Part shown: positions 1-48,471 of the stretch, piece by piece
Layout: the number at the start of each line of letters is the position of its first letter
Position numbering within the stretch: position 1 is the first letter of the stretch
NCBI GenBank assembly: GCA_025360425.1
Contig: JANYCD010000004.1
Span: 1-48,471, forward strand
DNA: 48,471 nt
Source of the DNA: Sterolibacteriaceae bacterium
GTDB lineage: Bacteria > Pseudomonadota > Gammaproteobacteria > Burkholderiales > Rhodocyclaceae
Direction of reading: 5' to 3'
Position numbers and translations under genes: made by a program
The notes under the pieces: generated by a model
Told to the model about the DNA's origin: nothing
Databases searched by the model: none
The model's input: only the letters and a program-made list of their open reading frames with translations

Positions 1-62
1 GGCGTGAGGCGTGAGGAGTGAGGAGAAAAATCTCCTCGGTTTGTCTCCTCACGCCTCACGCC
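1..62. repeat. Nested inverted repeat downstream of glyA
   Basis: Bases 1-18 (GGCGTGAGGCGTGAGGAG) are the exact reverse complement of bases 45-62. Inside lies a second perfect 7-bp stem (20-26 GAGGAGA with 31-37 TCTCCTC, loop AAAA). The arms are themselves tandem GCGTGAG-like units, and another CTCCTCAC copy follows at 66-73. It starts directly after the glyA stop on the minus strand, so it could stop transcription or protect the mRNA 3' end. The tandem arms look more like a dispersed intergenic repeat than a simple terminator, and the element may extend beyond the window edge. Confidence 0.75.
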
Positions 63-72
63 TGGCTCCTCA

Positions 73-1317
73 CTATCCGTAAACCGGAAATTTCTTGCAC
101 AGTTCGGCGACCTTGCCGCGCGTTTTTTCCAACACTGCTGCATCGGTCGGCGCGTCGAGCACGTCGGCGATCAAGTGGGCGACCTGTTCGGCTTCAATTT
201 CGGTAAAGCCGCGCGTGGTCATGGCCGGCGTGCCGATGCGGATGCCGGAGGTGACGAAGGGCTTTTGTGGATCGTTGGGGATCGCGTTCTTGTTAACCGT
301 CATGTGCGCCAACCCGAGCGCCGCTTCGGCCTCCTTGCCGGTGATGTTTTTCGACTGGAGATCAACAAGGAAAACATGCGACTCGGTACGACCGGAAACA
401 ATGCGCAGGCCTCGGCTGGCCAGCACCTTGGCCATGACGATGGCGTTTTCGATGACCTGTTCCTGGTATTGACGAAATTCCGGGGTCATGGCTTCCTTCA
501 ATGCCACTGCCTTGGCGGCGATCACGTGCATCAGCGGACCGCCCTGCAAGCCGGGGAAGATGGCGGAGTTGATGGCCTTCTCGTGCTCGGCCTTCATCAG
601 GATCAGCCCGCCACGCGGACCGCGCAGGGTCTTGTGCGTGGTGGTGGTCACCACGTCGGCGTGGGGCACCGGGTTGGGATAAAAACCCGCCGCGATCAGT
701 CCGGCATAGTGCGCCATATCCACCATAAATTTGGCGCCGATCGCTTTCGCCACCTTGGCGAAGCGTTCGAAATCGATGCGCAGGGCATAGGCCGACGCGC
801 CAGCGATGATCAGCTTCGGCTTGTGCTCGTGCGCTAGACGCTCCATCTCGTCGTAGTCGATTTCTTCCTTGGCATTGAGGCCGTAGGGAATCACCTTGAA
901 CCACTTGCCGGACATGTTCACCGGCGAGCCGTGGGTCAGATGGCCGCCCATGGCCAGATTCATGCCGAGGATAGTGTCGCCCGGTTGCAGAAAAGCCATG
1001 AACACCGCCTGGTTGGCCTGCGAGCCGGAATTGGGTTGGACATTCGCGGCATCCGCGCCGAACAGTTTCTTGGCGCGATCGATGGCCAGTTGCTCGGCCA
1101 CGTCGACATGCTCGCAACCGCCGTAATAGCGTTTGCCGGGATAACCCTCGGCGTACTTGTTGGTGAGCTGCGAACCTTGCGCTTCGAGCACTGCGCAGGA
1201 AACATAGTTTTCCGAGGCGATCAACTCGATGTGATCCTCCTGGCGGCGGTTTTCATCCTGGATTGAGGACCACAGGTCCGGATCGGTTTTTGCGAGGGTG
1301 TCTTGCTTGGAAAACAT
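73..1317 (-). CDS. glyA: Serine hydroxymethyltransferase
   Basis: Cytosolic PLP enzyme that converts serine and tetrahydrofolate to glycine and 5,10-methylene-THF, the main source of one-carbon units. The protein is 414 residues, the normal length for bacterial GlyA (about 415-420). Visible family signatures are the N-terminal IELIASENY, the [13 protein letters not shown] block, and the PLP-lysine segment [14 protein letters not shown] (Lys near residue 230). The C-terminal substrate part [13 protein letters not shown] is also present. The ATG at 1317 is preceded by AGGAA at a good distance. It stands alone on the minus strand, followed by the inverted repeat at 1-62. Identification is secure. 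Confidence 0.98.
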
Positions 1318-1538
1318 TTTTGTTCCTAAAAAATCTTTCAGTGAAGGCTAACGCGCGAAGCGGGTTATGCCGAAACTAAACATGGGGCAGTCCGCGGGGA
1401 AAAGTGGCCCATTTTAGCGTGAAAGGCCCCACGGAAGCCCTCGCCCATGATCGAGCACAGCGCGCCAAGCAGTCGCCTCCCGCGCGCGGGGGAGGACGGG
1501 AGGGGCGGGTGTATTTATGCTTTGCGCGTTGCACCGCA
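1318..1538. other. Non-coding gap with a GC-rich stem-loop
   Basis: This 221-bp gap separates the histidine phosphatase stop from the glyA start (both minus strand) and must hold the glyA promoter. A stem-loop lies at 1476-1495 (CCTCCC, 8-nt loop, GGGAGG). It lacks a T-run on either strand, so it is only a weak terminator candidate for the phosphatase gene. I do not recognise a glycine or THF riboswitch in it. Confidence 0.35.
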
Positions 1539-2174
1539 CTACTCGACGGCCTGCTCCAGCGTGCGCTCCAGATGACTGCGGTCGGCCCACGCCAGCAGGT
1601 GCCAGCCTTCGGGTCCAAGCTCGATCCAGTTGAGGGCGGCGTTCGGCACCGCGAAGTCGCGCGGGCCGCTCAGGGCGCGGCCGGTGATACGGCGATAGAC
1701 GATATCCAGTACACCGCCATGCGTGACCAGCAGCACGGTCTCGCCGGCGTGATGCGAAGCAATCCGTTCGATGGTTTCGCTCACACGTGCCGCGAAGTTT
1801 CGCAGGCTCTCGCCATGGTCGAAGTCGTAATCGAGGTCGCGGTTCAGGAATCTGGCGTGGGCGTCCGGATAGTCGCGCGCCAGTTCGGCCGCGGTGCGGC
1901 CCTGGAACACGCCGTAGTGGCGTTCACGCAGCCCTGCTTCAGGGCACACCTCCAACCCCAAACGCTGCGCAAGCACCGTCGCGGTTTGCAAGGTACGGCG
2001 CAGATCGCTGCTGTAAATAGCTACGAAGCCATGCTGTTCCAACCCTTGCGCCGTCGCCTTGGCTTGCACCCGGCCTGCGGCATTGAGGTTCGTGTTGAGT
2101 TGACCTTGCAGGCGCCGTTCGAGATTCCAGTCGGTTTCGCCATGGCGGACAATGCAGATGCGGGTGACGTTCAT
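1539..2174 (-). CDS. Histidine phosphatase (phosphoglycerate mutase-like) family protein
   Basis: Predicted cytosolic phosphatase of the histidine-phosphatase superfamily, of GpmB/CobC type. The catalytic motif RHGETDWN sits about 10 residues from the start. SSDLRRTLQTA supplies the second arginine, ERHYG the acid region, and VTHGG the second histidine. Length is 211 residues from the ATG at 2174. A TTG ten bases further out could also start the frame, but neither site has a convincing ribosome binding site. The substrate cannot be told from sequence: phosphoglycerate, alpha-ribazole phosphate or other sugar phosphates are all possible. No cobalamin genes are nearby, so calling it CobC would be unsafe. 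Confidence 0.85.
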   Translation of the reverse strand: MNVTRICIVRHGETDWNLERRLQGQLNTNLNAAGRVQAKATAQGLEQHGFVAIYSSDLRRTLQTATVLAQRLGLEVCPEAGLRERHYGVFQGRTAAELARDYPDAHARFLNRDLDYDFDHGESLRNFAARVSETIERIASHHAGETVLLVTHGGVLDIVYRRITGRALSGPRDFAVPNAALNWIELGPEGWHLLAWADRSHLERTLEQAVE

Positions 2175-2230
2175 GATTTTCGGCAAGATACAATGCCCCG
2201 AATTCTAACCGCCAGGCCTGAGGGAGAAAC

Positions 2231-2824
2231 ATGAAGGCACTGCTCGCTTTGTCGTGCGCGATCGACGGCCTCAATCAACGCATCGGAAAACTTGCTGGCT
2301 GGCTGGTGCTGGCCGCAGTGCTGATCAGTGCCGGCAATGCCATCGTGCGCAAGGTCTTCGACACCAGTTCCAACGCCTTTCTCGAAGCACAGTGGTACAT
2401 GTTCGCCACACTATTTCTGCTCAGTGGCGCATATACCTTGCTCAAGCAGGAACATGTACGCATTGATGTCATCTACCTGCGCTTTTCGCGCCGTACCCAG
2501 GTGGGCATCGACATCTTCGGCACGGTGATGTTTCTGCTGCCAATGAGCCTGCTGATGTTGTATCTATGCTGGCCATACTTCACCAACGCCTTTACTTCCG
2601 GTGAAACCTCTGCCAACGCCGGTGGCCTGACCCAGTGGCCGGTCAAGATGATGATGCCGCTGGGCTTTGCACTGCTTGCACTGCAGGGTGTATCGGAAAT
2701 CATCAAACGCATTGCGTGGCTCAAAGGTCTTGCGCCCGACCCGGGGGTGAAAGAACACAACAAGCCAGCCGAACTTGAGCTGGCTGAAACCATCATCACG
2801 CAGCGCGCGGCGTCAAAACAATGA
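2231..2824 (+). CDS. TRAP transporter small permease (DctQ family)
   Basis: Small membrane subunit of a tripartite ATP-independent periplasmic (TRAP) transporter, which imports organic acids using an ion gradient. The 197-residue protein has about four hydrophobic segments (near residues 20-40, 55-75, 95-115 and 135-155), as expected for DctQ. The start is clear: GGGAGAA precedes the ATG. Its stop overlaps the start of the large permease by an ATGA, so the two are translationally coupled. The C-terminal tail of about 30 residues is polar and probably cytoplasmic. The solute-binding partner (DctP) is not next to it, so the substrate is unknown. Confidence 0.92.
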   Translation: MKALLALSCAIDGLNQRIGKLAGWLVLAAVLISAGNAIVRKVFDTSSNAFLEAQWYMFATLFLLSGAYTLLKQEHVRIDVIYLRFSRRTQVGIDIFGTVMFLLPMSLLMLYLCWPYFTNAFTSGETSANAGGLTQWPVKMMMPLGFALLALQGVSEIIKRIAWLKGLAPDPGVKEHNKPAELELAETIITQRAASKQ

Positions 2825-4269
2825 GCGGATTTCTGCTGGCCAATCTGGCGCCGATCATTTTCGGTTCGCTGATCCTCTTCCTGCTGCTCGGCTATCCGCT
2901 GGCCTTTGCGCTGGCCGCCAACGGCATCTTTTTTGCACTGATCGGTATCGTGCTGGATGTGCTGCCAGCCGAATTGTTGCAGGCCATGCCGGCGCGGGTG
3001 TTCGGCGTGATGAGCAACGAAACCTTGCTGGCGGTGCCCTTCTTCACTTTCATGGGGTTGATCCTCGAACGTTCTGGCATGGCCGAAGATTTGCTCGACA
3101 CCATCGGCCAGTTGTTCGGTCCGGTGCGCGGCGGGCTGGCCTATGCGGTGATTCTGGTCGGCGCGATGTTGGCGGCGACGACCGGCGTGGTCGCCGCATC
3201 GGTCATTTCCATGGGGTTGATCTCGCTGCCCATCATGCTGCGCTACGGCTATGACCGTCGCCTTGCGTCGGGTGTGATCGCCGCCTCCGGTACGCTGGCA
3301 CAAATCATTCCGCCCTCGCTGGTGCTGATCATCATGGCCGACCAGTTGGGCAAGTCAGTGGGCGACATGTATCAGGGCGCGCTGATTCCGGGCCTGATGC
3401 TGACCGGCTTCTACGCCATTTACATTTTTGGCGTTTCGCTGGTCAAGCCGCACTGGGTGCCGGCTTTGCCGCCAGAGGCGCGTACCTTGCGTGGCCGCCA
3501 ACTGTTGTGGCGCGTAGTGACCTCGCTGATCCCGCCGCTGCTGCTGATTTTTCTGGTGCTGGGTACCATCTTCCTCGGCATCGCCACGCCAACGGAAGGC
3601 GGCGCGATGGGCGCAAGCGGCGCGTTGGTATTGGCGCTACTGCGCAGAAGACTTTCCTTAACGCTGCTCAAGCAGGCGATGGACGCAACTGCCAAGCTCA
3701 CCACCTTTGTCGTTTTCATCCTGCTCGGCGCGCGCATTTTCAGCCTAACCTTCTATGGGGTGAACGGCCATGTCTGGGTCGAACACCTGCTGCAAAATCT
3801 GCCCGGCGGCCAACTCGGTTTTCTGATCGCGGTCAATCTGCTCATCTTCGTGCTGGCTTTCTTCCTCGATTTCTTCGAGCTGTCGTTCATCGTGGTGCCG
3901 CTGTTGGCGCCGGTGGCGGACAAGCTCGGCATCGACCTGATCTGGTTCGGCGTGTTGCTGGGGGTGAACATGCAGACCTCGTTCATGCATCCACCGTTCG
4001 GCTTTGCACTGTTTTATCTGCGCTCGGTCGCTCCGCCCACGGTTAAGACTTCTGAAATCTATTGGGGCGCGGTGCCCTTCGTCCTGATCCAGATGGTGAT
4101 GGTGGCGCTGGTCATCGCCTTTCCGAAACTGGTGACCGGGAGTCTCGACAAGCACGATGCCAGCAAGGCCGTGCTTCAGTACATGATGCCGGATGAAAAT
4201 CCCGACCAAATCGAAGATGCCGATCCGACGCGCGCCTTCATGGAACGGATGATGCGCAGCGGCCGCTAG
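2821..4269 (+). CDS. TRAP transporter large permease (DctM family)
   Basis: Large transport-catalysing subunit of the TRAP system, 482 residues with about 11-12 hydrophobic segments. Typical DctM features are the glycine-rich LLLGYPLAFALAANG near the start, VPFFTFMGLILERSG near residues 64-80, and TATPTEGGAMGA-like sequence (IATPTEGGAMGASG) near residue 260. DctM is usually about 425-430 residues. This one is longer and ends in a charged tail (QIEDADPTRAFMERMM) that probably lies in the cytoplasm. It starts at an ATGA overlap with dctQ. The binding protein that would define the substrate is missing from both flanks. Confidence 0.93.
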   Translation: MSGFLLANLAPIIFGSLILFLLLGYPLAFALAANGIFFALIGIVLDVLPAELLQAMPARVFGVMSNETLLAVPFFTFMGLILERSGMAEDLLDTIGQLFGPVRGGLAYAVILVGAMLAATTGVVAASVISMGLISLPIMLRYGYDRRLASGVIAASGTLAQIIPPSLVLIIMADQLGKSVGDMYQGALIPGLMLTGFYAIYIFGVSLVKPHWVPALPPEARTLRGRQLLWRVVTSLIPPLLLIFLVLGTIFLGIATPTEGGAMGASGALVLALLRRRLSLTLLKQAMDATAKLTTFVVFILLGARIFSLTFYGVNGHVWVEHLLQNLPGGQLGFLIAVNLLIFVLAFFLDFFELSFIVVPLLAPVADKLGIDLIWFGVLLGVNMQTSFMHPPFGFALFYLRSVAPPTVKTSEIYWGAVPFVLIQMVMVALVIAFPKLVTGSLDKHDASKAVLQYMMPDENPDQIEDADPTRAFMERMMRSGR

Positions 4270-4291
4270 CGCTACGTGCAATCAAGGAAAA

Positions 4292-4789
4292 TCACGACTC
4301 CTTGAGCAACTGATCCACCAGTGCATGCAGCTTGGGGAAATCCGGCACGCCGAGGTATTGCTGAACGATGCGGCCCTTCTTGTCGATCAGGAAGCTGGTC
4401 GGCGTCAGGCGCACGCCGCCGAAGGCCTGTGCGGCATCGCCTTTGAGATCAAGCGCCACTGTGAACGGCAGATTGTTGCGTGTGGCGTAGTTGAGCACGT
4501 AGTCCGGGCGGTCGTAGTCCATGGCGACGGCTACCATCTCGTAACCGCGCGGTGCGAAGGTGTTGTAGGTCTCCACCATCTTCGGCATTTCGCCGACACA
4601 GGTGGTGCAGGAAGTGGCCCAGAAGTTCACCAGCACCACTTTGCCATGCAGTTGCGAGAGCGAAAGTTTGTCGCCCTTGAGCGTGGCAACAGTCACATCA
4701 GGCGCCGCTTGCTTCTGTGAGAGAATCAGCCAGCCGGCAACGGTCACAACAACGATTGCCGCAAGCCCTGCGATCCATTTTGTTTTCAC
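4292..4789 (-). CDS. TlpA-type membrane-anchored thioredoxin-like protein
   Basis: Periplasmic thiol-disulfide oxidoreductase of the TlpA/ResA group, likely supporting reduction of cysteines during cytochrome c maturation or oxidative protection. It has 165 residues. A single N-terminal hydrophobic anchor (IAGLAAIVVVTVAGWLIL) is followed by a thioredoxin fold with the CxxC motif in WATSCTTCVGEMP, and the cis-proline segment LTPTSFLID. I chose the GTG at 4789 because AGGAAG lies seven bases before it; the frame stays open further upstream but that would add an implausible leader before the anchor. It is divergent from the DUF4197 gene with only 31 bp between them. Confidence 0.88.
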   Translation of the reverse strand: MKTKWIAGLAAIVVVTVAGWLILSQKQAAPDVTVATLKGDKLSLSQLHGKVVLVNFWATSCTTCVGEMPKMVETYNTFAPRGYEMVAVAMDYDRPDYVLNYATRNNLPFTVALDLKGDAAQAFGGVRLTPTSFLIDKKGRIVQQYLGVPDFPKLHALVDQLLKES

Positions 4790-4820
4790 TGCGGAACTTC
4801 CTGACTTGACGAATTTGAAT

Positions 4821-5510
4821 ATGCGCCCAATTCTCGGCTTTTTGCTGGTGCTTGTCACCCTGTGTCTTGCAAGCACTGCTTTCGCTCTCTCGCTGGCGGA
4901 CTTGAGCAACAAGGATGCCGTGGGAGGTTTGAAGGAAGCCCTGACGCAGGGTGCGGGCAAGGCGGTGGAAAGTCTCGGTCACACTGATGGCTTTCTCGGC
5001 AACCCGAAAGTGAAAATTTCGTTGCCGCCAAGCGTGCAAAAAGCTGAAGGCATGATGCGCAGTCTGGGCATGGGCAAATATGCCGACGAACTGGAAACCA
5101 CCATGAATCGCGCGGCTGAAGCTGCGGTGCCGGAAGCGAAGGCATTGTTGGTGAACTCCGTCAAAAAGATGTCGGTCGAAGACGTGAAAGGCATCCTGCA
5201 AGGGGGCGACGATGCTGCCACGCAGTATTTCCGTCGTACCACAGCGGAGCCGCTGGGACAGAAATTCAAACCCATTGTGCAAAAGGCCATGGCCAAAGTG
5301 AAGCTGGCGGACAAATATGACCAGTTTGCCAGCAAGGCTGCCAAGTTCGGATTGATCAAGGAACAGGACGCGCATCTGGATGAGTACGTGACGCAGAAAG
5401 CGCTCGATGGCCTCTACCTGATGATCGCTGAAGAAGAAAAGAGCATCCGCCAGGATCCGATGGACGCCGCTGGCAAGCTGGCCCGCAAAGTTTTCAGCGC
5501 TTTGCAGTAA
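4821..5510 (+). CDS. DUF4197 domain-containing exported protein
   Basis: A 229-residue protein with a clear signal peptide (MRPILGFLLVLVTLCLASTAFA, cleavage expected after AFA). The rest matches the layout I know for DUF4197: LSLADLSNKDAVGGLKEALTQG at the mature N terminus and a helical body ending in LDGLYLMIAEEEKSIR and QDPMDAAGKLARKVF. Function is unknown; it is predicted to be periplasmic or attached to the outer membrane. The frame is open upstream, but the ATG at 4821 gives the signal peptide directly and is therefore preferred. The rep gene follows after seven bases, suggesting co-transcription. Confidence 0.85.
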   Translation: MRPILGFLLVLVTLCLASTAFALSLADLSNKDAVGGLKEALTQGAGKAVESLGHTDGFLGNPKVKISLPPSVQKAEGMMRSLGMGKYADELETTMNRAAEAAVPEAKALLVNSVKKMSVEDVKGILQGGDDAATQYFRRTTAEPLGQKFKPIVQKAMAKVKLADKYDQFASKAAKFGLIKEQDAHLDEYVTQKALDGLYLMIAEEEKSIRQDPMDAAGKLARKVFSALQ

Positions 5511-5517
5511 GCCTCAG

Positions 5518-7500
5518 ATGGCGGTGCAACTGAATGACCCGCAGCGGGAGGCGGTGCGCTATCTCGACGGTCCGTTGCTGGTATTGGCTGGCGCCGGCAG
5601 CGGCAAGACCCGGGTCATCACGGAAAAAATTTCCTGGTTGATCGAGGGTTGCGGCATGCCGGCCAGAAACATCGCGGCGATCACTTTCACCAACAAGGCG
5701 GCGAAGGAAATGCAGGAGCGAGTAACGGGGCTGTTGCCCGGCCACTCCGCCAGCGGACTCTCGATCAGTACCTTCCATGCATTGGGCGCACGTATCCTGC
5801 GGCAGGAGGCAAGGCTCATCGGGTTGAAACCCGGGTTTTCCATTCTTGACGCGTCGGACACTTTCGGATTGTTTCAGGATTTGCTGAAGAACACCGACAA
5901 GGGCCAGGTGCGGGCGGTGCAGAACCGCATCTCGCTGTGGAAGAATGGGCTGCTCAACCCCGAGCAGGCATTGGCTGCATCCGCGGATCCTCTGGAAACT
6001 GCGGCAGCCCCCACCTACGCTGAATACGAACGTACCCTGCGGGCTTATCAGGCAGTTGATTTTGACGATCTGATCCGGCTGCCGGTGAAGCTTCTTGAAG
6101 CCGAAGCAGAAGCCCTCGCTCGCTGGCAGGGGCGTATCCATCATTTGCTGGTGGACGAGTATCAAGATACGAACCGATGCCAGTACATGCTCATGAAATT
6201 GCTGGCCGGGCCACGCGCCACATTTACGGCTGTGGGCGATGACGACCAGTCGATTTACGCCTGGCGCGGCGCCGATATGGAGAACATCAAGTTGTTGCGC
6301 GAAGACTTTCCGCAACTGCATGTAGTCAAGCTGGAACAGAATTACCGCTCCACCACGCGCATCCTCAAGGCGGCCAATGCGTTGATCGCCAACAATCCCA
6401 AGCTGTTCGAAAAACGTCTGTGGTCCGATCTCGGCCACGGCGACGCGATTCATATCCAGACCTGCCGCGACAGCGAACACGAAGCGGAGTGGGTGGTCGC
6501 GCGGCTGACGGCACATCGCTTCGACCATCGCGGCAAATGGTCCGACTATGCCATCCTGTATCGTGGCAATCATCAGGCGCGCGCCTTCGAGCAGCATTTG
6601 CGCGAGCAGAATATTCCCTACGCGCTCTCCGGCGGACAGTCGTTTTTCGAGCGTGCCGAAATCAAGGACATCACCAGTTACCTGCGCCTGGTCGCCAATC
6701 CGGATGATGACCCCGCTTTCATCCGTGCCGTCACCACACCCAAGCGCGGTATTGGCAGTGCCACGTTGGAGACCTTGGGCAGCTACGCCGGCCAGCGCCA
6801 CGCCAGCCTGTTCACCGCCGCTTTCGAGGCCGGTGCCGAGCAGCACGTCAACGCCAAACAGTTGTCGGCGGTACGCGAGTTCGGCCAGTTCATCAACCGG
6901 CTGGAACTGCGCGCGCCGCGCGAACCGGCGCGCCAGCTGCTGGAGGAGTTGCTGCTGGCCATCGGTTACGAGACTTGGCTGTTCGAAACGCTGGATCCGC
7001 GCGAAGCGGAATCCAAATGGAGCAACGTGCGCGACTTCGTCGAATGGTTGTCACGCAAGGGTGAAGATGACGGCAAGAACCTGTTGGAACTGACCCAGAC
7101 CGTGGCGCTCATCACCATGCTCGACAAGAATGATCGTGATTCCGATGCGATGCAGCTGTCCACGCTGCATGCCGCCAAGGGCCTGGAGTTCCGCCATGTG
7201 TTTTTGGTTGGCGTCGAAGAAGGCATCCTGCCGCATCGCGAATCGACCGAAAGCAGCCGGCTTGAAGAAGAGCGGCGCCTGATGTACGTCGGCATCACGC
7301 GCGCCCGATACAGCCTGCACATCAGCCACGCCATGAAACGCAAAGCCGGCAAGGAATGGCGCGCGTGCGAACCTTCACGCTTCATCACCGAACTTGGCGA
7401 CGACCTCAAGCGTGGGGGGGGTCTGGCGGAGGCGCCTCCGGACAAGCAGACCGGACGGGAAAAATTCGCCCGCTTCAAAGCACTGCTGGGCAATACCTGA
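5518..7500 (+). CDS. rep: ATP-dependent DNA helicase Rep (UvrD/Rep superfamily 1)
   Basis: A 3'-5' DNA helicase that helps replication forks pass protein roadblocks. Length is 660 residues, close to E. coli Rep (673). Superfamily 1A motifs occur in order: Q motif LNDPQREAV, Walker A GAGSGKTR, motif Ia ITFTNKAAKEM, Walker B DEYQDTN, motif III GDDDQSIYAWRGA, motif IV EQNYRST, motif V STLHAAKGLEF, motif VI YVGITRAR. The QSIYAWRGA and short C terminus favour Rep over UvrD or PcrA. It begins eight bases after the DUF4197 gene and ends in front of a strong hairpin. Confidence 0.95.
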   Translation: MAVQLNDPQREAVRYLDGPLLVLAGAGSGKTRVITEKISWLIEGCGMPARNIAAITFTNKAAKEMQERVTGLLPGHSASGLSISTFHALGARILRQEARLIGLKPGFSILDASDTFGLFQDLLKNTDKGQVRAVQNRISLWKNGLLNPEQALAASADPLETAAAPTYAEYERTLRAYQAVDFDDLIRLPVKLLEAEAEALARWQGRIHHLLVDEYQDTNRCQYMLMKLLAGPRATFTAVGDDDQSIYAWRGADMENIKLLREDFPQLHVVKLEQNYRSTTRILKAANALIANNPKLFEKRLWSDLGHGDAIHIQTCRDSEHEAEWVVARLTAHRFDHRGKWSDYAILYRGNHQARAFEQHLREQNIPYALSGGQSFFERAEIKDITSYLRLVANPDDDPAFIRAVTTPKRGIGSATLETLGSYAGQRHASLFTAAFEAGAEQHVNAKQLSAVREFGQFINRLELRAPREPARQLLEELLLAIGYETWLFETLDPREAESKWSNVRDFVEWLSRKGEDDGKNLLELTQTVALITMLDKNDRDSDAMQLSTLHAAKGLEFRHVFLVGVEEGILPHRESTESSRLEEERRLMYVGITRARYSLHISHAMKRKAGKEWRACEPSRFITELGDDLKRGGGLAEAPPDKQTGREKFARFKALLGNT

Positions 7501-7506
7501 AAACAA

Positions 7507-7530
7507 ACAGGGCAGCCTTGGCTGCCCTGT
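7507..7530. terminator. Hairpin between convergent rep and cytochrome c genes
   Basis: A perfect 11-bp stem (ACAGGGCAGCC with GGCTGCCCTGT, two-base centre) lies between the ends of two convergent genes, 7 bp after the rep stop and 18 bp beyond the cytochrome stop. It is symmetric and so could end transcription from both sides. There is only a short A/T tract on the rep-proximal side and no long T-run, so rho-independent efficiency is uncertain. Confidence 0.7.
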
Positions 7531-7548
7531 CAGTGTAGTTACGAACGA

Positions 7549-8013
7549 TTACTTCGGTTCCGGAAAGCTTGCCCCCGACTTGTTGGCCATGTACACAATG
7601 GCACGCGTCAGTTCCGCTTCTGTCGCATCACCTACACCACCTTTGGGCGGCATTGCGTTCTTGCCCTTGGTAGCCGATGCGACCAGGGCTTTCAGGCCCT
7701 GACCAAGTCGCGGCGCCCAAGCAGCCTTGTCGCCAACCTTTGGGGCACCGGCGGCGCCGGTGGAATGGCACGCGGTACACGCCGCCTGGAACAATTGTTC
7801 GCCAGTACGGGCTCCGGCAGCGGCAGCCCCGGCGGCGGCAATCTCAAGCTGGGCAACTGGCCGGATCCGCGCATTGACGGCTGCGGGATCCTCAGGTTTG
7901 GCAGTTTGGCCGACAATGTAATAGGCCAGTGCAATGGCGAAGCCGACAAAAATGAAGCTGCCGACAACCAGCGGAATGAAATTCGGTTCGGAATGCTCGG
8001 GATGATCGGCCAC
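7549..8013 (-). CDS. Membrane-anchored c-type cytochrome (c5-like)
   Basis: Electron carrier attached to the periplasmic face of the membrane. The 154-residue protein has one N-terminal hydrophobic segment (FIPLVVGSFIFVGFAIALAYYIV) and an Ala-rich linker. It then has one heme site CTACH near residue 82 and a C-terminal axial-Met region NAMPPKGG followed by the final helix LTRAIVYMANKSG. This matches the cytochrome c5 / CytC-555 family found in many Betaproteobacteria. The start is a GTG at 8013 with GGAG seven bases upstream. Its redox partners are not encoded nearby. Confidence 0.9.
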   Translation of the reverse strand: MADHPEHSEPNFIPLVVGSFIFVGFAIALAYYIVGQTAKPEDPAAVNARIRPVAQLEIAAAGAAAAGARTGEQLFQAACTACHSTGAAGAPKVGDKAAWAPRLGQGLKALVASATKGKNAMPPKGGVGDATEAELTRAIVYMANKSGASFPEPK

Positions 8014-8107
8014 GTGGAGTCTCCATCGTACATTAAAGGTGCCGAATTATAGCCAATTCCCCAAGCAGCGGCGCCGCAAAGGGATTCCGCGTCGCGTGGG
8101 TAACCGG

Positions 8108-8113
8108 TACAAT
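8108..8113 (+). promoter_or_regulatory. Likely -10 box of the tRNA-Arg promoter
   Basis: TACAAT at 8108-8113 lies 10 bases before the first base of the tRNA, the distance expected if transcription starts just upstream of the mature 5' end. The -35 region about 17 bp upstream (TTCCGC) is a poor match, so the promoter is inferred mainly from the -10 element and its position. Confidence 0.45.
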
Positions 8114-8123
8114 CATGCACCAT

Positions 8124-8200
8124 GCGCCCGTAGCTCAGCTGGATAGAGTACTGCCCTCCGAAGGCAGGAGTCGCCCGTTCGAATCGGGCCGGGCGCACCA
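8124..8200 (+). tRNA. tRNA-Arg (anticodon CCG)
   Basis: The 77-nt sequence folds into a full cloverleaf. The acceptor stem is GCGCCCG with CGGGCGC, the D-arm is GCTC-AGCTGGATA-GAGT, and the anticodon stem CTGCC/GGCAG encloses the loop CTCCGAA (anticodon CCG). The T-arm contains GTTCGAATC, and the CCA end is encoded in the DNA. It decodes CGG arginine codons. mscL starts 26 bases downstream. The sequence shows no integrase or direct repeat that would make this tRNA an occupied attachment site. Confidence 0.97.
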
Positions 8201-8226
8201 GAAATCAACGGGACGGGGAGAATTTC

Positions 8227-8652
8227 ATGGCCATGCTTCAGGAGTTTCGCGAATTCGCGGTCAAGGGCAACGTGATGGACCTCGCGATCGGGGTGATCAT
8301 CGGCGGCGCTTTCGGCAAGATTGTCGACTCGATTGTTAACGATCTGATCATGCCGATTGTCGGCGCGGTTGTTGGCAACCTCGATTTTTCCAATATGTTC
8401 CTGGTCCTCGGCAAGAACCCGAATAATCTTGCCGTGCTGGCCGACCTCAAGAAGGCCGGTGTGCCGGTACTGGCGTACGGCAGCTTTATTACCGTGGCGG
8501 TGAACTTCGCCATTCTTGCGCTCATCATTTTCATGATGGTGAAGCAGATCAACCGGCTCAAACGCTCCGAGCCGGTCGCAGCAGCTGTGGCGCCACCAAC
8601 GCCGGAAGACATTGTCTTGCTGCGCGAGATTCGCGATTCCCTGCGCAAGTAA
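8227..8652 (+). CDS. mscL: Large-conductance mechanosensitive channel MscL
   Basis: Inner-membrane homopentameric channel that opens under osmotic downshock to release solutes. Length is 141 residues (E. coli 136). It has the N-terminal amphipathic helix [19 protein letters not shown]1 with [21 protein letters not shown], a periplasmic loop, TM2 [19 protein letters not shown], and the cytoplasmic helix [16 protein letters not shown]. The start at 8227 has GGGGAG upstream; an in-frame ATG two codons later is the alternative. It sits just after tRNA-Arg and may be carried on the same primary transcript. Confidence 0.97.
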
Positions 8653-8698
8653 GCTGGGCATGACTTGATGCGGCGCGGGTGCTATTGAGCAGAATGCC

Positions 8699-10822
8699 AT
8701 GAAGCCGTTCAAGATCGTCGCCATTGTTGCCGGAGTCGTGCTGTTGCTGGCTGCCGGTGCCATCGGCTTGATCGTCGCCACCGTCGACGCCAATACGCTC
8801 AAACACGAGTTGTCGCGCATCGTCATGGAAAAGAAACAACGCAAGCTCACCATCGATGGCGAGGCGTCGTTGTCGTTTTTCCCCAGCCTGGGTGTCAAAC
8901 TCGGCAAAGTGTCACTCTCGGAACACAGCTCCGACGCCGGCTTTGCCGCGTTTGATTCGGCACGAGTTTCGATACAGGTGATTCCGCTGTTGTCGAAAAA
9001 ATTCGTGGTGGATCGAATCGAACTCGAGGGGGTCAAAGTCACGCTGATCCGGCACAAGGACGGCAGTCTCAATATCGCCGACCTGATGTCGAAGGAAAAG
9101 GACGACAGCGCGATGGTGAAGTTCGACATCGCCGGTGTGCGTATCGCCAACGCCCAACTGGACTGGCGCGACGAGCAGACCGGACAACAACTCACCTTGT
9201 CCGATCTCACGCTGACGACCGATCATTTGTCCAACGCCGCCAGCGGCAGCATGACCTTGTCCACCCGCATGTTGAGCGAGAAGCCGAAGACCGACGCCAC
9301 CTTCCGGCTGGCCGCCAAATACGACTATGACCTCGACGGCAAGCGCTACAGCCTCGCCACACTGGATGCCGAACTGAGGGGCAAGCAGGGCGCAGATGAT
9401 TTCATGGTCAAACTGGAGGCACCCAAGCTTGCAATGGGAAGTGAAAAAGTTGACGGTGAACGCATCAGCCTGAGCGTCAGCCTTGCCGGCAGCGGCCGCA
9501 ACGTGGCGGCGAAGTTGACCCTTTCGGGCTTCGAAGGCAACACACAAGCGCTGAAGGCGGACAAGCTGGCGCTGGACCTTGATGCCACGGCGGGCGATGC
9601 AAGCGTCAAGGGCGCGCTCGAAACACCGCTTGCCGCCAACCTGCAAACCCAGGTCATCGAACTGCCGAAAATCAGCGGCGGTTTTGACATCGCTTCTCCC
9701 GCGATGCCCATGAAGCAGCTCAAGCTTCCGGTGACCGGCCAATTCAAGGCCGATCTCCTCAAACAAAACGCCAGCGGTGAAATCGCCACCCAGTTCGACG
9801 AAAGCCGTCTCCGCGCCGGCATTAACGTGAGAAAGTTCACGCCGTTGGCACTGGGCTTCGACCTGGATATCGACAAACTCAATGTCGACAAGTACCTGCC
9901 GCCCGCCCACAAGAGCGCCGCAACGGGCAAGATGCCGGCCATCGCGCCGGCAGATGACCACATCAATCTTGCCGCACTGAGGACGCTCAACCTGAATGGC
10001 TCGGTGCACATCGGTAGCTTGCAGGTGAACAACATCAAGGCCGGCAACGTTCGACTCAACTTCAAGGTCGCCGACGGCAAACTCGATGCTACGCCGCATG
10101 CGGCCAATCTCTATGACGGCACGGTGTCGGGCAGTCTTTCGGTTGACGCCAACGGCAATCGCATCGCGTTAAAGGAAAATCTCAGTGCTGTTCGCATCAA
10201 TCCATTGATGAAGGACGCGGTGGACAAAGACCTGATCGAAGGCCAGGGTAACATCGCACTGGACTTGAACACGCACGGCGACACTGTTACAGCAATGAAG
10301 AAGGCGCTGAGTGGTTCGGCGCGGCTCTCGTTGAAAGACGGCGCCATCAAAGGCATCGACCTGGCCAAGACGCTGCGTGACCTGAAAGCGAAGATGTCGG
10401 TAAAGCAGGATGCCGTGCAGCAGGCCAATGCGGTCGAAAAAACCGATTTCTCCGAGCTTTCGGCGTCCTTCGCCATTGCCAACGGTGTCGCCCATAATGA
10501 CGATCTTGCCGCCAAGTCACCATTCCTGCGTCTGACTGGTGGCGGTGATATCGATGTCGGCAACGGGCGCATGGATTACCTCGCCAAAGCGGCGGTGGTG
10601 TCGACCGCTGCCGGCCAGGGCGGCAAGGAGCTGGAATCACTCAAGGGGCTGACAGTGCCGGTACGTGTTACCGGTCCGTTTGCCAGCCTCTCTTACCAAC
10701 TCGAATTCGGCAGCCTGGTGCAGGATGCAGCCAAGGCCAAAGTGGAAGAAAAGAAACAGGAAATTCAGCAAAAGCTGCAAGATGGCGTCAAAGATAAATT
10801 GAAGGGGCTTTTTGGAAAGTGA
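8699..10822 (+). CDS. AsmA family protein
   Basis: A 707-residue inner-membrane-anchored protein of the AsmA/TamB-like bridge group, linked in other bacteria to outer-membrane assembly and lipid transport across the periplasm. An N-terminal anchor (IVAIVAGVVLLLAAGAIGLIVATV) is followed by the AsmA N-terminal domain (KHELSRIVMEKKQRKLTIDG, with SFFPSLGVKLGKVSLSE). The C-terminal AsmA domain spans about residues 440-690 and includes GSLSVDANG, AVRINPLMKD and LEGQGN-like IEGQGNIALDLNT. The tail is Lys/Gln-rich and probably helical. The carbonic anhydrase gene follows within 8 bases. Confidence 0.88.
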   Translation: MKPFKIVAIVAGVVLLLAAGAIGLIVATVDANTLKHELSRIVMEKKQRKLTIDGEASLSFFPSLGVKLGKVSLSEHSSDAGFAAFDSARVSIQVIPLLSKKFVVDRIELEGVKVTLIRHKDGSLNIADLMSKEKDDSAMVKFDIAGVRIANAQLDWRDEQTGQQLTLSDLTLTTDHLSNAASGSMTLSTRMLSEKPKTDATFRLAAKYDYDLDGKRYSLATLDAELRGKQGADDFMVKLEAPKLAMGSEKVDGERISLSVSLAGSGRNVAAKLTLSGFEGNTQALKADKLALDLDATAGDASVKGALETPLAANLQTQVIELPKISGGFDIASPAMPMKQLKLPVTGQFKADLLKQNASGEIATQFDESRLRAGINVRKFTPLALGFDLDIDKLNVDKYLPPAHKSAATGKMPAIAPADDHINLAALRTLNLNGSVHIGSLQVNNIKAGNVRLNFKVADGKLDATPHAANLYDGTVSGSLSVDANGNRIALKENLSAVRINPLMKDAVDKDLIEGQGNIALDLNTHGDTVTAMKKALSGSARLSLKDGAIKGIDLAKTLRDLKAKMSVKQDAVQQANAVEKTDFSELSASFAIANGVAHNDDLAAKSPFLRLTGGGDIDVGNGRMDYLAKAAVVSTAAGQGGKELESLKGLTVPVRVTGPFASLSYQLEFGSLVQDAAKAKVEEKKQEIQQKLQDGVKDKLKGLFGK

Positions 10823-10829
10823 GCGGAAA

Positions 10830-11495
10830 ATGAGCCAGAGCAGCAACGACCTCAGTCAGTTATTCGAGAACAATCGCGCTTGGGCCGATGCCATGCGCGC
10901 CGGTGATCGCGAGTTCTTCAGCAAACTTGCCCACCTACAAGCCCCGGAGTATTTGTGGATCGGCTGTTCCGACTCGCGCGTGCCGGCCAACGAAATCACC
11001 GGGCTCATGCCTGGCGAAGTTTTCGTCCATCGCAATGTCGGTAACGTGGTGGTGCACACCGATCTCAACTGTCTGTCAGTCATGCAGTTCGCAATTGACG
11101 TGCTGAAGGTGCGCCATGTCATGGTGGTCGGCCACTACGGCTGTGGTGGTGTCAAGGCCGCACTGGAAGAACAGCGGCTGGGTCTTGTCGACAACTGGCT
11201 GCGTCACATTCAGGACGTGCATGGCAAACATCGCGAGCTGGTGTCTAATGCACCTGCCGAAACCCGTATCGATCGTCTGTGCGAACTCAACGTGGTGGAG
11301 CAGGTGGTGAATGTCGCCGAGACCACCATCGTGCGCGACGCCTGGGCACGTGGTCAGGCGCTGGCGATTCATGGCTGGATCTATCGTCTCTCGGATGGCT
11401 TGTTACGCGACGTCGGAATTCTCGCCGCCTCGGCTGCGGAACTGCAGAGTACCTATGCGTCCGCAGTTACGCGGATTGCGCGCGGCGGCTGCTGA
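10830..11495 (+). CDS. can: Beta-class carbonic anhydrase
   Basis: Zinc enzyme interconverting CO2 and bicarbonate, supplying bicarbonate to carboxylases. The 221-residue length and sequence match Can-type enzymes. Zinc ligands are seen in CSDSRVP (Cys and Asp) and HYGCGG (His and Cys), and the VHRNVGN and NCLSVMQFAIDVLKVRH segments are typical. I use the ATG at 10830; a TTG at 10812 in the same frame lies inside the asmA-like gene and is less likely. The upstream gene ends seven bases earlier, so both are probably co-transcribed. Confidence 0.95.
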   Translation: MSQSSNDLSQLFENNRAWADAMRAGDREFFSKLAHLQAPEYLWIGCSDSRVPANEITGLMPGEVFVHRNVGNVVVHTDLNCLSVMQFAIDVLKVRHVMVVGHYGCGGVKAALEEQRLGLVDNWLRHIQDVHGKHRELVSNAPAETRIDRLCELNVVEQVVNVAETTIVRDAWARGQALAIHGWIYRLSDGLLRDVGILAASAAELQSTYASAVTRIARGGC

Positions 11496-11614
11496 TTAAT
11501 CCCGCCTTCGATGGGTGCCCAGAAACGTGGGGAAAACCCTGATCTGATCGGAACTTTCGTCACCATCGTGGTGGCATAACATCGATGCACGATGTTTGAA
11601 TTCAATGTCCGAGG

Positions 11615-12028
11615 ATGATCGATATTCCAGCGCTCGTGGTGCGCGATGGAATTCTCGTGGCCGCATGGCTGACCGCCGTTTATCTTGTTTTCACACTGCT
11701 GAGTCTTTCGCAGTTGGGCCGGCAAAATGGTTTGCAGGGGAGTGCGCAGCCCGCCTTTACAGCACCCATATCCGGACCAACGCAAGCGCCGCGGATGGCA
11801 TCCATGGACGCGAAGATCGGCGCGCGAATCTTGCAAGTATTGCCGTGCTATGAAGTTGCAGTGAGCCTCGCCTTCCAGGGATTCGATGTGGCCAGCATCG
11901 CCCGCCGCTGTGATACCTCGGTAGCAGAGGCCAAATTGGTTGCAACGCTTGCCCAGAGTTACCAGGGTCTGGAAACGAATGCGGAGGAATTGCATGGAAG
12001 ACCGCACAGAACACGCGTCGCGGCCTGA
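11615..12028 (+). CDS. DUF2802 domain-containing protein
   Basis: A 137-residue protein with one N-terminal hydrophobic helix (DGILVAAWLTAVYLVFTLLSL). A Pro/Gln-rich linker leads to a small C-terminal helix-turn-helix-like domain (YEVAVSLAFQGFDVASIARR, then CDTSVAEAKLVATLAQ). This arrangement is what I know for DUF2802 proteins, which have no established function. The start is uncertain because GAGG touches the first ATG, leaving little spacing; a GTG seven codons later is an alternative. Its end overlaps the SPOR gene by 35 bases, pointing to coupled translation. Confidence 0.65.
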   Translation: MIDIPALVVRDGILVAAWLTAVYLVFTLLSLSQLGRQNGLQGSAQPAFTAPISGPTQAPRMASMDAKIGARILQVLPCYEVAVSLAFQGFDVASIARRCDTSVAEAKLVATLAQSYQGLETNAEELHGRPHRTRVAA

Positions 12029-12668
12029 GCACCGCATTGATCCCGAACTACGCAAGCGCCTGATCAAGCGCATCGCGATGGCGGGTGTCGCCATCGCCGC
12101 GTTGTTGGGCGGCCTGGCTGTGATCGACAGGTATTACGTGCCACCACCGATCCCTGCGCCGCATCCTTTGCAGGCATCGCTGATGCCGCCGTCGACCAAA
12201 CTCCCGGAAGTAGTCCCCCCCGCCGCTGCGCCGGTTGTTGCACCCGTGCCGGAAACAACTGCCGAGCCGGAGCAGAGTTCGTCGCCGACCATTCATCAAC
12301 CTGCGCAGCCGCATTCGACGGAAGCGCCCAAGCCGGCAGCGGCGCCCAAATTTGTACCGGCCAAAGCACTGATCGTGGAGGATGATCGCCCCTCACCGAA
12401 AGTGGCGGAAGAACATGCGGCACCATCCAAACCGCTGGCACGTGATACAGGTGGGCCCAAACAGCTCGTATTCCAGATGGGGATATTCAACGATGTTGCC
12501 AATGCCAAGCGTCTCAACGAAAAACTGAAGGAGGGCGGTATTCCGAGCCGGATCGAAGCACGGGTCCAGGTCGGTCCTTTCAAAACCCGCGAGGAAGCCG
12601 AAGCTGCCCGCAAAAAACTGATTGAGCTGGGCATCAAACCGGGAACGTTGATGCCGGTCAGGAAGTGA
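11994..12668 (+). CDS. SPOR-domain membrane protein
   Basis: A 224-residue bitopic protein. A short cytoplasmic N terminus rich in charged residues is followed by a single TM segment (IAMAGVAIAALLGGLAVI), then a long Pro/Ala-rich periplasmic linker. A C-terminal SPOR domain covers about residues 155-222 (LVFQMGIFNDVANAKRLNEK, VQVGPFKTREEAEAARKKL). SPOR domains bind denuded septal glycan strands, so a role at the division site or in envelope organisation is likely. The ATG at 11994 has GGAGGAA five bases upstream. It lies in an operon-like pair with the DUF2802 gene. Confidence 0.85.
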   Translation: MEDRTEHASRPEHRIDPELRKRLIKRIAMAGVAIAALLGGLAVIDRYYVPPPIPAPHPLQASLMPPSTKLPEVVPPAAAPVVAPVPETTAEPEQSSSPTIHQPAQPHSTEAPKPAAAPKFVPAKALIVEDDRPSPKVAEEHAAPSKPLARDTGGPKQLVFQMGIFNDVANAKRLNEKLKEGGIPSRIEARVQVGPFKTREEAEAARKKLIELGIKPGTLMPVRK

Positions 12669-12738
12669 TGCGTTATCCTGACGTTTGAACGCAGATACCC
12701 TGCCGCAGGGATTGCAAACTACAGGACAGAAAGTTGCC

Positions 12739-13119
12739 ATGAGCAAGAAAACCATTTTCACACCTGCTGCACCGGCGGCCATTGGCCCTTACTCGCAAGC
12801 AGTTCAGGCCGGCAACACGCTCTACCTGTCGGGCCAGATCGGCCTTGATCCTGCGACCATGCAGGTGGTGGAAGGCATCGACGCGCAGATCGTGCGTGTC
12901 TTCGACAATCTAAAAGCAGTCGCCGAAGCCGCAGGTGCGACGCTCGGCGATGCGGTCAAGTTCAACATCTACCTGACCGACCTTGCCAACTTTGCCAAGG
13001 TGAATGAAGTCATGGCGCGCTATGTCGCCCAGCCCTACCCGGCACGGGCTGCGGTCGGCGTCAAGGAATTGCCGCGCGGCGCGCTGGTTGAGGCGGACGC
13101 CATTCTCTTTGTCGGCTGA
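12739..13119 (+). CDS. ridA: RidA family reactive enamine/imine deaminase
   Basis: A 126-residue protein of the RidA/YjgF family, which hydrolyses reactive 2-aminoacrylate and related enamines produced by PLP enzymes and so protects them. Signatures are [23 protein letters not shown] at residues 9-30, the [10 protein letters not shown] block, and the C-terminal [20 protein letters not shown] with the conserved Arg that binds the substrate carboxylate. The ATG at 12739 gives the usual family length. Its last 11 bases overlap the proposed TTG start of recG. Confidence 0.95.
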
Positions 13120-15154
13120 AGCAAAAAAATCCGGCGGTATCCCCGGCGTCGCCCTGACATTGGCGGGCAAGCTGGAAAAACTCGGGCTGCGTTCCGACAA
13201 CGATCTGATCCTGCATCTGCCGCTGCGCTATGAGGACGAGACCCGCATCACCGCCGTGTGTGACGCACTACCCGGCGTTGCCGCACAGTTTGAAGTAGAG
13301 GTAGTGTCGTCCGAGATCGCGTTCCGCCCGCGCCGGCAGTTGGTGTGTCGGGCGCAGGACGCAAGTGGTGAACTCATCCTGCGTTTTCTCAATTTCTATC
13401 CGAGCCAGCAGAAAGCATTGCAACCCTACACACGCTTGCGCGTGTTCGGCGAAGTGCGTGGCGGTTTTTTCGGCACCGAAATGATTCACCCTCGTTTCCA
13501 CGCCATACGCGACGACGAGCTGCTGCCGGAGGCGCTGACACCGGTCTATCCAACGACTGCCGGTGTTGGCCAGGGCACGCTGCGTAAATTGATCGCTGCG
13601 GCGCTGACGCGGGCGGATCTGGCCGACACTCTGCCCGAACCTTTGCGCACGCAGCTGAAGCTCGCGGATTTCGGCGACAGCGTGCGTACGCTGCACCATC
13701 CACCGCCAGTCAATGATATCGAGAGCATCGAAACCCGAACCGAACCCGCATGGCGGCGCATTTGCTTCGATGAACTTCTGGCTCAACAGCTCTCGTTGCG
13801 GCACGCCCATGCCGCACGCCAGGCACGTGGCGCCCCCGTGTTTCATGGCACCGGGGCATTGACCAAACGCTTGCTGGCAAGTCTGCCATTCCGTCTTACA
13901 AAAGCGCAGCAGCGCGTGGGGAAAGAGATCGCGGCCGATCTTGCGCAGCCTCATCCCATGCAGCGACTATTGCAAGGCGACGTCGGCAGCGGAAAGACTG
14001 TCGTTGCCGCGCTGGCAATGCTGCAAGCGGCGGAGAACGGCTATCAGGCAGCGTTGATGGCGCCGACGGAAATTCTCGCCGAACAGCACTACCGCAAGCT
14101 CGCCGGCTGGCTGGTGCCACTTGGGATCGGCGTCGCCTGGATGGCGAGCAGTCTGAAAAAAAAGGACAAGGCGGCGATGGTGCAACTGATCACCAGTGGC
14201 GATGCGACTATCGTGGTTGGTACGCACGCGCTGATCGAAGACGACGTCGCATTTCATCGACTCGGTCTTGCCATCGTCGATGAGCAACATCGCTTTGGGG
14301 TACGACAACGCCTGGCATTGAAGCAGAAGGCGGTTTCGCCGCATCAGCTCACCATGTCCGCGACGCCCATTCCGCGTACGTTGGCGATGAGCTACTACGC
14401 CGACCTTGATGTATCGGCCATCGATGAGTTGCCGCCGGGCCGAACGCCAATACTGACCAAGCTGGTATCCGCAGCGCGCCGCGACGAGGTGACCAGCCGC
14501 GTGCGTGATGCCTGCCGTGGCGGACGCCAGGTCTACTGGGTCTGCCCGCTGATAGAGGAATCGGAAACTCTGCAACTAAAAACCGCAGAGGAAACCTTCG
14601 AACATCTGACGCGCGACCTGCCCGAGCTGCGCATCGGTCTGGTTCATGGCCGTCTCAAATCGGATGAGAAAGCGCGTGTGATGGCAGCCTTCGTTGCCGG
14701 TGAGGTCCAGGTGCTGGTCGCGACGACGGTCATCGAAGTCGGCGTCGACGTACCCAATGCCAGCCTGATGGTGATCGAGCACGCCGAGCGTTTCGGCCTT
14801 GCGCAATTGCACCAGTTGCGCGGCCGGGTCGGACGCGGTGCGCATGAGTCGGCCTGCATCCTGCTCTTCGCACAGCCGCTGTCCGAGAACGCGCGGCAAC
14901 GGCTCAAAATCATTTTCGAGAACAGCGACGGTTTCGAAATCGCGCGACAGGATCTGGCGCTGCGCGGCCCCGGCGAATTCATCGGTGCGCGCCAGAGCGG
15001 TATGCCGCTGCTGCGCTACGCCGATCTCGATGACACGACGCTGGTGGAACAGGCGCGCAACACCGCCGAGACCATGCTGCGCGACCAACCCGATCTTGCC
15101 GAACGCCATCTGCGGCGCTGGATGGCCGGTCGCGAACATTTTCTGAAAGCGTGA
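13109..15154 (+). CDS. recG: ATP-dependent DNA helicase RecG
   Basis: Branch-migration helicase that remodels stalled forks and Holliday junctions. From the TTG at 13109 it is 681 residues, near the E. coli length of 693. It shows the N-terminal wedge/OB domain ([22 protein letters not shown]), Walker A GDVGSGKT, the RecG Walker B variant [27 protein letters not shown], motif [16 protein letters not shown] and motif [14 protein letters not shown]. The frame is open upstream inside ridA, but starting there would add unrelated residues; no ATG follows before the conserved part. The stop overlaps the MFS gene (TGATG). Confidence 0.95.
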
Positions 15155-16485
15155 TGGAAAAATCTATTCAACGCCAGTTGCTCTCTGAACGCCGCTTTGT
15201 CCGGCTGTTCGTTACGCAATTCCTCGGTGCCTTCAACGACAACCTGTTCAAGAACGCGCTGGTGGTGTTGCTCACTTTCAAGGCGGCAAGCTGGACCAGC
15301 CTGAAACCGGAATTGCTCGGCAACCTCGCCGCCGGCATTTTTATCCTGCCGTTCTTCCTGTTTTCCGCCACTGCCGGGCAGATCGTCGACAAACTCGACA
15401 AGGCACGCGTCGCACGTTTCGTCAAAAAAATGGAGATCGCTATCATGGCACTGGCGGGCATCGGCTTTGCCACGCACAGTCTGGCCGTGTTGCTGGGCGC
15501 TCTATTTCTGATGGGCATGCATTCCACACTATTCGGACCGGTAAAGTACGCCATGCTGCCGCAGCATTTGCGAGCGGAGGAGCTGGTCGCGGGCAATGCG
15601 CTGGTCGAGGCCGGTACCTTCACTGCCATCCTGCTCGGTACTCTCGCCGGCGGATTGCTTGCAGCGCTGGATGATGGGACGGTATGGATATCCATCGCTG
15701 CAATGTTGATCGCGCTTGCCGGCTATGTCGCCAGCCGCGGTATTCCGTCGGCGCCATCGGCCGCCCCGAACCTGGCGATTCGCTTCAACCCGATCATCGA
15801 TACCTGGCGCTGCGTTGCCGATGTACGTGCGAATCGCGAAGTCTTCGTTGCGATCATCGGGCTGTCGTGGTTTTGGCTCTATGGCGCACTGTTTCTCGCC
15901 CAGTTTCCGGCGTATGCGAAGAATGTGCTGGGTGGTGATGAAATGTCGGTCACGCTGCTGCTGGCAGTTTTTACCGTAGGCATTGGTGCCGGATCGCTGG
16001 CCTGCGATCGACTTTCGCAGCACAAAGTAGAACTCGGGCTCGTACCCTTTGGCACCATCGGCCTCACGCTGTTCGGCCTGGATTTTGCACTTGCCTCGCC
16101 AAGTGGATTGCCTGCCCAGATTGCGTCGCCATTGGCGCAACTGCTTGCCGACCCCAACACCTGGCGCATCCTTGCCGATCTCTTGTTGCTCGGCGTTTTC
16201 GGTGGATTTTTCTGTGTGCCGCTGTATGCGCTGATGCAGGCGCGCAGTGCCGAAGACAGACGCGCCCGAACCATTTCCGCGAATAACATCATGAATGCAT
16301 TTTTCATGGTGACCGGTGCTTTGGGCGCCAGTGCCATGCTCGGATCCGGTTGGTCGATACCCCACCTGTTTGCACTTGCCGCGATTGCAAATGCCATCAT
16401 CGCAGGTGTGCTGTTCCTCTGCGCTCCCGAATTTGGCCAGCGCTTTGTTGTCTGGGTTCGCAACCTCACCAATCGCGCGCGATAA
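15154..16485 (+). CDS. MFS transporter, LplT / Aas N-terminal type
   Basis: A 443-residue major facilitator with about 12 hydrophobic segments. The opening FVTQFLGAFNDNLFKNALVV is the hallmark of the lysophospholipid transporter LplT and of the transport half of fused Aas proteins. That suggests inner-membrane movement of lysophospholipids for re-acylation. FGPVKYAMLPQHL near residue 130 is the other strong family block. The fusion partners usually seen (PlsC-like acyltransferase and acyl-ACP synthetase) are absent from this gene and its neighbours. It starts with an ATG overlapping the recG stop; a GTG directly before it is possible. Confidence 0.82.
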   Translation: MEKSIQRQLLSERRFVRLFVTQFLGAFNDNLFKNALVVLLTFKAASWTSLKPELLGNLAAGIFILPFFLFSATAGQIVDKLDKARVARFVKKMEIAIMALAGIGFATHSLAVLLGALFLMGMHSTLFGPVKYAMLPQHLRAEELVAGNALVEAGTFTAILLGTLAGGLLAALDDGTVWISIAAMLIALAGYVASRGIPSAPSAAPNLAIRFNPIIDTWRCVADVRANREVFVAIIGLSWFWLYGALFLAQFPAYAKNVLGGDEMSVTLLLAVFTVGIGAGSLACDRLSQHKVELGLVPFGTIGLTLFGLDFALASPSGLPAQIASPLAQLLADPNTWRILADLLLLGVFGGFFCVPLYALMQARSAEDRRARTISANNIMNAFFMVTGALGASAMLGSGWSIPHLFALAAIANAIIAGVLFLCAPEFGQRFVVWVRNLTNRAR

Positions 16486-16498
16486 AATCCAGTCCGCA

Positions 16499-17017
16499 AT
16501 GAAACCCTGGACACATCATTTACCGGCCGATCGCCGCCTCGCCGCCTGGCTTGCTGCCGACGGCTCGCTGACGGCACATATCCGCCGCGTCGGACACGAC
16601 TTTGGCGTGCGCCGGCTTCTGCAACGGTGCATGCCTGCCTTGCCGGAAGAAGCGGATGTGCTGCGGCATCGCCAAGGCGCAACGGTCAGGGAAGTCCTGC
16701 TCATGGAAGGAGATGTACCTCTGGTTTTCGCGCACAGTGTGACCTCGTATCGTCATACCAGCGGCCCATGGCGTACGTTATGCGGGCTGGGTTCGCGACC
16801 ATTGGCGGAACTCCTGTTTGCTGATCGCTCGGTGGTTCGGCAACCCTTGCACTATCGGGCCGTGACTGCGATCGACCCACTCGGACAGCGTATCCTGCAG
16901 GCATTGCCGCAATCAAAATTCCCCATGTGGGCACGCCGCTCGGTGTTCAAACGCCATGGCGCGCCGCTGTTGGTGACAGAAGTTTTTCTGCCCGCGATCC
17001 TCAAACTGAAACCATGA
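16499..17017 (+). CDS. ubiC: Chorismate pyruvate-lyase UbiC
   Basis: Cytosolic enzyme that removes pyruvate from chorismate to give 4-hydroxybenzoate, the first step of ubiquinone synthesis. The 172-residue protein (E. coli 165) shows [19 protein letters not shown] in the middle with the conserved Arg and Glu. FARRS-like [20 protein letters not shown] near the end supplies the C-terminal active-site Glu. The start is the ATG at 16499, 13 bases after the MFS gene. It overlaps ubiA by an ATGA, so the first two ubiquinone steps are translationally coupled. Confidence 0.93.
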
Positions 17018-17904
17018 ATTTCATCGCCATCAAGGAACGCCTCGATCTCTACGAACGCCTGATGCGGCTCGACAAGCCGATCGGCATTTTGCTGCTGCTG
17101 TGGCCGACGCTGTGGGCGCTGTGGATTGCGGGTTACGGGCAGCCGGCGTGGATGCTGGTGGCGGTATTTGTGCTCGGTACGGTGTTGATGCGTTCGGCCG
17201 GCTGCGTCATCAATGATTATGCCGACCAGGAATTTGATCCATTGGTGGAGCGTACCAAAGACCGTCCGCTGGCAACCGGGCAGATATCAAAGAACGAAGC
17301 GCTGTTGCTCGCCGCTGCTCTGGTGCTGTGCGCGTTTGCGCTGGTATTGTTCCTGCCGCGTCTGGTCATCATGCTGTCGATACCCGCCTTGTTGTTGGCG
17401 GTGAGCTACCCTTACAGCAAACGTTTTTTCGCCCTTCCCCAAGCCTGGCTGGGCATTGCCTTCGGCTTTGGCATTCCCATGGCATTCGCCGCACAGTGGG
17501 AACAGGTGCCGCAACTGGCGTGGCTGCTGTTGCTGGGCAATATGTTCTGGACCATCGCTTACGATACCGAATACGCGATGGTCGACCGCGACGACGATCT
17601 GCGGATTGGCATCAAGACCTCAGCTATCACCTTCGGCCGTTACGATATTGCCGCCGTGATGGTCTGTTATGCCATGGCGCTGGCAATATTCACCTATATT
17701 GGCCTGCGCCTTAACTTTGGCACGCCCTACTTCACTGGCCTTGCTGTTGCAGCCGGCATCGCCGGCTACCATTTCACACTGATCCGGGAACGCGATCGTC
17801 AGCAATGCTTCAAGGCATTTCTGCATAACAACTGGTTTGGCGCGGCAGTGTTTGCCGGGCTGGTACTTGAACTAAGTCTTGTGCCATTGCTGCGGCAGCA
17901 GTAA
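17014..17904 (+). CDS. ubiA: 4-hydroxybenzoate polyprenyltransferase UbiA
   Basis: Inner-membrane prenyltransferase attaching the polyprenyl tail to 4-hydroxybenzoate in ubiquinone synthesis. The 296-residue length matches E. coli (290). Both Asp-rich Mg-diphosphate motifs are present: NDYADQEFD near residue 68 and [12 protein letters not shown] near residue 185. There are about eight TM helices (for example [18 protein letters not shown]). It begins at the ATGA overlap with ubiC. Its last 95 bases overlap, tail to tail, the end of the diguanylate cyclase gene on the other strand. Confidence 0.96.
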
Positions 17905-18922
17905 CCCGATTTCGTCCGTTTGATTTCGATACATATAAAGCCTCGTCGGCGCGTCCGACGAGCGCTTCGAGTACTTCGCCATCTTGACGGCTGGCGACCC
18001 CGATTGAAATGGTGACGCTTTCCAGCATCTCGTCGCTATTGATGCGCTTGATCCGGCTCGATGCGATCAGGCTGCGCAGTTTTTCGGCCAATACCAGCGC
18101 GCCATCGACGGGTGTCAGCGGAAGAAGAATGAGAAACTCTTCGCCGCCGTAACGCACGCCGATGTCTTGTCCCTTGATGTTGCCTTTGATCACTTGCGCT
18201 ACGGCACGGATCACCTTGTCACCGAATAGATGACCAAAGCTGTCGTTGACGCGTTTGAAGTGATCGATGTCCAACATGAGCAAGCTCAGGTTGCCAGGCA
18301 ATGTCATGTCCGGGCCAAGTTGTTCCTTCAGCGTGCGCTCCAGTCCCTTGCGATTCAACAATCCGGTCAAGGCATCGCTCATGGCTTCTTCACGCGCGCG
18401 CAGCAATTCAATGCGCAGGGTTTCAATCTGGGTTTGGCTTGCGTCGAGACGACTTTTCAGTCCGTCGACTGACTCTTTCATGAGGCCGGTGTTTTGCAGG
18501 ATGTCCTGCAAACCGGAGCTTGATTTTGTTTCAGTACCCGCTGGCGTAACCAATTGACTTCCCCACTGCTCCAGCGCCGAGCCGTATTGATTCGCTTGTT
18601 CCCCTGCCTGTTGTGCGGAGAGGGAGAGATTAGTCAGTACCTCCTGAACGCTGGCGCTGATGCGTTGCACCTTGGCTTCGTCCGCTTCTGCCACGTGCTG
18701 CGAATAAAGCGCGTACACAGTGTCTTCGTCGAGTGTCTTGCCATTGGCGCTGACGTCATCAACGGCTTTGCGGATGTCCGGATTGATGCCGGAGACGTAT
18801 TCGTACCAAACTGCGTAACTGATCGGATGTAGTGCCGCGGACTGCTTCGACATGAGCGGCAGCACCTGGCGCAGGAATTCGGCGCTCTGCTCTTTGGTGT
18901 GGGCGTATTTTGTGCCGGTCAT
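17810..18922 (-). CDS. Diguanylate cyclase (GGDEF domain)
   Basis: A 370-residue soluble protein. The N-terminal half is helical (about residues 1-165; [20 protein letters not shown] and a coiled-coil-like [20 protein letters not shown]). The GGDEF domain covers about residues 175-340: [27 protein letters not shown], and the active site GGEEF, a functional variant. The position of the inhibitory RxxD site reads KGQD, so normal product inhibition may be weakened. It should make c-di-GMP for surface or motility control. The last roughly 30 residues (rich in Ala, Gln and Pro) go beyond the domain and overlap ubiA on the opposite strand. Confidence 0.92.
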
Positions 18923-19056
18923 CGTGTTTCCAGTCAGGTTTTATGCAAGGGAATCGGGACGCCTACAAGTAACGACAAAAATCGTCATTACTTTAGTGTT
19001 TACCCCATGCAGATAGCCGCTGAGACGCATTCAGCAATGCAGGTATTATCGACGTC

Positions 19057-20520
19057 ATGAAATATCACGATCTGCGCGACTTTATCGCACAACTGGAGAA
19101 ACTCGGCGAGCTGAAGCGCGTCACCGTCGAGGTCGATCCGAAACTGGAAATGACCGAGATCTGCGACCGCGTGCTGAAGGCGGGTGGACCTGCGATCCTG
19201 TTTGAAAACCCCAAGGGTGGTTCAATGCCGGTGCTTGCCAACCTGTTTGGTACGCCACGACGGGTGGCGCTGGGCATGGGCGAAGAAGATGTTTCGGCGC
19301 TGCGCGAAGTGGGCAAGCTGCTGGCCTATCTCAAGGAACCGGAACCGCCCAGGGGACTCAAGGATGCCTGGGACAAATTACCGGTACTGAAGCAGGTGAT
19401 GAACATGGCGCCGAAGTTGTTGTCGTCGGCGCCGTGCCAGGAAGTAGTGTGGCAAGGAAAAGATGTCGATCTCTCACGCCTGCCGCTGCAAACCTGCTGG
19501 CCGGACGATGTCGCGCCGCTGATCACCTGGGGTCTGACGGTGACGCGCGGGCCGTTGAAGACGCGGCAGAATCTGGGCATCTATCGCCAACAATTGCTCG
19601 GCCACAACAAACTCATCATGCGCTGGCTCGCGCATCGTGGTGGTGCACTCGACTTCCGCGATCACTGCGAAAAAAATCCCGGCCAACCTTTCCCGGTGGC
19701 GGTAGTGATCGGCTGTGATCCGGCCACCATCCTTGGTGCAGTGACGCCGGTACCGGACTCGCTTTCTGAATACCAGTTCGCCGGCCTGCTGCGCGGCGCC
19801 AAGACCGAACTGGTCAAGTGCATCGGTTCGGATCTACAAGTACCGGCTTCCGCCGAGATCGTGCTCGAAGGTTTCATTCATCCGAACGAAACTGCGCGGG
19901 AAGGTCCCTTCGGCGACCACACCGGTTACTACAATGAGGTCGCGGAGTTTCCGGTATTCACCGTCGAGCGCATCACCATGCGGCGCGATCCGATTTATCA
20001 TTCCACCTACACCGGCAAGCCACCAGACGAACCTGCCATGCTCGGTGTGGCGCTCAACGAAGTGTTCGTGCCACTGCTGCAAAAACAATTTCCCGAGATC
20101 ACCGACTTCTACTTGCCGCCCGAGGGCTGCTCCTACCGCATGGCGGTGGTGAGCATGAAGAAACAATACCCCGGCCATGCCAAACGCGTGATGTTCGGCA
20201 TCTGGAGTTTCCTGCGCCAGTTCATGTACACCAAGTTCATCCTCGTCACCGACGACGACGTCAACATCCGCGACTGGAAAGAAGTGGTGTGGGCGCTGAC
20301 CACCCGTGTCGACGCCGCACGCGACACGCTGATCGTGGAGAACACGCCGATCGACTATCTCGACTTTGCATCCCCGGTGGCCGGGCTCGGCAGCAAGATG
20401 GGCATCGATGCCACCCACAAGTGGCCGGGAGAAACCCAGCGCGAATGGGGCCGGCCGATCGTGATGGATGAAGCGGTCAAGCGAAAGGTGGACGAGATGT
20501 GGGCAACGCTCGGCTTGTAG
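19057..20520 (+). CDS. ubiD: 4-hydroxy-3-polyprenylbenzoate decarboxylase UbiD
   Basis: Prenylated-FMN-dependent decarboxylase that removes the carboxyl group from the prenylated ring in ubiquinone synthesis. The 487 residues match E. coli UbiD (497). Features seen are the N-terminal [36 protein letters not shown] (prFMN/Mg binding), [13 protein letters not shown] with the catalytic Glu/Arg/Glu region, and the C-terminal DATHKWPGE. The first ATG at 19057 begins the conserved part. It is separate from ubiCA but on the same strand; the prFMN synthase UbiX is not in the window. It ends 11 bp from the convergent TetR gene. Confidence 0.95.
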
Positions 20521-20531
20521 CCGGTACGTTG

Positions 20532-21254
20532 CTACCTGGCGGACTTGCGGCTTTGCACGGCAATTTCAGCCATCGCTGATCCAACCATCGGCATGCTCGG
20601 CACGTTGGCCTTGGCCTGATCCAGATACGCCTGCATTGTTGGCAGATTTTTCTTGCTGACGACCGACGAGATCATCAGGATGATCCCGCAGATGGCATGC
20701 ACACGAAAGCCGTCGTCATCGAAGTCCTGATGTACCCACAATTCCAGCAGGCCGATGAAATGTGCCATCAATGCATGGGTGAGCAGATTCAGGCTTGCCT
20801 GGTCCTGGCTCTTGTTGATACCTGGAATGGTCAGGACTGCCGTTCTCCAATAGGAAAATGTGCGCTCCATGAACTTGGGCCTAAGCTCGGAATGCGACAC
20901 GCCGAGCAAGACCTGATACAGCGGCCTGAGGAAGTTGGGATCGTTGACGAAAATCTCGACCGCAATTTCCGCCGCTTCGATGACGTGATAGTTCGGATCA
21001 GGGGATTTAAAAACCAGGCCCTTGGAAAAAAAGCGGTCCAGCGACCGCGACAACAGGGCATAGAGCAATCCCTCTTTTGATCCAAACAGATTGAACGGCG
21101 TCACTGGACTCACTTCTGCCGCCACGGCGAGGGCACGAACGGAAAAGTCGGTGCTGTGCGTTTTTCTGATCAGTCGCTCGGCCGCATTCAGAATCCGGGT
21201 GCGGCGTTCTCTCATCTGTTTTTCGCGCAATTGCATATTTTCCAATCCATACAT
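20532..21254 (-). CDS. TetR/AcrR family transcriptional regulator
   Basis: A repressor-type protein of about 240 residues. The N-terminal helix-turn-helix is seen as RRTRILNAAERLIRK, DFSVRALAVAAEVSPVTPFN and LFGSKEGLLYALL. The C-terminal ligand-binding domain has no recognisable sub-family signature to me. The ATG at 21254 is chosen; a TTG at 21269 and an ATG at 21236 are also possible. It lies 30 bases after the P450 gene on the same strand, so P450 and regulator form one operon. The perfect palindrome at 22560-22573, upstream of that operon, is its likely operator, which would make it autoregulated and inducible by substrate. Confidence 0.88.
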   Translation of the reverse strand: MYGLENMQLREKQMRERRTRILNAAERLIRKTHSTDFSVRALAVAAEVSPVTPFNLFGSKEGLLYALLSRSLDRFFSKGLVFKSPDPNYHVIEAAEIAVEIFVNDPNFLRPLYQVLLGVSHSELRPKFMERTFSYWRTAVLTIPGINKSQDQASLNLLTHALMAHFIGLLELWVHQDFDDDGFRVHAICGIILMISSVVSKKNLPTMQAYLDQAKANVPSMPMVGSAMAEIAVQSRKSAR

Positions 21255-21284
21255 CGGCCCTTGGGCCAAACTTCGATTAAAGGC

Positions 21285-22514
21285 TCAAATACCCCGGTCC
21301 AGATAAAGCGTTTTCATTCCACGTGTCAGCAGCACAGGCATCCAGTCTGCTTCCTTGTCGGCAAGCTTGATGTCGGGCAAGCGACGGACGATCTTTGGAA
21401 TGAGGATGGAACCTTCCAGACGAGCAAGCATCGCACCCATGCAGAAATGCGGTCCATAGCCAAAGGCGATGTGACGCTGGCCCAAGTCTCGATCCAGTTT
21501 GAAGGTATTGGGATCGTCGAAGACTGCGGGGTCGCGGTTGGCTCCGGCGAGAATCAGGAAGACGCGTTGCCCGGCCTGCATCTGATGCCCTTCGAATTCC
21601 AGGCTCTGCGCTAGCACCCGGGTCAGCGCCTTGGCTGGACCGTCAAAGCGCAGGCATTCTTCGATGGCGGTATTGTCAGTCACCCTGCGGTCGCGCAGCA
21701 CGGCAAACTGATCGGGGTGGAGCAGCAGCTGGCGAATCGCGGTGGCAATGAAATTGGCGGTAGTTTCATGACCGCCGAACAGGATCAGGGTGCATGTCGC
21801 CAGCACCTCCGCCTCGTTGAGCCGGTCGCCCTCGTCGCGCGCGCGGATGAGCTGGGTGATGAGATTGTCGGCTGGTTCCTTTTCATAGCGACGGACGAGG
21901 CCCTTGAAGTAATTCAGCAGCTTGTCCATTCCGTCTGCCACTCCGTCGTAGCGTGTCGGATCATCAAGCCCGCCGGAAACGAGCGGTGCGACCTTCTGTG
22001 TCCAGCGTTCGAACTGCTGGCGGTCCTCGACCGGAACACCCAGCAACTCCGCGATGATGATCGAAGGCAGGGGTGCCGCGACCTCTTCGATCAGGTCAAA
22101 CCGGCCATGGGCCGGCACATGGTCGATCAATTGATCGGCCAGTTCTTCGATATGGGTACGCAGCGTTTCCACCGACCGCGCAGTGAACGCCTTGTTCACC
22201 AGGTTGCGCAGGCGCATGTGGTCAGGCGCGTCCTGGAATACCATCCAGCCGGCCAATACGTCAAAGGCTTGGCGCATCAGCGGGTCAGTATCGGGGCCGG
22301 ACAATTTGGAGCGAATGAAGGGCGCGATGCGTATCGATGAGAACCGTGGATCGCGCAGTGCAGTCGTGATTTCACGATAGCCTGTAATCACCCAGGAACG
22401 GTAGCGTTCATCCCAAAAGACGGGTGACTCATCACGCAGTGCACCAAAATAACCGTGCGGATCCCGAATCGCTTCCGGCCCGACAAGATCGATCGCGGTG
22501 ATGGTTTTGGTCAT
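21285..22514 (-). CDS. Cytochrome P450 (class I bacterial type)
   Basis: Soluble heme-thiolate monooxygenase of 409 residues. It has the I-helix motif LFGGHETTAN (Glu-Thr oxygen-activation pair), K-helix EECLR (ExxR), and the heme loop FGYGPHFCMGAMLAR with the Cys ligand near residue 355. It should accept electrons from a small ferredoxin; one is encoded at 28860 and one at 41318. A strong GGAGGAAG precedes the ATG at 22514. It is divergent from the acyl-CoA ligase operon across a 145-bp region carrying a palindrome and a consensus -10. The substrate is unknown; the neighbourhood suggests a terpenoid. Confidence 0.95.
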   Translation of the reverse strand: MTKTITAIDLVGPEAIRDPHGYFGALRDESPVFWDERYRSWVITGYREITTALRDPRFSSIRIAPFIRSKLSGPDTDPLMRQAFDVLAGWMVFQDAPDHMRLRNLVNKAFTARSVETLRTHIEELADQLIDHVPAHGRFDLIEEVAAPLPSIIIAELLGVPVEDRQQFERWTQKVAPLVSGGLDDPTRYDGVADGMDKLLNYFKGLVRRYEKEPADNLITQLIRARDEGDRLNEAEVLATCTLILFGGHETTANFIATAIRQLLLHPDQFAVLRDRRVTDNTAIEECLRFDGPAKALTRVLAQSLEFEGHQMQAGQRVFLILAGANRDPAVFDDPNTFKLDRDLGQRHIAFGYGPHFCMGAMLARLEGSILIPKIVRRLPDIKLADKEADWMPVLLTRGMKTLYLDRGI

Positions 22515-22559
22515 GCCATGCTTCCTCCGAATGCCTGCCGGTGATTTTTATTTTTTAGT

Positions 22560-22573
22560 TGTATCATGATACA
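22560..22573. promoter_or_regulatory. Palindromic operator candidate, TetR type
   Basis: TGTATCATGATACA is a perfect 14-bp palindrome in the divergent region between the P450-TetR operon and the AMP-ligase operon. It covers the expected +1 of a minus-strand promoter whose -10 is at 22576-22581. Binding of the neighbouring TetR protein here would block that promoter and could also affect the plus-strand one. Confidence 0.6.
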
Positions 22574-22575
22574 TC

Positions 22576-22581
22576 ATTATA
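22576..22581 (-). promoter_or_regulatory. Consensus -10 box for the P450-TetR operon
   Basis: Read on the minus strand this hexamer is TATAAT, an exact -10 consensus, 62 bases before the P450 start codon. The -35 region is not a good match at 16-18 bp spacing, which fits a regulated promoter. Transcription would start around 22569, inside the palindrome. Confidence 0.5.
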
Positions 22582-22659
22582 TCGTAATATCAACACCGAC
22601 ACAGTAGAACGAATTCCGGCGGGCACCACTCACCGGCCATCGTCAATGGAGAGCGCGCG

Positions 22660-24198
22660 TTGAACGTAAGAGACCTGATGGCACAGTCCGTGCGCTATAA
22701 CCGAGACAGGCTGGCGATCGTTCACGGTGAGCGGCGCATGACTTTTGCCCAAGCCTGGGATCGCGGTGTCCGACTTGCCAATGGCTTGCGTCAACTCGGT
22801 CTGCAAAGCGGCGACCGGGTGGCCGTGCTGGAAGACAACTGTATCGAAGCCGCGGATCTTTTTCAGGCCGGCGCCATCGCCAATGTCGTGCGCGTTCCCC
22901 TCTATCCGCGCAATGGCCGCGACGCGCATTTGCACATGATGAAGCACACCAACTGTCGCGTGCTGATCATCAGCGAGCACTACCTGGGTGAAGTGGAAGG
23001 GCTCAAGGACGAACTGCCCGACCTTGAACACATCCTGGTCCGCGACTCGACCTATGAAGGCTGGCTCGCCGGACAAAGCAACGAAATGCCCGACATCAAT
23101 ATCAGTCCCGATGATTTTTTCATCATCCGCCATACCGGCGGCACCACCGGGCAGGCAAAAGCTGTGGGGTACACCCACAAGGGTTGGCTGGCCGCCGGCC
23201 GGGACTGGTTCTACATTTTTCCGCAAGTCCTGCCTGGCGATGCCTGCCTGCACGTCGGCCCGATTTCGCACGGCTCCGGTTACCAATACCTGCCGGTCTG
23301 GCTGGCTGGCGGCTGCAATGTGATGGTCGACCATTTCAGTGTTGAAGATACGCTGGAGATCATCGAGAAGGAGCGCATCGGTTTCACCCAGTGGGTCTCG
23401 ACCATGTTGCGCGCGATCATCCTGCATCCGGCAAGCAAGTCGCGCGACCTGTCAAGTTTGAAATGCATCCTCATCGGCGCGGCACCGGTGCAGGACTCGA
23501 CCATTCTCGCCGCACGCGAAGTGTTCGGCGATGTGCTTTATCAGGGATACGGCCAGACTGAAGTGCTGCCCATCGCCTTCATGGGGCCGCAGCAATGGTT
23601 TACGGAGGTTGAGGGTTCGAGTCCGTTGCGTGCCTGCGGCATGCCGTTGCCATATGCGCAGATTCAGATCTGGGACGAGGACAATCAGCAGCTGCCGGTT
23701 GGCGAGATCGGCGAAATCGTCGCCAAGACCGACGGGCAGATGAGCTGCTTCTGGAACAATCCCGAGGCGACAGCCGAGCGGATCGTTGATGGCTGGATCA
23801 AGACCGGCGACATTGGCCGCATCGATCGCAACGGCTATGTCTATCTGATTGACCGCGGCGATGACATGATCATCTCGGGTGGCTACAACATTTATCCATC
23901 CGAACTGGAGAACATCATCGCCGGCCACCCGCAGGTGATCGAAGTCGCGGTGGTCGGCATTCCACACGAAAAATGGGGCGAAACCCCTTGTGCCATTTGT
24001 GTTGTCAAGGACGAGTCGGACTTGAATGAAGCCGATATCCAGCAGATGGTGGGAACGGCGCTTGGCAGTTACAAGAAGCCATCGATGGTCCAGTTCCAGA
24101 CCGTGGCGTTGCCGAAAAGTCCGGTTGGGAAAATCAAGCGCAAGGATTTGCGCGAGCCATTCTGGCGCGGAATCGATCGCCGCATCGCCGGAAGCTAG
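22660..24198 (+). CDS. AMP-forming acyl-CoA synthetase / ligase
   Basis: Member of the ANL superfamily that activates a carboxylic acid to its CoA thioester using ATP. It has 512 residues with the adenylation motifs IRHTGGTTGQAKA (P-loop-like A3), YQGYGQTE (A5), IKTGDIGRIDRNG (A7), RGDDMIISGGYNIYPSELE (A8) and the C-terminal catalytic Lys in SPVGKIKRKDL (A10). The start is a TTG at 22660 with TGGAGAG upstream. It opens a seven-gene plus-strand operon ending at the ferredoxin. Context suggests that it activates an acid released by ring cleavage of the cluster's substrate; the exact acid is unknown. Confidence 0.92.
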   Translation: MNVRDLMAQSVRYNRDRLAIVHGERRMTFAQAWDRGVRLANGLRQLGLQSGDRVAVLEDNCIEAADLFQAGAIANVVRVPLYPRNGRDAHLHMMKHTNCRVLIISEHYLGEVEGLKDELPDLEHILVRDSTYEGWLAGQSNEMPDINISPDDFFIIRHTGGTTGQAKAVGYTHKGWLAAGRDWFYIFPQVLPGDACLHVGPISHGSGYQYLPVWLAGGCNVMVDHFSVEDTLEIIEKERIGFTQWVSTMLRAIILHPASKSRDLSSLKCILIGAAPVQDSTILAAREVFGDVLYQGYGQTEVLPIAFMGPQQWFTEVEGSSPLRACGMPLPYAQIQIWDEDNQQLPVGEIGEIVAKTDGQMSCFWNNPEATAERIVDGWIKTGDIGRIDRNGYVYLIDRGDDMIISGGYNIYPSELENIIAGHPQVIEVAVVGIPHEKWGETPCAICVVKDESDLNEADIQQMVGTALGSYKKPSMVQFQTVALPKSPVGKIKRKDLREPFWRGIDRRIAGS

Positions 24199-24255
24199 GA
24201 AAATCGTCAATACGAAAAGTCTGACCCGTAGTTAAAACAATAGGAGGATATTCAA

Positions 24256-25320
24256 ATGCAACTCGGATATATGTTGATGCTGCCGAACCTGCACGAAACG
24301 ATGTCGGATGCGGACATGCTCCGCAACGAAATGCGGATCGCCGAGATGGCGGAAGAAGTCGGTTACGACGTGATCTGGTGCCCGGAACACCATTTTGACG
24401 CCTACTCCATGTCTCCGGACAATATGCAGATCCTGAGCTATCTCGCCGCAAAAACAAAGACGATCAAGCTCGGCAGCGCCGCGATCATCCTGCCGTGGTG
24501 GGACCAGCCGATCCGGATCGCCGAAAAAATCTCGACGCTGGATGCGATGTGCAACGGTCGCTATCTGTGCGGTTTCGGGCGCGGGCTGGCGCGCCGTGAA
24601 TACGATGCGTTCGGCATTTCGATGGATGAGGCACGCAGCCGCTTCGACGAGTCCGCTGCGATGATCATCAAGGCGCTCAAGACGGGGCACATGGAAGGCG
24701 CCGGACCGCACTTCCCGCAAAAACGCACGCCCATCCGCCCGGCGCCGAGCCAGGATTTGAGCGACCGGCTCTATTCGGTGGCCATGTCACCCGAATCAGC
24801 GAAGCAGATCGCGCTCAACGACACCAGGATGATGACCTTCGTCCAGTTCTCGATGGACAAGCATCTGCCCAACATCAAGATCTATCGCGACGAGTACACC
24901 AAGAACCACAACAAGACGCCGCCGCCGCCGCTGTTGATCGACTTTTCGTATTGCAACGAAGATGCCGGCAAGGCGGAACAAATGGCACGCAAGTATCTCT
25001 CGGCCAATTATCTTTCGATCCTGCAGCACTACGAATTCATGTCGGACCACCTGGCCGAAATCAAGGGCTATGAAGCCTACGGCGAAGCGTCGAAATTCCT
25101 TAACTCGCTGGGCATGGATGCCGCAGTCGCCGACTATGTCACGCATCAGGCGTGGGGTACGCCACAGCAGATTCTCGATACGCTGGAAAAGCGCAAGACC
25201 GTGCTTGGCGCCTACGAATGGAACTCGATCGTCAGTTTCGCCGGCATGCCCTACGACGATGTCGAAAAAAGCATGCGCCTGATCGGCAAGCACGTCCTGC
25301 CCGAGGTTCGCAACTGGTAA
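24256..25320 (+). CDS. LLM class (luciferase-like) flavin monooxygenase
   Basis: A 354-residue TIM-barrel protein of the bacterial luciferase-like family. Visible signatures are the N-terminal beta strand LGYMLMLPNL, WCPEHHFDAYSM (the EHH motif near residue 44), LGSAAIILPWWDQPIRIAEK and CGFGRGLARREYDAFG. Members use FMNH2 or F420 and include type II Baeyer-Villiger monooxygenases, alkanal oxidases and F420-dependent reductases. An ideal AGGAGG precedes the ATG. In this operon a Baeyer-Villiger-like step, making a lactone for the SMP-30 protein downstream, is plausible but is inference. Confidence 0.85.
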   Translation: MQLGYMLMLPNLHETMSDADMLRNEMRIAEMAEEVGYDVIWCPEHHFDAYSMSPDNMQILSYLAAKTKTIKLGSAAIILPWWDQPIRIAEKISTLDAMCNGRYLCGFGRGLARREYDAFGISMDEARSRFDESAAMIIKALKTGHMEGAGPHFPQKRTPIRPAPSQDLSDRLYSVAMSPESAKQIALNDTRMMTFVQFSMDKHLPNIKIYRDEYTKNHNKTPPPPLLIDFSYCNEDAGKAEQMARKYLSANYLSILQHYEFMSDHLAEIKGYEAYGEASKFLNSLGMDAAVADYVTHQAWGTPQQILDTLEKRKTVLGAYEWNSIVSFAGMPYDDVEKSMRLIGKHVLPEVRNW

Positions 25321-25351
25321 CGTCTTTCGCATCTCACACCATGGAGCTTCA

Positions 25352-26464
25352 ATGATAGGTCCGGCAGATGATTATCTGATTCACCAGACGGCCGAACCGG
25401 TGCGTTATGTCGCCACCAGCGATCGGCGGTTCTACGACCGCTATTTCTTTACCGGCCACGCCTGCAAAGAAGACCTGTTCTTCATGATTGGCATGGGCAG
25501 TTATCCGAACCTCGGCGTGGTCGATGCGTTCGGTTCCGTTGCCCTGGGCGACATGCAGTACACGACCCGTGCTTCCCGCGAACTCGGCAACGACAGGATG
25601 AACACCGCTGCCGTCGGCCCCTTCGGGATCGAGGTAGTGGAAGGTTTGCGCAAGCTGCGACTGCGCTGCGACGCTCCGGATCAGGCCGTCCGTTTCGATC
25701 TCGAGTGGAACGGCGCCGTTCCGGCATTCGAGGAACCGCCAATCCTGCAGCGCGTGATGGGACGCGTCATGGAGCAGGCTACCCGCCTGATCCAGACCGG
25801 CTATTGGACCGGAACAATCGAATGCGACGGCAAGCGGATCACACTGACTCCGGAAACCGCATGGGGTGCGCGTGACCGTTCCTGGGGTGTGCGTTCGATC
25901 GGTCTGGAACGGGAGCCGAAAGGCATCACCCAGGCCAAGGGCCTGAACGCGGCCAGAACATCGTTGTGGATCTGGTCGCCGCTGCAGTTTCGCAACTGCA
26001 CCATCCATTTCAATATCGCCGAATATGCTTCGGGTGAACGGGAGATTGAAACCGTGCGGCGCATCGCCGCATTTGGCGATGGTGTGCGCGAGGAAGAGCA
26101 TCTGAAAGGCGCCGAACACAATTTAAAGTTCGATCTTGAGACACGCGAAATGCTGGCGGGGTCATCGATCAGCTTCCTCGAACCCGATGGAACAAGACGC
26201 ACCGTTCAATTGACACCGCTTCGTCGTGCCTATCTGCGCGCCGGCACCGGCTATGGTGGGCCGGACGAGTGGCGGCACGGCAAGTACATGGGCGAGAACT
26301 GGGTCAGCTCGGTACGTTTCGATCTGACCGACACAGAAGTGACCGCAAAGATCGGTCCCACCCACGTGCTCTGCCGCATGGAAATGGACAACGGCGACGT
26401 CGGCTACGGCACCTTCGAGACGCAGGTGTATGGCGCCTATCCGCGCTACGGATTCGATCGCTGA
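25352..26464 (+). CDS. Uncharacterised protein, possibly AttH/CrtC-like (lipocalin-like) fold
   Basis: A 370-residue soluble protein with no signal peptide or membrane segment. The block GTIECDGKRITL followed by RDRSWGVR resembles the D-x-SWG-x-R signature of AttH/hydroxyneurosporene-hydratase-like proteins, which have two lipocalin-like barrels. That family includes carotenoid 1,2-hydratases, which add water to terpenoid double bonds, and terpene or pseudomonic-type cyclisation proteins. The rest is beta-rich with many Trp and Tyr, as expected for such a fold. It sits between the LLM gene and the kinase gene (TGATG overlap), so it is part of the same pathway. Assignment is tentative. Confidence 0.45.
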   Translation: MIGPADDYLIHQTAEPVRYVATSDRRFYDRYFFTGHACKEDLFFMIGMGSYPNLGVVDAFGSVALGDMQYTTRASRELGNDRMNTAAVGPFGIEVVEGLRKLRLRCDAPDQAVRFDLEWNGAVPAFEEPPILQRVMGRVMEQATRLIQTGYWTGTIECDGKRITLTPETAWGARDRSWGVRSIGLEREPKGITQAKGLNAARTSLWIWSPLQFRNCTIHFNIAEYASGEREIETVRRIAAFGDGVREEEHLKGAEHNLKFDLETREMLAGSSISFLEPDGTRRTVQLTPLRRAYLRAGTGYGGPDEWRHGKYMGENWVSSVRFDLTDTEVTAKIGPTHVLCRMEMDNGDVGYGTFETQVYGAYPRYGFDR

Positions 26465-27495
26465 TGGGGGCAGTAGCACCCACTGCCACGGATCAGTTGC
26501 ACGAGGGCTTGCGCGCTTTCCTCGTCGCGCAATACGGCGCTTCGGTGAAACTGTCCGGCTTGCGCCGTCTTACCGGCGGGACTTCGCATGAAACCTGGGC
26601 GTTTGATCTCAGCACCAGCCCACATGCAAAGGAAAGCATTCGCCCATTGATTCTGCGCCGCGATTTTTCGGATGACCGGCTGGATCTCGATCTTGCTACC
26701 GAGTTCGTGTTGTTGCAGCGTCTATATGCTGCCGGTGTACCTGTCGCCGAGCCTGTTTTCTGCGAACACAGGAACTCTCCGATCTCGACTCCGTTCATCA
26801 TCAGTGAACGCTTGCCCGGAACGGATATTCGCAAGCGGATGGCGCAGAACAAGGACGGCGCGAGGGCGCTTGGTTTAAGTTTGACGGCGATCCAGGCCGG
26901 TATCCACTGCCTTGACTGGCGAAAGGTGCTCGGCGATGTTCTATCACCCCCGGCCACCAATGCGGCAGTTTCCGAAGTGTCGCGCTGGAGCAGGATCGCG
27001 ACCGAATGTGCGAGGGAACCCCAAACGCTATTGTTTGCCGCGATTGACTGGCTGGGTGCGCATGCACCGGACGACTCGCCTAGTACGCTGGTGCATGGCG
27101 ACTTCAAGGCTAACAATTTGGTATTCGATCCGACGGGAAGAGTCGCCGTGATCGACTGGGAGCTGAGCCATATCAGCGATCCGCTTGAAGATCTCGCCTT
27201 CACCATGCTGTGGACCAGCCAATATGATCTGGTGGGCGGTATGCTGTCGGAGGAAGACTACATCGCCGCTTACGAGCACGCATCCGGATCGCGCGTCGAC
27301 CGCGAGCGGTTGTTCTTCTGGCGCTTGTTCGCGCAGGTAAAAGTCGCAGCGATTTTCCTCAAGGGATTGCGGACTGAATCCGTCGAAGCTTCCATCCGCC
27401 CGTCGCTGGTCATGCTGGGCCGCGCAATGCCCTGGATTGAACAGCGCATCGCCGAACTGTTGCGCAATGCCTTGAACGAACGGAATGCGGCATGA
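26464..27495 (+). CDS. APH-like phosphotransferase, possible LvaA-type hydroxyacyl-CoA kinase
   Basis: A 343-residue kinase-fold protein of the aminoglycoside phosphotransferase/choline kinase group. Active-site motifs are LVHGDFKANNLVF (catalytic Asp and Asn) and VAVIDWELSHISDPLEDLAF (Mg-binding Asp), and the N-lobe has LTGGTSHETWAF. Proteins like this that sit in CoA-catabolic operons include LvaA of Pseudomonas levulinate catabolism and the kinase part of ACAD10/11, which phosphorylate 4-hydroxyacyl-CoA. The tight coupling (ATGA overlap) to a small protein, as for LvaA-LvaB, and the CoA-ligase operon support that role over antibiotic resistance. Confidence 0.7.
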   Translation: MGAVAPTATDQLHEGLRAFLVAQYGASVKLSGLRRLTGGTSHETWAFDLSTSPHAKESIRPLILRRDFSDDRLDLDLATEFVLLQRLYAAGVPVAEPVFCEHRNSPISTPFIISERLPGTDIRKRMAQNKDGARALGLSLTAIQAGIHCLDWRKVLGDVLSPPATNAAVSEVSRWSRIATECAREPQTLLFAAIDWLGAHAPDDSPSTLVHGDFKANNLVFDPTGRVAVIDWELSHISDPLEDLAFTMLWTSQYDLVGGMLSEEDYIAAYEHASGSRVDRERLFFWRLFAQVKVAAIFLKGLRTESVEASIRPSLVMLGRAMPWIEQRIAELLRNALNERNAA

Positions 27496-27971
27496 GTGTC
27501 GGTCCATTTGAGACGCTCGCATCGGTACGCGACTTCCTGACCAGGGATGTACTGCCCGCCGTTCCAAAGGAAATCGCGGGCGAGGTGCGGGCAGCGGTGA
27601 AGCTGCTTGAGGATGTTGCCGACGAGTTGGACTGGCTGCCAGCAGTGCTGCATGCAGAATGTGAAGAGATGCTGGCGCTCCGGATCAAAACGCAGGACGT
27701 GATCGCGACCGAGACCGACGATGAACTGCGACGAAAAATTGTTTCGCCGCCCGGCAACACCCGCGAACAACTCGAACTGCATCGGACCATGAGCGGAATG
27801 GTGACCAGCGTTGTCCTCAAGTTACAGGCAGGAATTCGCGAGCCGTCGCTGGAAAGCGATGAGTCGATGAAATGGCGTGATTTGCTCGATCAGCATTACG
27901 CAATGCTTGGTCGGCACGCCGAGACACGCCTGCGCTGGCAATCAGTTTTTGAAAAAAGAAGTGAGCCATGA
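27492..27971 (+). CDS. Small protein partnered with the kinase (DUF6285 / LvaB-like candidate)
   Basis: A 159-residue protein without signal peptide or TM segment, mostly helical and acidic (FETLASVRDFLTRDVLP, VRAAVKLLEDVADELDWLPA). It overlaps the kinase gene upstream and the SMP-30 gene downstream by ATGA junctions, so its amount is tied to both. In levulinate catabolism the kinase LvaA needs a small partner LvaB, and DUF6285 proteins are, as I recall, found beside such phosphotransferases; this gene fits that position. I have no catalytic motif to point to, and the family name is from memory of gene neighbourhoods. Confidence 0.5.
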   Translation: MSVGPFETLASVRDFLTRDVLPAVPKEIAGEVRAAVKLLEDVADELDWLPAVLHAECEEMLALRIKTQDVIATETDDELRRKIVSPPGNTREQLELHRTMSGMVTSVVLKLQAGIREPSLESDESMKWRDLLDQHYAMLGRHAETRLRWQSVFEKRSEP

Positions 27972-28852
27972 AGAAACTTCTGGGTGGGGGACACTATTTC
28001 GAGGGCGCGCGCTGGCACGACGGCTACTGGTACGTATCGGATCTTTATGGACCACACGTACTGAAGGTCTCGACGGACGGTGTGTCTGAAATCGTGGCGA
28101 CCGTTCCCGAGCAGCCGTCCGGACTGGGCTGGCTGCCTAATGGTGACCTGCTGGTGGTGTCGATGAAAGACCGGCGCGTCATGCGGCAGATCGCCGACGG
28201 AGCGCTGAAGGAGCATGCCAACATTACCGCGCTGACCGGCAGCTACGCCAACGACATGGTGGTCGATGGCTTGGGCCGCGCCTATGTCAGCAACCTGGGG
28301 TTTGATCTGTTCACCGGCGAACCACCCAGGCCGACCGCAGTCGTTCGGGTGGACCCGGACGGAAAAGCCTGCGTCGCCAGCGATGCGCTGTTGTTCCCCA
28401 ACGGCCTGGTGGTAACACCGGACAACAAGACCCTGATCGTCGCGGAAACCTTTGGCGCACGATTCACGGCATTCACCATCGCGGCTGACGGTTCGTTGCA
28501 CGATCGACGGATCTGGGCCCAGGGCGGTACCGCGCCTCCGTGGGATTCAGTACATACCCTGGGTCAAACTGATTTCGCGCCTGACGGCTGTGTGCTGGAT
28601 GCGGAAGGTTGCGTCTGGGCGGCAGATGCGATGAACGGTCGCGTCTGCCGAGTCGCCGAAGGCAAGGGGATCGTTGCGGAGATCAAGGCGCCCGATGGCA
28701 TGGGTGTGTATTCCTGTTCGCTCGGCGGAAAAAATGGTCGGCAGCTTCTGCTCTGCGCCGCCCCGGATTTCGATGACACCAAGCGCAAGGCAAAAACGGA
28801 AGCGGCCCTTTACACGGTTGACGTAGACATACCGTACGCCGGGTTCGTTTGA
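27968..28852 (+). CDS. SMP-30/gluconolactonase-like hydrolase
   Basis: A 294-residue six-bladed beta-propeller of the SMP-30/gluconolactonase/LRE family, which are metal-dependent lactonases. Metal-site features are the early Glu in HYFEGARWHDG, the Asn in SYANDMVVDGLG, the Asn in LFPNGLVVTPD, and the Asp in VWAADAMNGRV. No signal peptide is visible, so it should act in the cytosol. Set in an operon with an LLM monooxygenase, a CoA ligase and an LvaA-like kinase, it most plausibly opens a lactone to a hydroxy acid. It overlaps the preceding gene by an ATGA. Confidence 0.8.
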   Translation: MKKLLGGGHYFEGARWHDGYWYVSDLYGPHVLKVSTDGVSEIVATVPEQPSGLGWLPNGDLLVVSMKDRRVMRQIADGALKEHANITALTGSYANDMVVDGLGRAYVSNLGFDLFTGEPPRPTAVVRVDPDGKACVASDALLFPNGLVVTPDNKTLIVAETFGARFTAFTIAADGSLHDRRIWAQGGTAPPWDSVHTLGQTDFAPDGCVLDAEGCVWAADAMNGRVCRVAEGKGIVAEIKAPDGMGVYSCSLGGKNGRQLLLCAAPDFDDTKRKAKTEAALYTVDVDIPYAGFV

Positions 28853-28859
28853 CTGAAGC

Positions 28860-29180
28860 ATGCCTCTTGTCAAATTCATTGGCCATGATGGAACGACGCA
28901 TGAGGTTCATGTCGATACCGGCACGAGCATCATGCGAGCGGCCGTCGACAACGATGTGCGGGGCATTGTTGGCGAGTGCGGAGGCTCATGCGTCTGTGCG
29001 ACTTGCCATTGCTACATCCATGAGAGCTGGCTTTCCAAATTTGGCGAACCGAACGAATCCGAAAGAGGATTGCTTGAATGCGTCGGCGATCTCAAGCCCA
29101 ACAGCCGTCTCGGCTGTCAGGTGACGGTCACCGACGAGTTCGATGGAATGAGCGTGACGCTGCCGCCATCCCAATACTGA
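28860..29180 (+). CDS. [2Fe-2S] ferredoxin, putidaredoxin/adrenodoxin type
   Basis: A 106-residue soluble electron carrier with the putidaredoxin spacing of cluster cysteines: C-x5-C-x2-C in ECGGSCVCATCHCYIHE and the fourth Cys in SRLGCQVTVTDEFDG. Extra cysteines inside the loop (GGSCVC, CHCY) are unusual. The length matches putidaredoxin (about 106). It should pass electrons to a class I P450, and the P450 at 21285-22514 is the closest candidate without its own adjacent ferredoxin. It is the last gene of its operon, seven bases after the SMP-30 gene, and converges with the SDR gene one base later. Confidence 0.93.
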   Translation: MPLVKFIGHDGTTHEVHVDTGTSIMRAAVDNDVRGIVGECGGSCVCATCHCYIHESWLSKFGEPNESERGLLECVGDLKPNSRLGCQVTVTDEFDGMSVTLPPSQY

Positions 29181-29181
29181 A

Positions 29182-29973
29182 CTAGCTCGCCATCCAACCA
29201 CCGTCGATGGTCAGCGATGTGCCGGTCATGAATTTCGACTCGTCCGACGCGAGGAAGACCGCGCCCATGGCGATGTCGCTGACCTCGCCGATGCGTTTCA
29301 TCGGGCACAGGTTCTTCATCACGTCCCAGGCCGAAGCTTCCTCGAACACGCCTTCGCGCACCCAGCCTGCCACCGTGTCTTCCAGCATCGGCGTCCGGAT
29401 GCAGCCGGGGTAGATGGTGTTGACGCGGATGGCGTGACCCTGGTTTGCCCACTCCACGGCGAGCACCTTCGACATGTGCGCGATGGCCGCTTTCGACACG
29501 CTATAGGCGGACAGATTGGATTGGCCGACCAAAGCAGCCACCGAGGAAATGTTGATGACGGAGGCCCACGCGCCGCGCTTGCCGGCTGCACTCAGCAGGG
29601 GCAGCATGATGCGGCAACCGCTCATTGGTCCTTCGAGATTGACGGACAGTACTCTTCGAACATCTTCTGACGATTGCTGCTCCACCGAATTGACGATCTC
29701 TGTTCCCGCGTTGTGAACCAGAATATCCAGCCGGCCGTGCTCGCGTTTGATGCGATCCGCCAGCGCAGCCCAATCGGCCTCACTGGTCACATTGAGCGCC
29801 ACTGCGGTAGCGCCGATGTTTTTGGCAACAGCCGATGCGCCATCGATATTCAGGTCACAGAGGTAGAGGGTTGCGCCCTGTTCTGCCATCGCCTGCGCGA
29901 TCCCTGCGCCGATGCCGCGTGCTGCTCCGGTGATGAGTCCGACCTTGTTGTTCAGTCTACCGAGTGCTGCCAT
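29182..29973 (-). CDS. SDR family NAD(P)-dependent oxidoreductase
   Basis: A 263-residue classical short-chain dehydrogenase. The cofactor site is TGAARGIGAGIA near residue 15. LCDLN after beta-2 suggests NAD preference, NAG appears in LVHNAGTE, and the catalytic residues are Ser in NISSVAALVG and Tyr-x3-Lys in AYSVSKAAIAH. The end SLTIDGGWMAS is typical. GGAG precedes the ATG at 29973. It probably oxidises an alcohol formed by one of the P450s. It is downstream of the IclR gene on the minus strand (64 bp apart) and could share its transcript. Confidence 0.92.
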   Translation of the reverse strand: MAALGRLNNKVGLITGAARGIGAGIAQAMAEQGATLYLCDLNIDGASAVAKNIGATAVALNVTSEADWAALADRIKREHGRLDILVHNAGTEIVNSVEQQSSEDVRRVLSVNLEGPMSGCRIMLPLLSAAGKRGAWASVINISSVAALVGQSNLSAYSVSKAAIAHMSKVLAVEWANQGHAIRVNTIYPGCIRTPMLEDTVAGWVREGVFEEASAWDVMKNLCPMKRIGEVSDIAMGAVFLASDESKFMTGTSLTIDGGWMAS

Positions 29974-30037
29974 TTATCTTTACTCCTTGCGTTAGCGTTC
30001 ATCAATTTATTGTTGGGCATCCAGACCACTTGCTCGT

Positions 30038-30781
30038 CTAGATTTTTGAAAATGCCGCAACACTTTTTTGCATCTGTTTCAAATAGCGATCCTTGTTTTC
30101 CCGCATTCTCTCCGCCACGCCACCGCAGGCCAGAACAACGGGCTGGCCCTGGATCAGGGTAGGCAGAAAAACGCACAGCGTCGCGCCACCCTGGAACGGC
30201 GTGTGCTCGCCATAACCGTAGCCCCGCGTTCGCGCCAATTTCACCTGCTTGTGAATCTCGGTCACAGCGGCGGATGCAGCTTTCCCGGCCGCGATATTCG
30301 CCCGTCTGATGAGAGTATCGACGGCCGGATCCTTAAGTACCGACATCAACAGCCAGCCAACCGGCGATACCGTCATCAATCGCATGCTGCCCTCCTGCAC
30401 ATGAAAGCGTATGGAATGGGAAGACTCCAGTGCCGCGACATACTGGACATAGATATCGTTCGTTGTCGCCAGAACAACCGTCTCGTTGGTGGAATACTGA
30501 AGATCGCGCATGATCTGCAAAACTTCGCCACGGCCGAACAGGGCTGCGGGAATCCACTCCCCCAGCGATGTGACTTTCATGGTCGGGAAATAGACCCGCC
30601 GTACCCGATCGTAATTGAGATAACCCATCGAGGTCAGCGTTTTCAACAGCACCGTCGTGCTGGATTGCGGATAACCCAGCGCCTCGCATATCGTCTTCAG
30701 CGACTGCGGTGTGCGCGCAGCGTTGAAATGGTTCAGCACTTCGATTGCTCGCACAGCAGACTTTACGGCCATCTCGGTCAT
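30038..30781 (-). CDS. IclR family transcriptional regulator
   Basis: A 247-residue regulator with an N-terminal winged helix (AIEVLNHFNAARTPQSLKTI, LGYPQSSTTVLLKTLTSMGY). The C-terminal IclR effector domain (about residues 75-245) contains TNETVVLATTNDIYVQYVA and the late VLACGGVAERM. IclR proteins often control aromatic or terpenoid catabolism. The ATG at 30781 has GAAGAG just upstream; a TTG at 30796 is an alternative. It is divergent from the LLM-led operon at 30934, with a candidate operator between them, and likely governs that operon. Confidence 0.9.
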   Translation of the reverse strand: MTEMAVKSAVRAIEVLNHFNAARTPQSLKTICEALGYPQSSTTVLLKTLTSMGYLNYDRVRRVYFPTMKVTSLGEWIPAALFGRGEVLQIMRDLQYSTNETVVLATTNDIYVQYVAALESSHSIRFHVQEGSMRLMTVSPVGWLLMSVLKDPAVDTLIRRANIAAGKAASAAVTEIHKQVKLARTRGYGYGEHTPFQGGATLCVFLPTLIQGQPVVLACGGVAERMRENKDRYLKQMQKSVAAFSKI

Positions 30782-30816
30782 CTGGCTCTTCGCCAAAAAT
30801 TCACATACGTGATAAT

Positions 30817-30851
30817 ACTTACCATGTAGAGGATATTACGGCCCGGTAAGT
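30817..30851. promoter_or_regulatory. Inverted repeat, possible IclR operator
   Basis: ACTTACC at 30817-30823 is exactly mirrored by GGTAAGT at 30845-30851 across 21 bp, in the intergenic region between the divergent IclR and LLM genes. The region is the only AT-rich gap between the two operons. Seven-base arms could arise by chance, so this is a candidate only. Confidence 0.4.
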
Positions 30852-30933
30852 GTTTTTTCCCGCATAGTGCAAAAAACAAAAAAAGCAGGCCATATGGTCG
30901 GGCGAAAAACGTTCTGAACGAGGAGCACCGGCA

Positions 30934-32229
30934 ATGAAATCGAGTTTGTTTTACGAACACCAACTTCCCCGCCCCTGGGGCGAGGGTGTCGAAGAAAAGC
31001 TGTTCCACGATGCGCTGACGCAACTCGAACTCGCCGACAAGCTCGGCTTCGACGGCATGTGGGCGGTCGAGCACCATTTCCTTGAAGAGTATTCACATTG
31101 CTCCGCGCCGGAAGTGTTCCTCGCCGCAGTGACCCAGCGCACCAGGAACATGCGCATCGGGCACGGCATTTGTCTCGGCGCGCCTGCCTACAATCATCCG
31201 GCGCGTGTTGCCGAGCGCCTCGCCACGCTCGACATCCTGTCGCGCGGCCGTCTCGAATGGGGCACTGGCGAATCCGCCTCGCTGATCGAGATGCATGGCT
31301 TCGGACTCAACCCCGAGGTCAAGACAGCGATGTGGCTGGAAGGTGTGGAGCAGACCGCCAACATGATGGCGATGACGCCCTATCCTGGCTTTGAGGGGAA
31401 ATATTTTTCGATGCCGACGCGCAACATCGTTCCCAAGCCGGTGCAGGGCCCCAACCCGCCGATGTGGATGGCGTGTTCGCGGCGTGAAAGCATCCTGCGC
31501 GCGGCGCGCCACGGTATGGGCGCGCTGGTGTTCGGTTTTGTGCAGCCGGATCAGGCCAAGGCCTGGGTCGAGGATTATTACGCGGTGATCAAATCCGCGG
31601 AATGCGTTCCGCTCGGCCATACCGTGAACGCCAACTTCGCCACGCTGAACGGCATGATGGTGCATCAAAGCCACGACGAAGCGATCCGCCGTGGCCTCGA
31701 TGGTTTCAAGTTCTTCGGCTATTGCCTGTCGCACTACGTCGTCTATGGCGAGCATTTTCCGGGAGTGACCAATCTCTGGGAAAACTTCCTCAAGGTCAAG
31801 GATTCCATCACCGACATCCCGGGTTCCGACAGCATCGGCACGCCGGATGCGGTGCGCAAGCATCTGAGAGGCTTTGCCGATGCCGGCGTCGACCAGATGA
31901 TTTTCATCCAGCAGGCCGGCAACACGCGGCATGAACATATCTGCGAAGCGATTGAGTTGTTTGCAAAAGAGGTCATCCCCGAACTTCACCAAGGCGAAGA
32001 CAAGCGCCTGAAGCGCAAGGCCGAAGAATTGGCGCCTTACATCGAAGCCGCGCTGGCGCGCAAAAAACGCATGCCCGCACTCAAGCCTGCGCAAGTGAAA
32101 GGAGTCGAAAGCATCGGCCTCGCACTCGAACGCAAGGCCGGCCAGGACTACGCCAAGCAGGGAGGCACCTATGCCGATCCAACCCGCGGCGGCGCAATTC
32201 CAATGGCCAAGCGGGAATTATTCAAATAG
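30934..32229 (+). CDS. LLM class (luciferase-like) flavin monooxygenase
   Basis: A second luciferase-family protein, 431 residues, longer than usual because of a Lys-rich C-terminal extension from about residue 350 (KRLKRKAEELAPYIEAALAR). Core signatures are LADKLGFDGMWAVEHHF with the EHH motif near residue 49, RIGHGICLGAPAYNHPARVAER, and WGTGESASLIEMHGFG. It shares little sequence with the first LLM protein at 24256. GAGGAG precedes the ATG. It is the first gene of a long operon and is directly followed by an amidohydrolase, which hints at a lactone-forming then lactone-opening pair. Confidence 0.85.
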   Translation: MKSSLFYEHQLPRPWGEGVEEKLFHDALTQLELADKLGFDGMWAVEHHFLEEYSHCSAPEVFLAAVTQRTRNMRIGHGICLGAPAYNHPARVAERLATLDILSRGRLEWGTGESASLIEMHGFGLNPEVKTAMWLEGVEQTANMMAMTPYPGFEGKYFSMPTRNIVPKPVQGPNPPMWMACSRRESILRAARHGMGALVFGFVQPDQAKAWVEDYYAVIKSAECVPLGHTVNANFATLNGMMVHQSHDEAIRRGLDGFKFFGYCLSHYVVYGEHFPGVTNLWENFLKVKDSITDIPGSDSIGTPDAVRKHLRGFADAGVDQMIFIQQAGNTRHEHICEAIELFAKEVIPELHQGEDKRLKRKAEELAPYIEAALARKKRMPALKPAQVKGVESIGLALERKAGQDYAKQGGTYADPTRGGAIPMAKRELFK

Positions 32230-32257
32230 CCTCTTTGCATTCCAAAGGGGATTGGAG

Positions 32258-33325
32258 ATGAAACAAAAGCCGGCCTTCGAGGGCAACCAATACCGGACAC
32301 GTGACGATTTGCTGGCGTGGCTGGGGCAAAGCCGCGAGGTACCGATCGAGCCTGATTTCGCTGTCGTCGATGCGCATCACCATTTGTGGAACGACGATCA
32401 CCGCCGTTACCAGATTCCGGATCTGATCGACGATATCGGCGCGATGAATGTCGTCGGCAGCGTATTCATTGAATGCGGCGCCACCTACGACGCCAAGGTC
32501 GACTACAGCGAAGGCGTCGTGGTTCCCCCCGGGATTTACAAACAACCGGTTTCCGAGATCCGCTTCGTCGTGGACGAGGTGCGCAACAGTCAACGCGCCC
32601 AACAACTCGGTCTGTGTAAGGCGATTGTCGGTTTCGGCAACCTGCTGGTGGGTGAAACATCCGCCCGCGACATGCTCGAAACTTTCATCGAAGCCGGCGA
32701 AGGACGCTTTCGCGGCATTCGCCAATCGGCGGCGTGGGAGACGGCGATCGGTGACATGGCGTGGCGCACGCCGCCACCCGGCCTGTATTTCGATGACAGA
32801 TTTCGTTCGGGTTTTCAGGCGCTACAGGCGCTGGGCTTGAGCTTCGATGCCTGGCTCTACTATCCGCAACTCTACGACGTGATCCTGCTGGCCCGACGCT
32901 TCCCCGATGTACCTATCATCCTCGACCACTTCGGCGGCATGGTCGGCATCTTGGAATATGCCGCATGGCCGAAACAGCGCTTCCGCCAATGGTGTGCCTA
33001 CATTCGCGAGTTGGCCCTCTGTCCGAACGTGATCGTGAAAATGGGTGGGTTGGGCATGCCAATGGTTGGTCTGGACATGCATCTTCTGGAATCCCCGGCC
33101 GGATCGGAACAGCTCGCCGCAGCGTGGAAACCCTATATCGACGTTTCGGTGGAAGCCTTTGGCAGCAAGCGCTGCATGATTGGCAGCAACTTTCCGGTAG
33201 ACCGGCAAACGGCGCACTATACGACCGTGTGGAACGCCTACAAGATTGCAACCAAAAACTATTCGCAAGACGAACGGCAAGACCTGTTCAATGGCACCGC
33301 AAGCAGAGTCTACAAGTTGAAATAA
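32258..33325 (+). CDS. Amidohydrolase 2 family protein (possible lactonase)
   Basis: A 355-residue TIM-barrel metal-dependent hydrolase. The first metal motif is DAHHHLWNDD near residue 39. Later conserved pieces are FRGIRQSAAW, the strand-end His in PIILDHFGGM, and the C-terminal GSNFPVDR with the catalytic Asp. This group includes 2-pyrone-4,6-dicarboxylate lactonase and 4-sulfomuconolactone hydrolase, so lactone hydrolysis is possible; decarboxylases of the same fold are the alternative. AAAGGGG precedes the ATG at 32258. It follows the LLM gene after 28 bases in the same operon. Confidence 0.82.
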   Translation: MKQKPAFEGNQYRTRDDLLAWLGQSREVPIEPDFAVVDAHHHLWNDDHRRYQIPDLIDDIGAMNVVGSVFIECGATYDAKVDYSEGVVVPPGIYKQPVSEIRFVVDEVRNSQRAQQLGLCKAIVGFGNLLVGETSARDMLETFIEAGEGRFRGIRQSAAWETAIGDMAWRTPPPGLYFDDRFRSGFQALQALGLSFDAWLYYPQLYDVILLARRFPDVPIILDHFGGMVGILEYAAWPKQRFRQWCAYIRELALCPNVIVKMGGLGMPMVGLDMHLLESPAGSEQLAAAWKPYIDVSVEAFGSKRCMIGSNFPVDRQTAHYTTVWNAYKIATKNYSQDERQDLFNGTASRVYKLK

Positions 33326-33396
33326 TGCGCTGACGGTTCGGCCGATCCCCGCAGTTGCGTGAGTTCGCGGGTTGTTCGTAGCAGCAGGAGAGAGAG

Positions 33397-34260
33397 ATGG
33401 CAGTTGTTTTGGACAGGACTGCGAAGGTGCTCGCCGTTGCGGCGACCGGCGACTATGGCAGCAACCAGATTCGCTTCATGCAGGCGGCCGGTACCCATGT
33501 CGTCGGCGCCGTCGTGCTCGGGCGCGGTGGCGAAACCATGCTCGACCTGCCGATATTCGATACCGTGATGGAGGCGGTGCAAGCCACCGGTGCGAACGCC
33601 GCGATCATCTACGCACCTGCGCTCGGCGTTCGCTCGGCGGTAGTGGAATGCGCCGACGCCGGCTTGGGCCTTGCGGTTGCCGCCGCCGAATTCGTACCGA
33701 CCCACGATGCGCTGTACGCCGCCGCACATGCACGCGAACGCGGCATGGTACTGGTCGGTCCCAACACGATGGGCATGGCAACGCCCGGCCAGGCCATGCT
33801 GGGCGCCGTCACCCCCAGTTTCACCAAGCCCGGCAAAGTCGGCATGATCGGTCGCAGCGGCACCTTGATGCTGGTGATCGCACGCCTGCTATCGCAATCG
33901 GGAATCGGGCAAAGCACGCTGGTCCATGTCGGCGGCGACACGATCGCCGGATCGAATCCGGATGAATGGCTGACGCGCTTCGACACCGATGCCGACACCT
34001 CGGCCGTCATCTTTCTGGGCGAGATCGGCGGCGCCAAGGAATTCGCACTGGCGGAACGGATCAGCGCGAGCAAAAAGCCGGTGGCGGCGATGATCGTGGG
34101 GCGCCATGCGCCGGCCGAAAAGCGCATGGGACATGCCGGCGCGCTGATCGGCAGCGACCGCGAAACCGCCGCTGCCAAACAGGCGGTGTTGAAAGAGGCC
34201 GGGGCGATCATTTGCAATTCGCCCGCGGCGGTCGTTGAATTCGCAATGGCTTATCGATAG
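33397..34260 (+). CDS. CoA-binding protein, succinyl-CoA synthetase alpha-like (SucD-like)
   Basis: A 287-residue protein with the alpha-subunit layout of NDP-forming acyl-CoA synthetases. It has an N-terminal CoA-binding Rossmann domain (AATGDYGSNQIRFMQAAGTHVVG, GANAAIIYAPA) and a ligase domain with GPNTMGMATPG, GMIGRSGTLM and the phospho-His region KRMGHAGALIG. The His in GHAGA matches the phosphorylated His of SucD. The partner beta subunit is at 35099, separated by one crotonase gene. The pair is too diverged, and misplaced, to be the TCA-cycle enzyme. It probably activates or releases a pathway-specific acyl-CoA. Confidence 0.85.
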   Translation: MAVVLDRTAKVLAVAATGDYGSNQIRFMQAAGTHVVGAVVLGRGGETMLDLPIFDTVMEAVQATGANAAIIYAPALGVRSAVVECADAGLGLAVAAAEFVPTHDALYAAAHARERGMVLVGPNTMGMATPGQAMLGAVTPSFTKPGKVGMIGRSGTLMLVIARLLSQSGIGQSTLVHVGGDTIAGSNPDEWLTRFDTDADTSAVIFLGEIGGAKEFALAERISASKKPVAAMIVGRHAPAEKRMGHAGALIGSDRETAAAKQAVLKEAGAIICNSPAAVVEFAMAYR

Positions 34261-34285
34261 TCCGACCTTTGAAGAGGAAACAGCA

Positions 34286-35062
34286 ATGAGCGATCTCGTC
34301 CTGTCCGAAAAGCGCGGCAACGTGCAGTGGCTGACCATCAACCGCCTTGAACGGCGCAATGCGCTGAACCCTGACGTCATGGATGGATTGCGCGAGGGCA
34401 TCATCGCCGCGCGCGACAATCCCGACATCCGCGCCATCGTCATCACCGGCGTCGGCGACAAGGCATTCTGCGCCGGCGCCGACCTGCAGACCAACGCCAC
34501 CACGTTCTCGTTCGACTGCGCCGATCCGCGCCTGCCGTTCGCCAAGCTGACCCGCGTCGTATTCGGCGTGGACATCCCGATCATCGCCCGCGTCAATGGC
34601 GCCTGCATGGCGGGTGGCATGGGCGTCCTTGGCCTGTGCGACCTGGCGGTGGCGAGCGACAACGCCAGGTTCGGCATGCCCGAGGTCAAGGTCGGCCTGT
34701 TCCCGATGATGATCCTGACCACGCTCAAACGCATCATCCCGCCGCGCCAGATGAACGAGCTGTGCATGACCGGCGAAGCCATCAGCGCGGCAGAGGCCTT
34801 GCAAATGGGCCTGCTCAACTACGTCGTGCCGCAGGCCGAGCTCGACACCAAGCTCGACTGGCTGCTCAATCGCATCGTCGACAAATCGCCGACCGCAATA
34901 CGGCGCGGCAAATACGCGATGCGCGCGGTGGAAGATATGACCATCGAGCAGACCATTGCCTTCACCGAAAGCCAGGTGCCGCTCGCCGCCGCGACGCAGG
35001 ATTTCGCCGAAGGCATCGCCGCCTTCAACGAAAAGCGTTCGCCGCTGTGGACCAATCGCTGA
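34286..35062 (+). CDS. Enoyl-CoA hydratase/isomerase family protein
   Basis: A 258-residue crotonase-fold enzyme acting on acyl-CoA thioesters. The oxyanion-hole segments are KAFCAGADLQ and NGACMAGGMGV. One catalytic Glu is kept in FGMPEVKVGLFP, but the first Glu of classical hydratases (normally in GGGxEL) is replaced by Gly in GGMGVLGLCD. So a hydratase with two acids is unlikely, and isomerase, hydrolase or ring-opening chemistry should be considered. GAAGAGGAAA precedes the ATG at 34286. It is inserted between the SucD-like and SucC-like genes, suggesting consecutive steps on the same CoA ester. Confidence 0.87.
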   Translation: MSDLVLSEKRGNVQWLTINRLERRNALNPDVMDGLREGIIAARDNPDIRAIVITGVGDKAFCAGADLQTNATTFSFDCADPRLPFAKLTRVVFGVDIPIIARVNGACMAGGMGVLGLCDLAVASDNARFGMPEVKVGLFPMMILTTLKRIIPPRQMNELCMTGEAISAAEALQMGLLNYVVPQAELDTKLDWLLNRIVDKSPTAIRRGKYAMRAVEDMTIEQTIAFTESQVPLAAATQDFAEGIAAFNEKRSPLWTNR

Positions 35063-35098
35063 TCTGCCACGAGACGGAATGACAACAGGCAATACGAC

Positions 35099-36256
35099 AT
35101 GCTGGTAATCGAAGCCGAAGCCAAGGCAATGCTGGCGCGGCGGGGCATTGCTACGCCGCAGCCGAGCCGCATCTACACTGGCCACGAACCGGTCGATCCG
35201 CCAGCAACCGCAGTGGCGGTCAAAGCCCAGACCCTGTCAGGCAAGCGCGCCCAGGCCGGGTTGATCGAGCTGACCAGTGGCGACAAAGCTGCCGCGGCAG
35301 TCGCTCGGGTGCACGATGCGATGGTCCGCCTCGGCCAGACGCCGGTGGTGCTGGTGGAAGCGCAGGCCGATATCGACGCCGAGTACTACCTGGCGTGGCG
35401 CATCGACGACTTGCAGCACAAATACGTGATGATGTTTTCGATCGCGGGCGGCTCGGACATAGAGGAGCGTGGCGATACTATCCAGCAGTATTTCCATTCG
35501 CCGTTGCAAAATTTGCAGCCCTATCATCTGGCGCCGACATTGGCAGCATGCGGTGTGCCGTCAGGCAATATCGGCGCGGTGGCGCGCTTTGCCGTTTCGC
35601 TGTTCGAGGCATACCGCGACGAGGACGCGGTGTTGCTCGAAATCAATCCGCTGGTCGTAACCAAAAAAGGTCGGGTCATGGCGGTGGACGCCAAGCTGAT
35701 TCTCGATGACAACGCGGAAAAGCGGCATCTGGATTGGACAAAACTTATTTCCGCTTCGCTGCAAGCGCAGGAAGAATCCGCGCTGGAAAAAACCGCGGCT
35801 GAGGCTGGCCTGACTTTCGTCGAACTCGACGGCCCGGTGGCGGTGTACTCCGCCGGAGCTGGCATGGGCATGTGCCTGCTCGACATGCTCGCGGATGCCG
35901 GCATGCCGGCGGCGAACTTCAGCGATGCCTCGGGTGGCAGCAGCAAGGAAACATTCGCCCGCGTCGGACAGGTGGTGTTCGAGCTCGCCAAACAGCCCAA
36001 GGTCAAGGCGATCGTGATTTTCTTCGTGCTGTCGGCGACATCGCTCAAGAGCGTCGTCGATGGAATTCTGCATTTGATCGACACCGCTCCGCCGCCAAAG
36101 CCGCTGGTGGTGGGACTGATCGCAGCCGGCGCGGCGGAACGGGAATTGACCCTCAAGGATGCACAGGCCTTGATACGCGGGCGGGGTTTTAAATGCGTCG
36201 CCGATCTGGCGGATGCGGTCGACGCGGTGCGCGGTTTTGTGACAGGCAAGGAATGA
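35099..36256 (+). CDS. ATP-grasp acyl-CoA synthetase beta subunit (SucC-like)
   Basis: A 385-residue beta-type subunit. The ATP-grasp domain covers about residues 1-225: it starts LVIEAEAKAMLARRGIATP, has the Lys in VAVKAQTLSGKRAQAG and the Mg-binding LLEINPLVVTKKGRVMAVDAKL. The flavodoxin-like CoA-ligase domain follows (GPVAVYSAGAGMGMCLLDML, FSDASGGSSKETFAR). It matches the SucD-like protein at 33397 as the second half of an ADP-forming acyl-CoA synthetase. It overlaps the AtuA-like gene by an ATGA. The substrate acid is not known. Confidence 0.87.
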   Translation: MLVIEAEAKAMLARRGIATPQPSRIYTGHEPVDPPATAVAVKAQTLSGKRAQAGLIELTSGDKAAAAVARVHDAMVRLGQTPVVLVEAQADIDAEYYLAWRIDDLQHKYVMMFSIAGGSDIEERGDTIQQYFHSPLQNLQPYHLAPTLAACGVPSGNIGAVARFAVSLFEAYRDEDAVLLEINPLVVTKKGRVMAVDAKLILDDNAEKRHLDWTKLISASLQAQEESALEKTAAEAGLTFVELDGPVAVYSAGAGMGMCLLDMLADAGMPAANFSDASGGSSKETFARVGQVVFELAKQPKVKAIVIFFVLSATSLKSVVDGILHLIDTAPPPKPLVVGLIAAGAAERELTLKDAQALIRGRGFKCVADLADAVDAVRGFVTGKE

Positions 36257-38073
36257 AAAAGAACATGGCTGTAAAAACCATTCGAATCGGCGGCGGCGCG
36301 GCGTTCTGGGGTGACAGCAACGCTGCGCTCAAGCAGCTCATCGTCGGGCCCAAACTCGACTACCTGATGCTGGAATACCTGGCCGAGATCACCATGGCCC
36401 TGCTGGCGCGCACCCGGCAGAAATCGGAAGAAGCCGGCTACGTGCCGGATTTCATCAGCGCCGTTGGCGCGCATCTGCAAGAGATCAAGGCGCAGGGCAT
36501 CAAAGTCATCACCAACGCCGGCGGCATGAACCCCGCCGCCTGCGCCCGCGCCTTGCGCAAGGTCGCCGAGGAAAAGGGAATCTCGCTGTGCATCGCGATC
36601 GTGGAAGGCGACGATCTGGTCGCCCGCGCCGAAGAGTTTCGTGGCAAAGGCATCAGCGACTGGCGCACCAATGCGCCACTGCCGCCCGTCGATAAGCTGC
36701 TCAGCATGAACGCGTATCTCGGCGCGACACCGATTGCCGACGCACTGGCCGCCGGTGCCGAAGTGGTGATCACCGGCCGCTCTGTGGACAGCGCGCTGGT
36801 GCTGGGCCCGCTGATGCACGAATTCGGCTGGAAGACCGATGATTTCGATCTGCTCGCCGCCGGTAGCCTGGCCGGCCATTTGATCGAATGCGGGCCGCAG
36901 ATGACCGGCGGCAACTTCACCGACTGGGAGAGCATTCCCGGCTGGGACAACATCGGTTATCCGGTCGCCGATTGCAGTGCGGACGGAACCTTCGTGGTCA
37001 CCAAGCCCGAGGGCACGGGCGGCGTGGTGTCGCCGCAGACTGTGGGCGAACAACTGCTTTATGAGATCGACGATCCCGCCAGCTATCTCTTACCCGACGT
37101 GATTGTCGATCTGCGCAGCGTGACATTGACGCAGGTTGGCGCTGATCGCGTGCTGGTACAGGGTGTGCGCGGCCGGCCACCGAGCAATGCTTACAAGACG
37201 ACCGTCACCTGTGCTGGCGGCTATCGCTCGACAGCGGTGTTCATGATCGGCGGCATTGATGCGGCGGCGAAGGCGCGCAAGACCGCGCAGGCCATCGTGG
37301 CGAAGTGCCGCCGCTTATTCAGCGAAAGCAGTCTGGATGATTTCAGCGAGGTCAGCGTCGAAGTGCTGGGCGCCGAAGCGATCTATGGCGACCATGCCCG
37401 CGCCGACGCCACGCGCGAGGTGATGGTGAAGATCGCGGTCAGGCACGCCAGCAAGAACGCGCTCGAATTATTCACCAAGGAAATCGCGCCGGCCTCGATC
37501 GGCATGGCGCCGGGCATCACCGGATTTTACGCGGGCCGACCGACCGTCACGCCGGTGATTATCGGGAGCAGTGTGCTGATTCTCAAGAGCGATGTGCCGG
37601 TGCGGGTTGCGCTCGATGAGCGCGAGATTTTTTCCGGACCGATTCCATCTTCGGCACCCGCGGCCAAGGCGGCGGCGCTGCCGCAGATCGAAGCTGCTGA
37701 TCCCGGCAAGGACAGTGTCACCGTCCCGTTGGTGGCGATTGCCCATGCGCGCAGCGGCGACAAGGGTGACGATGGCCTGATCGCAGTGCTGGCGCGCAAG
37801 CCGGAATATCTGCCCTACATCGCCTGCGCCGTTTCGGCAGAAGCGGTAGCCGAACGGTTCAAGCATTTCCTGCGCGGCAATGTCGTCCGTCATGATGTAC
37901 CGGGCACGCATGCCTTCATCTTCGAACTGCGCAATTCACTGGGCGGCGGCGGGCTGGCCTCGCTACGCATTGATCCGCAGGGCAAGACCTTCGGTCAGAT
38001 CCTGCTCGAAGCGCCCGTCGCGGTACCGGCGGCGATGGCGGCGCGCGACAAGCTGACGGCGGTAACCGAATAA
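36253..38073 (+). CDS. AtuA / DUF1446 family protein
   Basis: A 606-residue protein. The DUF1446 (acyclic terpene utilisation AtuA) region covers about residues 5-450: IRIGGGAAFWGDSN, KVITNAGGMNPAACARAL, VVITGRSVDSALVLGPLMHEFGW (shown in parts), FDLLAAGSLAGHLIECGPQ and MTGGNFTDW. A C-terminal ferredoxin-fold AtuA domain spans about 505-600 (VPLVAIAHARSGDKGDD, GLASLRIDPQGKT). AtuA proteins occur in citronellol/geraniol catabolism and many CoA-based degradation operons; the reaction is not settled. The usual companions, geranyl-CoA carboxylase subunits, are absent here. Confidence 0.88.
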   Translation: MKKNMAVKTIRIGGGAAFWGDSNAALKQLIVGPKLDYLMLEYLAEITMALLARTRQKSEEAGYVPDFISAVGAHLQEIKAQGIKVITNAGGMNPAACARALRKVAEEKGISLCIAIVEGDDLVARAEEFRGKGISDWRTNAPLPPVDKLLSMNAYLGATPIADALAAGAEVVITGRSVDSALVLGPLMHEFGWKTDDFDLLAAGSLAGHLIECGPQMTGGNFTDWESIPGWDNIGYPVADCSADGTFVVTKPEGTGGVVSPQTVGEQLLYEIDDPASYLLPDVIVDLRSVTLTQVGADRVLVQGVRGRPPSNAYKTTVTCAGGYRSTAVFMIGGIDAAAKARKTAQAIVAKCRRLFSESSLDDFSEVSVEVLGAEAIYGDHARADATREVMVKIAVRHASKNALELFTKEIAPASIGMAPGITGFYAGRPTVTPVIIGSSVLILKSDVPVRVALDEREIFSGPIPSSAPAAKAAALPQIEAADPGKDSVTVPLVAIAHARSGDKGDDGLIAVLARKPEYLPYIACAVSAEAVAERFKHFLRGNVVRHDVPGTHAFIFELRNSLGGGGLASLRIDPQGKTFGQILLEAPVAVPAAMAARDKLTAVTE

Positions 38074-38098
38074 ACAATTACGCAGGAGGCAAGAAAAA

Positions 38099-39265
38099 AT
38101 GGCATTGCGCATGACACCGGAGCTGCAGCAAATCAAGGATGCCGTGGAGGACATCTGCAATCGCTACGACGACAAGTATTGGCTGACCCTCGATCGCGAG
38201 CATCGCTTCCCCGATGAGTTTCGCACCGCGATGGCGCAGGCTGGCTGGCTCGGCATCACCATGCCGGAGCAGTACGGCGGCTCCGGACTTGGCATCACCG
38301 AGGCCGCGCTGATGATGCAGACGGTGGGAAACTCGGCCGGAGTGTTCGCTGCGTGCTCGTCAATACACGTCAATGTTTTTGCGCCGCATTCGATTGTGGT
38401 GCACGGCACCGAGGAGCAGAAGAAACGCATGCTGCCACCGCTCATCGCCGGCACCGACAAGACCTGCTTCGGCGTGACGGAACCCGACGCCGGGCTCGAC
38501 ACGACACACATCACCACGCGCGCCGTCAAAAAAGGCGACCGCTACATCATCAATGGACAGAAGGTGTGGACCACCACCGCGCAATCGGCCAACAAGATCA
38601 TGCTGATCACGCGCACCACGCCGATCGAGGAGTGCAAACGCCCGACCGACGGCATGACCCTGTTCTACACCGATCTAAATCGCGACTATGTACAAGTCAC
38701 CGAAATCGAAAAGATGGGGCGCGCCGCAGTCGATTCGAATTCGGTATTCATTGAGGATCTGCCGGTGCCGGAAAACGATCGCGTCGGTGCGGAGGGTGCG
38801 GGTTTCAAGATATTGCTCGACAGCATCAATCCGGAACGCATCCTGGTCGCGGCAGAAGCCGTTGGCATCGGTCGCCGGGCGTTGGGCAAAGCCGTCGCTT
38901 ATGCCGGCGAGCGCATAGTATTCGGCCGGCCGATCGGCAAGAACCAATCCATCCAGCATCCGCTGGCCGAAAGTTGGATGGAACTTGAAGCCGCCGACCT
39001 GATGGTGTGGGAAGCGGCGCGTCAGCATGATGCGGGTGAGCCCTGCGGCGCCTATGCCAATGCTTCCAAGTATCTGGCGGCGGAGGCGGCCTTCACCGCC
39101 TGCGACCGCGCCGTGCGCGTGCATGGCGGCATGGGCTATGCCAAGGAATTCCATGTCGAACGCTATTTCCGCGAATGCCTGCTGCCGCGCATGGGCCCGG
39201 TCACGCGCGAACTGATGCTGTGCTACATCGCGGAACGCGTGCTGGGCCTGCCGAAATCCTATTGA
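38099..39265 (+). CDS. Acyl-CoA dehydrogenase family protein
   Basis: FAD enzyme of 388 residues that normally introduces an alpha,beta double bond into acyl-CoA. FAD and substrate motifs are TCFGVTEPDAGLDTTHITTRA near residues 120-141, YIINGQKVWTT, and VHGGMGYAKEFHVERYFRE. The canonical C-terminal Glu (YEGT in medium- and short-chain enzymes) is replaced: that stretch reads RMGPVTREL. A Glu is present in INPERILVA on the helix where isovaleryl- and long-chain enzymes keep their base, which would suit branched or cyclic acyl groups. GGAGG precedes the ATG. A role beside the LvaA-like kinase is also possible. Confidence 0.88.
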   Translation: MALRMTPELQQIKDAVEDICNRYDDKYWLTLDREHRFPDEFRTAMAQAGWLGITMPEQYGGSGLGITEAALMMQTVGNSAGVFAACSSIHVNVFAPHSIVVHGTEEQKKRMLPPLIAGTDKTCFGVTEPDAGLDTTHITTRAVKKGDRYIINGQKVWTTTAQSANKIMLITRTTPIEECKRPTDGMTLFYTDLNRDYVQVTEIEKMGRAAVDSNSVFIEDLPVPENDRVGAEGAGFKILLDSINPERILVAAEAVGIGRRALGKAVAYAGERIVFGRPIGKNQSIQHPLAESWMELEAADLMVWEAARQHDAGEPCGAYANASKYLAAEAAFTACDRAVRVHGGMGYAKEFHVERYFRECLLPRMGPVTRELMLCYIAERVLGLPKSY

Positions 39266-39288
39266 AATTCACAGTCTGGGGAAATTGA

Positions 39289-40182
39289 ATGAAACAAAGC
39301 AAGAAGTTAATTGGCGGGCTTTCAGTCGTTATGTTCGCTCTTGGACTCGCCGGCATGGCGCTGGCAGATCAAGCTGAACTTCAGCCAGCCCCGTCAGTTG
39401 AACCTCCAGGCGGGGCAACCTTGGCTGCCAATGTGACATTTGTATCCCAATACGTCGCACGCGGATTCCAGCAAACCTGGGGCAAGCCTGCATTGCAAGG
39501 CAGTCTTACCTATACTGAACCGAGCGGCTTTTTCGTTGGTACCTGGATGTCATCAGTAAGCCCGAAACTCATTCAAGATGGGCATGTGGAGGTGGATCTC
39601 TATGCCGGATACGGTGGGTCCGTGGCCGATGTTTCGTACCTGGTCCAGCCCTACTATTACCTGTATCCAGGGGCCGAACTGAAGCCCGCCTCATACACTG
39701 GTTTCACCCGAAAAACAAAGTATGACTATGGCGAGTTGCTCCTTGGTATGACATGGCAGTGGCTCAACATCAATTATTGGTACACCTATACAAGGGATTA
39801 TTTTGGTTACAACAGCGATACTGTCTTTTGTAACTCGGTACCTGACCTTGGCTGTGCTGGCACGGACCTTCATAGCAAGGGGTCTGGCTACCTCGAAGCC
39901 AATGTCAACTACAAGTTCGGCAGCGGTTACGGTCTATTGTTCCATTACGGCCATCAGCGTATCAAGAACTTTTCCAAGTTGAATTTTTCCGATGTTAAAG
40001 TTGGTCTAACCAAGACTTTCGATAAAGGCTGGAGTGTCGGCGTTAATTACACGCATCTGGTAAAGGTCTACAAGCCTTTCTATAAAGGCAGTCCTGATCC
40101 GTTTCCCTCTCTGACGGGTGATGGCTCTGCATCAAGTCCTGCAGATGACCAGTTCTTTGTGACCGTTGGTTACGATTTCTGA
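39289..40182 (+). CDS. TorF family putative outer-membrane protein
   Basis: A 297-residue exported protein: signal peptide LSVVMFALGLAGMALADQAE, then the family-typical NVTFVSQYVARGFQQTWGKPALQG at about residues 48-72, repeated amphipathic strands rich in Tyr and Trp, and a C-terminal strand ending in Phe (FFVTVGYDF), the signal for outer-membrane insertion. This matches TIGR02001/TorF-type proteins. In this cluster it may let a hydrophobic substrate cross the outer membrane. Its base composition looks more AT-rich than the flanking genes, suggesting a separate origin. It lies 23 bases after the acyl-CoA dehydrogenase gene. Confidence 0.82.
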   Translation: MKQSKKLIGGLSVVMFALGLAGMALADQAELQPAPSVEPPGGATLAANVTFVSQYVARGFQQTWGKPALQGSLTYTEPSGFFVGTWMSSVSPKLIQDGHVEVDLYAGYGGSVADVSYLVQPYYYLYPGAELKPASYTGFTRKTKYDYGELLLGMTWQWLNINYWYTYTRDYFGYNSDTVFCNSVPDLGCAGTDLHSKGSGYLEANVNYKFGSGYGLLFHYGHQRIKNFSKLNFSDVKVGLTKTFDKGWSVGVNYTHLVKVYKPFYKGSPDPFPSLTGDGSASSPADDQFFVTVGYDF

Positions 40183-40415
40183 ACGTTTTGCATGGGCAAT
40201 CCGGCATTTTTTGGCGCTAAAGGGAGCAGAGTAATTTGATATTTGAAAAAATCACTCCGCTCATATAACCGCTTTCGGAAATTCGATAGGTACGCATCCC
40301 AAACCGGTCATTCCCGCGGATACCTCTTCGGGCACGAGAGCGGGAACAAAGACGCTGGATTCCGGCTTGCGCTGCGCGCGGCCGGAATGACGATAACCAT
40401 CAGAAGGAGAACAAA
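40183..40415. repeat. Non-coding gap with a degenerate dispersed repeat (40307-40391)
   Basis: No gene is seen in this 233-bp gap. Bases 40307-40314 (GTCATTCC) and 40384-40391 (GGAATGAC) form an exact inverted pair that bounds GCGGGAA- and CTGGATTCC-like pieces. This is the layout of the GTCATTCCCGCG...GCGGGAATGAC intergenic repeats common in Betaproteobacteria, here partly decayed. It separates the porin-like gene from the oxocamphor-hydrolase-like gene, and could end one transcript or mark an insertion boundary. The last 25 bases hold the AGAAGGAG site of the next gene. Confidence 0.65.
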
Positions 40416-41315
40416 ATGCCACCCGTCAAAACACTACCCGGCATGCCGGCGCTGCCCAAGCTGGCCGACTATGCGGAAAAGTATCGCGACATCTTCACCT
40501 TCGAGCGCAGCGACAGCGGCGTGCTGCTGGTGAAGTGGCACGAAAACGGCGACACCGCGCCGTGGACCCTGGTGATGCATCGCTCGATTCCCGAGATGCT
40601 GAAGGAAGCCGGGCGCGATGTGGAAAACGAAGTCTTTATCCTCGGCGGCACCGGCGATGATTTTTTCAGGCACCAGAAGATTCCGCCGCTGCCACTCAAT
40701 ACCGACATCGCCGCCCTTACCGGCTTCACCAACCAGCCGGCGCAGGAGGAAATCTGCAACGACCCCGACAGCCTGTTCTGGCTGTCCTATGAGCACATCT
40801 ACTACGACGGTTGCCGCATGGTCGAATCCATCGTCAACGACATTGAGGTACCGACCATCGGCGTGCTCAACGGCTCCGGCATCCACACCGAAATCGCGTT
40901 ACTGTGCGACATCACGTTGATGGCGGAAGAAGCGACCATCGCCGATCCGCACATGAATCTCAACTGGGCCGCGGGCGACGGCATCCAGGTCGCGTTCCGC
41001 ATGGCGATGGGCTACAAGCGCTCCAACTATGCCTTGCTGACCGGCCAGGAGATCGACGCCCAGACGGCGCTCGACTGGGGCATGGTCAACGAGGTGCTGC
41101 CCAGGGACAAGATCTACGCCCGCGCCCGCGAGCTTGGCGAAAGCTTCGCCACCCGCAACCGCATCCTGCGCCGGGTCAACACACAGATCCTGCGCGGACC
41201 GCTCAAAAAAATGGTACAGGAGGTGCGCGGCTCGCTCGGTTCGGAAATGTTTGCCACCATGGCCGCGCACAACCAGCACTTCGGCAAGTGGCCCGGCAAG
41301 GAAAGCAAAAACTAA
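40416..41315 (+). CDS. 6-oxocamphor hydrolase-like beta-diketone hydrolase (crotonase fold)
   Basis: A 299-residue crotonase-superfamily protein resembling Rhodococcus 6-oxocamphor hydrolase, which opens a cyclic beta-diketone by retro-Claisen hydrolysis without CoA. Blocks in common are DYAEKYRDI near residue 18, GVLLVKWHENGDTAPWT, LLTGQEIDAQTALDWGMVNE and LRRVNTQILRGPLKKM. The catalytic residues align: His157 (GIHTEI), His179 (DPHMN) and Asp188 (AAGDGIQ), with nearly the same spacing as His122/His145/Asp154. It is about 40 residues longer, mostly an insert around residues 88-125. It is followed by ferredoxin, P450cam-like and SDR genes, exactly the enzymes that would make a beta-diketone. 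Confidence 0.83.
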   Translation: MPPVKTLPGMPALPKLADYAEKYRDIFTFERSDSGVLLVKWHENGDTAPWTLVMHRSIPEMLKEAGRDVENEVFILGGTGDDFFRHQKIPPLPLNTDIAALTGFTNQPAQEEICNDPDSLFWLSYEHIYYDGCRMVESIVNDIEVPTIGVLNGSGIHTEIALLCDITLMAEEATIADPHMNLNWAAGDGIQVAFRMAMGYKRSNYALLTGQEIDAQTALDWGMVNEVLPRDKIYARARELGESFATRNRILRRVNTQILRGPLKKMVQEVRGSLGSEMFATMAAHNQHFGKWPGKESKN

Positions 41316-41317
41316 AC

Positions 41318-41638
41318 ATGGTCTGGATCAATTTCACCCAGGCGAATAGCGCAACCCATCGCGTGAATGCATGCGGCGGCCTGTCGCTGATGGAAGCTGC
41401 GGTCAGCCACGGCATCGAAGGCGTCGAGGCTGCGTGTGGCGGATCGCGCTCCTGCGGAACCTGCCATGTATATATCGACGATGCGTGGCTCGCCGTGGTG
41501 GGCGCGCCGGGCAATGACGAAAACGACCTGCTTGCCGAATCCGGCGTGCAACGACCCAATTCGCGTCTGTCCTGCCAGATCAGCGTTTGCGAAGCACTTG
41601 CGGAAATGAAAGTCATCGTTCCGTCACCATCCGCTTGA
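41318..41638 (+). CDS. [2Fe-2S] ferredoxin, putidaredoxin type
   Basis: A 106-residue electron carrier with the putidaredoxin pattern: ACGGSRSCGTCHVYIDDAW gives C-x5-C-x2-C, and RLSCQISV the fourth ligand. NACGGLSLMEAAVSHGIEGV replaces the usual N-terminal part. It begins two bases after the oxocamphor-hydrolase-like stop and ends 31 bases before the P450 start, so it is the obvious redox partner of that P450. The GTCHVYID block is close to the GS(A/C)xCATCHVYV of true putidaredoxin. A ferredoxin reductase gene is not seen anywhere in the window. Confidence 0.94.
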   Translation: MVWINFTQANSATHRVNACGGLSLMEAAVSHGIEGVEAACGGSRSCGTCHVYIDDAWLAVVGAPGNDENDLLAESGVQRPNSRLSCQISVCEALAEMKVIVPSPSA

Positions 41639-41669
41639 CGCTTTGCAGCGTACAACCACGAGGCCCCCC

Positions 41670-42899
41670 ATGCAAACCGCCACCGCCATTGAGCATCCCA
41701 GCCACGTAGCGCCGGATCGGGTCATCGACTTTGATGTGTACCAGCCCATGCATGACGGCCTCGGTTTCCACGAGTCGTGGAAAGCGCTGCAGGATTCGGG
41801 GTTGCCCGACGTGTTGTGGACGCCGCAAAACGGCGGCCACTGGCTGGTAATCCGCGGCAAGTTGATCAGCCAGGTATTGGCCGACTACGCCAACTTTTCC
41901 AGCCACACCATCCTCGTGCCCAAGGATACCGCCGGCGTCGCTTATCGCGTCATCCCGATCTCACTTGACCCGCCGGAGCACCGCCCTTTCCGCAACCTGC
42001 TCAACGATGATCTGTCGCCAAAAAGAATCCGCTCCGTCGAAGACTCGATTCGTGAAATCGCGGTGGACCTGATTGAAGCGTTTCGCAGCAAGGGCCAGTG
42101 CAATTTTGTGACCGAATTCGCCGAACAATTGCCGATCCGCGTTTTCATGAAAATGGTGAACCTGCCGCTTGAGGATGTGCCAAAGCTGAAATACCTGGTC
42201 GACCAGTTCACCCGTCCCGACGGCAAGCTGACCTACGCCGAAGTCACCCGCCTGTTCCTCGACTATCTTGAGCCGGTGATCGAAGAGCGGCGCGGCAAGG
42301 AGGGCAAGGACATGATCAGCCGCATGCTCCAGAGCAAGATCGGAGATCGCTTTATGACGGATGCCGAAGCGGCCAACTTGTGCATCCAGGTGCTGGTTGG
42401 CGGGCTGGATACGGTCATCAACTTCCTCAGCTTCGTCATGGTGTTTCTCGCGCGCAACCCGGAAACCCGGCACATTCTGGAAAAGTCTCCGGACAGGATT
42501 CCGTCCGCCATCAATGAGCTGTTGCGGCGTTTTCCGCTGATCACGGTGGGCCGCGAAATAACCCATGACATGAATTTCGAAGGCGTCCATCTGAAGCAGG
42601 GCGAGATGATCATGCTGCCGACGATATTGCACGGGCTGGACGAACAGGAAAACGCGGATTCAATGTCGGTCGATTTCGACCGTACCACGATCCGCCACTC
42701 GACCTTCGGCAGCGGACCGCACACTTGTCCCGGCGCATTTCTGGCGCGCACCGAGGTGCGCCTCATGCTGGAAGAATGGCTCTCCCGCATCCCGGACTTC
42801 AACATCGCGGCGGAGTCCGAGGTTGGGTACACTGGCGGCATCGTCGCCGCCGTCAAACCCTTTTCACTTGCCTGGGATGCTTCCACCACGCGCGCATAA
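41670..42899 (+). CDS. Cytochrome P450, P450cam (CYP101)-like
   Basis: A 409-residue P450 that aligns with P450cam over its full length: NGGHWLVIRGKLI, IPISLDPPEHRPFR, KSKGQCNF-like SKGQCNFVTEFAEQLPIRVFM, LKYLVDQFTRPDGKLT, VGGLDTVINFLSF, and heme loop FGSGPHTCPGAFLAR (Cys about 353). Tyr92 sits where P450cam has Tyr96, which hydrogen-bonds the camphor carbonyl. The Asp-Thr pair (about 247-248), the Thr185 counterpart and the Arg binding a heme propionate are also kept. Phe87, Thr101, Leu244 and Asp297 counterparts differ (Leu, Ile, Gln, Val). So a related ketone or a different position on it is expected. ATG 41670 has ACGAGG upstream. Confidence 0.94.
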   Translation: MQTATAIEHPSHVAPDRVIDFDVYQPMHDGLGFHESWKALQDSGLPDVLWTPQNGGHWLVIRGKLISQVLADYANFSSHTILVPKDTAGVAYRVIPISLDPPEHRPFRNLLNDDLSPKRIRSVEDSIREIAVDLIEAFRSKGQCNFVTEFAEQLPIRVFMKMVNLPLEDVPKLKYLVDQFTRPDGKLTYAEVTRLFLDYLEPVIEERRGKEGKDMISRMLQSKIGDRFMTDAEAANLCIQVLVGGLDTVINFLSFVMVFLARNPETRHILEKSPDRIPSAINELLRRFPLITVGREITHDMNFEGVHLKQGEMIMLPTILHGLDEQENADSMSVDFDRTTIRHSTFGSGPHTCPGAFLARTEVRLMLEEWLSRIPDFNIAAESEVGYTGGIVAAVKPFSLAWDASTTRA

Positions 42900-42938
42900 C
42901 CAGCATTTCGGATCAATCAAACAACAACGGAGGCAAAA

Positions 42939-43676
42939 ATGACAGGACGTTTGCAAGGCAAGGTTGCGGTGATTACGGGTGCGGGCTCGGGCATGGGCGC
43001 CGCGATGGTTGAACGTTTCTGTCGCGAAGGCGCCAGGGTGATTGCCGCCGATATCTCCGGCCAGCAGAACGCGGTCGCCAAATCCATGGGTGATGCGTGT
43101 CTTCCACTACAGGTGGACACCGCAAAAAGCGAAGACATCCGGCGCATGCTCGATACTGCGGTCTCGCATTTCGGCCGGTTGGACATTCTTTGCAACAATG
43201 CCGCAGTGGCCGGAGAACTGGGCAAGACCGGCGACTACAGCGAGGAAGAGTTCGATCGGGTTTGGGCGATCAATGGTCGCGGCGTATTTTTGGGCATGCG
43301 CTACGCCATTCCCCTGCTGCTGAAGAACGGCGGCGGAGCGATCGTGAATACGGTGTCCATTGGGGCCCTGGTCGCGTTTCCGACGATGCCGGCCTACTGC
43401 GCGGCAAAAGGCGCTGTGCTGATGCTGACCAAAACCGCCGCCGTGGAATATGCGGCACAAAATATTCGCATCAACGCAATTTGCCCGGGCACGGTGAAGA
43501 CAGGCCTGAGCATGGGGATGCCCAAGGAATATATCGACATGGCGTTGCAGGGGATGCCAATGGGGCGCCTCGGCTTGCCTTCGGAAATCGCAGATATCGC
43601 GCTCTTCCTCGCCAGCGACGAGTCATCCTTCATGACCGGTGCGGCGGTGGTCGCCGATGGTGGATACATCGCTTAG
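42939..43676 (+). CDS. SDR family NAD(P)-dependent oxidoreductase
   Basis: A 245-residue classical short-chain dehydrogenase: TGAGSGMGAAM cofactor loop near residue 14, AADIS after beta-2 (NAD-type), CNNAAVAGE, catalytic Ser in NTVSIGALV and Tyr-x3-Lys in AYCAAKGAVLM, then NAICPGTVKTGL. GGAGG precedes the ATG. Placed 39 bases after the P450cam-like gene, it is well suited to oxidise the P450's alcohol product to a ketone, as the Pseudomonas camphor pathway does with CamD. CamD itself is a zinc-type dehydrogenase, so this would be a non-homologous replacement. Confidence 0.92.
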   Translation: MTGRLQGKVAVITGAGSGMGAAMVERFCREGARVIAADISGQQNAVAKSMGDACLPLQVDTAKSEDIRRMLDTAVSHFGRLDILCNNAAVAGELGKTGDYSEEEFDRVWAINGRGVFLGMRYAIPLLLKNGGGAIVNTVSIGALVAFPTMPAYCAAKGAVLMLTKTAAVEYAAQNIRINAICPGTVKTGLSMGMPKEYIDMALQGMPMGRLGLPSEIADIALFLASDESSFMTGAAVVADGGYIA

Positions 43677-43754
43677 CAGTTGCTCTGAACCTGCGTTCAA
43701 TCCTGATAGCGTCGGTGGAGTACGCCACAATGTCCAATCAACAGGAGTCTTGCC

Positions 43755-44417
43755 ATGACCTTTACCTTGATCAATGCCCGCCCCAGCCCCTTCGGCCGCA
43801 AGGTCGCCATCGCCCTGATCGAAAAGGGGATCGAATACAAGGTCCAGTATGACGTGCCATGGGGCGATCAGACTTGCACGCCTGAATATAGTCCGCTTGA
43901 ACAGTTGCCGATTCTGGTCGAGGAAGATGGCAACTGCATTTACGACTCGGTCTATATCCTCGAATGGCTCGAACGGCGCTTTCCCAAACCGGCGCTGCTG
44001 CCGACCGACACGGATGCCTTGCTCGAAGCCAAGTTGCGCCAGTTGCTCGGCGAACGGCTGATGGAAGTTTTTCAATCCATCATCATGGAAAATCACCGAC
44101 CAGAACCCAGCGCCCCCTGGATCGACCGGCAGGAGCGCAAGGTCAAGGGCGTATTGACTGAGCTGGAGCGCATGGTCAAAGATCGCGTCATCGTCGATGA
44201 CCGGCCCATCGATCATGGCGACATCGCGATCGCTACCACGCTCCTGCTTTGCGAGTTCCTCGTTCCCGCCGGATATTGCCCCGACATCGACATCCTGCGC
44301 TGGCGCGGACATTACCCGAACGTGGCGCGCTATGTGGATGCCCTGGCAGCACGGCCTTCATTCGTTGCGACCGTACCTCAAGAAATGGATGTCAACCTGT
44401 CGGCAACCATGACTTAG
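43755..44417 (+). CDS. Glutathione S-transferase family protein
   Basis: A 220-residue GST: thioredoxin-like N-terminal domain with INARPSPFGRKVAIALIEKG, the cis-Pro in LEQLPILVEEDG, and DSVYILEWLERRFP (the glutathione gamma-Glu contact). An all-helical C-terminal domain contains IDHGDIAIATTLL near residue 155, the N-capping box. The Ser in SPFGRK is the likely activating residue. It could conjugate a reactive epoxide or enone intermediate, or act as an isomerase, within the catabolic operon. It is separated by 78 bases from the SDR gene and has AGGAG at a fair distance. Confidence 0.88.
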   Translation: MTFTLINARPSPFGRKVAIALIEKGIEYKVQYDVPWGDQTCTPEYSPLEQLPILVEEDGNCIYDSVYILEWLERRFPKPALLPTDTDALLEAKLRQLLGERLMEVFQSIIMENHRPEPSAPWIDRQERKVKGVLTELERMVKDRVIVDDRPIDHGDIAIATTLLLCEFLVPAGYCPDIDILRWRGHYPNVARYVDALAARPSFVATVPQEMDVNLSATMT

Positions 44418-44465
44418 CGGGGACGCATCACGCCCGCCATTCACACCAACCGGAGGAATATTTAC

Positions 44466-44939
44466 ATGCCCGAAATCGATCATGATTTTTTGCTGCAGGA
44501 GGCAAGGATCAGGCAGGTCCTGATTCGCTACGCCACGGTGATTGACGAGCGAAAGCCGGCAGGGCTGGCCGACGTGTTTACGCCGGAGGGCGTTGCCGAG
44601 TACCGCGGACTCGGCAGCTTCCATGGCAGAAAGGCAATCATCGATGTGGTTGAGAGCTTCCTCGGTTCCGTTGGCCGGACCCAACACATGGTGACCAATT
44701 TCCGGATCACCCTGAATGGCGATGAGGCCAGCGCCAAATGCTACCTGCAGGCCACCCATGCCGGCAGCGGCGTCCATGAAGGCAAGACGATGACCGTTTG
44801 GGGTGAATACACGGACAAGCTGAAATTGTGCCCCGAGGGTTGGCGTATCTCGCATCGCGAACTGGTCGCCTTCCATGTGGCAGGCGATATTGGCGTTGCC
44901 TACAAGGGCAAGAGCTATTCGGCAGGCGCCGTGGTCTGA
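44466..44939 (+). CDS. SnoaL-like / NTF2-fold protein
   Basis: A 157-residue protein of the nuclear transport factor 2 fold. The N-terminal helix and loop EARIRQVLIRYATVIDERKP begin it, followed by FTPEGVAEYRGLGSFHGRKAI and the sheet QHMVTNFRITLNGDEASAKCYLQ. The C-terminal RISHRELVAFHV is typical of SnoaL_4 proteins. Family members include ketosteroid isomerases, ring cyclases and limonene-epoxide hydrolases, so isomerisation or hydration of a terpenoid intermediate is possible. Catalytic residues cannot be assigned. GGAGGAA stands in front of the ATG. It is followed by the DDN-like gene. Confidence 0.8.
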   Translation: MPEIDHDFLLQEARIRQVLIRYATVIDERKPAGLADVFTPEGVAEYRGLGSFHGRKAIIDVVESFLGSVGRTQHMVTNFRITLNGDEASAKCYLQATHAGSGVHEGKTMTVWGEYTDKLKLCPEGWRISHRELVAFHVAGDIGVAYKGKSYSAGAVV

Positions 44940-44979
44940 TCAGCAGAACATTCATTACCAACATCAGAGGAGGGCTCAG

Positions 44980-45489
44980 ATGGCCAATGATCAACTCAAG
45001 GAATATCTCGGCACCGATACCAAGGTGAACGAGCTGAAGGCCGTGCCGGATGTGGTGATGGAGACGTTGAATGCGCATCTCGAGCTCTACCGCACGGATC
45101 CGGAAGCCGCCCATTGGTGGGATCCGATCGTGATCGGTGCCCCCGGCGGCCCGGTCAAGACCCTGATGCTGACCTATATCGGCCGCAAATCGGGGAAGAC
45201 CCGGCAGACCGCCCTGCAATATTTTGAACTCGACGGCAAGATCGCGGTGGTCGGTTCACGCGGCGGAACCGAGGATCATCCGTTGTGGTATCTGAACCTC
45301 CTCGCCCAACCGCAATGCGAGATTCAGGTCGGCAAAAACGCCTATCGCGCAACCGCCCGCACCATCGAGGGCCCGGACCGGGACACATGGTGGAAGGTCA
45401 TCCTCGTAGACCAACCCATTCAAGCCGTCTATCAGGCCAGGACCGCGCGCTTGATTCCGGTGGTCGTCATGGACATCATCAAGGACTAA
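44980..45489 (+). CDS. DDN-like (deazaflavin/F420-dependent) nitroreductase-family protein
   Basis: A 169-residue protein of the split-barrel family containing mycobacterial Ddn and other F420H2-dependent reductases. The family blocks are LTYIGRKSGKTRQTALQYF near residue 65, VVGSRGGTEDHPLWYLNLLAQPQ near 88, and the beta strand IQVGKNAYRATART. The GRKSG and HP-W-Y residues form the deazaflavin site in the family. Whether this bacterium makes F420 cannot be seen here; some homologues may use other flavins. GAGGAGGG is in front of the ATG. It is the last gene of the long operon that starts at 30934. Confidence 0.82.
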   Translation: MANDQLKEYLGTDTKVNELKAVPDVVMETLNAHLELYRTDPEAAHWWDPIVIGAPGGPVKTLMLTYIGRKSGKTRQTALQYFELDGKIAVVGSRGGTEDHPLWYLNLLAQPQCEIQVGKNAYRATARTIEGPDRDTWWKVILVDQPIQAVYQARTARLIPVVVMDIIKD

Positions 45490-45611
45490 CGCTGCCGCAC
45501 GGCAAGCGCTGTGTCGCCCCCAGATGCGGAGCCGGAGATGGCAACTTTGTTTTTAAGGTTCGCCATTGGGCTATCTTTCAGGGTGCCGCGTCCCACTGTC
45601 ACTCCGAGAGT

Positions 45612-45639
45612 AAAAAAGGGGGTTGCCCTAATCAACCCC
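45612..45639 (-). terminator. Rho-independent terminator of the CBS gene
   Basis: On the minus strand GGGGTTG, a 7-nt loop and CAACCCC form a stem at 45639-45619, followed by CTTTTTT (45618-45612). The stem takes in the last codons and the stop codon of the CBS-domain gene (stop at 45634-45632), so termination happens at once after the coding part. Confidence 0.8.
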
Positions 45640-46075
45640 GTGCGTCGTTGATCTGCTCGTGAAACTCGGCAAACGACTCCGCTGTATCGATCTCGCGCGG
45701 CAGGGCGTCACGAATCGAGAATACGCCCATGATTTTTGATTTCGTCGAGACGATGGGCAGATGACGGAATCCTCTTTCTATCATCAGCAGCACCGCATCA
45801 GAGACCGTCGTTTCCGGCGGCACGCAAAGCGGATGGTGCGTCATGACATCGGCGACTTTGGTGTGCACAGGATCCAAAGCCTTGGCAATGACGCGCGTCA
45901 TCAAATCGCGCTCTGTAAGAATGCCCAACAGCGCTCCGTGGGCGTCCACAACAAGAATGCTGCCGCAGTTGGCTTTGGTCATCACGCGCGCCGCGTCGCA
46001 GACGGTTGCCTCCGCAGAAGTGGACACCAACAACCGTTGACGTGCAATGGATTCAAATACGGTGCGCTCTTCCAT
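45632..46075 (-). CDS. CBS-domain protein
   Basis: A 147-residue protein made almost entirely of two CBS domains (a Bateman module): first at about 15-70 (CDAARVMTKANCGSILVVD, GILTERDLMTRVI), second at about 75-130 (VADVMTHHPLCVPPETTVSD, FRHLPIVSTKSKIMGVFSIRD). Such modules bind adenine nucleotides and regulate a partner; no partner domain is attached. GAGGT lies before the ATG at 46075. It has its own terminator and is transcribed against the catabolic operon, so it is probably not part of that pathway. Confidence 0.9.
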   Translation of the reverse strand: MEERTVFESIARQRLLVSTSAEATVCDAARVMTKANCGSILVVDAHGALLGILTERDLMTRVIAKALDPVHTKVADVMTHHPLCVPPETTVSDAVLLMIERGFRHLPIVSTKSKIMGVFSIRDALPREIDTAESFAEFHEQINDARG

Positions 46076-46445
46076 GATTGACCTCGACAAGTAGAGAAAT
46101 TCAACGCCGTGTGTATCGTGGTATTGAGACCAGTTCATCCAGGAATTTGCATTTTGACCATGGCTACCTGATCCCCGGCAAACTCCGTGCATGGCGAACT
46201 TTATTTGCTTTCAAGCCTAGACTTAAATTTATGAAAGCGCAAACCCTTGGACGATCTCTTTCTGGGAAGTCGAATTTCACTGAGTCCGCTTTCGGCAGCA
46301 GAGCTGCCATTGAGAGTCGCTTATCTAAAAACGGACGCGTGGCTATGTGAGCTAGCGCACCGAAAGCCAGCGCCATAGATGAAAAAATACAAACCATGCT
46401 CCGACACAAGTCGAAGTGTCACCATATGACCCAAAAGGATCGATC
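46076..46445. other. Non-coding, more AT-rich gap
   Basis: No credible gene was found in these 370 bp. The stretch is visibly poorer in GC than its surroundings. It contains a small perfect hairpin at 46294-46308 (GGCAGC-AGA-GCTGCC) and a weaker one at 46403-46420 (GACAC/GTGTC). It must hold the divergent promoters of the CBS gene and the lipoprotein gene. The sequence around 46285-46325 looks like a decayed repeat or gene remnant, but I cannot name it. Confidence 0.4.
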
Positions 46446-46640
46446 ATGAAAAAACTATTGTTGGTCGTAGCCTTCATGCTGGCTGGTTTGAGCGGTTGTT
46501 ATGTTGAGCCTTACGGAACCCGTGATGATGGCTACCGAAGAGATCGGGATCATCGTGAAGATGGTGATCGACACCACGACGGTGATGATCGCGATCATGG
46601 CCGCGAAAGAGAACGTGGCGATCATGATAGGGATGACTAA
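46446..46640 (+). CDS. Small His/Asp/Arg-rich lipoprotein
   Basis: A 64-residue predicted lipoprotein. The signal peptide MKKLLLVVAFMLAGLSGC ends in a clear lipobox (LSGC) with Cys18 as lipid-bearing residue. The 46-residue mature part is almost wholly charged: YVEPYGTRDDGYRRDRDH, then HREDGD/HHDGDD/RDHGRERERGDHD, with many His and Asp. This composition suggests metal or polyanion binding, but there is no known domain. AAAAGGAT lies before the ATG at 46446. It stands alone in an AT-richer segment, and its function is unknown. Confidence 0.7.
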   Translation: MKKLLLVVAFMLAGLSGCYVEPYGTRDDGYRRDRDHREDGDRHHDGDDRDHGRERERGDHDRDD

Positions 46641-46789
46641 GTATTGAATGGTGGGGCACCCCATTTCGTAGAAACGCCTGATCACCGAGTGGCCGCTTCT
46701 GGGAAGTCTGTAGACGACTTTGCGTCGCTAGCAGACGATCAAACCAGGTCAACGTAATGCGTTTAAGCGAAAAGTGCCCGCAATAAGCA
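46641..46789. other. Short gap between convergent genes
   Basis: These 149 bp separate the lipoprotein gene from the end of the third P450 gene. I see no gene and no clear hairpin with a T-run in it. Confidence 0.4.
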
Positions 46790-48055
46790 TCACCACACGA
46801 GATGAAGGGAGCTCATCGAGCGGAGTTGTGAGGTCTCGTAGGTAGGTTCAGTACCTGGCTTGAGAGAAAATTCCGGAATGCGCTTGAGCCATTCTTCAAA
46901 GCTCACACGCAACTCGATACGCGCCATGTTGGAGCCGACGCAGCGGTGCGGACCGACCCCGAACGTGGTGTGCATCACGTTGGGCCGCGTGATGTCGAGC
47001 GTGTGCGGGTTGTCAACCACGCCCGCATCACGCGAACTGGCCGCCCACGCCAGCAACACCCAATCGCCCTTCTTCATTTGCGTGCCGGCCACTTCCACAT
47101 CGCGGGTGCAGTTGCGCCCCGAGCCGATGACCGGCGGGAACATCCGCACGAATTCCTCGACCGCGTTCGGCATCATCGCCGGGTTGTCCGTCAGCGTCTT
47201 GCGATCGGCCGGGTGCATGGCCAGATAGTGCAGCACTGATCCCAGCACATAGGTGGTGGTGCCAATGCCGCCGAGCGTCATGTCCGCTGCGATGCCGAGC
47301 TTGTCCTGCCAGGAGGCAGGCGTGCCGTCCTCGTAGGTCACACCGGCCAGGATGGTGTCCACCATGTCACCGCGCGGCGGTTCCTTGGCGCGCTGTTTCA
47401 GGTATTGGTCGAGCAGGACGAAGGCCCGGCTCAGTTGGGCACTGCGTTCGTCCAGCGGACCAAACAGGGAGCGCTCGATGGAATGGACCAGGTCGCCCAG
47501 CAATTCCACCGGCACGCCGAGGGAGTTCTTGAAGAACGCCCAGCCCGGCAGGATCACGCCGAACTCACTGATAAATTCACAGTGGCCCTTGTCGATGAAA
47601 CGGTCGATCAACGCGTTCACGTCCGCGCGGATGGCGTCTTCAAAGCTGTCCACCACCTTCGGCGCCATGAGTGGGTTCAACACCTCGCGCCACGCGGTCT
47701 GCTTGGGCGGATCCATTTCGATCGGGTAGATGTAAGGCATGCCTTCGGGACGATTGGGCATGTAGCCCTTGGCGTTGGAGAACGTCCGCCAGTCCTGGCC
47801 GACGCGGCGCACGTCGTCATTGCGCGTGAGCCAGAAGTAGCCCTCGCCCACCTTGCTGTGCGCCACCGGGCAGTGCTGGGCCTGCAAGTCCAGCGCTTCG
47901 ACCATATGGTCGTTGAAACCCTGATCGTTGACGTCGAAATCGCGAAAGATGTCGCGGCCGAAGCGCGCCTTGAGTTCCTCCTCGCTCGGTGCACTCGCCC
48001 CCACTTTTATCTCGACCAGCCGTTGCGACACCGGCATGTTGTCTTCCTTCGCCAT
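46790..48055 (-). CDS. Cytochrome P450 with altered I-helix motif
   Basis: A third P450, 421 residues. It has the ExxR in VEEFVRMFP, RNCTRDVEVAG, and the heme loop FGVGPHRCVGSNMAR (Cys near residue 368). The oxygen-activation stretch reads LGGIGTTTYVLG: the Thr is kept but the acid before it (Asp251 in P450cam) is Gly. PYIYPIEMDPPKQTAWREVL and WLTRNDDVRRVGQDWRTFSN resemble terpenoid-oxidising P450s. The ATG at 48055 has GGAG nine bases upstream; the frame is open further but runs into the dienelactone hydrolase gene. It is likely co-transcribed with that gene (32 bp apart). Confidence 0.92.
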   Translation of the reverse strand: MAKEDNMPVSQRLVEIKVGASAPSEEELKARFGRDIFRDFDVNDQGFNDHMVEALDLQAQHCPVAHSKVGEGYFWLTRNDDVRRVGQDWRTFSNAKGYMPNRPEGMPYIYPIEMDPPKQTAWREVLNPLMAPKVVDSFEDAIRADVNALIDRFIDKGHCEFISEFGVILPGWAFFKNSLGVPVELLGDLVHSIERSLFGPLDERSAQLSRAFVLLDQYLKQRAKEPPRGDMVDTILAGVTYEDGTPASWQDKLGIAADMTLGGIGTTTYVLGSVLHYLAMHPADRKTLTDNPAMMPNAVEEFVRMFPPVIGSGRNCTRDVEVAGTQMKKGDWVLLAWAASSRDAGVVDNPHTLDITRPNVMHTTFGVGPHRCVGSNMARIELRVSFEEWLKRIPEFSLKPGTEPTYETSQLRSMSSLHLVW

Positions 48056-48087
48056 GATCTGCGTCTCCGTCAGGATTTTCGTTTCGT

Positions 48088-48471
48088 CTACCGCAGCGTC
48101 TCGCCGTACAGCGCCAGGATGCGCTCCCAATGTTTCTCCGAAGCCGGCTTGTCGTAGATCGGCAGGCCGCACATGGCGAAGCCATGGGTGGCCCCAGGGT
48201 AGTCTTCCATCTGGTACTTGACGCCTTTGGCTTCGAAGGTTTGCTTCAGGGTCTGGGTTTCGCCTTCGAACAGCCATGGGTCAATGCCGGCGACGCCGAC
48301 ATAGATTTTGGCCTTCATTTTTCCCGCCAGCAGATGCGGGCTGTCGGGCTGGTCGGTGGCGAGTCTGGCGCCATGGATGGAAGCTGCCGCTGCAACACGA
48401 TCCGGGTAGGTGCCGGCGGCGCGCAGCGACATGCTGCCGCCCATGCAGTAGCCGACGGTGCCGATCTTGGG
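48088..48471 (-). CDS. Dienelactone hydrolase family protein (partial, 5' end beyond the window)
   Basis: The visible 127 residues are the C-terminal half of an alpha/beta hydrolase. The nucleophile elbow GYCMGGSM carries a Cys, as in dienelactone hydrolase. The His is in DYPGATHGFAMCG, and the Asp lies in GVAGIDPWLF or close to it. The enzyme would open an unsaturated lactone or thiol-ester-like substrate. The gene starts outside the window to the right, so its full length and start are unknown. It precedes the third P450 in the same direction, consistent with the catabolic theme. Confidence 0.85.
   Translation of the reverse strand, partial: PKIGTVGYCMGGSMSLRAAGTYPDRVAAAASIHGARLATDQPDSPHLLAGKMKAKIYVGVAGIDPWLFEGETQTLKQTFEAKGVKYQMEDYPGATHGFAMCGLPIYDKPASEKHWERILALYGETLR

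Follow-up and report, generated by a model that had tools for sequence, protein, structure and literature searches.

A candidate retro-Claisen module with a CYP101J-like P450 and a divergent 6-oxocamphor-hydrolase-like protein in a probable Betaproteobacterium

The window, a 48,471-nucleotide stretch of DNA from a Sterolibacteriaceae bacterium, carries four neighbouring genes on one strand, in the coordinates and order given in an earlier note on this DNA. They encode a crotonase-fold protein resembling 6-oxocamphor hydrolase (OCH), here called OCH1, a ferredoxin, a CYP101-family P450 and an SDR dehydrogenase. The set is best read as a module for breaking down some bicyclic, terpenoid-like compound, in which hydroxylation and oxidation would be followed by retro-Claisen cleavage; we give these predicted reactions, residue roles and substrate slightly less than an even chance. 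The note's placing of the host in the Betaproteobacteria is borne out, if weakly; the genome yielded no 16S rRNA.

Gene content of the window

The four genes are as follows.
40416..41315, + strand: OCH1, 6-oxocamphor-hydrolase-like crotonase-fold protein (W50, H55, H157, H179, D188, E277)
41318..41638, + strand: [2Fe-2S] ferredoxin of the terpredoxin/putidaredoxin type (Fer2 domain and motif)
41670..42899, + strand: CYP101-family P450, nearest to CYP101J2 (ATG at 41670; TTG at 41643 a possible alternative)
42939..43676, + strand: SDR dehydrogenase (Pfam adh_short_C2, E = 1e-65)

The intergenic gaps are 2, 31 and 39 bp, and the 2-bp gap between OCH1 and the ferredoxin gene joins OCH1 to the P450 set as a single run. 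The 2.47-Mb genome has 13 P450 open frames, so that a P450 is expected less than 1 kb from a given gene in roughly 2% of cases. The family matches and the arrangement of the block are not due to chance. A scan of positions 40100-40480 detected no promoter or terminator, and positions 40280-40400 fold no better than shuffled sequences (z = -0.31). Downstream lie four further genes.
43755..44417, + strand: glutathione S-transferase-like protein (Pfam GST_N_2/GST_C_2)
44466..44939, + strand: SnoaL_4 domain protein (Pfam, E = 2.9e-31)
44875..45489, + strand: deazaflavin-dependent nitroreductase family protein (Pfam F420H2_quin_red, TIGR00026)
46790..48055, - strand: second P450, P450b (start taken from the translation)

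The block as first described leaves out a run of CoA-related genes upstream, which also accompanies the only close relative of OCH1, at locus L017 (83% identity; Sphingomonadaceae metagenome-assembled genome). Percentages below are identities to L017.
30934..32229, + strand: luciferase-like flavin monooxygenase, first of the run (Bac_luciferase, E = 2.1e-43; best PDB match 7bip, E = 1.3e-22; 77% over 282 residues, the gene being cut there by the end of the stretch)
32171..33325, + strand: Amidohydrolase_2 family enzyme (Pfam, E = 3.1e-30; 57%)
33397..34260, + strand: acyl-CoA ligase, CoA-binding (alpha-like) subunit (Succ_CoA_lig, CoA_binding, Ligase_CoA; 72%)
34235..35062, + strand: ordinary enoyl-CoA hydratase (ECH_1, E = 5.7e-58; 71%; negative control with 0/6 OCH residues)
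35099..36256, + strand: acyl-CoA ligase, ATP-grasp (beta-like) subunit (ATP-grasp_2, E = 1.1e-19; 66%)
36256..38073, + strand: AtuA family protein, of the acyclic terpene utilisation family (AtuA, E = 1.8e-146; 69%)
38099..39265, + strand: acyl-CoA dehydrogenase (Pfam; 88%)
39289..40182, + strand: putative porin of the TorF family, separating OCH1 from the CoA genes (Gcw_chp, TIGR02001; no L017 match)

The 21 PDB matches of the luciferase-like protein comprise 7bip and luciferases, and none is named as a diketocamphane monooxygenase.

Fold and active site of OCH1

A PDB sequence search places OCH (1o8u and 1szo, which we take to be from Rhodococcus) first among the solved relatives of OCH1 (E = 1.8e-34), followed by Anabaena beta-diketone hydrolase (ABDH; alr4455, 2j5g/2j5s; E = 1.4e-31), and the first plain enoyl-CoA hydratase appears at E = 1.1e-18. 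The active-site set of OCH, which we take, with the residue roles, from work on that enzyme, comprises W40, H45, H122, H145, D154 and E244. As the earlier note claimed, OCH1 residues H157, H179 and D188 align with H122, H145 and D154; in addition, W50, H55 and E277 pair with W40, H45 and E244, so that all six residues have counterparts. The E277-E244 pairing comes from multiple alignments and agrees with where the fold alignment ends (285 to 252). An ungapped phmmer alignment, which put Phe opposite E244, was rejected on the evidence of the multiple and fold alignments. ABDH, as read from two sequence fragments, carries Phe in place of the Trp shared by OCH and OCH1.

The note had proposed structure prediction and superposition on OCH as a check, and for OCH1 this returned OCH as the best fold match. 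Specifically, the predicted model (pLDDT 87.3) superposes on 1o8u with Z = 33.9 and an rmsd of 1.5 Å over 244 residues, ahead of ABDH (Z = 33.0) and the best CoA hydratase (Z = 28.7). The stretch from H55 to H157 is about 25 residues longer than in OCH, and the model is least sure there. NCBIfam enoyl-CoA hydratase models match OCH1 far below their cut-offs.

That OCH1 is an ordinary enoyl-CoA hydratase or isomerase, as a Pfam ECH_1 match above its cut-off would allow, is very improbable, since the six OCH residues are all present in OCH1 and absent (0/6) from each of seven ordinary crotonases of the same genome, and the OCH fold match lies 5 Z above the best CoA hydratase. These controls are seven of the genome's eight weaker crotonase matches to OCH1, all but the one on contig C25. 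By predicted fold and active-site set, OCH1 belongs to the 6-oxocamphor hydrolase/beta-diketone hydrolase family, and catalysis of that type is predicted.

The description "oxocamphor-hydrolase-like" thus holds for active-site type and fold, but not for orthology. OCH1 shares 35% identity with OCH and, unlike OCH, is linked to a CYP101J-like P450 and CoA genes; it falls in a 10-row tree clade (100/100) apart from a 12-row clade (95/93) that holds OCH, ABDH and others. A second homologue in the same genome, OCH2 on contig C82, joins OCH in a 6-row clade (100/99). Judged from this tree, OCH1 and 6-oxocamphor hydrolase are not orthologues, and it is OCH2 that groups with OCH.

The P450, its redox partners and the SDR

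The P450 aligns with P450cam almost throughout, as had been noted (residues 11-418 on 7-413, E = 8.2e-132), but CYP101J2 gives the stronger match (E = 1.9e-147) and is slightly nearer in identity (52%, against 49% for P450cam). CYP101 family membership is by rule assigned above 40% identity to members, and the window P450 lies above that value. Numbered from the ATG at 41670, its Tyr92 corresponds to P450cam Tyr96, as the note had stated; the implied carbonyl substrate does not follow, because CYP101J2 also keeps this Tyr. At the P450cam positions that we take to be its camphor contacts (F87, Y96, L244 and D297), the window P450 has Leu, Tyr, Gln and Val, so that one of four is kept. The first three of these are common to the window P450 and CYP101J2 (5kyo), the 1,8-cineole hydroxylase of Sphingobium yanoikuyae. 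Of 18 pocket and core positions, the window P450 agrees with CYP101J2 at 11 (the differences being at 98, 101, 181, 184, 193, 295 and 297) and with P450cam (CYP101A1) at nine.

The ferredoxin claim stands as to type: the protein carries the C-x5-C-x2-C...C motif from Cys40, as in putidaredoxin, and its nearest solved relatives are the ferredoxin 3hui and terpredoxin, with putidaredoxin lower down. One ferredoxin-reductase-type (Reductase_C) gene of the genome is on contig C53, unlinked to the window. The CAM pathway of Pseudomonas putida resembles the window in its putidaredoxin-type ferredoxin, dehydrogenase and CoA ligase step, and in having luciferase-family monooxygenases. Unlike the route proposed here, it proceeds by C5 hydroxylation and then Baeyer-Villiger-like oxidation, as described in PMC4097962. 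P450cam-type 5-exo hydroxylation would not yield a beta-diketone, which counts against the proposed pathway. According to PMC5598857, CYP101J2 hydroxylates 1,8-cineole beside a methyl-bearing quaternary bridgehead carbon. This is the type of position that retro-Claisen chemistry would require.

The likeness to CYP101J2, including Leu 87 and Gln 244, also admits a P450 that hydroxylates 1,8-cineole or a similar compound, with the ketone cleaved by Baeyer-Villiger oxidation and OCH1 acting elsewhere. PMC4097962 describes a 6-oxocineole monooxygenase in a known cineole route, and the genome contains five FMO-like matches, one of them on contig C13 together with a P450b-like P450 (56%) and an SDR that shares 65% identity with that of the window. 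We consider this improbable: none of the five is on the window contig, where the linked candidate for ring cleavage is OCH1, although the two luciferase-like window proteins could still be Baeyer-Villiger enzymes.

Relatives, a second module and the proposed route

Contig C82 carries a second combination of P450, SDR and OCH, with OCH2 (62% identical to OCH) lying 4 bp after another P450. OCH2 is the genome's only other strong match to OCH1 (E = 3e-26; next 4.8e-7). Ten of 15 tested proteins of a Rhodococcus sp. 008 plasmid cluster (pR8L1, L114) have counterparts on C82, namely acyl-CoA dehydrogenase (72%), thiolase (64%), enoyl-CoA hydratase (63%), P450 (61%), SDR (59%), OCH (58%), MaoC (57%), a small ferredoxin (56% over 54 residues), zinc ribbon (52%) and TetR (43%). 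With five proteins unmatched and the order only partly the same, we rejected gene-for-gene orthology of the two clusters. P450b is 64% identical to the P450 before OCH2, 54-55% to the pR8L1 P450 and 30% to the CYP101J-like P450. The window SDR, confirmed as such, is 59% identical to an SDR on C82 and 56% to that of pR8L1, where P450 and OCH are 5 kb apart. P450b and the SDR are the sole window proteins above 50% to this plasmid cluster; OCH1 (35%) and the CYP101J-like P450 (33%) are distant from its OCH and P450.

The OCH1 clade is rare. OCH1 as query matched 6/150 relatives' genomes at E 1e-20 (window genome included), 17/298 genomes of the L017 genome's family (L017's own included) and, at E 1e-40, 1/369 class and 1/398 phylum genomes, both being the window's own; it matched 33 plasmid records at up to 40% identity. 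In a contig search it gave 24 loci. Among the OCH-family loci whose surroundings were compared, which also number 24 (window included), five have a P450 within the examined stretch, up to 6 kb off. This second count omits L090, L094 and L100 (best match an ordinary enoyl-CoA hydratase), L096, L098 and L099 (grouping with the hydratase controls, without H122), L021-L023 (Flavonifractor-type, like L020), and the unaligned Nocardia loci L024-L032 and weak loci L033-L040; for L024, L026 and L033-L035 a hydratase scores best. A P450 stands beside OCH1 in one of five loci at no less than 41% identity and in one of nine across the 10-row clade: present in the window, absent from L017, L018, L019 (5.5 kb only), L048 (stopping at a contig end), L020, L083, L084 and L085. 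This scarcity weighs against the proposed pairing of the P450 with OCH1. No second CYP101J plus OCH1 gene run occurs among the contigs, relatives, family, class and phylum genomes and plasmids examined.

Eight of 61 plasmid records matching OCH2 were examined, and three have a P450 at the OCH locus; three of the other five have xanthine-dehydrogenase-type genes, and at L120 a molybdopterin oxidoreductase adjoins OCH. Plasmid pl1 of Paraburkholderia sprentiae WSM5005 (L115) brings together a betaproteobacterial P450, ferredoxin, FAD-dependent oxidoreductase and OCH. There, P450, GMC oxidoreductase and OCH are consecutive, with the GMC oxidoreductase in the middle; this P450 shares 24% identity with that of the window. 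Two CYP101-like P450s lie further off, one 4 kb beyond OCH, with 36% identity to the window P450 and 40% to P450cam, and one (44%) some 33 kb away.

The L017 neighbourhood bears on what OCH1 serves. There, an unbroken run leads in the same order from the luciferase-like protein to the OCH1 relative (57-88%), which closes it directly after the acyl-CoA dehydrogenase, and the 16.9 kb examined contain no match to the P450 or the ferredoxin. OCH1 could accordingly belong in function to the CoA genes and open a cyclic beta-diketone, free or CoA-linked, that their products make, the ferredoxin, P450 and SDR serving another pathway and having simply come to lie behind it; the porin gene and 233-bp gap before OCH1 are what a later insertion could leave. 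We regard this as doubtful, though with a substantial share of the probability: the 2-bp gap ties OCH1 to the P450 run, and OCH2 also stands directly behind a P450.

In the module that we favour, the CYP101J-like P450 would hydroxylate a carbon adjoining a quaternary bridgehead that is flanked on its other side by an existing or later-formed carbonyl, with electrons from the adjacent ferredoxin, probably fed by the C53 reductase. The SDR would oxidise the alcohol to a ketone, giving a non-enolisable cyclic beta-diketone, which OCH1 may open by retro-Claisen hydrolysis, with H179 and D188 activating water and H157 and W50 keeping the carbonyls in place. The two-part ligase could then convert the keto acid to a CoA thioester, which may pass to the upstream-encoded acyl-CoA dehydrogenase, hydratase, luciferase-like monooxygenase and AtuA protein. 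A Rhodococcus enzyme is known to open a camphor-derived ring by retro-Claisen cleavage. We tentatively entertain, at rather less than an even chance, a second such route beside the Rhodococcus-type one in this genome, in which a CYP101J-type P450 feeds a divergent OCH clade and the product enters an AtuA/two-part-ligase CoA set. Literature searches on retro-Claisen with P450 and crotonase, and on camphor with campholinic, returned no match, and one on 6-oxocamphor hydrolase matched only a paper about asymmetric catalyst efficiency.

This probable Betaproteobacterium thus holds two P450/OCH-type modules, one resembling that of a Rhodococcus plasmid and one pairing a CYP101J-like P450 with a rare OCH clade. 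If the proposed reading is true, it would provide a way of opening the ring after CYP101 hydroxylation that, unlike the Baeyer-Villiger reaction, needs no oxygen, as well as new enzymes for chiral keto acid production and a catabolic gene set common to Actinomycetota and Betaproteobacteria.

Gene layout of the OCH1 block

The window corresponds to contig C60 of a 2.47 Mb source genome that is 83.8% complete. The earlier note had described an OCH-like (6-oxocamphor hydrolase-like) gene followed by ferredoxin, P450 and SDR genes on one strand, and we find this block as follows.

Gene features of the window
30934 to 39265, + strand, CoA gene run upstream of OCH1
40416-41315, + strand, OCH1, crotonase-fold protein
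41318-41638, + strand, ferredoxin
41643/41670-42899, + strand, window P450, with two possible starts
42939-43676, + strand, SDR
about 46790-48055, − strand, P450b, the second P450

The CoA run comprises, in order, genes for a luciferase-like monooxygenase, an Amidohydrolase_2 protein, a CoA-ligase subunit, an enoyl-CoA hydratase, an ATP-grasp ligase subunit, AtuA and, as its last member, an acyl-CoA dehydrogenase; a TorF porin gene follows the run. GST-like, SnoaL_4 and deazaflavin nitroreductase-family genes lie 3′ of the SDR gene, and the open frame at the window end (48088-48444) presumably resembles a dienelactone hydrolase in its C-terminal part. A repeat-like intergenic stretch, GTCATTCCCGC ... 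GGAATGAC, occupies 40307-40400, 5′ of OCH1; an 11-mer from this stretch has one copy in the window, and a related 13-mer has four copies genome-wide (reversed control, 0). Farther upstream, positions 19057-28852 hold genes for a UbiD decarboxylase, TetR, a third P450 (21288-22514), a luciferase-like protein, an APH-family protein and an SMP-30 lactonase, perhaps another catabolic island.

OCH1 and the window P450

The closest solved relatives of OCH1 are OCH (E 1.8e-34) and the Anabaena beta-diketone hydrolase, ABDH (E 1.4e-31), with CoA hydratases ranking behind (E 1.1e-18 and weaker). The active-site residues of OCH have roles established in the literature on that enzyme. When OCH1 is aligned with OCH and 28 locus proteins, its residues W50, H55, H157, H179, D188 and E277 correspond to OCH residues W40, H45, H122, H145, D154 and E244. 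In a second alignment, OCH1 retains 6/6 of these residues. Seven of its eight weaker crotonase matches in this genome, ordinary crotonases, were included there as well, and each retains 0/6. Both alignments thus bear out the His/His/Asp triad (157/179/188) proposed previously. The comparison of a predicted structure with OCH, suggested in the earlier note, gives a concordant picture: the AlphaFold2 model of OCH1 (pLDDT 87.3) has OCH as its best fold match, with Z 33.9 and an rmsd of 1.5 Å over 244 residues, followed by ABDH (Z 33.0), as against Z 28.7 for the best CoA hydratase.

In the tree, OCH1 and its relative from L017, a locus of a Sphingomonadaceae MAG, fall within a 10-row clade (support 100/100), while OCH and ABDH fall in a separate 12-row clade (support 95/93); the branching order among clades is left unsettled by the tree. 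Flavonifractor and relatives (L020-L023) carry a tandem pair of OCH-like genes, and both L020 copies retain the His/His/Asp set.

The window P450 is 52% identical to CYP101J2 and 49% identical to P450cam. At 18 positions that we take to represent the pocket and core, it matches CYP101J2 at 11 and P450cam at 9, the two gained with CYP101J2 being Leu at position 87 and Gln at position 244. The P450cam-like enzyme with a retained Tyr described earlier stands as to Tyr96, but CYP101J2 is slightly nearer and has this residue as well; being common to all three P450s, Tyr96 gives no specific sign of a carbonyl substrate. CYP101J2 is described as hydroxylating 1,8-cineole beside the methyl-bearing bridgehead (PMC5598857), and a study of CYP101D5 links camphor versus ionone preference to the orientation of the Tyr96-bearing loop (PMC9655578).

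Other P450 sets of the genome

With OCH1 as query, the genome yields a single further strong match, OCH2 on contig C82 (E 3e-26; next best 4.8e-7). OCH2 is 62% identical to OCH, its top PDB match (E 4.7e-102), retains 6/6 OCH residues and falls in the OCH clade. It starts 4 bp downstream of a P450 gene whose product is 64% identical to P450b. C82 carries a P450/OCH/SDR/ACAD/thiolase/MaoC set in a probable Betaproteobacterium, like a cluster on plasmid pR8L1 of Rhodococcus sp. 008.

For 10 of the 15 plasmid proteins tested there is a C82 counterpart: ACAD (72% identity), thiolase (64%), ECH (63%), P450 (61%), SDR (59%), OCH (58%), MaoC (57%), ferredoxin (56% over 54 residues), zinc ribbon (52%) and TetR (43%). 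Weaker matches are an AMP-ligase (36%) and a second ECH (27%); a second plasmid SDR matches, at 42%, the C82 SDR already matched by the first, while neither the second TetR nor a hypothetical protein matches anything on C82. Gene order is only partly kept, as P450 and OCH genes lie 5 kb apart on the plasmid but adjoin on C82, where additional genes are interspersed. Against the window, plasmid proteins reach 56% (SDR) and 54-55% (P450b). The Rhodococcus cluster resembles the C82 set, which is this organism's clearer P450-SDR-OCH set.

Contig C13 carries a third P450b-like gene (56% to P450b), accompanied by genes for an FMO-like flavoprotein and for an SDR that shares 65% identity with the window SDR; positions 2194-12157 of this contig group the P450, SDRs, a Rieske oxygenase, a SnoaL protein and the flavoprotein. 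This set is a possible Baeyer-Villiger counterpart. In all, the genome carries two P450/OCH sets plus a P450/FMO-like one.

Host and neighbours of OCH-type genes

No 16S rRNA was found in the genome. Among seven genomes compared, the window helicase (5518-7500) is nearest to that of a Lautropia MAG of the Burkholderiales (59%), ahead of Marinobacter (51%), L018 (43%) and the L017 genome (41%), which supports, without proving, the Betaproteobacterial host proposed earlier; the helicase of L034, a MAG labelled Betaproteobacteria, matches at only 43% over partial length and counts against it. Because an 83% OCH1 relative sits in the Sphingomonadaceae MAG, such a host suggests that OCH1 may have moved between classes, provided both bins are clean.

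At L017, a CoA gene run of 57-88% identity closes with this relative, and no P450 or ferredoxin match lies in the 16.9 kb covered; elsewhere in that genome there are CYP101-like P450s that share 50% and 47% identity with the window P450. The seven remaining loci of the clade (L018, L019, L020, L048, L083, L084 and L085; L019 spans 5.5 kb and L048 stops at a contig end) show no P450 either, so that 8/9 clade loci, all except the window, lack one. The link of OCH1 to CoA genes is thus seen twice and that to a P450 once, which speaks for an alternative in which OCH1 belongs with the upstream CoA genes and the P450 set serves another pathway. We regard this alternative as possible but less likely. 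The absence of P450 from these loci, together with the partial plasmid gene-order match, raises it slightly and slightly lowers the hybrid route of the earlier note, in which P450 hydroxylation and SDR oxidation precede retro-Claisen cleavage by OCH1. Tentatively, we still prefer this hybrid route to any other single reading of the block; for it we infer the substrate, the regiochemistry and the use of OCH1 together with the window P450.

Within the stretch covered per locus, P450 genes occur at 5 of 24 OCH-family loci (the window, L047 on C82, L088, L093 and L097). Among eight plasmid loci, P450s are found in pR8L1, a Paraburkholderia sprentiae plasmid (L115) and L120, where a molybdopterin oxidoreductase also adjoins OCH; xanthine-dehydrogenase-type molybdenum hydroxylase genes lie near OCH-like genes in L117, L118 and L121, and L116 and L119 have neither P450 nor xanthine-dehydrogenase-type genes. 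These mixed neighbours indicate that OCH-type hydrolases adjoin various classes of oxidising enzyme.
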